A DNA stretch of 64,000 nt from Pyrenula massariospora. Its lineage: Eukaryota; Ascomycota; Eurotiomycetes; Pyrenulales; Pyrenulaceae. The notes under the pieces were generated by a model that worked only from the letters and a program-made list of their open reading frames with translations, had not been told where the DNA came from and ran no database searches. Below, in pieces: positions 1-64,000 of this stretch (its first letter is position 1; every line of letters begins with the position of its first letter). Where the stretch lies: positions 992,001-1,056,000 of the forward strand of contig JAGFMI010000003.1 of assembly GCA_021030905.1 (NCBI GenBank). The letters are read 5' to 3'. The position numbers were made by a program, and so were the translations under genes.

Positions 1-243
1 GACGTGGGGCACCGTATGACGCCGCACGGTGGTACTGCAGCTCATCCCACCCTCATCCCGTCCAACTTTTGCATCACGACAGACCTCGCCCGCCCGTGCT
101 TATCTTCATCGCCTTTTGAGCTCTTTACTTATACTTGATCCCATGGCTGCATGCTGACAGTTGCAACTCGGTTTCTCTGTCCGCGGTCGTGCCTTCCCTT
201 TCCCCGTCCTCCATTTCGACTCTGCCCGTTCCGAGTCTTGAAG

Positions 244-1603
244 ATGGACCCAAAAACTCTTTCCGCGAAGATGGCGACGTTAGCGCCAAACTCCCAATTG
301 AAGAAGCTTCGAGTATCGATCGTCGGCAGCGGAAACTGGTTCGAAACCCTAGATATTGACCACATCCTCTGCTGACAGTCCTAGGGGCTCAACTATTGCC
401 AAAATCGTTGCCGAAAATGTCAACGCACACCCTAACATTTTTGAGAAGGAGGTCCGAATGTGGGTTTTTGAAGAAGAGATCACCATCTCGAAGACTTGGA
501 AACGATACGACTCATCCTCAGAACTATGCACCAAGCCACAGAATTTGACGAAGCTAATCAATCACTTCCACGAAAACGTCAAATATTTGCCTGATATCCC
601 ACTTCCCCACAACATCGTTGCAACACCTTCGCTTCCGGAATCGGTCAAGGACAGCTCAATTCTAATCTTCAACCTCCCTCATCAATTCATTGGCAGAGTC
701 TGCTCCCAACTCCGCGGTCACATTGTTCCCTTCGCCCGTGGAATATCCTGCATTAAAGGCGTCGACGTCCAAGGCGACAATATAGGCCTCTTTTCCGAGA
801 AGATTGGTGCGGAGCTAGGCATCTACTGCGGCGCCTTATCTGGAGCCAACATCGCCAATGAGGTCGCACAAGAGAAATTCTCTGAAACGACTATCGCCTA
901 TGATCCTCCACCTATGGACTCCCAAGCGCCAACACCTGTTCACTCTGGCCCTCCATCTCCCTCTGCCTCCAACGTCGACCTGACGCAGCTAGTCCATAAA
1001 GACGCTTCTGGGAAAGCCTCCAAGGTCAAGCTCCGTCCTTTACCCTCAGAATACCATCCATTTGACCACGGCACCGTCAAGACTCTTTTCCACCGCCCCT
1101 ATTTCCACGTCAGAGTCATCTCCGATGTCGCGGGTACATCGCTCGGTGGAGCCCTGAAAAACATCGTGGCACTTGCGGCAGGCTTCGTCGACGGTCTCGG
1201 CTGGGGTGACAATGCTAAAGCGGCTATTATGCGCGTAGGGCTACTGGAGATGGTTAAATTTGGAACACGATTCTTCGAGCGTACCATCCAGCCTGCAACC
1301 TTCACCGAAGAATCCGCCGGGGTGGCCGATCTCATCACGACATGCTCCGGCGGTAGGAACCACCGGTGCGCAAAATTGTCTGTTCAGAGGGGTGTCAGTA
1401 TTGAAGAAGTTGAAGCGTCCGAGTTGAACGGGCAGAAACTTCAGGGAACGCTGACAGCAGTAGAGGTTAACTCATTTCTGAAGGCGAGGGGAATGGAGAG
1501 GGACTTCCCGCTCTTTACGGCGGTGTTTGATATTTTGCAAGGGAAGGCGGACGTGAAGAATTTGCCAGAATTAATCGAACCAAGTAGTGAGGGGCTGCCG
1601 TAA
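244..1603 (+). CDS. GPD1: NAD-dependent glycerol-3-phosphate dehydrogenase
   Basis: Two exons, 244-338 and 385-1603, split by a 46-bp intron (GT at 339, AG at 383-384, branch-like GCTGAC just before). Joined, they give 437 residues. The enzyme reduces dihydroxyacetone phosphate to glycerol-3-phosphate with NADH in the cytosol, for glycerol (osmolyte) and lipid synthesis. The N-terminal Rossmann motif [16 protein letters not shown] is only restored by splicing, which fixes the intron. Further family motifs are [16 protein letters not shown] and [25 protein letters not shown] in two parts, then [12 protein letters not shown] and CxGGRN. The length fits the family. The start at 244 has a second in-frame ATG ten codons later. 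The stop at 1601-1603 overlaps a GTAAGT donor-like string (1600-1605), so a small terminal exon is possible. Identification is very sure; only the ends are less so. Confidence 0.95.
339..384 (+). other. intron in GPD1
   Basis: A 46-bp intron lies inside the codon for the Trp of the GSGNW nucleotide-binding motif. The donor is GTTCGA, which is weak, and the acceptor is TCCTAG with GCTGAC nearby. Without it the frame hits stops and the Rossmann motif is lost. An earlier acceptor (CAG at 376-378) would put a stop codon straight after the join, so the later one is used. Confidence 0.85.
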
Positions 1604-1878
1604 GTATGCTTTCATTTTTTTTGTTCTTACCTGTGGCTAGCCACAATTGTCTATATGCGATAGTGGCTTCTGTGTTTATAAAGGTCAATAGATTGGTGGG
1701 CAGCTTGGACTAGCGTGCGAAGGCAGGATGACTATGATTACGGGACGCTCTATTGTACAGAGAAGCTATGAGCTTGCATATATCAGGACAATAATCGGTT
1801 TTCGTTTCATACACATCTGTTTCAAAACTCAACCTGCTCATCGAACAACAAAGTGACTGATGTAGTTCAGATAGGGAC
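1604..1878. other. intergenic, GPD1 to UBA4
   Basis: About 275 bases between two plus-strand genes. It presumably holds the GPD1 3' UTR and the UBA4 promoter. I see no gene or clear motif in it. The frame upstream of the UBA4 start stays open only back to a TGA at 1858-1860. Confidence 0.5.
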
Positions 1879-2154
1879 GATCACAATCAGGAGCAATTAC
1901 TATACCCAGTTCATCGCGACATGCTTGGTCATAAGACTATTCCCACCGGCAAACTGCCTTTCTCACCTCACTCGGCTCCGCTGCTGGACGATGATCCTAA
2001 TCATGAACCTTCACGGATTCAGCAAGACAACGAGCCAACGGGCTCTAAACGTCTCCGCGCTGATAATGATCACGAAAACCAGCAGCAATACGAACAGAAA
2101 ACCCCGCATCCACAGCATCGAACGATGCTCGGGCATAAAACTATTCCGACTGGC
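1879..2154 (+). repeat. diverged tandem duplication at the UBA4 5' end
   Basis: Two copies of a coding unit: copy A 1879-1950 and copy B 2068-2154. Both read as Asp-His, a Gln-rich stretch, His-Arg, then the same ten residues MLGHKTIPTG. Copy A starts 42 bases before the annotated ATG in the same frame. A weaker third echo (an RxxADN-QQ pattern) follows near 2240-2275. The DNA of the two copies has diverged mostly at third codon positions, which suggests the unit has been held as protein. Confidence 0.7.
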
Positions 2155-3927
2155 AACCTACACTCTTCAGCTCCGATGTCTAATGGGCCGCGTGAAGAAG
2201 AAGAGGTACAAGACCACTATCTGACTACCACACGGCGTTCGCATGCTGACAACCAGCAAGAAGGGCGTCAAGCAATAGAGGCGGGCTCGGACGGAGAGAG
2301 TGCGGCTCTGAATATTAGACGCAGTGCCCAAACTCCAATTATAATGGGGAAGCAATATGCCTCCCGACCGAATTCCGGCTCGTTGTCGAGTCCCAATACT
2401 GATCCTAACCTCACTCTTGAGAAACCCCCAGGTCAATCCTCATCCAAGTCCATGTGTCCTACCAACATCCCCCAAACCGCGTCCAAATCCACCCAAAATT
2501 CACCATCCTCCCCAATCCTAACTCCACCTCACCCACTGACCAACAGCCGCTACCACCCACACCTGCCCCTCCCCCAAGTCGCACCCACCGGCCAAACAAT
2601 CCTCCTCCACTCCCGCGCCTTGATCGTCGGGCTCGGCGGCCTCGGGTCTCCCGCAGCGCTCTACCTCGCCGCCTCCGGCGTCAGCACCCTTGGCCTCGTC
2701 GACCCAGACGTCGTCGAGACGAGCAATCTGAGCCGGCAGGTCATTCATCAGGAGGGGCGCGTCGGTTGGGCAAAAGTTGACTCTGCTGCGCGAGCGATTG
2801 GGGATTTGAATCGCGATGTCCAGGTGAAGACCTGGAAATCCCCCTTTACGGAGGCAGTAAGAGATGGGCTTATGGATGACAACGAAGAACAAGGATGGGA
2901 CGTGGTCCTCGACTGCACCGACAACCCCGCCGCACGGTACGCCGTCTGTGACGCCGCTGCGGCCTGGAACGTGCCCGTCGTCTGGGGCGCGGCACAGGGG
3001 GTGGAAGGGATGCTGGCTGTGTTTGGATGGAATGCGAGAACCACACCTTATCAAAACCCGAATTCGGGAGCGCACGAAGATGAACAGCTCGCACAGTCCA
3101 AGCGGAGCGATCCCTCCGACAACGGCGAAGACACCAACTGGCCCTGCTACCGCTGCATCTTCCCCAACCCCCCACCCCCCTCAACCGTCACCTCCTGCAC
3201 CGACACCGGCATCCTCGGCCCCACCGTCGGCGCCGTCGGCGTCCTCATGGCCGGCGAGGCGCTCAAGATCCTCGTCGAGTCCGAACGCGAGAACAGCAAA
3301 ACCGGCGGAAAACCCCACTCCTTCACCCCCCACCTCACCATCCTCCAATCCTGGACCCAACCCCTCGTCCGCTCCGTCAAGCTCCGCCCCCGCCGCCCGG
3401 GCTGCCCGGCTTGCTCCTTCCCCACCCGCGCATCCGTGAGGGAGCGGAGGGCGCTCTTGCGGGGCGAGGGAAGGGATTACGTTGCGTTCTGCGGGGCGGA
3501 TTTTGAGGAGAGGATTTTGGGGGAGGGGGAGAGGGTTAGTGCGGGGGAGTTTGCGAGGGTTTTGAGAGGAGATGAGAAGAAGGGCGGAAAGGGGAGGGTG
3601 GGGGTGGTGGATGTTAGGGAGAGGGTGGAGGTGGAGATGGGGCCGGGGGTGCGGGGGAGTGTGAATGTGCCGATTTCGAGGATTAGGGGGAGAGGGGATG
3701 GGGATGTTCCGGTGGGGTTGGGGGAGGTACTGCGTGATGCTGGGGCAAGGGAGGGGGAGGGGGAGGAGGAAGGGAGGAGAGTGTATGTGGTTTGTCAGAG
3801 GGGGAATGATAGCCAGGTTGCGGTGCAGAGGCTGCGTGATCGGGTTAAGGGGTCTGGGGTGCGGCTCGTGGATGTGAAGGGGGGGATTCGGGCTCTGGCT
3901 GAATTGGATCGGGCAGAAGGCTATTGA
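1921..3927 (+). CDS. UBA4: Uba4/MOCS3-type E1-like adenylyltransferase and sulfurtransferase
   Basis: Single-exon protein of 668 residues. Uba4 adenylates and thiocarboxylates the ubiquitin-like Urm1 for tRNA wobble-uridine thiolation, and can act in molybdopterin synthase activation. Residues about 220-470 form the ThiF/MoeB domain: GLGGLGSPAALYLA near 237, LVDPDVVETSNLSRQV, and the CYRC (about 409) and CPAC (about 494) zinc pairs. SCTDTGILGPTVG carries the usual active-site region. A C-terminal rhodanese domain follows, with the loop CQRGNDS near 624. All key residues are present. The first 220 residues are longer than usual, low in complexity and internally repeated. The arginine-containing motif that normally precedes the domain is diverged. 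The 3' third is extremely G-rich. The ATG at 1921 is the first after an upstream stop, but homology to the repeat continues upstream of it, so an upstream exon is possible. Confidence 0.9.
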   Translation: MLGHKTIPTGKLPFSPHSAPLLDDDPNHEPSRIQQDNEPTGSKRLRADNDHENQQQYEQKTPHPQHRTMLGHKTIPTGNLHSSAPMSNGPREEEEVQDHYLTTTRRSHADNQQEGRQAIEAGSDGESAALNIRRSAQTPIIMGKQYASRPNSGSLSSPNTDPNLTLEKPPGQSSSKSMCPTNIPQTASKSTQNSPSSPILTPPHPLTNSRYHPHLPLPQVAPTGQTILLHSRALIVGLGGLGSPAALYLAASGVSTLGLVDPDVVETSNLSRQVIHQEGRVGWAKVDSAARAIGDLNRDVQVKTWKSPFTEAVRDGLMDDNEEQGWDVVLDCTDNPAARYAVCDAAAAWNVPVVWGAAQGVEGMLAVFGWNARTTPYQNPNSGAHEDEQLAQSKRSDPSDNGEDTNWPCYRCIFPNPPPPSTVTSCTDTGILGPTVGAVGVLMAGEALKILVESERENSKTGGKPHSFTPHLTILQSWTQPLVRSVKLRPRRPGCPACSFPTRASVRERRALLRGEGRDYVAFCGADFEERILGEGERVSAGEFARVLRGDEKKGGKGRVGVVDVRERVEVEMGPGVRGSVNVPISRIRGRGDGDVPVGLGEVLRDAGAREGEGEEEGRRVYVVCQRGNDSQVAVQRLRDRVKGSGVRLVDVKGGIRALAELDRAEGY

Positions 3928-4858
3928 CTTGGACTAGCGGGGGGATAAGTCGGTGAATGGGTCGGTACAGCATAGCATCGCTTAGCATATCAATAACGAT
4001 CTCTAACTAGGGACAGGCAATCAAAAAACAAAAGAACCAACCACCGCCACAAGCAGCAAAAACAAAAGCCGTATCATAGAACCACTGGACAAGACCCCTT
4101 ACCCGTTCTTCTGCCTTGCCCTTCTCACCATACACCCACATATCACTACCCCTCCTCCCACCTGCCCCCATCCACCCTCCACAGCCCATCCACAACCCAT
4201 CCCCTCCTACCACGCTCCTGTACCCCACACACGCTGTACAGTACAACGCTCAAACGCACGCAGCACAGCACAGCACAGCGCACAGACACACAGACAGCCC
4301 TGCTCCATCTACCTACCCAATGACGGTCCTGCGACATGCGCATGCAAATAAACGGTTCTGCTTATCTTGTACTATACCGTGGGAATGGCACGTGTGACAA
4401 CAACTACCCACCCACCCACCCACCTACCTATTGACTGTAGACTGTGCAAATTGGGACTTGATAGCTACCTAGGTAAGTACCTAAGGTGTCTATCAGAGAT
4501 AGATATGAAGAAACGGTGTGGGAGGCAGGAAGTAATGTGTATTCCAACTTGACATCAGCACTGTACTATCTAGTTTCTTTGTATGCTTTTAGCTCTATGT
4601 TGATATTCATAGCGACGATCGCTGTTGACTACCTAGCTTGACGAAATAAATACGTCCACGTCCGCGGGCACAGAGTGTGGTCGCAGAGAGCCCCTGCAAA
4701 TCTGGATGTGATATGTCCATAAGCTCTACCATCAATATCGCATGCAATCCACACTCACAGCCAGTCAATCAGCTTCGCTTCTCTTCTTTCCCGATCTGCC
4801 AAGCCAGATAAAGTCCACCACGTCGTCGTCTCTCATACATTTCATTTCACTTCACCAC
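3928..4858. other. intergenic, convergent gene ends; low-complexity tracts
   Basis: About 930 bases between the 3' ends of UBA4 (plus) and the large minus-strand gene. It contains C/A-rich tracts (4130-4230), a CAGCA-type run near 4259-4280, a CCCA/CCTA microsatellite at about 4409-4432, and nested ACCTAGGT/TACCT palindromic strings at 4468-4492. No gene is supported here. Confidence 0.6.
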
Positions 4859-7800
4859 CTACACCCCCTTCTCATCCCGCTCCAACTCCGCCAACTGCCC
4901 CAAAAGCTCCTCGTCTCGCTTCAGCATCGCATCCTGCAAGTCCTCCAACCCCTCCAACCTTCTCAACCTCTCCTCGTCCCGCCCGATCGCCTCCGCCATC
5001 GCATCATACGCCTCAAGCAGTCGCCTCCTCCGCGGCTCAAACCCCGCCTCTTCGCTTTCAGCATACCGAGACACCGCCGCCGACAATGTCTCGAGCACCC
5101 ACTGCCCCCCGCGCTCCAGCTCTTTAACCTTCATCCTGACGCCGTCTTCCGCCTTGGAAAGCCTGTAACAAAGCTCCTCGACGGCCTCGAAGAGCATGTC
5201 TTGATAGGGTCGGCGGGGGTCTTGTCGGGCTTTGTTCCACATCTTCCTGCTTTCGAGGACATGCTTCATCTTTTCGTCATCGCTGTCAGATGACGAGGAT
5301 GAGGTGGAGAGGGTTTCGGCATTAGGGTCTCTGTCATCAACAAACTCCTGCGGTACTGCGTATTCATCGTCGTTGTCTTCGAAGACGGACTCATCATCGA
5401 CGAGAGTTGTGTCAAATTCCCCGTTGTTGGCCTCCTGAATGGGACTTCGGAGGTCTTTTGCAGGCTTCTTAGTCAGTCTTTGGTTCACTTTATGTTCTGT
5501 GATCCTCCTAAAAAGGTCACCGGGGGCAGACGTAGGTCGATTCTCGACATTAGCTCTTTGGGGGCGCTCCTCGGATATAGGTATCATAGACTTTCTAGGT
5601 TCTGCCACTTCGGCTTGGCCTCTGATATCTCTACCGTTGAGAGGAGTGACCCTCTGTATGGTGTGGGCCACAGTTCCACGACATCTATGATCTCCAGGAG
5701 ATGCTCTCCGACTTTGTTCTGGAGTGGTCCCTTTGGTTGTCATGTCCGGTTTGCTCTTATGAGAAGTTGTACGAACGACCCGAGGAGGTTCCACAAATCT
5801 TACTTGCATCGGCAGTGATCTAGCCTTGTTAAGTGACTCCGACTCCCTCTGTTCAACAATATGATTATCACTGTTTGTCGGCTTTGCGACAGCGATCGTG
5901 GGCTCGACGTCATTGATAGAGGCATTTGGTGCTTCAGTGATGGTTTCATAGACAGCATTCGCCGCTAGAGGATAGTTATTCTGTGGAGGCGCTTCGTTCG
6001 TAGCTCTGATAGCTTGAATGGGTTCTGGCAAATGGCTCTTGGCGATGACCTGAGCGGCATTAGGGCATATAGCTGCTGCCTGTAATTTCTCCGAAAGTCT
6101 TGTTGGTTTCGTCTTGATGAGATCAAACATTGGTTTGGCAGCTCGACTAGGAGTTGAAAATGGTCTAGATGGAGGCAGCGATGAAGATTCGGCTGGAAGA
6201 TCTGATTCTCTGATGGCCCGGATTGGCGTTTTATGCGGAGCTGGTGAAGGGGGAGGGTGCGGTATTAGAGGGTCTTGAGGAGGAGTGGTGGGTATTGCTG
6301 TGGTAGAGGCCTTGACCTCATCTACGCGAGCTATCTTCGCCACTCTGTCCGAGCGACTGGTTGGAGCATGCTGCGAATGAGGTGAGGGTCGAGGATGAGG
6401 TTGAGCCGGAGATTTTTCAAGGTTCTGAGGTAGTGGGGTTGGACTGACATTTGCAGGAAGGAGCCGCTGCGCGCGACTGTCGCCGGTATTCGCAGTCATC
6501 GCGTTCTTTCCTACACGACTTTCAATCGACTCGCCCGGTAGCTTCATACCGTTGATGAAGTCATTGTCCGTTTGAGCTCCTCCAGAGCCAATTTTAAAGC
6601 GCTTCGATGTTTTTTCTGGCCGAGATAGGCTCACCGCAACCAGCCCGTGTGCATGATCTTTGGCTTGTCGCTCAGACACAGGCGACTCGACTTCTGCAAA
6701 ACATACCTTGCGCATGTTTACTTCGGGCAGGTTGGTCTCTTCAGTTGGAAGTAGCATAGATACTGATGGATCAGTAAGTCCTAATGACAGTTGGACCCGA
6801 TCGGGTTCTACCTGCTTGTTCACTGGTGGAACAGGATTGACATGTTGAATTGAAAGCCGTGTGCCCATAGCTTGTTGGGCATTTTGCTGACTCGTGACAC
6901 TCGAATTCGGAGTTGGAGTTCCACGCTGAAGGTCATCTTTGTGTCGAGATTCCATCTTAGAAGCTGCTTCTGGAACCGGAATGCTATCTGCCACCGAGGC
7001 GGCTGCCTTTGTCGTTTGTGCAGGAGGATGAGCGGAATGAATCGCGCTCGATTTCTCGAGCTGCTCCGCAGGGGATTTCGACGTCTGGGATGCTGGGTTC
7101 TCGTTTCGCAAACCGTCGCTCCCAGCGTCAGATATGCATGCAAGATTATTGGCTTGAGGAGTACTGCTGAATATCATTCCTTCATTAAGAAAGTGATCGT
7201 CGTCTACAGGACCCTCTAGCGGTGGATCTTGAGCACCAGTCCCATGTACCGATGGTTGATGTTTTATACTAGAAGTCCTGTGTGAATCAGATCGTCCAGT
7301 CACTGAAACGGATCTGTCGAGCTTGGGATCCTGACTAGATTGCTGATCTAATGGTTGTTCTGCTGTTGACAAATTTTTGACAGTCAGACCGTGATGCCTA
7401 TTTTGGAAAGAAGGCTCCAAGATAGGCACAGAAGTATGCATGACAGGTGGTGGAGGTGTCGTTGTCTGTACCCGGTCTATGTGTGTGGTCAATGGCCTTC
7501 TGATCGAGTTCTCAAGATCGGGCATAATGGTATCTGAAATGTCTCCTCGAAGGCTGTCGTTGTTTGGCGATAAGTGTATTTTCGATTTGATGTCTGACGT
7601 AGGTTTATCTTTCGTAGTCAATACTACCTCCTCTTCAAGCATTATGTCTCCATCAGAGTCGGGCAGCAACCCGACATCTGCTGAAATAGCACTTTCAGTG
7701 GCTACGTTGACATTTGCCAAAGCGTCGCTTTGCTCCTTGTCCGCCGTCATATTGGTGGTTTCGACCGCTATTATCTCTGAGTTCGCTTTCTTCGCACTCT

Positions 7801-10800
7801 GCTTTGGTAAAGCTGACACTGGAGATACGTTCTTAGGCAAATTGTGGGCTGACTGGCTTATCACGATTGCTCTACCTCTTTGTGAACGATGATTATTGTT
7901 GATCTCTTTCGAGCCGTTGGTAGAGACCCCATGGTCTCCTTTTTTAATAGAAGCGGTTGTAGTACCAGCGATCGTATTCGTTGGCTGTTGTTCGACTATC
8001 CCTTTTCCTGACATAATGGTTGGAAGTTGAAGAAGGGCCTGATTTAGCTTTGACCCAAAACTTTGAGTTGATTGCTCGATCAGTCCCCTTTTAAGTTTCT
8101 CCGATAATTCAAAAGATTCCTGCACTTTATCTTGTCCGGCTCGTCGGCTGTCTGATTCTTCATTGCGGTTATGGGACCTAGGAGTGGGCTCAACAAGAGG
8201 CTCAGAAGGATTGATGAAGTCATCAAAATTGATCTCGTCAATGTCCATAAAGTCACCAGATGCTGGACCGACTATTCCCATATCTCCAACGTTGCTTAAC
8301 TTACGCTTTTCTACTCGGGATTTGCCGTTCTCAGAATTTACAACGGCCTGCGGTTGATCTTCCTGTCTCTGTGGGGTTCTCGAGGTTTGCTCGCGCTGGC
8401 TGGTTGGGGGCATGCCGGCTTTGATTGGAGAGCTCTGGACATGGTTCCATGCTTCGAACGAAAATGGCCTGCGACTAGGTTCCAGCCGTGAAGTGACGGA
8501 CGAGTGCTTCGCATGCTTCCGTACAGAAGTATTTTCTCCTCTATCTTCGAGATGTTTATTGGTCTCTTTTAGCACCGACTTTTTGGCTTTAACAGGATCG
8601 CGCGGCTTCCGAGATGAAGTTGCTGGCTTCGAAGCCGTCTCTCTTGCTATCGAGTTGTTTTGACTTTGAGATTTTGTGGCTAAAGGCTCTCTCTTCGTCG
8701 GCCGAAGAGAGGGATGCTGTTGCTTCGCCGACGATTTGGAGGCCTTTTGAATGGTGGAATCATTCGCCAGCTTTATCCTGGCGACTTTCTTGGGTCTTTT
8801 TGCTGCAGAAACCTCCTCGTTGTTCAACCGAAGAGCTTCATCCCAGTCCGTAGCCTTCCGTTTGGTCACTCTCCTTTCTGCAACAGATCTAGTCCTCGAC
8901 TGTCCTTCGGGGGTTTTAACATTCTTGCTCTGTGATTTGCCAGATTTGCCAGATGTAGGGGCGCCGACTGCGCGGGATTTCGAGACAACTGGCTGCTTTG
9001 GCGTTCTTAGGGCGGCGTTCTTTGTGCGCGCATTTAACTGAAGCTTGCTTCTCACGTCACGCCTTTGGGGAGATTGGAGTCGGGATTGATGATGGTCTGT
9101 GGTCGTGACAGATTTTCTAGTGGGTCGGCTTGGTGACAATCTTGGTGATCCCACGGAGTCATCTAGAGCAAGCTGAGCTGTCCGAATAAGCTCAGTCCTA
9201 TCCGCTGCACTAGTCTCCCTAAACTCACCGCTCGAAATTTCGCCACTAGACCTTGAACTAGTGCTTGCAATCGTGCTGAAATCGACAATTGCTTGAACAG
9301 ACTTTTTCGAGGTATGAAATTCTCCAGAATCGGGATTGTGAGACGGCGTGACGCGGTCAGAAGAGGCGGTCATATCAACGATTGCTGCAACAGTTCTCTG
9401 CTTTGACGATGCATGCTCTTGGCTGGATCTAAAAATGCGTCTTTCTTCTTGTACTTCTTGTACTTCCTGTCGCGGCTGTATTTCGATCGTACGGCAGAAC
9501 GCGTTCATATCATCGCTGGTGCAGAACACCATTTTGACGAAGGGGCTATATAACCGAATGCCCTCGGATTCAAAGTAGCCTTGGCTTTCATTCTGAGATA
9601 AGTCAAGACTGACTGTCAAAGAACCATCTCCGGGGCTTTGTCTGACAGAACCAATGGCTTTCGTCGGTATGAAAAGCGCCTGTAGTCTTCCCGCATTCGC
9701 GGAATCCCCTGGTAAAACGATTGCGAGGTCAAGTTCCGTAAGCGCCACGGGAAACTCTGCATTGGAAGCTTCTTGTGAAATAGATTCAAAGCTTTTTAGG
9801 TGGTAAAGACCGTGCCTTGATGCCTTAGCCAAGGTGTGACAGTTGCGGGTAAACATACGCACCTTTCGTCCCACTGAGTATAAGCATTTCTCGACTTCAG
9901 ATACGCTGCAATTTCTCGGATCCAATCAACATTCGTGGTCGTGCTTACAGGAAATCGAATCCCAGAGCCTGTGTCACTATCCCGAGAAAAGAAGAACGAG
10001 GAACTGATCCCATCCGCCAACATCTGACGAACGATATCTGCAGCAAAGATCCCAAGAATCGGAAGCTTCGGAGATTCGAACATTGAAACAATTGGCCGCC
10101 TACTCAGTTAGCCCGTATGTCAGCACAAAGGAGTGAGCAATGCACCAGCTGTCCAGGTGTAGCTGCAGCATGTCGGAGCTGGCTTTGCGATCGAGTCGCA
10201 ATAAGCGCACAATTATCTGCGCTGTCTGTATCAATTAGCACGTCGGCATCATAGAAAGCGAGCCTTCCTACAATGATTCTTTTCCGTAGAAAGTTTTCGT
10301 TGTCGGTAAGCATAAGTAGTAGGAATTTCCCCAATTGCGCAACAACATCAGAGACATAGTTCGACGCGGACAGTGGCTGGAATTCGCATGCTGCAGAATC
10401 GTACCGATACAATTGATGCTGTAATGACGATTCATTGAGGGTTTCCAACGCGTGCTATGGCGAGTTAGTCTTCACTGAACTACAATTGAAACCCCTTGAC
10501 GAACCATGCACCGGAAGATGACCTTCTCCTGACGAACAGAAGATCGCACCGAAAGACATGCTCGCATTATCGTACTGAATGCGCTAGACTCGAGACGCAG
10601 AACGTTCAACGCTTTATCGTTATTGAATATTTCAAAGAGATGGTCACTTCCAGCATCACTCATGAGGTGCTCTTTTGGAGCCAAGGCTTGAACGAGTTGA
10701 TTCGGGAGCCTGATTCAAGTTCTAGATCAATGCAGACCGATACGGTGGAGGAGAGAAAGCACACCTGATCGGCGCATCGCCACCTGTGTGATGTTGTATG

Positions 10801-10850
10801 TGGGAGGCTAAGCGCTCGAGGGGTGTCTCATTAAACTCGGAGAGGGCCAT
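4859..10850 (-). CDS. very large protein: helical N-terminus, PH-like region, disordered middle, C-terminal coiled coil; possible meiotic-axis protein
   Basis: I model exons 10850-10765, 10709-10505, 10454 to about 10160, about 10098-9863 and 9815-4859. The introns at 10710-10764, 10455-10504 and 9816-9862 are well supported by donor, branch, acceptor and phase. The join near 10100-10160 is unresolved. The protein exceeds 1850 residues. The N-terminal 300 residues look all-helical (ARM-like). A beta-rich segment follows (FPVALTELDLAIVLPGD to FVKMVFCTSDDMNAFCRTIEI). Then comes about 1300 residues of Ser/Pro/Lys-rich disorder with many basic patches, and a coiled coil over the last 130 residues, rich in Glu, Arg and Leu. 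This order matches what is described for Red1/SYCP2 axis proteins, but no sequence signature proves it. A kinetochore or chromatin scaffold is an alternative. The CDS is real; its function is a guess. Confidence 0.7.
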
Positions 10851-11996
10851 GCTTCAACGTGAGAGATGTAGGTTCAGGGGAAAATGAACCATGTGCACGA
10901 GAATGAGAGTACAGAGACTCGACGAGTAATGGAGAATGTGATTGCGTGTCAGGGGAGACAGAATTCCATAGCCATAAGGCTGTGAGTTGCGACAGCGAAA
11001 ACGGTGCTCAGCAGAAGGAGGCAGGTACGCGGTTGTTGGGCTCCAGGGCTGGTAGGCGTTTCTAAAGCTCATGGGCGGCCTCCAGCGTCTTTGACGGCTC
11101 CACAAGACCAGTCGTGAAAATCAGCACAACTCAACTCTACCCAGCCCCTGGCCGTCCCTAATAAACTTCCCTTCAATCCGGCTATCGAGCGCATTTCCAA
11201 CTGTTCTGTGTGCTATTCATCGGCGAATACTTCTATCCCCGGCATACTTTGAAATTTCTTTCTGATCATATCGAAGATCTCTAGGATCGGGGATATGGCA
11301 CTATTCGCGGGCGAGATTCATGTCGTCCCGGCCGAAAGTAACCTCCAGCAGAATGTCATCGACAGCGCCAGCAACTTCGGATACAGATGATGATTCCATC
11401 GATGCCACCACATCAGTCTAATGTGTGGCCAGCAGAGGTAACTTTGAGAAAGAAGATTCGGTCTCGACGCGCTGACGAGTATCGCCGATCGCTCCATGGA
11501 GGGGTTAGCGCGGAGGTACGGGGAGTGTTCTCGGGCGCTTCGCCTACTAAAACATCCGATCTTGCTCCCAAACCCCGCCAAGGCGAGCCTTCTGGTAGGC
11601 TGCGTTCGCCTGCTCCTTGCTACGTTCTCAATTTACGTATCTGCCAATTCTCGCCGACCACCGAACCCATCCAGTGATGTCCATGTGCATCGACCGCCTC
11701 CAATGCCCATGGCCTGTGCACAAAGCTCTTCGGTCCTCGGCGGGGGCGAGTGTGCTCAAGACCGACAGATTTCATAAGACATTGTGATCGCTGTGAACTT
11801 GGGACCGGTCACACCAAGCATGATGGCATCACACAATGGCAGACCCAGAGGCTGTAGACTACAAAAAGGCGTTCGTCGCTATGTCCGAATGCTTGAAGTA
11901 TCCCGCGTTCATCCTACCATCTGCAAACATCAGTATCAACGTCTCTACACCAGACCTTGTCCGCTTCTTTATCCTCTTGGAAACCGGTGAAGCGAA
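10851..11996. other. intergenic, divergent promoter region
   Basis: About 1.15 kb between the divergent starts of the large minus-strand gene and the SDR. Short open frames occur but show no recognisable protein, and none has convincing codon use. It presumably holds both promoters. Confidence 0.5.
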
Positions 11997-12966
11997 ATGT
12001 CTTCGATCAGTCGTGATCTTGTGGGGAAAGTGGCCCTTGGTATGATCTCGACTTTTTACTTTGCATCTGAATCTTGTAACCGTTTGTTGTAATGTTTTTA
12101 TTACGTTACTTTGGCTGACTGGAGTTCCTTGTGCCTAGTCACGGGCTCATCACGAGGTATCGGTGCCGCAATAGCCTTGCGACTTGCTCAACATGGTGCC
12201 AATATTGCCGTGAATTACGTGTCATCGGCAGCGGCAGCGGAGAAGGTCGCGGAGCAAGCTCGCAGCTACGACGTGAAAGCAATCGTTGTCAAAGCCGATG
12301 TTTCCAAGCAGGTCGAGATCCAATCGATGTTCGAACAAATCGTCAAGGAACTAGGCCGCATTGACATTGTCATGAGCAATTCCGGCATCGAACATTTTGG
12401 TGCCGTCCCGGATGTCACTGGCGAAGAGATTGATCGCGTTTTTGCTGTCAATGTCAAGGCCCAATACTTTGTCGCTCAGCAGGCCTATGCTCATATGGCG
12501 GATCATGGCCGGTTGATTTTGATATCTTCCATTTCAGCGCAGAAAGTATGCCTCAAATAACGACCGAGATGAGTCCTGACAAATCAGTTTTGTGAGAGAT
12601 GCTAATCGATTCACCCGGAACCAGGGGTTTCCCCAACACGCTATCTATGGGGCATCCAAGGCTGCCATCCAGGGCATGGTCCGTTCGCTCGCGTACGACT
12701 TCGGACCTCGCAATATCACAGTCAACTGCATCGCCCCTGGCGGAATAAAATCCGACATGTATGCCGATAACGCCGCCAAGTATCTTCCTGGAGGTGAAAA
12801 GATGACCTTGCAGGAAATTGACGATACCGTGTCCAAATGGTCACCGTTGAATCGGCCTGGATTGCCAGATGATATCGCTGGAATTGTTGCAATGCTTGCT
12901 GGGCCCGAGTCTCAGTGGTTGACTGGTCAAACCTTTCAAGTTGGCGGAGGGGCCTACATGGCCTGA
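11997..12966 (+). CDS. short-chain dehydrogenase/reductase, hydroxynaphthalene-reductase-like
   Basis: Three exons: 11997-12039, 12139-12545 and 12625-12966. They are joined by introns of 99 bp (GTATGA...CCTAG) and 79 bp (GTATGC...CCAG). The joined CDS codes for 263 residues. The first splice rebuilds the start GKVALVTGSSRGIGAA, the classical SDR NADPH site TGxxxGIG. The rest follows the family: a SNSG motif, catalytic Ser in LILISSIS, YGASK (YxxxK) and a GGIKSDMY loop. The pattern SNSGIEHFG...GGRLILxxS...PGGIKxDMY resembles tetra-/trihydroxynaphthalene reductases of melanin synthesis and versicolorin-reductase relatives. These reduce polyhydroxy-aromatic ketones with NADPH. No polyketide synthase or other pathway gene is nearby, so the substrate is unknown. 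The ATG at 11997 is chosen because only this exon restores the beta-1 strand. Confidence 0.88.
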
Positions 12967-13888
12967 TCCAAAATCTAAGGATTATGACGGGAACGATCCC
13001 AGATACAGCGGCAATGTTCCCTGAAATTTCTGTAACGGTCCGAGATGGAATATTTTCTTATCTCCCTCACTCACTTTGTTCATCGATCACTTATCTAGGC
13101 TATTCAACATAGCTCACTTCCTCGTGTAGCGTTTCTCACAAGTTAAGACGTATCATCTGAATGTTCTCCGCTATGTAATCATCGTTCTTTGATTTCTCTC
13201 TTAAGAGTGTGGCAACGTGTCTGCCGACAGAGTCATTATGTCAAGCTTCTAAAGTCTGAGAAAGCTAATTCTGACCGCAATTTCAAGGTATCGCCCATCA
13301 AGAAGGGAGAGCGGGCGGAGACGTCACGTTCTTCAGCAAGCCGACATTTATACAGAATATTTAATATCTTGAAGCGCATATTGCTTGGGGTCAACTCCCA
13401 AAAACTTGCGCCGTTTCGATATGGTGGGTAAAAAGTATAGAATGAGCGGCGGCTAGATGCACCGCTGATACAGCAGGCAGACTGGCTTTGTATGGGCGAC
13501 ACATGAATAACAAAGGCTTGAAGAATATCGACAACGAGCCGCTAAGAATGATCCAGCTATTAGTACGACTCGTCCAGCCCATGAGAATTCTAAATGGCTA
13601 GTGCATCTATATGTGTATTAAAGGTGGACATGGCTAGACACTATTGTATGAATGGGAACACATACCGAGGTAAAAAAAGCAGATAATGGTTACATTTGCA
13701 ACTTACTAACCCTTGAAGCTTTCACTCACGTGATTTGGCGTTTATCTCGCGGCAGGCGCCAAGACCCAACGCGTTCTTTGCAATCTCCCATCATCCCTGA
13801 AAATTTTTCAGATCAAGGTAGTTACACGCGTGCTTTGAAGTGGTTGTCTCCACAACACTAAATGCAATATCTATTCTCGTGATACAGA
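12967..13888. other. intergenic, no gene seen
   Basis: About 920 bases downstream of the SDR and upstream of the pRiA4b-like gene. Only short random frames are present, with no repeat or RNA signature. Confidence 0.5.
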
Positions 13889-14770
13889 ATGCCGAAAGCC
13901 CAGAAAAAGACCACAGCTCGGTCCAATCGGCCTGATCCTCTCTCACCAAAACATACAAGTGCCACGAAAAAGCCAGCTGTTGGACGCCCCAAAAAGAATG
14001 GTGGTAAAGCAACTCAATCCGACGGTAGCACATCGGCTGCTACCGAAGCCGAATCCTCATCAACCGCGTAGACGAGCAAGAAGCTTGTCAAACCTTACAC
14101 TTCTTACATCCTCCTCTGCACATTAGCCTATACCTCCAACCCAACTATCATGCGCATCCTTTCTGTCCCTGGTCCCACTTCATTCGCCCAACTCCACCAC
14201 ATACTCCAAGCCGCGTTTGGCTGGGCCGACTGCCACGCGTACTCCTTCAAAGTCGAGGACATACCACAATTGACCAACGGTCGCGTCACGCGACTGCCGT
14301 CGACACTGCTGGATATTGCGTCTGAGATGAACATGCACTGGATACGAGACTTCGCTGCGGGCCACCATGACATTCTCGACGAGAAAAAGGCCACCCTTGA
14401 GGACGTCTACGGGCCGGGGTCGAAATATCGCGAGGGGATGCTGGAGTACGAATATGACCACGGCGACAGCTGGACCCATCAAATCACCTGTCTCGGGCAG
14501 GCGGACCCGGCGCTCCGCCTGTCCTTCCCTAAATTTGATCAGGATGTCTTTTGCATGGCGGGGGAGGGGCATCCGTGTGCAGAGGACTGTGGCGGGGCCC
14601 CGGGGTGGGAGGATCTGAAGGAGTTGTTTGTGAAGAAGGAGAAGAAGGATCCCGAGGGAAGGAGGCAGTGGTACAAGACTTTTTGTGCGAATGGGGATAA
14701 AAAGGGGTTGGATCCATGGAAATGGAATCTGTTTGACGTAAACAAGGCGCTGCGTCCCTTCAAAGTCTGA
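13889..14770 (+). pseudogene. plasmid pRiA4b ORF3-like gene with an in-frame TAG
   Basis: The frame runs from the ATG at 13889 (MPKAQKK, a Lys/Ser/Thr-rich tail) to 14770. It is interrupted only by a TAG at 14069-14071. Downstream, the same frame gives KPYTSYILLCTLAY, then RILSVPGPTSFAQLHHILQ with AFGWADCHAYSF, GDSWTHQI, EDCGGAPGWEDL and the end motif FDVNKAL. These are the successive motifs of the pRiA4b ORF3-like fold (IS1096/plasmid-derived family, molecular role unknown). The first strand of the domain lies between the TAG and the next ATG (14150), so starting at 14150 would truncate the fold. No intron with acceptable borders removes the TAG in phase. It may be a nonsense allele, an unseen intron or a shortened but working protein from 14150 (206 residues). 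Confidence 0.75.
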
Positions 14771-15032
14771 CGGCGCGGTGACTTGTATGCTGGAGTCTGT
14801 GAAAAAGGCCCTCATACGAAGAAGAGTCCGATAATTCCCTGTTGACCTGTTTCTGCAACCTGTGTAGAGTCAGTTTGATATGATTATGGGCCTTGAGCAA
14901 AAGAAGCAGACAGTACTCACATGATACATAGGTGGCGGGCACTTCTTGATCGTATACCCAATGGGTATTGCTGCGATCCTCACCCTCTGGTGTACCATTC
15001 TTGATAACCAAGGCCCTCAAATATTAGTACAT

Positions 15033-17947
15033 CTAAAGTAGGACTACCTTCTCCGACTTGGCAACACCGGGCAAATCCAGCCCGCCAAAGCGCCGAACCC
15101 CCGGAATCCAGTACGCAACGCCGATCCCCACGCGCCGGTAACAGTTCTCCCACTCCGTGAGCTCCACGAGCAGCAGAAAATAGTTTCTCTTCCTCCGCTG
15201 CCACACCTTGCCATACCACCCCCCGCCAATGTCGACCTCAAAGCCCAAGCCCGGCAGCAGACGTTGCTTGGTCTTTGGCAGTCCGCGGCACCGCTCCAGG
15301 CCGAGGATGGTGCGGTCTGAGTGGCAGAGCGGGTTCATTTCGTCTTCGCGGTAGCCCCACATGGATGAGAGGTCGGTGCCGAAGCGCCGGTCGTCGCTGG
15401 TGCCGGCCTGCGCAGGGTGGTAGAGGTCATCGCCGTGGAAGACGGAGCGGTCGCTGTTGTTCCAGAGGATTATGGCGCGGAAGGATGGTGGAGGGGGGCT
15501 CGGCTTGTCGAAGCGGGCGATGCCAATTAGCTTGTCCCTGTGATCTTGATGTTCGTCGACGGCGTCCGGGTTGCCAGGGCAGTTTTCCACGTGTTTTAGC
15601 AAAGAGCTTTCGCTTTGGCCTGTTTTCGGAGCCTGGCACTTTCGACATATGTGCGGTGTTTTTGGCAGGTCCATGGCTTTCTTTCCTTTGCTGTCTTGAA
15701 GCTGCATAAAGAGAACATGACATTGGTCTTGCGGCCAAGGCGCATAGCCGACAGGCCATGTCCGCAGGAGTCCGGTCAACTGCTTCCATAAATCATTGTA
15801 ATCAGTGCAAGGCTTAAGATCCTGATCGACATCTATGAACAGCGCGGTGACTTTCATAGACATTGGTTTGAAGCCCTTCGGCCTTCTCTTGCCATGAAGC
15901 TCTCTTTCCATAATCATGTTGCTGTCTAGGAAGCTTGGTTCCTTCAGTAAGCCTGTCCATCCTCCTTGCATCCAGATCTCCATATCTTTCATCTCAGTAC
16001 CATCATTACTTTCCTTGATTTCTCGTTCATCTTCAGCAAAAACTATTATTCGCCCGTCCCACGACGCCCAACTCCAGGATGGTGCCCGAGACGGCTCGTA
16101 GGCACACTTGATCGACTCGGCTGGATACCAAAATAGGCCCCTCGCAAGCGCCCCGGTCCATATTCCTGCATGGTATTTCTCCCCTGTCCGCTCAGCAATT
16201 GCTTCCGCCAGACCTCGAAAAGCAGGCAACTTGTCATGGCTCTTAGACAGCTGGCACTTACTATAATTACGAACAAGTTTTTCTTGATCAAGACTGCCTG
16301 CGACGAAAGTTCCCGGGCCGAGCTTAAGGCTTTTCAGCGCCAGCATCAGTGGCGAAGGCGCCTTGCGGACTATCGATGAATTTCCCCATTCCGCTGCAAA
16401 CCGTAGAAGGTGATCTGTTATTTTGTCATCTCGCGATTTTGGTGACCCTCTTCTGATTGGCGAAGACAGCCCCTTAGAGTCGTACTGGTCCATTTTCTCT
16501 GTTCCCATTTCTGTAACAAATCCCGTATGGGGATTGTCAATATGCCTCAGCTGCCTGAACTGTCGCTTTTTCTCGTGCGGAACGTGATCATTGATCAATC
16601 TATCGACCCCGTCTTCGGAGTGCGCAGCCATCTGGCATTCCCAGTAAATCTGGTACTTTCCGAAGTAAAGTACGCGACGTGATAAGGTACGCTCTTGGAA
16701 AACCCATCCTCGGGTGTTCCAACGGCTGTCCTCCATTTCTTGACGGAGTCCCATCATCGGATAATCTGATCTAGAGGTTGATCTGAAGCCCGCAGTGGGT
16801 CGTCCTGGGGTTGTCGGCACTCTGAATGGTAGCGTAGGTACGAGCTCGAAATGACCGCGATACTTGCGGGTTTTATTCTTTACCTTGTACCACGGAATCC
16901 GTACTGAATTCCCCGGAGTCGACCGCGCGAAGAGTCCAGAATTGCTCGTTTCACCGCCTAGAGCGGCAACTGCGCACAACGCGTTGGAATAGATAGAAGC
17001 CATGCATGCAGCTTCGCGCTCCCAATCCTCGTCGTCATCCTGAATAATGCAGAGCGAGTCAATCCACAGATACTCGATTTCGAGTCTGCGAGCTACCTCG
17101 ATAGCATCGTGGATGGTCTGGGGTATGCGGTCCATTGGCAGGCGCTCTCGCATCTCTGACAGGTTCTGTGTTGTAAGCTCGACATTCACAGCATCGCCCC
17201 AACAGTAGCTTAGCGTTAAATATTGCGCTGTTCGTCCATTGGACTCAAATAGCGCGGGCTCTCCATTAGCGGGTATATATATTACACGAGTGGGAAGCTG
17301 TGACTTCTTCCCAGAATCTTCGATGGAATTGCCGGATAGTGTCGTCCGACAAAATCGGTGGTTAGTTGTACAGCCGCATAGCCAGTCCCTAGCAGTCTTC
17401 CACGTCTTATCGCTTATTTCGGATTTGAACGGCGGACGTACAAAGCGTTTCTTCACCCTCTTCGATGCATCTGGCTCCCTCGTCAGCTCCGCCAGCTCCG
17501 TCACATACCGACCAGTGATGGAGTATTACACCCACCTATGGTAGGAGCAACTCGCAATCCCGAACTAGGCGGCCCATAATGGCCTTTGCCAGGAGAGTTC
17601 TCAATGTCAATCGCAAGCGCGATAACAGGCCACTGATCGCTCGCAAGACGCTCGTCGACTAATCTGAAAATACTTCTTCTTCCCGGGTCCCCGGAATCAA
17701 CGGCACCACCTTGCTGAAGAGTCTTGTACACAAACTCACACATGCGGCACTGCAATCTTGACTTCTTCAGCTGGCCAGCCGTGAGACCGTATCCACTCGC
17801 TCGCTTTTTGCCTCGAAAGCTATGATTAGTCAACCTGGTACAGTGGTCGCAGAGGCTCCCGCCTGGGGCATATGCAGTAGGAGACGAGACATCGGTGCTA
17901 TCGCTATCGCTGGATTGCTCGCTGTCCATGGTGTTCCCTCTGGTCAA
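15033..17947 (-). CDS. HET-domain protein
   Basis: Two exons, 17947-17536 and 17470-15033, split by a 65-bp intron (GTGGGT...GCTGAC...CCAG). The CDS divides by three and gives 949 residues. Exon 1 holds a Cys-rich lead (CDHC, CRMCEF) common in large HET proteins. The HET domain starts near residue 220 with LTLSYCWGD and continues with LWIDSLCIIQDD and an ArgGlyTrp-type WVFQERTLS motif. HET domains mediate non-self recognition and cell death after hyphal fusion. The remaining 450 residues have no domain I recognise, apart from a CRKC...H...C pattern near residue 745 that could bind zinc. A second ATG six codons in (17929) could be the start. Target and partner are unknown. Confidence 0.9.
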
Positions 17948-18425
17948 AATTTCTCTGGGTCGAGGTAGTTTCAGAATTCCTACACTGACAAGGTGTGTCT
18001 AGCATAAAGCGTGATAGGAAATCTGGACTTGACCGGCCCGGTGTCGGCTAAGGGCCATCGAGTTGTTGACATTCAGTCTGCCCACTAAGAAAACTAGGAG
18101 AAACGTCTTGTACATATAAATTCGTCTCACGAGAGTATTTTTCTGCGTCTCTGCTGCGCGTGTTCCTCATCAAGTAACGATCTTGTATAAGGCATTTCCA
18201 GTTTGGTTTAGATCGATTAATCTATGAACGGACGTTACAGGGCAGCTTTAGTCGAGGTCAAGCGTGCCTGAATTTGCGGGTCCTCCCGCGGAGATCGACG
18301 GCGCAATCCTTGGCTTTCCGCCCATAGCTCCCAGCCTTTTTCTCCAAGCTTCATGTTGGCTCCAAAACGTTCCAAGCTCCAGCCCAGGCCGCGATAGGTC
18401 CGCTACATCCAAGTAACGTTCGGCG
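17948..18425. other. intergenic, divergent promoters
   Basis: About 480 bases between the divergent HET gene and CDF transporter. It presumably carries both promoters. No repeat or gene was seen. Confidence 0.5.
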
Positions 18426-20063
18426 ATGGTTGGCGGCGATGAGGCTTCTCCCCCAAGACCGGGCTCGAATAAGACCTACCGGTTAGGCGCTCTCCCTGGC
18501 TTTATCCCCCTCAATGAAGAGCCAAGCGTCGTCAGTACTCGAGGTCAGAGATTGCCCGCTCTCATCTCGAGTAGATCGACTGCCTCACTCTTCAATCCGA
18601 ACACTTTCAACCAAAGAAGAGGTTCTTTCGATGCGCCTGATGAGGAGGCGAATGTGCCTCCCGAAGGCGGGCGAAGACAAAGCACCATCGCTCGCACGGG
18701 TAGCGTTGGGCCGGATGTGCTGGTCACGCCGCAGATGAGGAGTATGCGTCTGATAGGGAATAACAACCCAAGGTATCAATGGGAGCGATATTACAAGACG
18801 GAAGAGGAGCTGAAGAAGTACAAAAAGCCGGTACGGGAATACTACGAGCGGAACAACTATCTGGTCAGTCAATATCTCTATATTGACCGACTGTTAGATT
18901 CCTCCCTCCCTCACAACCTTATCCAAGAGTATGCCCAACCGGCGCAAACGTCGACGGATAGACTCGAAATTCCTAATACGATTCGGGAAGAACCATTGAC
19001 CCCTCCAATGGACTCACCTTCTATGACGCCGACCGATGAAGGCTGCTATACGAAGACCAAAGTCAAGCGAACCCCCAAAAACATTTACAAAGTCCCCGAG
19101 GGCGAATGTGAAAACACACCCCTTCTCGGCAACACCCCGGAAGATGCCGGCGATGAGGCAGTGGACAGTAGCTCCTCGGTCGTCACCCTCGCAATCTATA
19201 TCAACCTCGCCGCCAACTTTCTCCTCCTTGTCAGCAAAATCGCGGTCATCATCCTCACATCCTCCCTCTCCGTCCTCGCGTCCCTCGTCGACGCCGCCCT
19301 CGACTTCCTCTCCACAGCCATAATCTGGACCGTCACCTTCCTCATCTCCCGCTCAGACACCTACGCCTACCCCATCGGCCGCCGCCGTCTCGAACCCGTC
19401 GGCGTCCTCGTCTTCTCCGTCGTCATGATCACCAGCTTCTGCCAAGTCGCGCTCGAATGCCTCTCCCGCCTCACCTCCCCGGACGACCACAGCATCGTCT
19501 CCCTCGGCGCCCCCGCCATCGCCATCATGGCCTCCACCGTCCTGATCAAGGGCCTCTGCTGGCTCTACTGCCGCCTCATCCGCAACTCGTCCGTCCAGGC
19601 CCTGGCCCAGGACGCCCTGACCGACGTCGTCTTCAACGCCTTCTCCATCGTGTTTCCCCTCGTCGGCTTCTACCTCCGCGTCTGGTGGCTCGACGCCACC
19701 GGCGGCCTGCTGCTGTCGCTCTACGTCATCGCCAACTGGTCCCGCACCTCGGCCTCGCATATCCGCAACCTGACCGGCGCGGCTGCATCCGCCGACCAGC
19801 GCAACGTGCTCCTCTACCTGACCATGCGCTTCGCGCGCACGATCCGCTACATCCAGGGCCTGCAGGCGTACCACGCGGGGGACCAGCTGGTGGTGGAGGC
19901 GGACGTGGTGGTGGACGAGGGGATGGGGCTGAGGGACAGCCATGATCTGGGGGAGAGTCTGCAGTACGTGCTTGAGAGCGTGCCGAGCGTGGATCGGGCG
20001 TTTGTGCATGTTGATTATGGGAGGGTGAATTTGCCGACGCATATGAACCAGATGGAGGGGTGA
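18426..20063 (+). CDS. cation diffusion facilitator, Mn-type
   Basis: Single-exon protein of 545 residues. CDF proteins export divalent metal into organelles or out of the cell in exchange for protons. After a long polar N-terminal region comes the helical lead YYERNNYLVSQYLYIDRLLDS, typical of fungal and plant Mn-CDFs. About six membrane segments follow, from ITLAIYINLAAN-like residues near 260 to about 455. The metal site is DxxxD in segment 2 (LVDAALDF, near 288/292) and DxxxD in segment 5 (QDALTDVV, near 395/399). DxxxD in both is the mark of the manganese subgroup; zinc members have His in one. A C-terminal cytosolic domain follows (VVEADVVVDEGM). The gene is strongly C-rich, which yields a long antisense open frame that is not real. 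Confidence 0.9.
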   Translation: MVGGDEASPPRPGSNKTYRLGALPGFIPLNEEPSVVSTRGQRLPALISSRSTASLFNPNTFNQRRGSFDAPDEEANVPPEGGRRQSTIARTGSVGPDVLVTPQMRSMRLIGNNNPRYQWERYYKTEEELKKYKKPVREYYERNNYLVSQYLYIDRLLDSSLPHNLIQEYAQPAQTSTDRLEIPNTIREEPLTPPMDSPSMTPTDEGCYTKTKVKRTPKNIYKVPEGECENTPLLGNTPEDAGDEAVDSSSSVVTLAIYINLAANFLLLVSKIAVIILTSSLSVLASLVDAALDFLSTAIIWTVTFLISRSDTYAYPIGRRRLEPVGVLVFSVVMITSFCQVALECLSRLTSPDDHSIVSLGAPAIAIMASTVLIKGLCWLYCRLIRNSSVQALAQDALTDVVFNAFSIVFPLVGFYLRVWWLDATGGLLLSLYVIANWSRTSASHIRNLTGAAASADQRNVLLYLTMRFARTIRYIQGLQAYHAGDQLVVEADVVVDEGMGLRDSHDLGESLQYVLESVPSVDRAFVHVDYGRVNLPTHMNQMEG

Positions 20064-20715
20064 GGGGTTGGGTTGAGGTATCTGGAAAGTCAGGATTGGA
20101 TCTAAGCAAGAGATGGACTGGCTTGGGAGGTTGGGTCTGTCTGTGAGCTGGTTGCGTTGGATGTAAGAGATATTGAGAGATTGGATTGTATATGTGCCAT
20201 ATCTTCTCTGCATATAACGGTTGGAATTAGAAATGGATGAATAGCAAAGCCTGTAAATGACAGCGTTGTTTTGATATCTTGCCGACAAGTCAGTTTCTAG
20301 TGTGCGGGCACTTCTCGCAGGGTGCTTTTTCGTTGCGGTGTTTGGAGACAGCGACGCGGAGGATGCGCACTGTGATGTGAGAATGAGGTCTTATGACGGT
20401 GTGGGTTACTGCTGGGGGTGTGGGGAGGATGGCTGGGTTGTGTGGGAAGAGAAGGGGGAGAGGGGTTATGAAAGAGGGGGTGATGTACGTAAGAATGAAA
20501 GATTTGTATAGAAGGAGAGGGTTCCTATAAGAGAAAAAGGTGCATGTAGGAGGATAAGACTTGTATAGAAGGGGTTACGTTTATGAGTAAAAACGGATGG
20601 ATGTGGAAAGAGACAGGCATATCTAGCTGTTATGTAGGCGGGGCAGGAATTGTTATCCCAGTTCTCATTATACAGCTATTTCCTTGCTCTGACCACACCG
20701 TATCATATATGTACG
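20064..20715. other. intergenic; degenerate tandem duplication
   Basis: About 650 bases between convergent genes. A G-rich stretch (20390-20480) precedes two imperfect copies of a unit of about 58 bases starting TTGTATAGAAGG (near 20504 and 20562). No gene is supported. Confidence 0.5.
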
Positions 20716-22336
20716 TCACCCCATCTCCAACGCCCTAACAACGATTTCCTTTGGATTTTGGTGTTGAACCATGTCGACGAGCTCCTGGAAGTCGTCTGCC
20801 ATCCCTTCTATAATTGCGATCTCCATGCCCGAGCCGAGATTGCATATGAGGATGTTATTGGTTTTGGAGTTGAACACACCGGCGGCCGCTGCTTGTGTGA
20901 AGAGTTTGTTGACGTCGGTGCAGAGGGAGAAGGGGCGGGTTCGAGGGTGGGTGCCGTGGAAGTGGACGGGGAGAGTTGGGGTGGGGATGGTTGGGGATGG
21001 CGTGTCTGGAGATGAAAACGTGGTCGGTGCTCTTCCAAGGGACGGAGGAGGGGTTCTCGGTCTTCTGATAAGCGAAGAGGGTCTGAGTATACGTTGGCTT
21101 GGTGGATTGGGAGTTTCAGTCTGGCAGGCTGGAGAGAGGGTTGAGCTTTGAGATACACTGGCGTTGGTGGGAGTCGAGACGGTGCGAGGCTTCATCCAGA
21201 TCTTCCCTAGACTCGGCGTGCTCGCCGTCTTGCGATCTGTAAAATGTTAGCATCAATGAACATCTGATGAATGAGCGAGGCAGTGCTGCATACCCCGTGC
21301 CGCGCCTCCAACACTGTCGAAGACAACCATGTCCCCACGGCATCCCCACGACTGACCCAAATACGAACGATCACCCGTCTTCATCACACTGGGTCCCCGC
21401 TCAAACCCCCGGAGTCCGTGCCAGATGTACCACATCGATGCCGCCGAGACGGACAGCCCGCGACACCCTTCCCGGTGCTTGACGATGACCTCCCGCTCGA
21501 GCGGTCCGCCTCTGGCCACTACGATCCAGCCGTATCGGCGTATGTGATATTGCTCGACCTGTAGTTGGTTGCCGCTGCGGTGGATCCAGATTGCTGGACG
21601 ACCAGTCTTCTTGGCGGTGTGGACGGTATTTCGATGTGTTCTTGAGCATTCAAGACCCTGGCTGGGACCGTGAAAGGATAGATATTCGTCGATCAGGGAT
21701 GCGAGATGGCTCGGTAACTTCGCATTGTCCTTTAAGATTTCTTTTGTTGATCTCTCGGAAGTTAAAGATTCTGCTTGGGGATCGTCATCGATAATGGGGA
21801 GCGAAGAGCTGCTAGTGCTTGATTTATAGTCTTCATCGGAGTCGATATAGCGCCGCTTCGTTCTAACAAAATTTTCCATAGTAGCAGTAGTAGCTTTTCC
21901 AATTTGCGCCACTTGGTTGACGTTCTTGTAGCGACAGTGAAAGCCTCGAGAAATACAGTATTCACAACCGGCAAGGATCCGATCGCATTCTTTGTGATGC
22001 ATCTTAACCTATTAGCTTTGTTCGCAGTACTTTTTTTTTGGGAAGCTTGTCACTCACGCGGCACATATTGCACTCGACATCGCTCTTTATCTTCGAATCC
22101 AGGACCGGCAGTGTTTTAAAAGACTCGACTTCATTGGCGCCTGGACTGTCACTGTCCACTGAGCATAAATCGACAGTTTTTAAATCTGTATAGTCCTCTG
22201 GACCGATGTTCAGAATCGATTCCTGCTTGAAAGGTACTTCGTCAATTGAACTATCTGAAGGTGTACGCCAAGAGTTGGGCACTTCTTCACAATTCGTCTG
22301 TCGAGAAGTACTTCTCGGAGCGCCAGATGATGGCAT
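20716..22336 (-). CDS. Zn2Cys6 binuclear-cluster protein, paralogue A
   Basis: Exons 22336-22058, 22002-21294 and 21236-20716. The introns are 55 bp (GTGAGT...GTTAAG) and 57 bp (GTATGC...TTTTACAG, branch GCTAAC). The joined CDS divides by three and gives 502 residues. Splicing the first intron creates a perfect fungal Zn2Cys6 cluster, C-x2-C-x6-C-x6-C-x2-C-x6-C, around residues 90-115 (CNMC before the intron, ECDRILAGCEYC after). Such clusters bind DNA in fungal transcription factors. The usual fungal-specific middle domain is not visible. Instead there is an unknown globular domain (LPSHLASLIDEYL ... IWIHRSGNQLQV), a Pro/Ser linker and a short alpha/beta C-terminus. A possible upstream exon (22651 to about 22443) with more Cys residues could extend it. 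Nuclear role inferred. Confidence 0.8.
22003..22057 (-). other. intron splitting the zinc cluster of paralogue A
   Basis: A 55-bp intron with donor GTGAGT and a GCTAAT branch string before the acceptor. Using the later of two possible acceptors (GTTAAG rather than AATAG) gives exactly six residues between Cys2 and Cys3, as the family needs. It lies one residue after Cys2, in phase 0. Confidence 0.8.
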
Positions 22337-22948
22337 CTCAGTCTTCCGAGGGGTTGGTTTGATGAGTAGCTTTGCTCAACTTAGAACTGTATCATGATAC
22401 CAATAAGGAGAATACATGAAAAGATCGTACTTAGCACTAACGTAAGTGGTTGTTTTGCGCAATGATCCGCCTTTATTGTTGTGTACTAACGCGTGACCCT
22501 GGAGACCGAAATAAGCGTAACCTTCACCAAAGCTGATCAACCTCAGTGTGAAGGAGGAGCTTGTTCCGCTTGGGACTAGTGGACATATGCTAAGACCTGT
22601 GAATTGACTGCAGTCCAAGCATGCGGTGTCACATGTCATTCCAGGAAGCATTTAGTGACCTCATTTATGTGAAAGGGTTTAAAGCATCTGAGAGCATAAG
22701 AGATCGTCATGAAAGAAACCTGGTCCGTTACCAAGATGCCAGTGCTTCCCCGGACCCCTTCCGGTGCTTCCATTTTCCCCAAATTGGACAAGTCTCAGGT
22801 GTTGCATAAGACAATTTGGTTGTCTCGGGGCATCAGCAGCTATTCTTTCAGTTTGAAACCGCGGTCTAGAGACCGCAAGATCAGTCTATTGAATAATACA
22901 TTTTTTATGAAACGTTTAGTAATATCTTATTACTTAGAGAAATTCCTA

Positions 22949-23238
22949 TTTTGTCAGCGTAACAGTGTCCGGCTTTTCCTCCTCAGTAGTCGCCTTGAGC
23001 ACCTCAAAGTCCTGTTCTCGATTCTGTGCATTGGACATGATATATCTTGTGCTGCCAGAGCTCAGGACACGTTGGAAGTCAAATTCTCGTTCCTTCGCTG
23101 AACCTCTGCATAGCAGCATACAGTCCTTAGAGGAAAATTTGGGTTTAGGATCTGTGGGAAGAGACTGTTCCGGCGCATCCTCCTTGACGGTGGCGGTTTT
23201 CGACGGTTTTGAGGTCTCTGAAAACTTTGATTGGGAGG
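22949..23238 (-). CDS. hypothetical coding exon, no ATG at its 5' end
   Basis: A minus-strand frame opens just after an acceptor-like string (CACTAAGCAGGTTAG) and runs about 97 codons to a TAG at 22949. The peptide is hydrophilic and balanced, for example KFSSKDCMLLCRGSAKEREF and a Glu/Lys/Thr-rich end. It reads like a genuine protein, and the opposite strand does not. An upstream exon with an ATG is not clear (an ATGGCTGTGTC string near 23344 is a candidate). I do not recognise the family. It could also be a 5' relic related to the adjacent Zn2Cys6 gene. Confidence 0.35.
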
Positions 23239-23344
23239 CCTAACCTGCTTAGTGCTCCCTTATTGAGCTTCGGGAAAAGCCAACTCCGCTGTTAAAACTG
23301 CTCGCCGTGCAGTCAGCAGAAGACGAGAGGGATTGACACAGCCA

Positions 23345-24362
23345 TCGCTCTCGTGATTTATTTCCCATCTCTTCTCAAAACATCAACAAAAAACTTTGCC
23401 AGGTGCACCCGAAGGCCGCTTTGTTTACCTGCTTCGAGCGATCAGCGGTCTGTGCTCAAAATTATTCACCATCGTTATTCCCGCCATATACCTTATTATT
23501 GGCCCGCTGGACCAATACCTGTCCGAATCCTAGTCTAGGCGAGCACAACCTCCATTAACTCTGTTGGTTGGCATGATCCGGCTTGCGCGAAAGGCGATGC
23601 TGTTCGGTACCGCCTCCGCGGAGCAACGTACAGGACTCTGGCTCACCCTAACGCAATGTATCAACTCTCCTGCCCGTCGTGAAATGCTAAGTTGACAGGC
23701 CGTGTCATTCGGGTCGAGCATAAGAACACCGTTACACTGGAGTTATATTCTTGACACCCCAAAATGCCTCCCCTCACGCCGCGGTAATTGCCTGCGGAAA
23801 ATCGCGACTTGTGCCAATAGAGTCTGCGGGGAAAGAAATTCTTGTATGGGCTGTCTGTCCTTATTGATATGTAATCGCGGTGGCTTTAAATGGCGATCTG
23901 ATCAATTTTTCTTGATGAATCTATCTAATCGGAGATGAAATTTTCAATGGACGGTCCCGAGTTCTTGGCGTCAAGCCCGCGCCTGTGCGACTGCACCCGA
24001 GACCATTTAAGCGACCATGGATGGGATGCCGTGGGTAGACTTCTAACTCCATCGCTTCTATAGACGTACTCGATGTGGTAGATTCAAAGACTTTAAATAT
24101 AAAGGCGTCTTGATGAGCGATCACTGACCAGTTTCCTGCATCGTCACACTGCCCGGCCGTGTTAACAGAAATAATGAAAGGTCGGAAGTGACAGTCCATG
24201 ATTGACGGTCTCAAGAAATGAGCTCAAATAAGAGGCAACTGGGTGCTTTTTGTAATCCGAAATAACAACAGGAGACTACTCCACCGCCTTTAGACTTCCA
24301 GCTCAACCAGCAAGCTAGCGGTTGCAACAAGATATGCCGAGTCACATCGTAATTTTTCCACC
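23345..24362. other. intergenic, no gene seen
   Basis: About 1 kb with short frames only. A minus-strand frame at 23921-24214 has no recognisable motif. Nothing else was noted. Confidence 0.4.
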
Positions 24363-27094
24363 TTAGTCCACATCAGGTAGCCTCAAGCATGTAACAACAA
24401 TTTTGCTGATTGGTTTTTCCTTCATAAACTTCTCCACCTTTTGAAATCCCGCGTTTATTTTCAAATTCTTATTGCGGATAATCCCGATCTTGCGAACAGA
24501 AACGTTCCCCTCAAACAGCTCAAGCTGAAGGTCGTCGTGCCCGCTCTCGATTAAGCCACCGGCATTAGCATGACGGAATAGAAGTTCAGCATCGGTGCAG
24601 TCTGACGCACAACAATTATGCTCTCCGAACTCAAATTCACAATTTTCCAGGAGTAGGCTGTCATCTTCCACGTGACCGTCGGTTTGGCGCTCGCGGTCCT
24701 GTGTGCATGTTTGGTCGTGCAACGTTTCGGCGTTTCTGGTGTTTTCGCTGTCTCCAGCAATGTTTCCATTTGCGGTGGCACGCTCGTTTACGAAAATCTC
24801 GCGATCCTGACCTGTACTGGATTCTTCGGCAATCGTAGAGCCAACCCCCACGGTACCAAGGGAACTGCCCATCTCTAAAGACATGTCCACTTCTTCGTCT
24901 AGCCCATGGACCATGCCAGGAGATTTTGTGTTTGCGAAGTAAGCTCCATTGACAGGGGACGATAGTTCTATTTTCGGAGACGGAGAAAGATCAATTGGGT
25001 CATTGTACGCGGTTCCCTTCCCACTCCATCTCCTTGTATGGTTGAAGTCTGTTTGATTCAAATCGATCAAAGAATTATCAGGGGCTTTCCGGCCGCTGGC
25101 AGGGATCGGAAATAGAGCGTTATGTTGATTCTGCTCGGACAATGACGGAGATGGTATGCGGCTATCTAATTTAGGAGCCGCCACAGAAGGATGGGCTCGA
25201 TGAAGTGTATCTGGCTGACCTTTGTGGTCAGAGGGCGTAGACGTGTGAGGAGTCAGCGGAGTTTCGGCACCCGCCCCCGCTGAGTTTTGACCCGATTGTG
25301 TTGACGACACCGTAGGAGTCATTAGAGGAGACCTATGATTCGACAAATTGTAACCGAGAGGCCGAGGAAAGATGCGATCTGATCTATCAGTACTGGGACT
25401 ATATTTATTTCTAGTTCTGCTGCGATTTGCGGTCGGATTTCGAAGCTTTACGGTAAGCGCAGCCGGGGACTGCTGCAGGAGTTGATGTTCTTTAGAAATC
25501 AGCCAATACGGAATTACCATGATACCACAGATGCCGAGCTTACCTGATAGTCTTGGCTCATTTCGAATCTGGTCACTAGAAGATTTTGTAGTACAGTCAA
25601 CCTTATTTTGAACCCTCACTATGCTTGGCGTGTCGTCCCAATGTAAGCCATTGAAACGGCGCCATATTGTAGAAAAGGCTTTGTCAATTTTGTCGAATTT
25701 GATTAAAAAGGCTCTATGGAGCGACGGAATGGAAACAAAAGCGACCCACAGAGATTCATAGATAGTTTGGTAAGCTCCAACCTGCTCTCCTGATTCTCGA
25801 AATGTCCACGTTCCTGGAAGACGCATTTCGGAGTCGTGAGGCCGGGGCTTGACCGAAAAGAAAGCACGCCCGGTTGCAGTGTTATTTTCCAAGAGATATG
25901 CTATGTCTTTCTTGACCTCCTCTGGTGCGCCGTTGCTCGAGAGTGGTGACCTCGAAGTAAAGTTTGAGCTCGACGCAATGTTTTGATTAGTCTTGCACCG
26001 TTTTGGCGGTAAGCAATGATCATCCTCGTCCTCTTCGCTGTCATCACTACTGCTATAGTCTTTGTCTTTCTCATCGTCACCAGGGTTGCTGTTCCCGAGT
26101 TGATGATCCTCGGATAGGTGTTCAGAGCTGGCGAAAGAGTCTGCTATTGGGAGAAGTAAGCATCAGAATATTGGCGTCGAACCAAATCTCGCGAAGTTTA
26201 CCATTAGTCAAGGTTTCTTCCACAGCTCTTCTTGGTGACATTCCTATTCCGTGAAAATTAGCAATAATATAAGTAGTTGGCACTGCCAACCTGAATCGTT
26301 GCTCACTTTTCAAGCGAGCTCTCAGGTCAGTCCTGCACTGATCGAGGTTCCCGGTAATATAGTAAGAGACTCTAAGAATTACCGAGTCCTGGTTCTCGCT
26401 GTGTATCCCTGTCCAGATTTGGTACACCGAAAACCAGTACAGTGAGCGACTTCCACCGAAAGAGCCTGGCATCCTCTTGAAATAAATGATTCTGGGTTCT
26501 TGCTCGGGTCCTTCAGCAACAAGAACCAATTTCTTGAGGTCAGAAGGAAATCGACGAAAAGAAACTCTGAGTTCGTTCAAGCTTTCGTCGAACCAGATTG
26601 TATTTTCGCCCGGTTGGTTAAGGCCAAGAAGGCGGCACCGTTCACCCGGAGTTATAGCGGCCACAAAGTCGGGTGCGTTTTGATTGCCCCCGTCGAACCA
26701 TTCTTGCACTAATGTCTGTAGATTGGAAGGAAGAGGGCGATCGTCCACGTAGCTTGATTCATGTACAGCTTCAGGTTCAGCATTAAGAATAGATCGAGTT
26801 CTGAGGATCGATGGAGGTTGTAGGTCAAGGCTTGAAGTGGAGGAGTCCGTGGAAGCGCGACGTGTGAGATCCAGGACGTGTGGATAGGTGCAGCTTAGCT
26901 GATGGTGTTGGCAGCTTTTACAATATGGTAAAGCCATGTCGCAATAGGAATCCGACGCCTAGACATAGGAGAATTAGCACAGAGAGCAAAAAGCGACTTC
27001 CGAGTCGTACAAGACAATTCTCACAGCTCCTCGTATTCCAACGTGACCTTGCGTGGTCCGAGGCCGAGACCTGACCAGACCCGATAGCATCCAT
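24363..27094 (-). CDS. Zn2Cys6 binuclear-cluster protein, paralogue B
   Basis: Exons 27094-27011, 26958-26202, 26143-25544 and 25489-24363. The introns are 52, 58 and 54 bp with good borders (GTACGA...CTAG, GTAAAC...AATAG, GTAAGC...AAAG). The total divides by three and gives 855 residues. Splicing the first intron builds C-x2-C-x6-C-x6-C-x2-C-x6-C from CENC in exon 1 and CDMALPYCKSCQHHQLSC in exon 2, at residues 24-52. The intron lies one residue after Cys2 in phase 0, exactly as in paralogue A. A middle domain starting LPSNLQTLVQEWF with an IWFDESLNELRV core parallels that of A, so the two genes are related. Then come acidic (DDSEEDEDD) and Ser/Pro-rich disordered stretches and a small C-terminal region. 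The last intron keeps frame if retained. The family is unknown; DNA binding is inferred from the cluster. Confidence 0.82.
26959..27010 (-). other. intron splitting the zinc cluster of paralogue B
   Basis: A 52-bp intron with donor GTACGA, a GCTAAT branch string and acceptor GTCTAG. The join gives six residues between Cys2 and Cys3, and its place equals that of the intron in paralogue A. The upstream exon opens with an ATG at 27094. Confidence 0.75.
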
Positions 27095-29454
27095 TGCACC
27101 TCATTGACTCGAAGGCGACGTTAGGATTCCCTCTGGTTTAAGCAAGCGGGAATCTAGGTTGATAAAGAGGAGAGGATTACAACTTGAACGAGATCCGGGG
27201 GTAGGTATTCTGGTCCGAGTTAAGTTGGCTGGTGCAGCTACTCTCAACTCAATTGACACCCTGCGAGGGTTTTGGAGTCAATTGACAGGCTCTGCTTCCG
27301 GTACAATTGCGATTGGTGACGATCACTGGACATGACTCGTTCAAACAAGGGCTTCCAGGGGGTCGTGATTTGGAAGAGTAGCAGAGAGAGAACACGGTGG
27401 GGAGGCAGGAAACGCGAACCTGTTTATCAGCCTGACAAACAAAACAAACGTGTCACACGGACATGTAGAAAACTGCGGCGTCTGCCAAGATCTGGTCCCC
27501 TGCCAGCTCTGCACCCAACCTCTCGAACACCGATAAGACACATTTAGCGACCAGGTCTATCTTTCGATCGCCGTTGCTCTTCTCATCTGGACCATTTTTC
27601 GCTTTGGAACCACGCCGAGCAGGTCGCGTCCGCATTGTCTTCAGACCCGAACGTAGCATAGGTAGAAACACCACTACCTCTGCTGCAGTGCGGAGCGGTT
27701 ACACATTGCATCTTGTAGATGCATGACGGCAGCAGCTTTCAATTATAGCCACCCAGATCAGAAGCAGAGACTCGTTAGGTGGAGTTAAGAAGAGAATGGA
27801 ATTTACACAAGGATTTTGAGAGGCGAGAAATATGAGCAGAGGATCGATGTTGGGGCGTTGCGCCTTGGCATGTCTGGGGACATGAACATCACGTGGTTTC
27901 AAGATTTTGCGTGATTGTCCTTCGTTTACATCGTTGCTCACGCTCTCTCATCAAAATGCTAAGGCGTTGACATTAAAGGAGACCTTTAAAAAAAGTCTTT
28001 GGTCCCACAGTCTACGAGTCGTGAGATTGCGGCTAAGCTGCAAGCTTTGCACAATGTTTGCATTGCAAAGGTCGAAGATGATCATGACTGCGGCTAGATA
28101 CTATTGATTGTGGCGGCGGAGCGGAGAGTCTAAATCAGCCACAGCGGCCTTCAGATTCACAATCCAGCCAGTCGGGAGAGCTCCGCAGTAAAAGTGTACT
28201 AGTATAGCGTTCAGCCTTAGACGATCAAACAAGGTTATAAATGTACATCTCTCGTCGATCCCAAGAAAAATTTCTCACACGGCACCTTTTACCTCTTGCG
28301 TCAAGATATCGAGACGTCCTTCTACAACCTTTTCTTCGCACCAAGACTGCATGGCAGATATTCCCTTAATTCCTTGACAGCATCAGGCTAGCATGAGATA
28401 CAGTGAGTTTGAAGGGTCTGCCTTGGATCCATACCGGGTCGCGGGAGTCAACTTCCGCCAGAAATCCAAAGTGTCTTTACGTAAGTCCAAGACACGCAAT
28501 CCCAATGGGGCCATTTTTGGAGACAACGATGAGGTATCCATCGTCTCGTATACTGAGAATTTGACGACGACCAATCAGCGTAGCCCGATTTCTATGGTGA
28601 TAAGACATTCCGGTCCCTGAAAGATGGGTCGGGGACGTAGTGAGAATGTAATGATCCGGGTACTTGTCAAGCAAAGGCCGTCTCCGGATCGAATGGCCAT
28701 TTCTTCGTGTAGGGTCAAGATGGTATTTGGTAGCCCATCCTTCGACTGGGCTTGAGAAAACCCTACAATCTTGGCTCACTCCCACGAGTTGGACATGCGG
28801 TCTGCCGCGATCCGATACCATCAGGTGTAGTGACTTGTTCTTCGCACTCTCTGAGTACGCGGTTTAGTCTTATTGATGGAACAGGCCGCTGATCCTTACC
28901 CCCAAGTGTATGATAGTGCTTTGTATGGCGATGACTATTCGAATATGCTGGGTTTGATAGAAGCGCAACTAATCGCCTCTAACTCGTGTCCTGGGGCAAT
29001 GACAACTAAGCGAATTTCCTTTCGGTCGAGGTCAATGGAGAAGAGGGGGAAATGCTCGTTAGGTATCTTTTCTACTTGATCTACACTACCTCATGCCCAT
29101 CACTTAAAAGGTAGGATAATTGAAAGTATGTTGCTTTATACATTGTAGTAAAGAAATTCCTACCATCGCAGTTTCAGGAATCAGCCTCGCGGACCAATCC
29201 GATGCCTCAGGGCCGGTACATAATTCCTGTAGCACAACGGCCCAGTTTGCTGTGTTTCATGTGGCACAGCCCCTCAGTTTGCTATTAAGTTCCCTTCATC
29301 ATACTAAGCACTTGCACCCAGGTAAGAAGCATGATATCGAACCCTATACAGCACGTTTAATCTGCGACTTCAGGCAACACTCTAAGTCAGTGTCATATAA
29401 ACCTGTCGGCCTTGTTGTAAAGTGCCTCCACGCATCGCTTACAAACCACAAAAG
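27095..29454. other. intergenic, no convincing gene
   Basis: About 2.3 kb with scattered frames of 60-115 codons on both strands. The longest (minus, 28821-28477) shows no motif I know and is left out. No repeat was recognised. Confidence 0.4.
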
Positions 29455-30597
29455 ATGCCTGTTCGTGTAGTACCATCCGTTCACGGCGCGAATTCTATCA
29501 AGTGTTACTATGGACCACAGTTCGCAGGAGACGCCTTTGAGATCTTAAAGACGGCTTGTCCTGACGTCGGAGGGAAGTCCATTGAAATTTTGCAAACATC
29601 TTTGGACGACGATGGGCTTCCCTCCGCCATGAAAGCATCACGGAATGGGCTTGTCTACTCCATCTTTGAGGCTTACAGCTATCATCATCACCTTCTTATA
29701 CGTCCGGACGACATCTGGTTCGCAGCGCTCTCGCAATTCAGCTTTTTCATCAATGCCCACTCGGAAGAAGTGCGCGGCAAGTTTGTCGCACACCAGGGAC
29801 AAAAGGAATTGGAAATTGTGTATTATTCGGGCGACCGCTACAGCGTTAGCTTTGGTCTTTTCGCGGAGCAGATAACGAGACTGATCGAAGAAAACGTTGT
29901 CGATCCTGAAGTTCGATCGTGGATGATGCCCAATTTTACCACCACTAGGCCCCAGGACGAAGTGGTTGCTTCCATCCTCATGATGGGTAGCATGCAGAAG
30001 TACTTCTCGTACAAGATGAAAATCCTCTGCGGCATCCCATCCGTGACGATGCTAGGTGAGAGAGGGGACTATGAGAGAATCTTGAGCAAGCTCGACAAGT
30101 TCTCGACATTCGGCGACGAGCCAACCCAATTTGCCGCCCTCCTGAAACCAATTGTCTCAAGGATGATCCGCACTTTCGACGAAGCCGCATCCTCCGAGAT
30201 CATTGACTTCTGGCAGAAGATCCTACACGTCCACAACCAAGGCAGCGGAACACCCGAATGGTCCGGCTGGATCAGCGCTTTTTGCTTCTGGGATGAGGAG
30301 GGCAATTGTCTTTACCGATTCCCTTACGATGAATACATCACAGAGCGCAAGGATAGATATCTGACATTGGACGACATGCGATACCACGTGACCCGTAGCG
30401 ATTCCATCCCTCCTGGCGTAAGCAAAGTTCCTGTCACAGTTGATGACAATGGCGAGATCGTCGATACGGAAATGGTGGCTGGATCTGTCGGAATCTCTTG
30501 CTCTAGCAGTGGGCTCAAGGATGATCAGGGTATGGTTGTCTTGGACACAATGCAGCCAGAGACCGGGTGGTGGGTATATGAGAAGAAAGAGGATTGA
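29455..30597 (+). CDS. DUF4419-domain protein
   Basis: Single exon, 380 residues from the ATG at 29455 (in-frame codons just upstream lack an ATG). The protein follows the DUF4419 pattern throughout: LLIRPDDIWFAALSQFSFFI, VRGKFVAHQGQKELEI, WMMPNFTTTRPQDEVVAS, MMGSMQKYFSYK, CGIPSVTMLGE, the Leu-Asp linker, and SGWISAFCFWDEEG. No catalytic residues are established for this family, and its biological role is unknown. It is cytosolic by appearance (no signal peptide or membrane segment). It is common in multicopy form in Pezizomycotina and sits here at the left edge of the HET-rich region. Confidence 0.88.
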   Translation: MPVRVVPSVHGANSIKCYYGPQFAGDAFEILKTACPDVGGKSIEILQTSLDDDGLPSAMKASRNGLVYSIFEAYSYHHHLLIRPDDIWFAALSQFSFFINAHSEEVRGKFVAHQGQKELEIVYYSGDRYSVSFGLFAEQITRLIEENVVDPEVRSWMMPNFTTTRPQDEVVASILMMGSMQKYFSYKMKILCGIPSVTMLGERGDYERILSKLDKFSTFGDEPTQFAALLKPIVSRMIRTFDEAASSEIIDFWQKILHVHNQGSGTPEWSGWISAFCFWDEEGNCLYRFPYDEYITERKDRYLTLDDMRYHVTRSDSIPPGVSKVPVTVDDNGEIVDTEMVAGSVGISCSSSGLKDDQGMVVLDTMQPETGWWVYEKKED

Positions 30598-31962
30598 GTG
30601 AACCCAGGTTATGGCAGTCTCGAGGTTTTATGTTTCCCAACCATGCCTACTCCGTACAATGGCATGGACGAAATGACGTCCTCGCAAGCGCATTGCTGGC
30701 GTGGCACTCAGACCGGGCGACTGGTTTTTACTCAGGTTTGGGATCTGCACCTACACTCCTTTAGTGGAGCTAGTGTGCACAAGCCTGAATCGATGCTTCC
30801 ATCGCCTTCTCAATTAGAAAAGGATACCAGCCTATCTATAGCCAGTTCCTGTTGTGTTAGACACTATATGGCTGCAGGATCAGGACCCTTCCACATCGAC
30901 CTCCCATGCCCAACGGCCTTACTGGACTCCTCCCGCCGTCTCCATCTAGAGGCTAAGAAGGGACATATTTTCGAGCTTTTGACTAAATCTTATGAAATCT
31001 ATAGTCTTCGCTGCTTAAATGGTCGCCACATTCATCCTCTTAGCTAAAGCCGGACGTGGGGACTGCACCTTTCGGCTATGCTGTAGACAGGTCTGTAGGA
31101 ACGACACATACCGTACATAGGATTCATACCTGTACCGACAGTGCCGTTCACAAATTTGGTGTATAAATTGCAAGAAATGACGAGCCCATTCACCTACGCT
31201 GTTGCCTTCACTTCCGGCAGAATCACGCCGCATGGCCTCCATGTATTGACAATGGTGTCTGACTTTAGCACCCGACGCACCGTAGACTTGGCTGCGAGTT
31301 AGATACCCGGTTGTATCTCAAACTAGGCTGCCTGTCGCTACTTCGCCTGTTAAACTAGCTACCATAGGATTGTTGCCCCGAAACAACTCTAGCGGGGTTG
31401 CAATACATTGTGGAATTGGTCTACATGCAAGTGTGAACCGAGAGCCTATACTTCGATCCAAGTTGGTAGGTTTCATTGAATTATTGTGCAATCATCCGGC
31501 TATACCGCTGTGCAAGGGATCTGAGAGGATTTCTTCAAGGAGAGGAGGCTGCTTCACCCAACTTAGCATCGGTAATAGATTCGTCCTTCCAGCCTTGTAG
31601 TTTCCTGCAGGGTCCACCCGAAAATCTGATCACACTCTGAGTACTTTCAATCATGCATGCCTTGGTCATGGAATGTTGTTGCCTCAAGGCTCAATCTGTT
31701 ACCATTGTTGGAATCTTCAAAGTTATGTTCTCCTTTCTGCGCGTCCACTTACCATCCTCTCAGCATTACAGCCTCTTTCTCAAGAATGGTCCCTGGCAGC
31801 AAAAGAGAAGACTCGGATAGTCCAAATGCGCTTGGCAGACCATATATCGAGCACACTACAGAGGTACGAGATCATATTTCTAGAGCTGAACCTGCCTTCG
31901 CGTCTGTTGAAAATTCTCTCCATTGCCTCACACAAAGATGCTAACAAGTTCCTTGATCGGAT
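30598..31962. other. no clear gene; possible HET upstream debris
   Basis: About 1.36 kb. A plus frame at 31673-31966 encodes a helical-looking stretch (Leu/Ile/Lys/Glu-rich) that could be a 5' exon of the following HET gene, but no valid splice in phase was found. Nothing else is supported. Confidence 0.4.
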
Positions 31963-34050
31963 GTGAAGAGTATTTTCGATTTGTCATTCTTAGGTATTGA
32001 CCTTAAGGATTACGAGATCTTCGCACTTCGTGAACCAGATGACGAAGCGAATGGTGATATTGATAATATCTCAGTTGCTTCATTTGAATCCGGCGACAAG
32101 CCTGACGACGAGTCTGGGGATAAATGCCATTCTGAGCATTCTATGTATGTTCATGATTCGAGTAGCATTGAAGATGCACATCACGTCTACAACAAACTTG
32201 ACCACAGAGTTCTGGAGATTCGACTTTTGACAGTCGAACCAGCTGGTAACAAAGAGTCCGAGATACGGTGTACTTTAAACCATGTCAATCTTGGCAGCTC
32301 TCCCGAAGATCAACCTGTGTAAGACGCCATTTCATATGTCTGGGGGAATGCTGAGAAAAAGCGCATGATATTCATATGTGGAAGACCTTTCCTTGTAACG
32401 CTCAACCTATTTATTGCGCTGCAATATTTGAGGGACTCGGATAAGCCCAGTGTCTTTTGGATCGACGCTATATGCATTAACCAAGACGACATTATGGAAA
32501 AGAGCCATCAAATTCAGCGGATGAAGCTTATCTACGGCCAAGCCGATCGAGTCTTAATTTGGTTGGGAGAATCCGACAAGGACGTTCGCAAAGCATTCGT
32601 CTTCCTTCAGCGCGTAAAGCTTCAGGATTCTCCGTTCGACAAAACTCTTCCTTTCATACCTGGATTGTGCAAAATCTATGAAAGACCTTGGTGGTATAGA
32701 ATGTGGGTGGTTCAGGAAGCTTTTTCTGCAAAGACTCCGCCAATTATTGGATGTGGACGCAAATGGGTTCCTTTCGAGAAAGTACTGGGACCGATCTTCG
32801 GTTTCAGAGAGATTTTACCCCTGCACGGTCTACAACTCCAAAACATCCAAGCTCTATCTGTCCTTAGGACCATGTTTAATGTGAAGCATACGTTGAAGAA
32901 CTTTTCACTTGACGAAGTTGTCAGCACTGGGAATATAAGAGATTTTGGGGCCCTTCTCAAGGCGACATCTGATCGCCAGGCAACTCTGCCCGTTGATAAA
33001 ATCTTCGCAATCCAGAGTCTTGCGCACGAAAAATTACCGGAAGATCTACTCCCTGATTATAATCTTCATCATAGCTTTGTCTATCAGAAAACTATGTTCC
33101 ATGTTCTGAAATTCCGACCGGATCTGAATTTCCTATTTCATACTATGAATCAGCGCAAATTGAACATCCCGTCATGGTGTATAGATTTCTCACAGACTTG
33201 TTGGTCTGAGTACATTAATCAACCACAAATGCTATTTCTACAACAGGACGCGGATGAGCTGCTCTCGGCAGCTTATAAGCAGTCAACAAAGGCAGCCCGC
33301 GATTCATTCCTGAGGGCATCTGTTAGCCAGAATTACAGGGCAGCCGAGGCCCAACAAGCTGGTGTGGCTGCAATCTCGAGAATAGGAGCGTCTGCCAATA
33401 TGCCCAAGTCTACAATCACGCACAGTCCATCTATAGACACTTTGGAAGTATCAGGATCTATAATCGGTTTGATCGAGCACGGAAGCACCATTCCAAACGT
33501 GTCGTCAATCGCACATCATGCGAGCTCTGCTCTTAAAAACCGGTTTGGAGTACCCGAAGCGCTCAAGATGCTTTCGTCTGGTTATGTTGTGAAAATTTGC
33601 AGTCTTCTAGATATACCTTATTCTGGAGCTCCAGAGGACCAAATGCACTTACAAGAAAGGAATATTACCTTAGAGAAATATATGCGAAGTCGGTCTGAAC
33701 GTTACCGCCTGGTATCGCAAGAGTGGTCTGAACTTGATGCTTCATATCTTCATTTCCCGGAACATGAGAAAGAGGAATGCGAAATGGCCATGGAACAAAT
33801 TTTCATGAAGATAATCGAGCTGTATTTGGTGGTGACCGATACCAGTTATCTTGGATGGGCTCCGCCAGCTGTCAGCATTATGAAGGGAGATATTCTTTGT
33901 ATTCTTTACGGATGTGGTGCTCCAGCCATTCTCAGACAGAAGGGTGACACCTCTCATGAATTGGTGGGATTTGCATGTATTGAGGGGATAATGATGGGGG
34001 AGTATTTCAAGAATGTTGAACGGGATAGCCAGGTCTTTCATCTGTGTTGA
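31963..34050 (+). pseudogene. HET-domain gene with in-frame TAA
   Basis: One reading frame runs from 31963 to 34050 and is broken only by a TAA at 32320-32322. Before the stop the sequence holds the usual lead into a HET domain (RVLEIRLLTVEP). Directly after it come AISYVWG, FWIDAICINQDD, a LIWLGES core and RPWWYRMWVVQEAF, a complete HET domain. The family normally has a residue such as Tyr at the stop position, so the TAA sits at the domain's first strand. No intron could remove it, because the motifs on both sides are contiguous. The first ATG after the stop (32365) would drop the SYVWG strand. No ATG opens the frame at 31963, so the 5' end is unresolved. The likely state is an inactive allele. 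The C-terminal 350 residues are unrecognised. Confidence 0.75.
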
Positions 34051-34329
34051 ATAAGAGGACTGTAATAGATTGGCTCACGTTTACACAGTTTTACAGCTTC
34101 GATACTTATTTACAGGACAAGTTTCATTTTTAGGTGTCCGCACTTCTCCATGTCGCGGAACTCGGCTCTCAAAACTTACTGCCCTTCATCGGACCTAGCT
34201 GACGCTTACACGCTAACACGAATGTTGCTAGCAGGAGACATTTTGCTCTATAAGTGGCTGTTCGGGGTCCTGCCTTACGCTAGCAAAACAGCTCGTTGCG
34301 TAACACAGGAGCCAGTTCCAGGGCCTAGA

Positions 34330-34940
34330 GATCCTTAAATTGGTCCCTTGTAGACGACTATATAAAGTTTCTATATCCTTTAAGAGAGGTGCTCACATAT
34401 ATAATGTGAATATTCAATAAGACCAAGACACCGAAACTGAGATCATATAAATAGGTGGCTAGCCTAGGTAGCTCAGACTAGGATCAGTCAACATCAATTC
34501 TAATTACAAAATCGGGAGGGGAACTCAATTTCCGGCTCTAAGTCGCCAGGTAGTTTCTGTAGGAGTCACATATACTGCACATAAGACTGTTGTCCGCATC
34601 GATAATGCCATACAAGAGAGGATTATCTGCCGCCAAAACGATGGGTCTATCAGGAAATGCATTTAGCGCTGTTCCAGGGTACTCAGCCTGCGCTTTAGGT
34701 GGCTCTTTACCTTGGGCATGGTCGCTACAGCCATGGCGGATCGCCGCCTTTGACCTTGCTGTAAGAACTACCGTCCTAGCCTCTGTCACGTAGACGCATA
34801 CATCCATCGGGCCGTGCGTGACACTGCCTAGATTCGTATTCGCCACTAACTCTTTCAAAAGCTGCCTTGTCTCTGCCAATGAGCCTTGGAATGCCTTTAC
34901 GGTCTGACAAGAGAAATCTTTTTTTATTTCCCTCTTGCCC
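34330..34940. repeat. unclassified duplicated segment, copy 1
   Basis: Two blocks here recur in the same order and strand about 3.4-4.2 kb to the right. Block one (34338-34425) carries GTAGACGACTATATAAAG and resembles 37707-37790. Block two (34604-34690) carries CTGCCGCCAA near ATGGGT and resembles 38785-38875. The minus strand has an open frame of 113 codons (34879-34538) whose middle matches the minus frame in the second copy. It may be a degraded gene or transposable element. Identity is low, about 65-75 percent by eye. Confidence 0.5.
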
Positions 34941-34998
34941 TAGTTGCGGCTTATAGACTGACCAGGCTCACGAGGAACATTCTTTCATAAGTTGTCTT

Positions 34999-37283
34999 CT
35001 AGGTATCCCGATGCTTTGCCACGAGTTGCCGGAACGCTTCTTGAAATCCCTGTGGAGGAGATGGACGAGCCACCGCGATCTCCAATGCCGTCTTCCCATT
35101 TGCGTCTTTTGCGTCCCACTTAATACCGTCTATCTCTGCATCGATCAGGATCTGAATTGTTTCGACGTCAGCTTCCAACGCAGCTGCGTGCGCGATTGAA
35201 GTCCCGGCGTTGTTGACGTGGAGGTGATTTGCATTCTTGTGCAGCAGTAAGCGAAGGAAACCATGGCTGTCGTGGTAGATGGTCTCGAAAAGAGGCGTGT
35301 CGCCGTATTTTCCGGTCTGTTCTATGTCGGCGCCTTTTTCAAGGAGCAAGAGACCAACCTCGACCTTGTTTGCTATGGCGGCTCCGATGAAAGGTGTGAT
35401 TTCTTGCTTGTTCCTACAATGAATCGAAGCTCCGGCCTGCAGCAACAGTTTTACTAGTGCGAGGTCATTCTGATGAGTACTTGCATAATGAAGAGCTTGA
35501 TTTCCGCCATCATTCTTCTGTACGACTTTGGCACCTGCCAAAATCAGGAGTTCTAGTGTCCGCAAACTACCTGAGGAAGCTCCGAACATGAGCGGTGTTG
35601 TCCCGGCTCGGTCTTGTACGTCTGTCTCGGCACCCGCGTCCAAGAGTTGCTGGACTTCTTCATGCTTCCCTATTCTTGCCGCCCAGTGAAGAGGGGTCCG
35701 GTCTTTGAGATCCCGGACATTTACTTGGGATTGATGGTCGGCACTCTGCAGTTCTGTGGTAAGCTTCAGAGGATAGATACTCAATATGACCTTGTGCAAG
35801 TGAGATAGCTCCCACGTTTCGAAAATGTCATTCTCAGGAAAGATTTGTCTGAGTTCATCAGCTTCTTTAGGATCGCCCTCCCATGTAAGGATGTACTCCC
35901 AGGCTATTTGATGCGGGGAGCTACTCTGCGGATCAGCCACAATTTCACAACAATGGAGTGTATTTGCTTACATATTCCTCTGGTCTATGACATGAGGGTC
36001 GGCTCCGGCAGTTATCAGGAATTTGCAGGTGTCGATCTGTTTATGTAACACTGCGTACTGCCGAATCGTCAGTTTCATACAGAGTTTTTTGTCAAAAACC
36101 AAAAAACTCAATATACCACGTACGTGTAGTGCTGTCCGTCCATAATCAGGGTCAACATCCGTAAGGGAGGCGATCTTCTTGTCTAGCAGGAGTCTGAGTC
36201 CATAAGTATTTCCAGTCAATGCTGGTCGTAGGATATTGTCGTCTCTCCCCCAAGCGACGACCCTTGCAAAAGAAAGCCCAAAAACTGGGTCACCAACTGA
36301 TGTAGTTGCTGCTACAAAATGTACAGCACGCGCCATGAACCATTGAGGAAAGCAATAAAAGACGTCTAAAGCACGGTTTATGCGAGCTTTGCAAGTTGTA
36401 TTGCTACAGCCAGATGCCACAACAGGTATTCCAGAATAACCCACGAAGAGTGTTCCGAGCAATGCTTTCATGAATGAGGGCGTCTGATATGAGGTTGAAA
36501 AATGGCAGCTACAGTCGCAAGACAACTTGTTACAGGTATTTCTACGGCCTTGAACGAATCGGATCGAGTTTGAGCTGTCTTGATATGACAGAGAAGATTT
36601 GGAATTTTGAAGTAAAAGGCGTTCTGGGACCTGAAGCGCATCTGTATACTTTATCAGAAATCAGCAAAATTTTCATTAGGAAATTGACTTTTTAACTCAG
36701 CTGTAGGTACTTCTTGGTCGTTGGAACGGCCTAAATCCGTCCTGGTAGCCTTACTAGATGTTACTGTAGAGTACTCAGATTGGATAGTGATGTCTCGAAC
36801 AAGTATGCTTGTACAGCCCCACAGATGTAAGTGATACTTGCCTCGGGTATTATTTACTTACGGAACTCACAAGGTGCCAATGCTAAGTATTTCTTGTAAT
36901 TCACACCTTGCTTTCATCAAAACTTTTCGTGTTCTGCTGACACGCCCTTTTTCTCGCAACCAATTGTACTTCAATCGCCCGCGATTTGTTCCATTAAAGG
37001 ATTTTTTTATTAACTCTTCTAAATCTGTCAATCCAACCTTCATTGCATTAAGCTTTCTCTCAGTCGCAGCCGTTATGCTTGGTTGGACTCGAGCTTCTTT
37101 TTCGAAGGTAGGATAAAGTGTATCGAGCAATCCTTGAATCTCGACTACTTCGTTGTTCAGCTGTGCAATTTCATCGGGAGCATTGCGCCAATTCCGGATG
37201 GCACTCTGCAGGGCTTGGGCGCAGGCTGTTGATGCTGATAGAATGGTCAACGCACTAGCTGCAGCTGACAGTGGATCGGCCAT
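34999..37283 (-). CDS. HeLo-like N-terminal domain plus ankyrin-repeat protein
   Basis: Five exons: 37283-36871, 36807-36711, 36648-36124, 36057-35972 and 35923-34999. Introns are 63, 62, 66 and 48 bp, all phase-consistent. The sum divides by three and gives 681 residues. Residues 1-137 start MADPLSAAASALTILSAS and form the helical N-terminal domain seen on many fungal STAND proteins (HeLo-like/Helo_like_N group, often membrane-acting or signalling). A Cys-rich middle follows (CDCSCHF, then SFMKALLGTLFVGYSGIPVV), a module regular in fungal ankyrin proteins. Then come about eight ankyrin repeats from residue 335 (DPDYGRTALH, RTPLHWAARIGKHEEVQQLL, TTPLMFGASSG, QALHYASTHQ, NGKTALEIAVA). No NACHT lies between. 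A role as effector or sensor in allorecognition is inferred from architecture and from the HET neighbours. Confidence 0.85.
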
Positions 37284-37700
37284 TGCTCGTGTGGATTATG
37301 GGTGAGCACGCTTCAAATTTCGGTATATTAGATGAACAAAACCAAGGCTCTATGCTGCGTGGGGTTCAGTCAGGCAACAGTGACCGATACTATATGTTGC
37401 CAATACCGGTCCGCTCCGGTCGGCTTTATCGGCTCGTCGGGGCCCTCAAGGCCGGAATAGGTCGACGGCGGATTGCTATCAGTCCCTTTTACGAATCAGG
37501 GCGTAGTCTTAATATTGTATAGAGTTCGCATGAAGAAGCTATATATTGGCGATTATCCTCTTCACTGATTCGTATGGCTAGCTGACGGGCTGGGGCTTCA
37601 GGCTTTTGCTGCCCCAGGCGGCTGCCGCTCCCTGGCTGGGGGGGGGGGGGTAGTGTTTTTGCAGGGAGCCCAGATTTTGACTATCCATGCCTCGAAACTG
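37284..37700. other. upstream region of the ankyrin gene; poly-G tract
   Basis: The promoter side of the ankyrin gene. It holds a run of about 13 consecutive G at about 37638-37650 next to a GC-rich stretch (37590-37640). No gene was seen. Confidence 0.5.
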
Positions 37701-38885
37701 ATCCCTCGTAGACATCTATATAAAGGCGCGATATCCACTAAGGAAGGAAAGACACACGCTCATAAGGCGTGAATGTTTGATGAAAGTAGGGGGCCATTTG
37801 TGGGGCTCAGCGTGGGTGATGGGGATGAACAAGCAGTTGAGCAGGAACAAAAAAGGGTGTCTATCCTAAGCACCTTAAAATGACACTGAACCGAAGTCAA
37901 GTCCGATCCCATAATAGCTACAGTGTTCCGCAACAAGTTTGGGGATGAAGCAAAAACCACCCCTTATTTTAAAACTTAGATAATTACCCCAAATAATTAA
38001 AATTATTTAATAAAACTAGTTTTGATAGATACTTTAATAAGTTAATTATTAGTTATAAATTTTAAATTTAAAAAATATAATATATAGCTTCAGCAATAAA
38101 ATTTATAAAACTTGGAAAATTTAGTAAAAAATTGAAAATTTTAAATTTAATATAATTACTATATATTAACAGCTACTAAGAACTTTTATATATATAAATT
38201 GAAATTTATATCAAAATTAATTTGTATAAAGATTTTGATGATTAGTTTATAATAAATTAATAAAATTATAATTTAATAAAAAAAAATTCTCTTACACTTC
38301 TACATACAAATTTTGAAAATTTTCAAGTTTTCTGTTTAAAGTCACTAAGTTTAAAAATTAATAACTTTTTATTTAATTAATAAACTTTATTTGAGATTTT
38401 CATATTATATAAATTAAACTCACCATTTTATTCTTTATATATAAAAGTATTTATAGAAATAGCTATAAATAGTAATAAAATAGATTAAAGTAAAGCTAAG
38501 TTTACACCAAAATTTTAAATTATTATATCTTTATGGATATTTAGAATTTTAATTTTAAAATTTTTACAAAAATATATTAAAATATAATAAATATAATGTA
38601 TAATTATTATATATTATTTCCTATTCAGTTTAGTTGTTTTTTAAAATTAAAGTGTGATGGGGCCGTTTTGAAATTTCCCCAAACTTGTTGCGTAGTACTG
38701 TAGGCCCCATTCTTCAGCCTCAATGAGCCTCGGAGAACTCAGTAAGGCTGACACTATCTGTATAGAGTAAAGCCACCCTGATTGACCATGCCCTACAAAA
38801 GAGGTACATCTGCCGCCAAGAATGATGGGTTCACGAGGTCCTTCGGTCCTACACTTAGCCCCATGTTTGGGCACTCCACCTACGG
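37701..38885. repeat. unclassified duplicated segment, copy 2, interrupted by a transposon
   Basis: This segment matches copy 1 at both ends (37707-37790 and 38785-38875). Between them it has a 780-bp AT-rich element with terminal inverted repeats. The element therefore probably landed in this copy after duplication. Confidence 0.45.
37921..38700. mobile_element. decayed Tc1/mariner-type element with TIRs and TA target duplication
   Basis: The ends are inverted repeats: CAGTGTTCCGCAACAAGTTT on the left (37921) and the reverse complement of CAGTACTACGCAACAAGTTT on the right, ending 38700. A perfect 16-base core is CGCAACAAGTTTGGGG. A TA dinucleotide flanks both ends, the target duplication of the Tc1/mariner/pogo group. 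The inside (37960-38645) is about 85-90 percent A+T and has no transposase frame. The 780-bp length is about half that of an active element. It is either a RIP-eroded deletion derivative or a non-autonomous element. Confidence 0.75.
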
Positions 38886-38887
38886 CG

Positions 38888-39033
38888 TCCCTTGCTAATC
38901 GGTAATGGGCAACTTTTCCGCGTCCCTATAAAGTAGGCCTTGCGCCCCTATAAAACGGGCTATGTTACCCCGCACGCGCCGGGAACTGGGCGCCCCTTAG
39001 AAAAAAACTTGCCCATTACCGACTAGTAAGGGA
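38888..39033. mobile_element. MITE, family M1, copy 1 (146 bp)
   Basis: Terminal inverted repeats: left TCCCTTGCTAATCGGTAATG, and on the right the reverse complement of TCCCTTACTAGTCGGTAATG, continuing as GGCAA. A TA follows the right end. The left flank is CG, so that half of the target duplication appears changed. The inside is GC-rich and non-coding. It shares its ends with the copy at 43243-43462. Confidence 0.7.
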
Positions 39034-39324
39034 TAGACGATGCCCTTTTCCGCAACAAAGTTGCTACCGCTTGGCAGTCCGCCACGTTTGAAATCCACGT
39101 AACCCCTGAGCCATTCTCCGTCCATCACTACTCTGTGGGCTGGTGAGTCAGGTGTCGCACGGCGTGCGACGTTGGGGGCTCACAGCGCGCGTGGTATGAC
39201 AATTGCATGTGCCAATTACGAGGATTTCAATTCAATAAGCGCCATCTTCAAAAAGGTCAAGAAACACGGTATATGTCAAGCTTATAAGCGTGAAACGCTT
39301 TCAAGGTACTCCTCTTCGGGTTTA

Positions 39325-40053
39325 ATGTCTTCCTCTACGATGCAAACTTTATATTGCGAACCCATTTGCACGGTTGCAGAAATTCCAGGGTTATACATCT
39401 CTGAGTAAGTGCAGCCCAAATGAAATCAGAATGAGAGATTAACAAAGGGAAGTATAACAATTCCACGCTCAGCGAGCCTTCTTCGAAAGCATGAAATCAC
39501 TCACCTGCTGAGTTTGACGAGCCAGAGGGATTTACCTACGGTAGAGAATGACATGGGCATTCAACACCAGCATTTTCCTATGGAGGACAGTCCTTTTGAA
39601 GACATCTTAATGGCATTGGAGGGCTTATGTGCTTGGATTGACAATGCACTTGTCACGACAATATGTAAGCCCAAGGTGCTTGTCCATTGTATGCAAGGGG
39701 TGTCTCGTAGTGGCGCTATCATCGTCGCGCTCCTGATGCGCGGTTGCTCATTAGATTACGAGTCAGCACTCGCCCTCGCGAGGAAGTCTCGCGCTATTAT
39801 TGCGCCTAATTCCGGGTTTGCAGATCAGCTTCGTTTGTGGCAAGAGATGAACTACTCGATCTCTGAAGTTGATGGCGTTGGCCTGCGAAAGACAAAGTTA
39901 CAATATGAAGAATGGAGGAGAGACCGAGGCGTCCTCCTTACAAGGGAGGAAGAGATGAGACACGAGGCGATAAGGATTTCCATGGAGGATATGGCGATAA
40001 GATATGGCAACTTAAGGCAGGGAATAGAAAGGACGTCAACAGGGGATCAATAA
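39325..40053 (+). CDS. dual-specificity protein phosphatase
   Basis: Two exons, 39325-39404 and 39477-40053, with a 72-bp intron (GTAAGT...GCGAG). The sum divides by three and gives 218 residues. The fold runs AEIPGLYIS, LLRKHEITHLLSLTS, the acidic loop FPMEDSPFEDIL and the P-loop HCMQGVSRSG with nucleophile Cys98 and its Arg (HCx5R). The general-acid Asp lies in the FPMED loop. Such enzymes remove phosphate from Tyr and Ser/Thr of MAP kinases or other substrates. A charged C-terminal tail of about 60 residues follows (RRDRGVLLTREEEMRHEA). The acceptor at 39475-39476 was chosen over an earlier CAG because only it keeps phase. The substrate is unknown. It lies between MITE debris and a dispersed repeat. 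Confidence 0.85.
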
Positions 40054-40149
40054 TGTCATAAGTGCTAAGGCTCACGTGGCTGCGCAAGCCTCAGAGGCTG
40101 GAGCACTGAAAGAAGCCGCATGCGGCCGAGGCACTGGAGGTTAGAGTAC

Positions 40150-40640
40150 TGTACGGAAGCCGATGGACAACACGCTGCCAACCTAATTTTAGCGTCGAAG
40201 GTGCGTGTTTTTAGAGATACTCTTAGCGGTGCCCCCTAAAGGCACACCCGAAGGCCACTGCACCCTCAAAGCACTCTCCAGGGGCGCTCCTAGAGACACA
40301 CCCCCAAGAGGCACCCTCTAAAGGCATCCTTAAGGGTAATCCTCAGAATACCTTTAAAGGCAGACAACAGAACATCTTCTACCTTATATATATATTGTAA
40401 TATTAAAGATACGCCTAAATAATCTCGTCACTCATATCTATATCTATATCTATATGTATGAGATAAATGGCACTATCCAGCCTGCCCCTAAAAACACCTC
40501 TAGGATTAACCCCGAGGATGCCTCCAAAGATGCCCCGAGAGATATTCTTAAAGGGTGCCTTTGCAGGGCGCCTCTAGGGGGGTTATAAACAGACTCGCAG
40601 AGATACGCACTCTCAGCGCACAGTAAAGTTAAATTTAAGG
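40150..40640. repeat. dispersed repeat R1, copy 1, with short degenerate internal units
   Basis: The head (40151-40215: GGAAGCCGATGGACAACA, then GCTGCCAA and GCGTCGAAGG) matches heads at 42512 and 52102. The body is a string of degenerate 12-16-base units of the form CCTCTAAAGGCAYMC (40227-40350 and 40488-40575). Its tail (TTATAAACAG and CACTCTCAGCGCACAGTAAA) matches the tail of the 52-kb copy. A (TATCTA)n microsatellite lies at 40434-40458. The element class is unknown. Confidence 0.55.
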
Positions 40641-40914
40641 CAGCATGGCACCTATCGTCTTCCGTGATCGTGGTAGCCCATTCCGGTAAATGATCGGGAT
40701 GAGGGACGCCACGATTTCTTACCCCAGCCTCGAAAGCTTTTCCAACAACTCAGATGGCGTCCAGTCACATAATGGCGCTCAATTACACTCTGAATTTGGC
40801 ATCGACGAACGATTTAGATAGATAGAGAGGTAGCAGCTACAAGGGAAAATAGCGACTGTAAATGAGCTATGATATATCCAGCAATTGCAAATATGGGAAC
40901 GAGTGTGACGCGCT

Positions 40915-41568
40915 TTAAACGCCCGTGTGAACCTCCAAAGCACTGAGAATTGCTCTCCTTTCCAACAGCTTGCTTGCCCAGGCTGACAATTTGGGAAAAT
41001 CAACTTTCAAGCCCGCAATGAAATTTCCCGCCCAACGATACAACACAAATAAGTAAGCATCGGCGGCGGTAAATGAATTTCCCACTGCATACGTCGTCCT
41101 AGCTGCACGCATTTTGCTTTCTATCAACGCGAAGCTCTGCTCGAGATTCTTTACCGCCTTGTCTCGAATGGCAGGGTGTAGCTTCGGGTCATCAACGAGT
41201 CTTTCCGGCCTGAAGAGTCCGCCATATGCTTGGCCATGTACCACTCCTCCAAGATAATTGAGCCACTCATACACACGGACAGTGTCCAGAGTCGTTTGTC
41301 CAAGGAATTTCAGGTCAGGTGCCAGGGATGAGATGGCAGTCACGATCGCCGGAATCTCCGTGATAATTTGGTCGTTCATTTTCAAAACCGGCACTCGCTT
41401 TTTCGGATTGAGAGCCTTGAACTCTTCCGTGAACCGCTCGTCTTTAGCCATGTCGACCTCGGCAAGAACAAGTTCAAAGTCGAGCTCTGCCTCAATGAGC
41501 AAAATATGCGGCGCGATAGAACACGCTTGGGGCGAATACCAAAGTGTTAATGAAGGTACCGAAGTCAT
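40915..41568 (-). CDS. glutathione S-transferase, bacterial Beta-class-like
   Basis: Intron-free gene for 217 residues. The N-terminal thioredoxin fold begins LTLWYSPQACSIAPHILLIE. This is the Beta-class signature, with Cys16 at the place of catalytic Cys10 of bacterial GstA. NPKKRVPVL gives the cis-Pro loop, and TEIPAIVTAI the glutathione gamma-Glu site. The helical C-terminal domain includes NSFTAADAYLFVLYRWA with its N-capping box. The enzyme would conjugate glutathione or act as a peroxidase on stress compounds, in the cytosol. Lack of introns and the Beta-class pattern fit old bacterial origin, though such GSTs are known in other fungi. It is flanked on both sides by repeat-rich DNA. Confidence 0.88.
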   Translation of the reverse strand: MTSVPSLTLWYSPQACSIAPHILLIEAELDFELVLAEVDMAKDERFTEEFKALNPKKRVPVLKMNDQIITEIPAIVTAISSLAPDLKFLGQTTLDTVRVYEWLNYLGGVVHGQAYGGLFRPERLVDDPKLHPAIRDKAVKNLEQSFALIESKMRAARTTYAVGNSFTAADAYLFVLYRWAGNFIAGLKVDFPKLSAWASKLLERRAILSALEVHTGV

Positions 41569-41740
41569 CTTACTGATCCAGTAAAGGCTTATTGATTACG
41601 AAACAACGGCGAATAAAATTATATTTTGGATTTTTCAAACTTGCATGAACTTCGAGAACTTCGCGTATTTATAGTTGATCAATAGGTCGCACTACGAAGG
41701 CATTTGTGGCAGTCTATCATTTCGTAAAGATATCGTCAAG

Positions 41741-41845
41741 TGCAAGGCGCGGATGTCATGTCCAGAGCGGGGATGTCACGTTCAGGGCGCGGATGTCGTA
41801 TGCAGGGTTCGATCCTATATGCAGGTCTTGGATGTCGGATCTCTG
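41741..41845. repeat. short minisatellite, 20-base units
   Basis: Three clear units of 20 bases with consensus GCGSGGATGTCAYGTYCAGG, followed by two degraded ones ending TTGGATGTCGG. The units differ mainly by transitions. Confidence 0.6.
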
Positions 41846-42470
41846 CAGCACACGACAACTATATTTGTGGTAGAAAAGGTCTGCTCTCGGGTGGTTTTTC
41901 CTGAAGCAAATAAGCAATTAATTAGAGATAGTGATTTGAACGATAGAAAGGATACTGAAATTAGTCATACTTAGGATCAGGCCAACCAAGTAAGGTTGAA
42001 GGCTAATTACAAAGCATAAACCCCACGGAATCCGTTAGAACCGGATCGAAATTTCTATACGGCTTGGCGTTAGGGCTTAGTCAGGCATATAAAGGGTCTA
42101 GAACCCCCTTGCCAGCGCCAGCGCAGACTTGGGATAGCGTGGCAACAGATACCGAGAGACCTCCGGGAGAGGTCCGGGGAACTGATTGAATAGCGCTAAT
42201 AGAGAGGAACGATCTCGATACGATAGGTTTCCAAGTACTGACCTAGCAGATTCTATAGAACGAACGCTTATAGCATAGAAAGGGCTTAAGGGACAATTAT
42301 CCCTAAATAGTTAAAGGAAATATAGTTTGGCAGGCCATGTATCCGCAAAAGTTTAAAGCTACAAATTACTAATTATAGATACTATTTATTAGCACTTGTT
42401 AGGCAACCTTGAGTTATATGAATCGCTAAATATTCGTAGTCGTAGCCTCAAGATCAATCTGTCAATAAAA
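41846..42470. other. non-coding stretch, LTR-like in character
   Basis: It has a TATA-like CATATAAAGG (42087-42096), GC-rich short direct repeats (GCCAGCGCCAGCGC near 42112) and an end-like GGGACA at 42289. A solo LTR is possible, but no matching partner, primer-binding site or target duplication was found in the window. Confidence 0.25.
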
Positions 42471-42499
42471 ATATCATTCAATTTTGATATCCCATTGAC

Positions 42500-42670
42500 A
42501 GCTTGGCTCTATAGGTGACATGCTGTCAATTCAATTTTTGCGCTGAAGGAGTCTCTTTAAAATGACCCCCAGAATCTAACCCCGAAAGCACTCCTGGAGG
42601 CAGTCACCAGAGGAATTCTTGTAGATTACCCTAAGGATATCTTTAAGAGTAAACTATAAAGCGCCACAAA
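42500..42670. repeat. dispersed repeat R1, copy 2 (short)
   Basis: The head at 42512-42555 (TGACATGCTGTCAATTCAAT, then GCGCTGAAGG) matches the 52-kb copy closely. The body to about 42660 repeats the degenerate CCC-AA-AGGC units. No tail was recognised, so it may be truncated. Confidence 0.5.
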
Positions 42671-43242
42671 CTTCATATGTACATGTATATATTGAAAAAC
42701 ATGAAAAATTGTACAAAACTTTGAGGGGATACATGGCCTGCAGCAGGCAGGTATGATGTCATATATTGCGCTCCATAGCTTCGTGTCATCATTACTTCAG
42801 CCATTTAAACATTCATAGACCTGGATGGATTTAAACCTTTACAAAATTTGTATTATGCCAATCCAGTGAGACGTGACCCCAATTGATTATTGGAAAGTAA
42901 GATCATTAGGTGGAGAAATGTTGTGCACGATCCATGGATCTTGACACATGCTTAGAAGAAACCGAGAAAGATGATTTTCGTTCATTTACAGAGTTACAGC
43001 CGTAATTTGAACTGCAAACGATATATAGAAAGTTTTTCAAATACCGGTACGGACATACCCATTATCGACCACCAGGAATAAATTGGAGAATGCTACCAAG
43101 GAGACCCATCAAAGCCGAAACCAATACTTTTATCAGATAATGAAAATTTAGAGCAAGTGTGGTGATATATTAAAAAAGATTGTATGTACCACCACCGAAC
43201 CACGAATTTGACTGATAACGATCGATTGATAGTGGAGCCCTA

Positions 43243-43462
43243 TCCCTTACTAGTCGGTAATGGGCTATTTATCCGCAGGGGCGAAAGTTCCAGGTGTGTA
43301 CAGAGTATTTTTTAAAGATTTTAAACTTTTACGGATTTTTAATGTCAGCCTTGTTAGGGCTGAGAGCTTATTATTTAGAGACTGTTAATTTATGTTCTGC
43401 TCTGCACGCGCTTGGAATTTTCGTCCCTGCAGATAAGTGATCCATTACCGACTAGTAAGGGA
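43243..43462. mobile_element. MITE, family M1, copy 2 (220 bp)
   Basis: Terminal inverted repeats of about 63 bases begin TCCCTTACTAGTCGGTAATG on both strands. TA flanks both ends (43241-43242 and 43463-43464). The first 21 bases are perfect. Beyond them the arms differ at about eleven places, all of which I read as transitions. The inside is AT-rich and has no frame. It belongs to the same family as 38888-39033. Confidence 0.8.
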
Positions 43463-43653
43463 TAATCCGGCGCTCAACTTAACCAAGACCCCCAGAAATT
43501 TGCTCTGGAGTTCCATGCGTTGCAATTTCTGCTGCAGCATCTACATCTGCAAATCTTGCTGCTTTCTTACTTGTTCTTGCATCATCGTTTGATTACTTTC
43601 GAGCTTCTGCGCATTGCTTCGGATAGTATTAGTTAGCAAGAGAAAAGGCTTGT

Positions 43654-45651
43654 TCAATCGACAATGAAACTTTTGATCTGAAGCTCCTTACGGCTTTCAA
43701 GTTCCAGGGCTTCTGCGTTCATCAAGCCGTGCACATAGCACTCGGAGACAAATTCGAACTTCTCGCTGTGCTGGCGCTGACGTAAGAGGAAAGGCACGGG
43801 AGCGTTTATGACCACGATTACCAAATCTCCCGGCTTGCATATTACTGGACCGAGGCCTATCCGACCGTTCTCAGTAATGATGTAATTCTCCCTCCTTGAA
43901 GTCAATGCAATATCGAGTTTGAAATCTTCGAGGGATTTGGAGGAAGTGATTGGGCGTCCATCTAGTCTATGCTGGTAGAGATCTAGAAGATCAAAGTAAT
44001 GTTTTCGCCGATCCGCCAGGTTAAGTCTGTGGTCATCCCACTTATTTGCGATTAAGGTGCACAAGTGGGCATTTAGAACTTGATCTGAAACGTTATCTTG
44101 GGGGTCCAGCATTGAACTCTCCTTTTGACTGTTCTGAGGCTGGTCGCTTGTCGTACTGCTGGTCTTGTGTCTTCGAAATGCTTTGACTGCTCTTTCAAGA
44201 CATGCACGCTCCCAAGAAATGAAGGCAACGGCGTCGGAATATTTGTAGCCCAACGAGGATTCATCAGGTGAACGAGGCGATTCCAAGTCAGCAACAACAT
44301 CTGCTATCATACCACGTACGACAATAGCATCTGAGTCATCCAGCACCTCGACCAGACCATCTTTAGACTCTTTCAGCTTGTCATTTTGGAACCCGGCGTG
44401 ATACCTACCAGTTTTTGCACCGTCTGCAATTGAGGTCCGAGAAACGGTTTTGCGGAAGTCTGGACACCAAGATGGCAACCCCTCCGTTTCGTTGCGACTG
44501 AATGCGCAGGTCAACACAAAAAAGCGGATGTCCCATGTTAGAATCCACTTGCAGCACTCAAGATACACTTGATGAGCTGGTTTCGAGTAGTCGATTTTGA
44601 TATTATCTTGAGCGTCAGGGTACGCCATGCCGAGGAGAGCATAGACACGGTCAGCATCCAAGCTCGCGTTTCGCAAAGAACCGCAGCGGATCAAAGTTGG
44701 TAGGTCCATATAGTGGGTACGCCTGTGGAATCTTCGAGTGGTCGCTATGTTTACCAAGGACGTCTGTTCTCCAGGCTGCAAGGCGTCCGCTTTTTGTGGT
44801 TTCCAGTGTTCGAAGATGTCATCGCGAGGCATGTTCCCCTCGTTCAGAAAAGCTTTTCGACGATGCCATAATGACATGAATTCGTGCATACCAGCCATTG
44901 CAGTGTGGTGGAGGCGTCTCGGCATCTCATCGTGAGTCTCTGTAGCCTGAATCCATTGGTTAACGTGGCCCAGCGCCATTGCGAGATCAGACATGCTCTC
45001 CCAATCAATGACCTGTAATCCAAAATATAACTTGACACGGTCAGCCACCATTATCTCCTGTAAAACCCAGATTCTCCAAAACCATTCGCTCGAGAACAGG
45101 TGGTGGAGGCTTTCCCATGCCTGCGACGCTATGTTTTCTTCCTCCAGATACTTCGTTATAATTGTGTTGGGAGGTGAGTCCAGTGGCAGCTTGTAGAGGG
45201 CCTCTTGCAATTCATAGAGGCTCACGTTTACTAGGAGTCCTTGTGGTGGTTCTCCGAGGTAGGCGATCACCATTGTGGCAGCCGCGTAGATGAACACCAT
45301 CTGACCGACTTGAGCACTTTTCTCGGCATTGTTCGATTGATTGATACAAATCTGATCTGTCCATACTATCCGAGACTGGCCCGGTGAGACCAACCTCCGA
45401 AGAGCGCAAAGTAGATTGGCGCTGATTTGGAACGCCTGGCCATCGCACACGAACGGGTGCGGAGAGACGTCGGATCCCCAGACATAGGACAGAGCTTCAT
45501 ACTCAGGCGGATCTTCCGATTCAATGTCGTGTATGGTCAGGCGACCAGCAGGCGAGTCTAAATGAAACGGCCACTCCAATCTCAACAGCCTTATGCTGCC
45601 TCTTGGCAAAGGTTCGAAGGTGTAAGGCTGAAGTTGGATCTTGGATTGCAT
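43654..45651 (-). CDS. HET-domain protein
   Basis: Intact single-exon frame of 665 residues. The HET domain runs from about residue 50, with YEALSYVWGS, IVWTDQICINQSNNAEKSAQV (read in two parts) and the WFWRIWVLQEI motif that closes the core. LDADRVYALLGMA and the GLPSWCPDF motif follow at the usual spacing. A C-terminal block has the GRIGLGPVICKPGDLVIV segment that ends many such proteins. HET proteins trigger cell death after recognition of non-self partners, usually through an unlinked or adjacent partner gene. The nearest candidates are the AAA+-HET gene 1.8 kb away, facing the other way, and the GST-side repeats. No extra domain was recognised. Confidence 0.92.
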   Translation of the reverse strand: MQSKIQLQPYTFEPLPRGSIRLLRLEWPFHLDSPAGRLTIHDIESEDPPEYEALSYVWGSDVSPHPFVCDGQAFQISANLLCALRRLVSPGQSRIVWTDQICINQSNNAEKSAQVGQMVFIYAAATMVIAYLGEPPQGLLVNVSLYELQEALYKLPLDSPPNTIITKYLEEENIASQAWESLHHLFSSEWFWRIWVLQEIMVADRVKLYFGLQVIDWESMSDLAMALGHVNQWIQATETHDEMPRRLHHTAMAGMHEFMSLWHRRKAFLNEGNMPRDDIFEHWKPQKADALQPGEQTSLVNIATTRRFHRRTHYMDLPTLIRCGSLRNASLDADRVYALLGMAYPDAQDNIKIDYSKPAHQVYLECCKWILTWDIRFFVLTCAFSRNETEGLPSWCPDFRKTVSRTSIADGAKTGRYHAGFQNDKLKESKDGLVEVLDDSDAIVVRGMIADVVADLESPRSPDESSLGYKYSDAVAFISWERACLERAVKAFRRHKTSSTTSDQPQNSQKESSMLDPQDNVSDQVLNAHLCTLIANKWDDHRLNLADRRKHYFDLLDLYQHRLDGRPITSSKSLEDFKLDIALTSRRENYIITENGRIGLGPVICKPGDLVIVVINAPVPFLLRQRQHSEKFEFVSECYVHGLMNAEALELESRKELQIKSFIVD

Positions 45652-46260
45652 GACGCTGGGAGAAAGAATGAATTACGGAAATGTAAGCTAGGCCTTATCC
45701 CACAGAGCTTCCAGGAGTCAAGCAGCCTGTCGAAGAAGTGTGAGGTGAGATAAAATCAGAGCGCGATACAAAAAAGCCCTAGATTACGGTAAGTAATCTC
45801 TGAACCAATCGGATGCCTCCAAACTTGCAGACTAGGGAACGATAATGATACTTTATCGCGGTAAATCATCGTCCCATAAAAAATTTACCGCAATTACTAT
45901 AGCATTCATCGGTAGGGCCAACGCTTAAGCTTGCTCAAGACCAGCGCAGGCTTGGCAACCCAAGTTCAGGTATGGCACAGCCACAGCTCAGGACTGCTTC
46001 GTCACAGCTTAGAGCAGCTTGGCCTCAGCTCAGGTAAATGACTGTAAGCTCAGGTCCAAAAGAGGAAATAGACTTTGGTGAGGTCGTTCTCACACATAGT
46101 TTCTGTTGCTATAGAATAAAACAAAACTGACCGACCCCTTTCTGACTGGCCTTATGCCGCTTCATGCCAGCTAACTCAGGACCTAGCTCAACTTCGACTC
46201 AACCTCGATCAAGCTGTACCGCCACCGGTCATGCGATCATTTCTAATGATATTTAACTTC
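45652..46260. other. intergenic, divergent side; no gene
   Basis: About 600 bases upstream of the HET gene. It has palindromic GCGGTAA/TTACCGC strings near 45856-45893 and a run of AGCTCAGG-type repeats (45960-46050). No gene was seen. Confidence 0.45.
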
Positions 46261-46659
46261 CTATCGGCGTGGACGTGATGCCGAGCGACCCTTACCTACC
46301 GATCGTAACAAGCATTCCAGCCAGAAATCTCTGTTCTCCTCTAGAACCGCGTGCACTGACATGAAGTCTGTAAAACGAAGAAACGGTCCCGCGAAAGCAA
46401 AGGCCACGGCAAACCTCTCATCTAACTCCGCAGAGAAGGCAGCACTGTTCTTGTGAGCCGCAAGGCTAGCGGCTAAGCACCAGTCCATATCACAACCCAA
46501 TAGAAAATTGGTAGCTGAAACGGAAGTCATGGAATTAGTTGGAGACGATTGCTTTTGATAAGGCTGATCAATTAGAAAATGTGGGCAGATTACAGAGACT
46601 GAGATGAAACTTGCACGAACTCTTTGGAGAGCTTCTAGACAAGCCTGCAGCAAAATCAT
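46261..46659 (-). pseudogene. fragment of an unknown fungal protein (copy also at 54.1 kb)
   Basis: Open frame of 132 codons whose end part, TDFMSVHAVLEENRDFWLEC, matches a fragment on the plus strand at 54.1 kb (FVSVHSLMQENKDLYLEFL). I do not recognise the family. Neither copy has a full-length frame, so both are probably relics. Confidence 0.4.
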
Positions 46660-47457
46660 CGCTTGTGGTGGAAAGTGAAGGAACGTGAGGCTCTTCCTGG
46701 AAGATGGTTGGTCGGGGCACTAGATTGCGTAGACACCACCATTAACGCCACCGATCGCCTCGGTTGGTGGGGGGACTGCAAGCGGCTGGCAAAACCCGGG
46801 CTCTCTGAGCCATTGGAAAATGTCTACCTATCAACACCAGACTGCGCAGTAAGTTACTCCTGCAAGAATTCGCATTGGCGGCTAAAGCTCTGAAGTTAGA
46901 TTGGACAACTTGTTACCAGTCATGTGCCGGAAAGGTCTAGTTTCGAGTGCGAAGGCGAATGAGTTCCAGATTTCGCGCCGTCGTACAACAGCGATAATCG
47001 CAAGGCAACCACGAGGCAGATTTGCAAGGTAGCAGCCTTCAGATAGCCACTAAAGCTCGAGAGCGATCTCGCGGAGAAGCCGTAAAATATCTCGACAAGT
47101 CTATAAAAAGCTATTCATATCAATCATTAAGCTGGTAGAGACAGGTTCTCACATTATGTTGGTGGATCATTCCCTGTAGGTTCTCAATGTGGGATGCCGC
47201 ATGGTAGTACAGGACGTGCGATGTGGCGGACAACTCCAATTTCTCGTTGTGACTGTCTCAGATGTGGCAGGCAGCCTAACGCAAATGGGGAAATCTCAAG
47301 CCTCCCCCATAGCAAGACTTTCTTGCAACTGTAGACCTCCTTCATTGAATGTCACTTCTGTTTTTGATGATCTTAAAACCTCTCATCGTGTGTTGACCCC
47401 ACATATGTTTCTGATTCTGAAGGGAAAAATTTGGTGTCAACCTCGTTAGCCAATAGG
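46660..47457. other. intergenic, upstream of the AAA-HET gene
   Basis: About 800 bases. It must hold the promoter and any 5' exon of the AAA-HET gene. No repeat or separate gene was identified. Confidence 0.45.
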
Positions 47458-50400
47458 ATGTCCGCCTTAGTAGATGCCCTACTGGGGGTTCTTGGGCTTC
47501 CGCCGTGGTATTTGGATAACTTTGTTAAGACATCATCTGAGTTGAGCAGATCAGAAGTTCGACTTGTGTTACGGAACAACAATCCTTCCGAGAATGAGGT
47601 TAGTTCTAATCCAGAGGCGCAATTAGACGTATCAGACAAATATGAGCTGGAATCATTTATGTATGAGGACATTCTTGATGCGCTCATGTGCGCCGAAGAC
47701 GATGATATATCGAGTTTGAGGACGCCAGAGACTCCTCTCTGTCTGATGAGATCATTTTTCGTCAACGATGCTGTTCTTCTAAGGTTCCCAGGAGACAGCA
47801 GCGACGGTCAAGGCTTCCTGACTGCTGTAGCAGAATATTTAGCCAAGGACATTGGGGCGCATTTGGTGGTATTAAATACTGAAATACTGGAAAGTCTGGA
47901 AAAACACTTCATTGAAAGGGGTATAATCCAGCAGCCCACACAATCCACTGAAGATGTTGACCTCTCTTTTCAAATGTACGGTCCCGACACAGCACCGACA
48001 GCAAGAAGTTCCGTTCCAACTGAGCCGAGGCCAAAAAAAAATTTCAAAATGGCTCTTACTGCTCCTGTCTTCAAAGAAAGAATGGATATAGATTGGAAAG
48101 CAGATGAGCCGCATTCAGAGATACTTCTTGTTCTCATTACTGATATGTTCGACCTCGAAGTACGAAAGAAAAGTAAAAAGATATTTCAGTATCTTCGAGA
48201 CGCTATCGAAGAGCTTACCGAGCAGGGCTACCACGTCATTCTAATTGCAACAGACCATGGGACGGGGACTACCTGCACGTGTAAGAGCTCCGATAAAAGC
48301 TTTGACGAGAGCTCCGTTGAAAGCTTCGAGGAGAGCTCTGATGATGGCTATTGCACGGGATGTAAACGCACGAAGGACTCTTTCGTGCTCTCCAAGATCG
48401 GAAAGAGTCCCGTTAGGAAAGCGATTGAAATAGTTCCGGTGAGATCTGAAAGGCAAAGGCTGCTGCTTCAGAAGGATAAGGAGATAGAAATAGAGGGACA
48501 AAACCTCAAGAAGTTGCAACAAGCAGTGCAACAACAATCTGTGAGCATGGACTCAAAATTACTGCAACCATACGCCGTCTGGAGACTTCCTGAGAGTAGT
48601 CCCGCTCTGAAGGTATTGAGGAGCTCCCTATTCTCAGAAGAGAAAGTGAGGTTAATTGCTCAGACTATCTGCAAGAACCTGACAATTAAATCCATTGATA
48701 ATGCAATTACCGCCATTTCTAGACAGCTCGATGCTCGAAGTCGCCGAGCCTGTGCACGAGACAAGGCATTGCGTGAGTGGAAAATAGGAAACAATGATGA
48801 TGGTAACCAAACGTCGATGCTTCCGTCGCATGTCCTGGACGCCAAGATGCGGATAGAAGACGACAAGTGGAAGTATAGATGGGAATCAAAGTTGCTGAAG
48901 GCTATTGTTGACCCCGGTAAGTCTTGTCTTGCTCTTCTATTTATCTAGGAAAATCCATTTTGAATTCACAGGATTATCGTTCTGACGTACTTGAAGGTGA
49001 TGTACATGAGACCTGGTCAGATATCGTGATAGAACCCAATATCAAAACTACGATTGAGCGAATGTTTTCCACTATGGTTCCTCATCCAGGCTCTTACGGC
49101 ACTCTCAAAATGGCTCGCGCTGGCGGCGCTCTATTTTATGGTCCACCTGGCACAGGTAAAACACACCTTGCAAGGGTGCTTGCGAAGGAGTCAAAGGCAA
49201 CAATGATCCAAGTGTCCGGAGCGGAGATTGAAAGTGAATATGTGGGACAGACTGAGAAACTTATCAAGGCTCTATTTAATCTGGGTAAAATGCTTTCCCC
49301 CTGCATCATATTCGTTGACGAGGCCGACGCTTTGTTTTGTGCCCGCAGCAAGTATGATGGAAGCTATATAAGGAGCCGAACGAGTTCATTACTCAGCGAG
49401 TCAGACGGACTGCGAAGATCAACCAATGCGCCCCCTGCCCTAATTCTTGCAACCAACTATCCAAGCCATCTTGATCATGCAGTCATGCGTCGGGTCCCCT
49501 GGAGGGTTTATATGGGGCCCCCAGCTCATGATGCCAGGAAGAAGATGTTTGCCATGAATCTAAGAAATGAGCATGTAAATTCTTGTGTTAATCTTCAAGT
49601 TCTCGCCACAAGGACGCATCGCTATACAGGATCAGACATTAGGACAGTGTGCATCCAGGCTGCATCGGTATGTGAATCTGAGCTCGCTCGTTCAGAGAAT
49701 GCTCAGTTGAATCAGAGGAGGCTGTTAAAGATGGCACATTTCGAAGAGGCCCTGAGAATTTCCGGACCAAATCTGACAAGAGCAGCAGTACAAGAAATAA
49801 AAGATTTTGCCGAGGAATTTGATCCCTCTACTTTGGAGTCCATCCGCGAGTTCATGGAAAGAAAGCAAATATCTACGCCAATAAACAAGCCAAACGCACG
49901 TAAGCGAAATGAAAATAAAGAGCATGAATCACGACAAGATACAAGGAGTGATGTAACTTGCGATCCTCCTGGACTTCCTGATAATGCTGAATCTTCAGAA
50001 GATATCTCAAGGGAAGTCAATCCAAGCAAGAATCAGTCAGCTTATGCAGCCTCGGGATCTACGCATGAGCTATTAGAGAAGTCAGGTTCCGAGATTAGAC
50101 TAATAGAGATCGTACATCCGGGATCAGCAGACAGAAAGGCTGAATGTGTTCTTCACAAAACTTCTCTCTCCGACAACGCAAGGTTTACAGCTCTTTCATA
50201 CGTTTGGGGCGATCCTTCGCTAAATGAAAACATCATACTCAATGGAAAGACTGTATCTGTGACAAAAAGCTTAGCCAACGCCATCCGATGGGTTAAGCAT
50301 CACTGGCAGGAGACCTTTCCGGACCGCGAGGGAGACGAATTTCGACTTTGGGCTGATGCCATCTGTATAAATCAATCTGACTTGAAAGAACGAGATCACC

Positions 50401-51083
50401 AAGTGGGGCTTATGGGAAAAATATATTCCAGCGCTGAACTTGTCATCGCTTCGGTTGGCCCTTACGAAAGCACTATAGGTCTTGCACTACAGACATATCA
50501 TGATATGTATGAGGTCCTGACAAATAGTACTCCAGTACTGAGCCTCGAAGAGCTCTCCAGTCGTAGATGGCTCCTAAGACTGCCTTCTTTATGTTGGGTG
50601 GATGGAACATCCTATCCTAATACGGCTTGGGAGGCTCTGAAAGTCTTTTGGAAACTGCCCTACTGGCAACGAGTGTGGATAATTCAGGAACTTGTCCTGG
50701 CTCGTCGGATTTTACTTATCTGTGACCACGTGTCTCTGGACTTCAAGATGATAAGTGAGGTGGCATCTATTTTAAGACTCTCGGCATTAGTCAGGCCATC
50801 GAAAAAGGATGAGAAATCCGAGTTTATCCGAGAAGAACCTTGGTGTTCAAAATGTTATTGGGACTTAGGAGAACCTATCCCCTTATTCACGATATATGAA
50901 TATAGAAAAGACGTGGTTACCAAATGGCACAGGAAGCTCAACGTGCACCACCTGGCATCAACACTTCAAGCAACAGATCCAAGGGACTATGTCTACGGGC
51001 TTCTAGGCCTTAGTAAAATTGAGGTCGAAGTGAATTACGCAAAGCCAGTAAGCCACGTGTATTCAGATTATGTCAGGTACTAG
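47458..51083 (+). CDS. AAA+ ATPase (Msp1/ATAD1-like) fused to a HET domain
   Basis: Exons 47458-48916 and 48997-51083. The 80-bp intron has GTAAGT, a TTCTGAC branch and a GAAG acceptor. The join gives VDPGDVHETWSDI, which continues the normal lead into an AAA core. The product is 1181 residues to a TAG. Residues 1-480 form a first, degenerate ATPase-like half (LMRSFFVNDAVLLRFPGD ... VVLNTEILESL), as in tandem fungal AAA proteins. The AAA core follows: Walker A GPPGTGKT near 535, pore-loop region EYVGQTEK, Walker B CIIFVDEADAL near 590, sensor ATNYPSHLD, arginine pair AVMRRVPWRV, and sensor-2 TGSDIRTVCIQAA. A charged linker (about 700-850) leads to the HET domain: FTALSYVWGD near 882, LWADAICINQSD near 937 and VWIIQELVLAR. 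ATP hydrolysis could gate HET signalling; that is inference. The ATG at 47458 is the first in the frame. Confidence 0.88.
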
Positions 51084-52046
51084 ACTCAGACACCAATCGC
51101 TTCATTATCTTGCGACTGTAACGTTTTCCTGGATATCGATATCTTCCTCTCGAAGGCCGGAATTGGTGTTTGGGAAGTAGACGATGGATCTCCTTCTTGG
51201 GTTCCAGATTTCTCTCAAAAACCGCAATGGTATCAGCACCTCGATTTTCACAAAATAGCCCGACATTGTTGTCCATGTTCTCATAAAGAAGAGGAGCAGC
51301 TCGTGATTGACTATCCTAAACTCTTAGTCAACGGGGCTCGGGTTGGACATGTTAAAAGAACCACTGAAATCCTTCGGGACGACACCGTTAAGGGTGAGCT
51401 GCCCTTACTACATCGCAGCTTTTATGATCATATGAGAGAATTTGTACTGCGAAACCATGAATACATTACGGGTATCAAACCCTTACAAGCAATTTTCCGA
51501 GTAATCTTTAAGGTTGATCAACCCGTTGATCAAGAATTCGTCATGAAAGGCTATCAGTTCTTTGTGAAGTTTGCTTTTCTTAGATTTAAAGGCTGTGATA
51601 TTGGTCACAGGCCGTACGATGCCATTCGGATCATTGACCCCAATTTTCGAGAAGCATTCGACATTGATGACCGTGAGGCCTGGCTTGAGTGGTTTCTCCG
51701 AAATTTCTCCCCAGGATCCGAGAATGCGATTGACACGAATTCCATTGAAGAATATCTAAATAATGGAAACACTAGTGACGACCGACGCACCGAGTTGATG
51801 AATGTAGCAAATCATCGATTCTTTGAAATCGAAGGAGGGTACCTTGGTCTTGGGCCACAGTTGATGGCACCAGATGATGAGATCTGCCTTCTCAAACAAT
51901 GTTCACGTCCAGTAGTCCTTCGAAAGATTGAAGACCACTACGTGCATGTTGGGACTTGCTTTGTTCTAGGACTGATGAAAGACGAAGAGAGGGCTAAGAT
52001 TGTAGGGGCTGGTGATATCAAATTAGTACGGTTTGAAATCCACTAA
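51084..52046 (+). CDS. C-terminal continuation of the AAA-HET frame after an in-frame TAG
   Basis: The frame of the AAA-HET gene is open again from the TAG at 51081-51083 to 52046. It encodes what the HET proteins carry at this place: FLDIDIFLSKAG followed by GSPSWVPDFS, the late IEGGYLGLGPQLMAPDDEI block, and a final FVLGLMKDEERAK. So it is the natural C-terminus, 320 residues. AGGTACTAG at the border contains a GT donor, but no acceptor in phase was found within the next 150 bases. It is a nonsense mutation, an unresolved intron, or a protein ending at the TAG. Confidence 0.7.
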   Translation, partial: TQTPIASLSCDCNVFLDIDIFLSKAGIGVWEVDDGSPSWVPDFSQKPQWYQHLDFHKIARHCCPCSHKEEEQLVIDYPKLLVNGARVGHVKRTTEILRDDTVKGELPLLHRSFYDHMREFVLRNHEYITGIKPLQAIFRVIFKVDQPVDQEFVMKGYQFFVKFAFLRFKGCDIGHRPYDAIRIIDPNFREAFDIDDREAWLEWFLRNFSPGSENAIDTNSIEEYLNNGNTSDDRRTELMNVANHRFFEIEGGYLGLGPQLMAPDDEICLLKQCSRPVVLRKIEDHYVHVGTCFVLGLMKDEERAKIVGAGDIKLVRFEIH

Positions 52047-52089
52047 GATTACCGCCTTGTTTTGCGAACAGCTTATACAAACGTCAACG

Positions 52090-52890
52090 TCTTAGCACGG
52101 AGCACGTAAGCCGATAGATAGCATGCTGCCAATTCAAAATTTGCGCTGAAGGTGTGGATTTATGCAGACCGCCCCAGAGAAACACCCCAAATACATTACA
52201 AGGGGCATTCCCAGAGGCACGCCTCAGAGGGAACCCCCTTAAAAGATTCCCTAAAAGTACCCCCTAGAGATGTTCTTGAGGGTATCTCTAGAGATACCTT
52301 TAGAGGTATATGTCACGGAACATAGAATAGAGTAGAGTTCTACCCCGTATCCGCCGGCGTTACCAAAGAACTAAGTTGACAGTTCGTTGTCAAGCTCCTC
52401 TACTAAAATAGATAACGCCCTAGACCAGCAGACTATGAAAGACAATATACATTTTATATGTTCATTACAAAATTATGTCGGAGGCGCCTGCTAAGCCCCC
52501 TAGCCCCCGCCACTATATAGAAGCGTAATAAAGGCACCTTCGGAAAAATCAAATGTTCGTTTAGTAGCTCTTTCAGTGTTAATGCTCGGAATCCAACAAA
52601 GTCATAAACAACTTTGTTATTTCTTTACTGCCTGCACCCACCATCCAAACTCCATTCAGACCTGATTCGGTCCTCCTATTACGTCGTTCCGTAGCTGCTC
52701 GCTGGCGCTGACACATTACATAGCTTGCCTCTAAACGTATCTCTAAGGATATCCTCAAGCATACCGCTAAGGGATGTCTATGCAAGCGCCCCTAGGGATG
52801 TCTCTGAAGTATATCTATAAACAGCGTCTCGGGCCCTTTAAAAAGACACATCCAAAGCCACGCACCTTCAACACACGGCAAAATCAACTC
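52090..52890. repeat. dispersed repeat R1, copy 3 (long, interrupted)
   Basis: The head at 52102-52152 has GTAAGCCGATAGATAGCATG, then CTGCCAATTC and GCGCTGAAGG. A body of degenerate CCCYTAAAAG/AGGCAYRCC units follows (52165-52310 and 52731-52810). The tail (CTATAAACAG, CACCTTCAACACACGGCAAA) matches the tail of copy 1. About 400 bases of unrelated sequence (52320-52725) split the body, including a small AACAAAGT/ACTTTGTT hairpin (52598-52621). Confidence 0.5.
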
Positions 52891-54063
52891 CTAAAATCAA
52901 AAAACCAAATTACCAGCATACCACCTACACCCTCCCAGACACTAACACCACCAGAACAATAGAAACCCAACCATTTTCTCCCACAACCTCCAAACTACAA
53001 CCCAATCTCACCCCATCTCACCCCCACCCCCCAGCCCTCTCACAGCCCAGGCGAACAACAACACCCTCAACCATCGGCGCGCGGGCCCAGAACGATCATA
53101 CACTACCGCCTATCTCATTCTACGTAAAGGGGGTGGGAGCAGAAAGAGTTTCAACCTCTACTTAGCAAGGTATGCCTGCTTAACGAGGCTGCGATGTTCG
53201 ACAGATACCCAGGTAGGTCCGTCTACGGGGCGTGTGCGCACGTCGGATGGTACTTAGGTAAATTTTTCTAGAGTTTTGCTGGGTAGAAGTTGGGATACAG
53301 ATGGTCAACTGGGTGGAGGGGGGTTATCTAGGGTCGGGGTGATGCTAGTGACTACGGTAATACCGAAAGGTGGGCGGTTTCATGTGGGGTTAGGGGTGGG
53401 AATTGGTGGCGGTAATGCGGGATACGATGAGCTCGTTCCGGGAAGAAGGGGCTGAATTTGTTGTATATAACCGTCCGTTCCGCATTTACTAGTATAATCT
53501 ATTAGCAAGGATCTCCTGGATCCTACCAGTCCAGCAATAACACTAGGTGCAACGTCACTTTCACAGAGAACTTAAATAATACCTTGTCATGATAGATTGT
53601 AAGGAAAACATATTTTGCAGCCTATTGGGCTACTCAGAAGCTTGATCTCTAGGCATAAGGCACGTGAACTCCCAGAACTGTTTGCATGTTCTTGAAAATT
53701 AGAGCGTCCAAAGAGTAACGCTATAGCATTGGTACGTGGGTGAAAGCAGAAGAGTCACTTCAGGCTATCCCTCCAATTCTCGAGATTATTTGTCCGTATA
53801 GATTCCTGCCATGAGAGATCGCCGGGGAAGATACCGTACAGCCCTGAGTTGCCCTGAGTTGCCCTTCAAATCTGTCGGAGGACTAGACAGACCAGGGAAA
53901 GAGTCTAGAAGCATCAAGCCATCTCGTTCGGGTTAATTAAGACTGAACGGCCAATGGTGTGAACTCGTTGGCATTACAGGGTGGACCGCTAGAAAGAAGG
54001 TTGCGTATTTGCAATATGAAGATGCACATTCCTTAAGCTGAAGGCTATAGGTGGGACAATGGA
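52891..54063. other. intergenic; C-rich, G-poor tract
   Basis: From about 52860 to 53060 the plus strand is almost free of G, rich in C and A, and stop-poor. It changes abruptly to GC-rich and then mixed sequence. The rest to 54063 has no gene or repeat that I can name. Confidence 0.5.
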
Positions 54064-54282
54064 ATGAGATTCGGATCCGAGATAATTACACAAATGCCAA
54101 GCTCTCTCCGACTTCAACTAAGTAGGTTGCTTTCATCTTTGTTGCACTGCACCGTTTCTTCACCCACAAACTTCGTGTCAGTCCACTCACTTATGCAGGA
54201 GAACAAAGATCTCTACCTAGAATTCTTAATTGACTATATGTCCTTGGTATTTAAGCCCAATCTGACAGGGATTAGACTATGA
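54064..54282 (+). pseudogene. fragment of the same unknown family as 46261-46659
   Basis: Open frame of 72 codons. FVSVHSLMQENKDLYLEFLI aligns without gaps to the minus-strand fragment at 46.3 kb. There is no plausible full gene around it. It is likely a relic. Confidence 0.4.
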
Positions 54283-54636
54283 TTAATAGGATAATAAGGA
54301 AAGGACATATCATTACATAGTTGTACAATATATTATGAAAAGTCTCTTCAATATTCTTTCACCAATACTATTTCAGATTTTTACTTTAATATTGTGCTAA
54401 TAAGGGTAAGAATATTTACCCCATATCCAAGTTTTACCCTCAACGAGCTAGTACAAATAAGTGCATCATAATTGGACGTTGTTTTTTTCTGTAAATTTCA
54501 GAGAATGCTCTTCAGACATTATCCATGGGATCGAAGACCCATCGAGATGCCGGAATTGTTAGATCATCAAAACATAATGACCGGCAAGGACGCCTAAAAG
54601 ATCTGCAACGAGCCAATTGCCGTAGTAGACCCGTCA
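54283..54636. other. short AT-rich intergenic stretch
   Basis: About 350 bases, AT-rich, between the relic and the end of the HET-E-type gene. Nothing is identified. Confidence 0.5.
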
Positions 54637-56655
54637 TCACTTCTCTTCCTCTCGCTGCAATTCAAGGTCAGACATATGCAGCGTAATCCAGCTCGGAATA
54701 GTATGAGCCGGTCGAAGAGCGGTGTACCCACAGATCCGGAGCACATATGCGGATATATGATTTTCCACCGTTGGCTGCCGCCGCAAATGAGCCGTCAGAA
54801 AAATATTCTGGTCTAAAAGAACAACAGATCGACCAGATTTGCTGTCTAGATCCGCCAGAAAGGCACCATGTGGGTGTGTCTTCTGCTGGAATAGCTCTGC
54901 AAGTGAGGATTCGCTGACGGGCTCGCGCACGATCTCACACCAAGGGCGCCTGCGGTGGAAGCCGACGAGGATTGCAAATGGGGCTGTGTTTTTGTAGTGA
55001 GACGTCTCTAACAAGACGATGCCCACGACTGGGGGTTGTTCCTCGAAAAATATTTCATCCAAACTCCATATCTTGTACGGGTAGACTGAAAGTACATGGC
55101 TCGGGATCGAGTCGGTGGATTCCGGAGTTTCTATCTTGATGCGGCCCCAATGCTTCTCAGATTTACCTGAAGGAATAGCACAAGGAGAGTTTGGGTTCAA
55201 GAAACCATTTGGAAGCGCATACAGTTCTTTGAGAGTGAACTCTTTGAGCAGATTCGCAGGAACAGTGACCAGCCAAGGTGCTGCATATCGGTAGGAATGT
55301 TGAGTTGTATGTTTGGAGTCGAGTAGAATACACAGAAGGCGAAATCCGATTCGACAATAGAGCCAAGCTGTTGATGGAATATCAGGGTTGGTTGATACCC
55401 TTACGGGCAGACTGATCTTGAGGCCCCGGCTACTAAGGCTTGGCGGCTCTTTTGGCTCGAGGCTTTGCAACAGGCCCTGACTGATGTCCTCCTCGGCATG
55501 GGAAATGTTTTCAAATGCCATGGAGAGGCTACCATTTTGGATACATCGTCGTAGCCGGCGAAAGTCCTTTTCGTGCAATATTCGGTACCACGGCTTGATC
55601 CCAAGTGATGAATAGTCATGTTCGAAGAGGCGCTGTCCCGTCTCTTTGTCGTCACGATAGTGATAATATCCATCATAGTGGATCTCGCTTGAAAATTCTG
55701 GGAAGACCATCCTCGAAGGACCACGTTGCGAGAACTCGGCAGGTGAAGATGCGAGCAAACCTGTCACCGCATCTTCACAGTCATACTGGAGCGACCATGC
55801 AAAGATGCTGTAGTCCTCCTCTTGCTTCATTATTTGCTCTTGCAGTCGCACGAATGACTTTTCCCCCTCACCATAAAGTAAAGGCATGTTGATGCCAAAA
55901 AGACCTAATAACGAATATGCCTTATCCTCCTCGCGGGTAGTATGCCGCTCACTCGCCCATGACATGCGTTCGGCAACAGTACATGTTGATGGACTTTCCC
56001 CACGGAGTATATGAACCGGCACACGAGTGACGGCAGAAACCTGTACTGGCAAATTCGCCTTCGTTCCTATTTCGGTCCACTCTGCGGTATAGAACTCGAC
56101 ATTCTTTGGCGCAATCAATTCTTGCAAAGTCCAACCTCTCGTGAACCATCTACTCTCATGGAATTCCAGAGGAGAAAATGTGGTCCGCGAATTCTCGTCT
56201 ATAATAATGCTAAAAACTTTGTTCTCCTTGTTATGTTTACCTTCAAGCCTTTGTTTTTGGGCGCATAGCAATTGTTGAAATGAAAGCTGGTATAGGGCGT
56301 TTGTGCTCCTCAATCGTGGCAATGCGGCAATTGTCACATCCTGAAGATATGCGTAGCACACAGTGGATTGGTGGTACCATTCGAACATCGAATTGATGGC
56401 CTCGGATAACTCAGCGCTACTGCTCTTATCGATGCAGCATGTGTCAATCCATACCCAGCTAAAACCGTCTTCTTTAGCCTTTGTACAGCAGCCCTTGACT
56501 TTTGCAAACCCTCCTTTAAATTTTGCCGTTCCGCTTCCAATGTCTTCGAACAACACTTCCGCTTCACCCCATGTGTGACTGAGGATTGCATAGGGAGGAA
56601 TATAAGAGTGTAGAAAGTCGTGAAGTTGTAGCGAGTCTGTATTGAGCAGCCTCAT
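54637..56655 (-). CDS. HET-domain protein, HET-E/HNWD type
   Basis: Intact single-exon frame of 672 residues. It starts MRLLNTDSLQLHDF and PPYAILSHTWGEAEVLFEDI, the form found in HET-E/HET-D and the HNWD proteins. VWIDTCCIDKSSSAELSEAI, a tyrosine-rich core, RWFTRGWTLQELIAP, TVAERMSWASERHTTREED and AYSLLGLFGINMPLLYGEGE complete it. These motifs are in the usual order and spacing, apart from an inserted polar loop of about 45 residues before RWFTRGW. No NACHT or WD repeats follow; the remaining 340 residues carry no known domain. The role is non-self triggered cell death by family analogy. The start at 56655 is the natural first residue of the domain. Confidence 0.92.
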   Translation of the reverse strand: MRLLNTDSLQLHDFLHSYIPPYAILSHTWGEAEVLFEDIGSGTAKFKGGFAKVKGCCTKAKEDGFSWVWIDTCCIDKSSSAELSEAINSMFEWYHQSTVCYAYLQDVTIAALPRLRSTNALYQLSFQQLLCAQKQRLEGKHNKENKVFSIIIDENSRTTFSPLEFHESRWFTRGWTLQELIAPKNVEFYTAEWTEIGTKANLPVQVSAVTRVPVHILRGESPSTCTVAERMSWASERHTTREEDKAYSLLGLFGINMPLLYGEGEKSFVRLQEQIMKQEEDYSIFAWSLQYDCEDAVTGLLASSPAEFSQRGPSRMVFPEFSSEIHYDGYYHYRDDKETGQRLFEHDYSSLGIKPWYRILHEKDFRRLRRCIQNGSLSMAFENISHAEEDISQGLLQSLEPKEPPSLSSRGLKISLPVRVSTNPDIPSTAWLYCRIGFRLLCILLDSKHTTQHSYRYAAPWLVTVPANLLKEFTLKELYALPNGFLNPNSPCAIPSGKSEKHWGRIKIETPESTDSIPSHVLSVYPYKIWSLDEIFFEEQPPVVGIVLLETSHYKNTAPFAILVGFHRRRPWCEIVREPVSESSLAELFQQKTHPHGAFLADLDSKSGRSVVLLDQNIFLTAHLRRQPTVENHISAYVLRICGYTALRPAHTIPSWITLHMSDLELQREEEK

Positions 56656-58608
56656 GATAGATGTACGGATTAAGATCTGGGCTTAAGATGATTGGGAATG
56701 GCAGTTTCAAGGTCGACTGACGATCTAGCCACAACCACGAAGTGGTACCTTGAGAACAAGATAGCTATGGCCGGAGATAAGATAGAGGAGAAAGCGTCGA
56801 CTCGTCTTGGATTGCAACCCTCTTAGCTTATGTTGCACCATATAGATAAGATAAATCACCCAAGGACAGGCGTAGCCAACACCGAGTCAAGTCAGGCGCG
56901 AAGCTGATACACTAGCACTTACCGCGAGAGTAAGCATTCTACTCTCCGATATGTGGAATAACCATCCTCATCTAATCAAATATAGTTCGTTAATCGTCGT
57001 GTGAGACTCCGATAGCGGGGCCACCAACAAGACAGCCCTGACAAATTTCGAGGCTTGGGCCGAAGGGCCTAGAAATCGTGGCGCCCCAGCCCCTCACCCC
57101 GATTATTAGCCGGAATGGCTGCCAGTTATAACATGAGCCCTATCGGTCCGAAATAAACCACCGACGGCCATGGAAAGGCGAGCATTCTCGGTAGAAATCC
57201 TCGCCCTACTTCCACAACCGGGCTTGCGCACCGCCCCGTCTGGCCGCACGGCCTGCTATAAAAACTCATCGGCAGACAGCACACCAAATACCTTCCCATG
57301 AACACCTGTGCACAGACGGCTCATGGTAAAACTTGCTACACGAACTGTCTGTGGAAAGATAGATATACCGTTTCTTATAGAGCGCCGTCTGCTTTACTGT
57401 TTGAGATATATCGAGAACTGTTTACGGCTGATCCTGGACACTCATCTACTATGGTCGGAGGGGTTTGATTTTTTAGCGGCCTCCAAACACCCCCCCCTTC
57501 ACCGCTTATATCATTTATGTGGGGTTACTCTGGCTGTTTTTATATAATGTACATTCAGTTACCAACTGCACAGAGGACCCACTGAATTTTAAAACTCCTC
57601 CGACCATAGTAGGTGAGCCAGGACGATCCAGCGTTCCGAACCGTGGGGATTTGCGGACCCTAAATTCATACCTAAGCCTAATGAAGATAGTGTGGTGTTC
57701 ATTTCGCCTTGCAAAAATGAGGGTAAATAAATTACCCCACCATTTGTTCCGTGCTTCTTATTTACTTTTTTCTTCTTTTTCGTGGAGCCCGCCCTCGCTA
57801 GCTCCTTGTCTTGCTACCCACCTTGCTGTCCACATTCCTATCTGCCTTACCACCATCTTGCTGCCTACCTCGCTGTCTGGCTTGCTGTCTACCTAGCTGT
57901 CTACCTAGCTACCTACCTTTACCTGCTTTACACTGCCCCGAAAGCCGTTTATTCTCAGTATTGTCCTACTCGATCATGTCTGTACTAATTACCGTATTAA
58001 ATATAGCACGGAAGATGGATTGCCCATAGGTTTCATGGATTGGATTTGGGGTCGAATTACGATCCATGGGCAGAGTTCGGATCGCTGCTTCGACCTTATG
58101 CTAGGAGGTAAAAAGTCGGGTTTGCGAAACTACAAGGTGTCCTCTGTCGTTACACTTTCGATAGGATGTCACAGAAGTGCTTAGCCATCACCGTTCATGA
58201 TACAATTAGCCCCGTAGAGAATCGGTTTGCGTAGAATTATGGGTATAGTACAATGAACTAACACATCTTAAGGCGACAAAAAGAGAGTCAGGGTTGAGCT
58301 TGGTTCAAAATTCGCAAAATAAAGCGTGCTCAAAAGCATTTGCTTTTTCCACCGCATTATTATAAGTCGGAAATGCAAGCGTTGCCACGAAGTTGGTCAA
58401 GAAAGAGAGACGCCGTACACTGAGTGCACTATCCAAAAAGGGATTTTCTGGCATCATCTGGAAGGGACTGTTTTGGCACTCCAAGTAATCATGATGGGAG
58501 GGACCATCATGGCCGAAATGAGACTTCATTTGCTTTCGCATTCAGTCTTTGTTCCTTTGGTCCTCGTCGTAAGATAGCTCAGGGCTTTGCATCATGGGTT
58601 CGGTTGAG
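56656..58608. other. intergenic with degenerate tandem repeat
   Basis: About 1.95 kb. From 57795 to 57925 there are degenerate copies of CTGTCTACCTAGCT/TTGCTGYCTACC (7 to 9 units), which also form palindromes around CCTAGC. A string at 57312-57355 (CACAGACGGCTCATGG onward) resembles 63552-63600. No gene is supported. Confidence 0.45.
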
Positions 58609-59658
58609 TTAGTTGACCGGCACAACTCCAACATTACCCAAAAATACAACGAGGACTGCGCAGTAGCTAGGGGAATTTAGCATGTTTGTCAAGCTAGCAC
58701 ATTCAGCCGGGTTCAAAACGTACGCTGCCGCTGCGCCAAAGATCTCATGTCGTCGAGCTCTAGTGAAGAGAGAGAGCATGGCAGAAAAAGCCAATGTAGA
58801 TATTACTAGAACTCCAATAGAGATAGCGTAAGACTTGCTAGTTGCCACGTCGTTCACAAGATGATATAGCACATAGATTGGAACGACGAGCAAAATTAGT
58901 ATCATGAATACAACGATACATACAACCAGGCGCTCGATCCGTCCACGAGTATAATATATCGCATTGGGGTCGTTTGACTTCTTTTTCGTGTCCTGTTTGA
59001 TATTTCGTATCAGCATCCTCTTTAAACCAAAGGAGGAGCGAGGAACCTTAGAGCAGAAAATGTACTATTTCAGAAGCATATCAGCGGGTGATCTATTTTA
59101 TGCAAGAAGTCAAGACTCTCACCTCAATGAACTGACAGTGAAGACACTTCAGAATACGCTCAATGCCTGCATCAAGCCAAGCATGCTCTCTGCCTGGTCT
59201 GAGCGTAACCATATCTTCTTTCCAGTAGACCCATTCTCTTTCCTCACCAACTATTGGCCTTCGATCAGATACGTAATTGATGACACTTTCGTAGTCAGAT
59301 GTTGCGGGTCGATTGAAAGACATCATTTGTTTCGCGGTACATAGAAGTCGAGCTAAACCAAGATCAGCCTTGAACACCGGTTCTAAAATTTGGAATTACC
59401 GTATTCAAGATACTTGGTTTCGAGCTTCTGTAGAACTTCTCGTTTTGGTCCATAGTCTCGAGTTGTGAGCCGTCGGGACTTTGATTCGAAATCATAATCA
59501 TCTATTTTTTTCATTTCATTTTCTAGAAGGCGCATCTCATCCTGTTTCTCTAGCAGTAGTCGAGACTGAACATAGCCGAATCGGCGGAAAATCGAAAAAC
59601 ATTCATCGCTATCAAGAAAGGCCCCCAAACGAGGATAGCCTTTCGGGCAGGACTCCAC
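58609..59658 (-). CDS. DUF6594 membrane protein, 5' end unresolved
   Basis: Exons 59658-59400, 59352-59123 and 59046-58609. The introns are 47 bp (GTAATT...TTTAG) and 76 bp (GTGAGA...CTAAG). The total divides by three, about 308 residues. The N-terminal cytosolic part has YPRLGAFLDSDECFSIFRRFGYVQSRLLL in order, followed by a coiled helical stretch, as in DUF6594. The C-terminus has three hydrophobic segments (RLVVCIVVFMILILLVVPIYVL, AISIGVLVISTLAFSAML, YCAVLVVFLGNVGVV) with the SLFTRARRHEIFGAAAAY link. The family is common near fungal HET genes and of unknown function. The first codon in this frame is not ATG. An acceptor-like CCGTAG (branch ACTAAC) lies right before it, so an upstream exon is likely. 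Confidence 0.8.
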
Positions 59659-59799
59659 TACGGATTTCAGTTAGTCGCGAGGGGATTATACTGCTGCTCT
59701 AGTGGCGCACGATTCAAGATAGAAAATTCCGGTCTCGTTTGGCTTTGGTTTGACTGGAGTCCAGTTCGATGGCTTCTCCACTCAGCCAAACTGGACTTG

Positions 59800-61151
59800 A
59801 ATCTCAACCATGCACTTGGGTAATTCGGATCTAAATTGGATCAATCTTGCCCATAAGTAAGACATTATGAGCGGACCGTTAATTGATCCCAATAGTTGAC
59901 GAAGACTGCCCGTGCCATGGAAACAGGACGACCGCGTCGTCGGTGATGATGAGAGAACTGAGTTTTCGGGCAACTTTTCCGAGCAGGAAGCTGCCAAGGG
60001 AGAGCCCGACACTCCGGCAGCTCCTTCTTCCATTTGACGACATTCACTTGTTGAGGAGACCATACTTCGATGCAAACAAAGCCTTCAGAATACTTAAGAC
60101 TATGGAAAGACTATCCGGCAACGAGTACCTATCTGTGAGAAAGAGCGTATCTAATACTGCTGCTAAATCTTCAGCCTTGCTTCCCGCTGATCGGTGCAGC
60201 TCTGCCCAGCCAACGATACTGCCTTCCATCCGGCTGCAGAACGAAATGATCCGAACGCCTGATATGAATTATTGCCGAAAGCTAAGTAATCTTTCGTCAA
60301 CCCATGCGCCTTCGTCGTAAATTATTCCATCATCGTTCTTGAGCTGGTATGAGTAATTTCCCCTTTGATCATATATCTTATCCTTAACACTCAATGGGAT
60401 GTGCACGACTCGTGTAGTGTTATCAGGCTCTGTTTGTGATTTGTTATACCACACCAAGTCCTCTATATTGAACTTGCATGGCGGCTTGGCTCCATAAGCA
60501 AGCTATTAATGTCGGCTCCAGGTACTTACTGTATCTGGCCGCAATGAGGTTTTGTAAGATGCGCGCTGTCTCCGCTCTTCTGGAGTCGGCTGGGATAGCT
60601 CAGTATTCTCGCAACGAATAGGCAGTACCAATTGGCTCACCTCTCGCCCTTGGTCAGCCATGAGATCACGAACTGTGACCAATTCTCGGTAGATCTGAGA
60701 ACAAAACCAGTAAAAATTTCTGAATGTCAGCTTGATTGGGTCAGTATGAAGTATGCCTTGTGTCAGCCATAGTGACAGAGGGGTCTGCGCCCTTATCTAG
60801 GCCATGAAAGGCTACCAGGCTACTCATGAATTGCTTTCTCTCAGCTTCATAGACCGCCCGTTCTCCGCAAATGTGGCTTGAAGAGAGCCAATTGCTGGCT
60901 CGTGCAACCACACTAATCTCCGTCCCAAAGAAGGCCTTTGCATTTGATGCTTTGCCTGGATGCCTGGCATGTATGCATGTCAAATATTTCGCGTCGCTGG
61001 GCACTATAAGCGATCCTATGATGTTCAACTACCTTTCGGCCTGGTCTGTATGTAAGGCAGAAGTCGGACTCACACCAGCCGCCCTGTTCTATGCCTTCAA
61101 ATTAGCCTCAGTGGCTGTGTTGGCATCAATTCGTACCTGTAAAGCTCCATA
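59800..61151 (-). pseudogene. broken multi-exon gene of unknown family
   Basis: Coding-looking minus-strand stretches lie in a row: about 61104-61060, about 61030-60770, 60686-60520, about 60497-60047 and on to about 59880. Intron-like joints are present, such as GTAAGT at 60527 and a CTCAG acceptor at 60686. Peptides read normally, for example YRELVTVRDLMADQGREVSQ, VVHIPLSVKDKIYDQRGNYS and AAVLDTLFLTDRYSLPDSLS. Within one continuous frame there are a TAA at 60271-60269 and a TGA at 60046-60044, neither removable by an intron with good borders. So it appears inactivated. I do not know the family. The gene would start near 61151, facing away from the caspase-like gene across 130 bases. Confidence 0.5.
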
Positions 61152-61164
61152 GAACGAAAATGAC

Positions 61165-61174
61165 TATATATAAG
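61165..61174 (+). promoter_or_regulatory. TATA-like box upstream of the caspase-like gene
   Basis: TATATATAAG at about 115 bases before the ATG at 61281. It suits a core promoter for the plus-strand gene. It lies in the 130-bp gap to the broken minus-strand gene, so the two may have shared a promoter region. Confidence 0.35.
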
Positions 61175-61280
61175 AGAATGCACCTGTCAAGGCTGCTCTC
61201 GGATGCCTGAATGCAGCCTATAATCAATTCAGTGGATCGAGTCTTGACCTCTAACAAGGTTCATTGCCTACTCTACTGGA

Positions 61281-62822
61281 ATGCCAGTTGTGAAAGCGGC
61301 TTCAATGGTGACAGCCACGGCCGGTTCAAATGCAAATACGGAGCAAGCAAGGCTGAGAGTCCTCTGGGAAGACCAAATGAAAGCGGTCAATAAGTATGTG
61401 CATCACAAGACCGTGGTGGCACTGCTGTTGTACTGGGACAACAAGGAGGGTTGGACTGATATGATGAAAACAGAAGAAGAGGTTAAGGCCTCGCTGACCA
61501 ATGCTAAACCTTAATGCTAATGAGTGTTAGTAGGTCCACCGACTCGGCCATCTTCTGCAGGACAAGTTCAAGTTCAAAATTGAGAAACGAAAATTCTGCC
61601 AGACAGACGGTTACGTGCAGGCACAGATCAATGTGTACCTTTCGGAGTTCATCAATGTGTTTGGCAAGCAAGATGACACATTACTTATCATCTATTACGC
61701 TGGTCATGGGTTTGAATTGCCTGGAGGGCGAGGTCAGCTGAAATTGTCAAGGTGGATACCGACCCAGTGAATTTTCCATATACACTAATTTTAACATATA
61801 GGAACTCTAATCCTGGTACCGGCGATGACCAAGATCGTCTGAGCATTCACTGGAACAAATCAGAGGATATTCTTCGGTGCACTGATGCTGACATCTTGCT
61901 AATTCTTGACTGCTGTGACTCAGGGACTTTGCTGAACCGTGGATCCCGACGCCGCAAGTTCGAATTTTTGTCCGCATGTCAGCAGGAGAAGACGACTCCG
62001 TACCCTGGCAAGCATTCGTTTACTTCAGCTCTCATATGGGCCCTCGAACGGCTGGCCGACGAGAGTCCTTTCAGCACTTGCGCGCTTAAACTGAAGATCC
62101 ATGATGCACCTGATTTCCCGAAGGATGGCCAAACACCTATCCTTGGTCCACGTGATCCGCAGTCTAATCGTCTTACTATTGACGAGCATATTTGGATCGA
62201 GGCGTTAGGGCAAAACAATGAACACCCATCAGAAGCCCTTGGAATGTCTCGCGAAGACAAGAAGTTCGAGGGAGACCACGTGGATTTCCGATTCTACTTC
62301 GAAGGATCCGTTGATGAAGACGAACTCAAGACAGCGGCTAAAGAAATGAAAAAGATCATTAAAAGCCATGTAATGCCATTGCACAGTATTGGTTTCATTC
62401 GGAAAGGAAATCGCGTGAAGGAAGCTGTTGCTAGATGGATGCTAGCAGTCCGAAGAAAACCAGCTTCTGCTAGAAATGATGGGCCCGGCCCGTCCACGTC
62501 ACACACGCCAGTTATAGCGATTGATGAACGTCAGACGCATGTCAAGAGTGGCTATCTCCTCAATCCGAGTCCTGAAAGAATTGAGATTCCATCTACGCCA
62601 CAGAGCACTGTTATCATGTCAGCAGACGACGAAACATCCCCTTTACTGTTGCCAAGGGAGAGTACCGGCTCAGCGCGCCAAGAGTCTCAGCATCCCTCCA
62701 GCATGCAATATCATTTTCGAGAACTTCTCAAGTGCATGTGGACCAGCCTTACGCGCTTTTTCACCCGGAGACACAAGGCCTCGGTAGGCTACCCAACAGA
62801 CCGCATAAATTCAGAATGCTAA
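61281..62822 (+). CDS. caspase-like (peptidase C14) protein
   Basis: Three exons: 61281-61481, 61534-61751 and 61802-62822. The introns are 52 bp (GTTAAG...TTAGTAG, branch GCTAAT) and 50 bp (GTGGAT...ATATAG). The total divides by three and gives 479 residues. The p20-like core has the catalytic His in IIYYAGHGFE (near 125) and catalytic Cys in LLILDCCDSGT (near 178, second Cys). This DCCxSG form is usual for fungal metacaspase-like proteins. FTSALIWALERLAD and PILGPRDPQSN continue the domain. A long C-terminal part (about 300-479) is polar, with a Pro/Ser linker and a basic Trp/Phe patch near the end. It would cut proteins during regulated cell death or stress. The gene is intact. It sits next to HET and DUF6594 genes, which suggests but does not prove a shared pathway. 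Confidence 0.87.
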
Positions 62823-64000
62823 TATCCGTAAGCCAAAAGGACAAATCTCAAGGACAAAAACCAGTTCATCGTCCTGACCGACATTCTGGCTAAGTTAAGA
62901 TATGTACAGCACTTGCAGCGGTAAAAATGATTCCGTGAAGTCTATCTACGTGCGTGCGAGAGCTTCGTACGTTGACCCGATACCGACAAGCCACATACCT
63001 CAATCTTCGAGTCATGAGTTGCACACCCCTGCTCTACGAATCGAATCGGCTCTCGACGTGGCTAAATTCGCTTGCAAATAGCCCGTCGCACCTCATCCCT
63101 CTCAAGTCAAGCAAACCTCCACGGACCCAACAAGACAAAACGATCCGGCGCAGAAGAGGTCATGAAGCATTCCACGAGCCTTCCAATCAGAGGAAAGCAC
63201 AATGTCAACATCAAAGATAGACGTCAAGATGTATAGATCCGGAGAAGTTGGTAGAATACAGCGAGCTGGTGTTTTTATCTGAGTTTATTAACTTGAGCAT
63301 ACAGCACTAAAAAAGCTTTCCACTTGCAAGATTCAAAGGTGTATCGTTATTGCTGTTTGTCTGTTATTCTCCGAGCATTGCGTCGTGGCTTCTTATATGG
63401 ACTACGATATCATATCATATGCCAGCCACATCCGCGGGCGGAGAAGACGGCGATATCTCGAGCCACCTCAAGCGCAGCCTAAAAGGCTTTCTTCCGAAGG
63501 GCACTTGGTCGGCCCCTGTGTTTGTGCTGTTTTAGAAGAGGAATCTTCATGCACAGATGGCGCATGTTAGAGCTTACTGCTCCAAACTGTCCTCTGAACA
63601 GGTGCATACATTATTTCTCATGCATCGCTGTCTGAGACGCACTGTCCACGCTACCACGAGTCTACCGGCGAGACCCGTCTACGGAAAAGCCTGTAGACTC
63701 ATGTACCACTCCCGCAGGCTAGCTATCGTAGCACATGAGTCTGGGTCGTTACTCTCAGGTGTCAATGGAGAGGTCTATGTGCACTCTTTCTTCCACTTCA
63801 GCCCGTATCTGTACTTGGCTTGTCAGACTTGAACGGTACATCAATTTCGAGCCTTATCTACACCCGACTCCCTATGCGAGACACTACGCTGGTCCAATCG
63901 TAAAGACGCGTATATACCATCTCCCACAGAGTTTTCGCGGTGGAGTGCGTGGTGTTTCGACGTATTACCTCGAGCGGAGGGGTAGGGACGTACCCGTCGA
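62823..64000. other. right end, no gene recognised
   Basis: About 1.18 kb after the caspase-like gene. Short frames only, with no repeat longer than the weak match at 63552-63600 to 57312-57355. Confidence 0.4.

Follow-up and report, generated by a model that had tools for sequence, protein, structure and literature searches.

An AAA ATPase domain and a HET domain are encoded in a single open reading frame of the fungus Pyrenula massariospora, within a window of 64,000 nucleotides (the whole stretch of contig JAGFMI010000003.1 that was analysed). Reading frame analysis and a Pfam search placed PF00004, followed by PF06985, in an uninterrupted frame of 720 codons (48921-51083, forward strand), with no stop in the linker between them (Table 1). 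This core observation, proposed in the initial annotation, holds. The same annotation had treated 47458..52046 as one unit, and here only part of the proposal stands: the AAA and HET domains share a frame, but the whole span does not, since 47458-48916 lies in another frame and a TAG splits the 3' end. Our tentative reading, to which we give slightly less than an even chance, is that of a chimera, in which an AAA+ gene was fused head-to-tail to a HET gene and an ATP-driven ring would switch the HET domain. The stop at 51081 would then, in the strain sequenced, yield a shorter protein with a complete HET core, be removed by unusual splicing, or mark beginning decay.

Table 1. Features of the AAA-HET gene, its neighbours and its HET-less paralogues, in window coordinates
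Feature	Position	Strand	Basis or remark
Exon 1, N-terminal region	47458..48916	+	ATG 47458, 486 codons; ORF and frame-joining analysis
Probable intron, 80 nt	48917..48996	+	GTAAGT..TTGAAG; joins the frames of exons 1 and 2
Exon 2 (one frame for AAA core, HET domain and the linker between them)	48997..51083	+	Terminates with TAG 51081-51083
AAA ATPase core, PF00004	49131..49514	+	Pfam, 104.5 bits, 7.8e-30
Walker A, GPPGTGKT	49140	+	Motif search
Pore-loop-like YVGQTEK	49239	+	Motif search
Walker B, IIFVDEADAL	49305	+	Motif search
Sensor 1, ATN	within 49440-49457	+	Motif search
Arginine pair, MRRVPWR	49485	+	Motif search
AAA lid, PF17862	49587..49682	+	27.4 bits, cut-off 27.2; YTGSDI at 49623
Linker, polar	49869..50081	+	71 residues, 213 nt, 32% charged; free of stops and of in-frame ATG
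HET domain, PF06985 positions 1-146	50184..50690	+	Pfam, 93.7 bits, 1.7e-26; SYVWGD at 50196, AICINQ at 50358
Part after the HET core	50691..51080	+	RDYVYGLLGL at 50982, NYAKPVSHVYSDYVRY at 51033; stopped by TAG
In-frame TAG	51081..51083	+	ORF analysis and splice enumeration
320 further open codons	51084..52046	+	Same frame as AAA-HET; PSWVPDF, HET-protein-like C-terminal stretch
Adjoining HET gene, upstream, divergent	43654..45672	-	Pfam, 96.7 bits
Adjoining HET gene, downstream, convergent	54637..56682	-	61.2 bits
AAA paralogue C13:496402			880-codon frame; no HET
AAA paralogue C8:668210			1016-codon frame, DUF7608; no HET

The two domains and their relatives

All the AAA and HET motifs named in the initial annotation were located (Table 1). 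The ATPase part has Walker A and B, a pore-loop-like motif, sensor 1 and an arginine pair, as seen in an alignment with the paralogues and with L016, a separate gene of the same genome. The classical AAA features, Walker A and B, sensor 1, arginine pair and lid, are all represented, the lid just above its cut-off. The protein would be a hexameric ring ATPase of the AAA+ class. The core had been described as Msp1/ATAD1-like, a description that is right as to the group but not as to identity. In the tree, the window AAA domain groups with C13 and C8 (support 100/99), and these three are joined with L016 and L015 in the group holding Msp1 (support 100/98), with Walker, pore-loop and arginine motifs matching those of Msp1/ATAD1. 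Msp1/ATAD1 itself was rejected, as it is represented by L016, whose best PDB matches are of Msp1 type (6pdw, 494.6 bits; 5w0t, 'Protein MSP1', 323.6 bits), and the window gene differs by its long N-terminal extension and its HET domain. The C13 and C8 proteins (36-41% identity) likewise carry a long N-terminal extension; by contrast, their frames terminate shortly past the AAA lid region and lack HET.

The presence of AAA paralogues in the genome also suits another reading, in which the AAA part is an integrated bait or tether, a decoy of a cellular AAA protein under attack, with HET as the effector of the guard and hydrolysis not the trigger. HET proteins may indeed bear other recognition modules, such as the HET-lectin combination in het-B (PMC10890737). 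However, the catalytic AAA motifs are retained, as would be expected if this part works as an enzyme instead of serving as a bait, and no partner was identified; we consider this reading very improbable.

The HET domain covers 146 of the 146 Pfam positions, far above the cut-off of 22.5 bits, and shares 52% identity over 125 aa with another HET frame (C11:1991680). It had been called complete, which is accurate for the Pfam core but not for a longer HET protein. On overexpression, a HET domain some 220-240 aa long is enough for cell death (PMC12881547). As for the NACHT or NB-ARC module of STAND/NLR receptors, neither the AAA-HET frame nor exon 1 has such a Pfam family above its cut-off (nSTAND3, 12.5 bits against 27.2).

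A DNA search found a single full-length copy of the AAA-HET gene in the genome. By inspection, no second AAA-HET pair within 3 kb on the same strand was found among the genome matches listed, in four lists whose scored candidates numbered 150 of 362, 51 of 51, 121 of 213 and 19 of 145, and two of which missed the window's own HET and AAA domains. Viral contigs scanned with the window HET protein, a search that detects close relatives only, gave no match. The combination of AAA and HET was not found described in the open-licence papers, as far as their accessible portions go, consistent with the earlier statement that no described system has this build.

Exon 1, the linker and the junction

Exon 1 occupies a different frame from AAA-HET, and joining the two needs an intron. 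The 80-nt segment 48917-48996 is probably this intron; it was chosen from among the stop-free joins, of which 11 more were listed (including one of 32 nt, 48917-48948), because the resulting AIVDPGDVHETWSDI spacing is nearly that of the paralogue VVDPSKLQATYEDV. The acceptor CAG at 48971 is frame-compatible with poor donors only. No Pfam family exceeds its cut-off in exon 1, and a comparison with PDB returned three weak matches only (E 0.12 or worse). The N-terminal region is barely like those of the two HET-less paralogues: hhalign gave two short marginal similarities (residues 360-408, probability 9.7%; residues 236-265, probability 2.6%), both of which outscore 30 of 30 shuffles. With a 19-residue window, hydropathy peaks at 1.38 in exon 1 (residues 1-19) and at 1.25 in L016, no membrane helix standing out, in a scan that does not discriminate for an Msp1-type helix, as L016, whose open frame may lack its own first exon, shows none either.

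The linker is charged, as had been claimed, and its openness bears on whether the locus could instead comprise two genes, an AAA gene spliced to its own stop and a HET gene with its own promoter and first exon. HET is frequently the sole identifiable domain of its protein (PMC10197012), donor-like sites at 49900 and 49948 allow 15 donor-acceptor combinations into another frame (irrespective of stops there), and small ATG frames lie upstream of HET, such as the 30 codons from ATG 49984. Against this, the linker is free of stops in frame; by chance, a stretch as long stays open in 1.4% of first-order linker resamples and in 2.4% of random flanking non-ORF pieces, even before demanding the same frame on both sides. 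Moreover, the sole in-frame ATG within 49780-50250 lies at 49854, 5' of the linker, leaving HET without a start from there to 50196, and the unspliced reading requires no further assumption. We consider two separate genes quite unlikely. As for the donor-like GTAAGC at 49900, possible in-frame introns would merely shorten the linker. By codon score, the linker (0.080) resembles the remaining parts (range 0.013 to 0.089), but this discriminates weakly, since every score is only just positive and the gap to other frames owes most to the stop penalty.

The ends of related proteins also frame the junction. The C13 paralogue terminates in a stretch that aligns with window positions 49818-49907, and in the nearest HET frame that stands alone, SRSEIRLLEI follows from residue 12 on (counted from a putative Met start), where the window has SGSEIRLIEI at 50082. 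The junction thus sits just past the end of C13 and just ahead of the start of the stand-alone HET frame.

The TAG at 51081 and the surrounding genes

The TAG ends the frame 3' of an intact HET core. A continuation past the core is common in full-length HET frames, although no requirement, and here its remainder lies open behind the stop. Its best other match is in a different HET frame (1.2e-9, 42% over 62 aa), and we suggest that 51084-52046 may be a former or alternatively spliced C-terminus. Because of the TAG, it would be translated only with read-through or an unusual splice. We listed 27 stop-free GT/GC..AG combinations that remove the TAG in frame, each deleting all or part of the NYAKPVSHVYSDYVRY block (51033-51080), which resembles other HET proteins. 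Among them, a 42-nt intron at 51048-51089 (donor GTAAGC) is possible: it would bring the NY to WVPDF spacing to 46 residues, against 60 in the unspliced window frame and 46-53 in six other HET proteins. Removal of 84 nt from 51072 was rejected, as it leaves only 32 residues. A small HMM built from the six HET rows scored the flanking motifs at 10.2 and 7.5 bits and nothing between them.

The stop raises the question of whether the fusion, although real at the DNA level, is a recent chance product of a turnover-prone HET cluster, inactivated by the stop or non-functional. The gene indeed lies in a HET-rich region, where a HET gene (32.2-34.0 kb) and an ankyrin gene (35.0-36.7 kb), both 15-19 kb away, carry a single in-frame TAA each, that of the HET gene just 5' of its core. 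The old C-terminus still open behind the TAG, and the lone full-length copy, point in the same direction. Yet about 3.5 kb are otherwise open with the ATPase motifs retained, and the HET core is finished before the stop. The 42-nt splice would restore a normal spacing, and the unspliced spacing lies outside the usual range, so that a simple nonsense change alone does not suffice for the region. A single stop flanked by two open frames is also seen at 3181 on the reverse strand, antisense to the ThiF gene, presumably by chance. RIP was rejected as the source of the TAG, the indices over 47-52 kb being neither elevated nor RIP-like by the thresholds applied; by the same thresholds, RIP-like indices are found at 52-54 kb. 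On balance, decay of a chance fusion appears somewhat unlikely, though it is an alternative to be taken seriously.

A possible ATP switch for HET

Returning to the chimera, we propose that an AAA+ gene of the Msp1-adjacent family was joined head-to-tail with a HET gene in this HET-rich stretch. The AAA part would assemble into ATP-dependent rings and so gather several C-terminal HET domains, and a stimulus perceived by the N-terminal region or by the ring pore would trigger HET-driven cell death. Such a protein would work as HET-NACHT-WD40 receptors do, its AAA+ ring standing in for the STAND module. HET-E, for instance, links a NOD/NACHT module to HET (PMC9815663). As described in PMC4986451 and PMC9815663, HET-E, HET-D and HET-R of Podospora anserina resemble the window protein in combining HET with a nucleotide-binding module. 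They differ from it in their STAND/NACHT module, where the window has a classical AAA domain, in their N-terminal rather than C-terminal HET, and in their WD40 sensor, where the window has an N-terminal region without Pfam family. The BH protein of het-B (HET-HAD-lectin) is, like the window protein, a non-NLR HET protein with an additional module; by contrast, it has no ATPase and its additional module is C-terminal to HET, whereas in the window the part after the core is cut by the TAG (PMC10890737).

Several observations count against a fusion receptor: the TAG, which weakens a switch or sensor role of the AAA domain, together with the similar lesions in the two nearby genes; the C-terminal position of HET, which is N-terminal in fungal NLRs (PMC4986451); and the N-terminal region so little like that of the paralogues, along with the weakly discriminating codon score. 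A broader proposal, that the gene represents a class of fungal immune receptors with an Msp1-related AAA+ ring as ATP switch and a C-terminal, TIR-like HET, intact in other strains or species, seems to us unlikely.

Some fungal genomes hold more than 100 HET genes (PMC10197012). If the AAA-HET gene is merely a decaying chance fusion, it offers an example of how domains combine within HET clusters. If the AAA+ ring drives HET, it would constitute a second type of ATP switch for fungal cell-death receptors, and it would link ATP hydrolysis to HET activation within a single protein, where point mutants could test it.

Architecture of the AAA-HET frame

The frame at 48921-51083 comprises 720 open codons and carries both domains (see table). 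All AAA and HET motifs listed by the initial annotation were recovered in it by motif search. The claim that one frame holds the gene stood for the AAA part, the linker and the HET part, but not for the first 486 codons (exon 1, 47458-48916), which lie in a different frame, nor beyond a TAG at 51081.

Domains of the AAA-HET frame and other HET genes of the window
Feature	Position	Strand	Remark
PF00004 AAA domain	within 48921-51083	+	Pfam 104.5 bits
AAA lid	within 48921-51083	+	Pfam 27.4 bits; cut-off 27.2, barely exceeded
PF06985 HET domain	within 48921-51083	+	Pfam 93.7 bits, positions 1-146/146
HET gene	15033-17525	-	in HET count of window
HET gene	32.2-34.0 kb	+	in HET count of window
HET gene	43654-45672	-	in HET count of window
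HET gene	54637-56682	-	in HET count of window

The linker between the domains (71 residues, 32% charged) contains no stop, and resampling indicated that an open linker of such length is expected by chance in 1.4-2.4%. Its codon score resembles that of other gene parts but, since all scores hardly exceed zero, this support is weak. The single in-frame ATG between 49780 and 50250, at 49854, lies upstream of the linker. A donor-like GTAAGC at 49900, within the linker, has several in-frame acceptors, and an intron starting there is possible, which would shorten the linker while retaining the fusion; alternatively, the linker may be spliced into a different frame.

Among the matches listed, the closest HET frame of the genome, C11:1991680, shares 52% over 125 aa and 32% over 270 aa. 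Its SRSEIRLLEI begins at residue 12, counted from a putative Met start, and the window counterpart, SGSEIRLIEI, lies at 50082; by this comparison, the HET half starts at the same place as a stand-alone HET frame. The AAA half ends near the end of C13:496402, a HET-less paralogue. Together, these boundaries are as expected from a head-to-tail fusion, the pattern that joining of two neighbouring genes would give. A PDB sequence search with the HET part returned no convincing relative (four matches, E 0.43 or worse).

Identity of the AAA part

Both paralogues, C13:496402 and C8:668210, are 36-41% identical to the window gene in the AAA part, and possess long N-terminal extensions without HET. A phylogeny built from 18 of the genome's AAA domains (the best 20 of 34 matches minus L022 and L028, missed by the Walker A pattern) placed both with the window AAA (100/99), and this group joined two further AAA matches, L016 and L015 (100/98). 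The top PDB matches of L016 are Msp1-type (6pdw, 494.6 bits; 5w0t, 'Protein MSP1', 323.6 bits). The initial label, Msp1/ATAD1-like, is correct for the wider AAA group but wrong as an identification, and Msp1/ATAD1 was rejected for the window AAA, which groups with C13 and C8. The PDB ranking of the window frame places p97/CDC48 first but, because both AAA domains of p97/CDC48 count, leaves the subfamily undecided. Forty-seven NCBIfam models match the frame, CDC48 best (141.9 bits), with none over its cut-off among the 25 listed.

Ends of the gene and its surroundings

Twelve stop-free joins of exon 1 to the AAA-HET frame were listed. Pairing the good donor GTAAGT at 48917 with an acceptor at position 48996 defines an intron of 80 nt and yields AIVDPGDVHETWSDI, whose spacing is near that of the paralogue, VVDPSKLQATYEDV. 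A 32-nt intron is a possible alternative simple join; the CAG acceptor at 48971 is compatible with poor donors only. Exon 1 matched no Pfam family over cut-off and gave only weak PDB matches (E 0.12 or worse). Its likeness to the paralogue N-termini is marginal (hhalign probability 9.7% and 2.6%, each score exceeding all 30 shuffles).

The gene model is least secure at its 3' end. Read plainly, the gene ends at 51083, past a complete HET core, where TAG 51081-51083 closes the frame. A further 320 codons are open 3' of this stop, carrying PSWVPDF and a C-terminal stretch like other HET frames (best 1.2e-9), and motifs flanking the TAG in the same frame weakly resemble other HET proteins (7.5 bits before, 10.2 bits after). 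The unspliced NY-to-WVPDF spacing is 60 positions including the stop, versus 46-53 in six other HET frames; a candidate 42-nt intron (51048-51089, GTAAGC..CAG) would reduce it to 46, deleting the apparently conserved VYSDYVR. The gene thus reached 52046 in the past, or still does so through unusual splicing.

The HET gene at 32185-34050 (+), with an in-frame TAA immediately ahead of DAISYVWG, is probably broken, and an ankyrin-repeat gene (34999-36660, -) consists of open stretches of 230 and 322 codons separated by one in-frame TAA at 35968. A third such pair, at 3181 (-) and antisense to a ThiF gene, is presumably due to chance, so the split-by-one-stop pattern alone proves little. Dinucleotide indices are not RIP-like over 47-52 kb; they reach about 1.1-1.2 at 52000-53999, right downstream of the window gene, and 1.0-1.05 at 57000-57999, values near or within the RIP range in common use, and by such thresholds 52-54 kb is RIP-like. 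Short stretches flanking the gene (47098-47199 and 52104-52236) are 74-83% like places on contigs C12, C15, C29 and C30, and are probably dispersed repeats.

The genome (37.8 Mb; window on contig C27, 992001-1056000) holds 362 HET candidates; of these, 150 were scored and all exceeded the cut-off, giving at least 150 HET genes and showing that they are abundant. The window itself is HET-rich: the roughly 42 kb from 15033 to 56682 carry five HET genes or more (Pfam scan of 21 of the 26 listed frames of 200 or more codons). It also contains an AT-rich island (38001-39000, 26.8% G+C versus 48% in neighbours), a PRiA4_ORF3 domain (14072-14770, +, 103.2 bits), from a family named for a bacterial plasmid protein, in this fungal genome, and a 1688-codon open frame (4859-9925, -) without Pfam family at E 0.001.

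A putative AAA-driven HET protein

Passages of reviews and surveys (PMC4986451, PMC10197012, PMC12881547 and PMC9815663) describe HET as a cell-death domain related to TIR, often alone or N-terminal on NLRs, and PMC10890737 describes its combination in het-B with a lectin fold. Proteins that link HET to an ATPase module are known in kind. An AAA domain as that module was not found described in the open-licence literature, in line with the initial annotation, to which no such system was known. Given AAA ring geometry, a C-terminal HET would sit on the ring face opposite the N-terminal region. By analogy, with ring formation, ATP dependence, a trigger and HET activity all putative, the AAA ring of the window protein would gather HET domains in an ATP-dependent manner.
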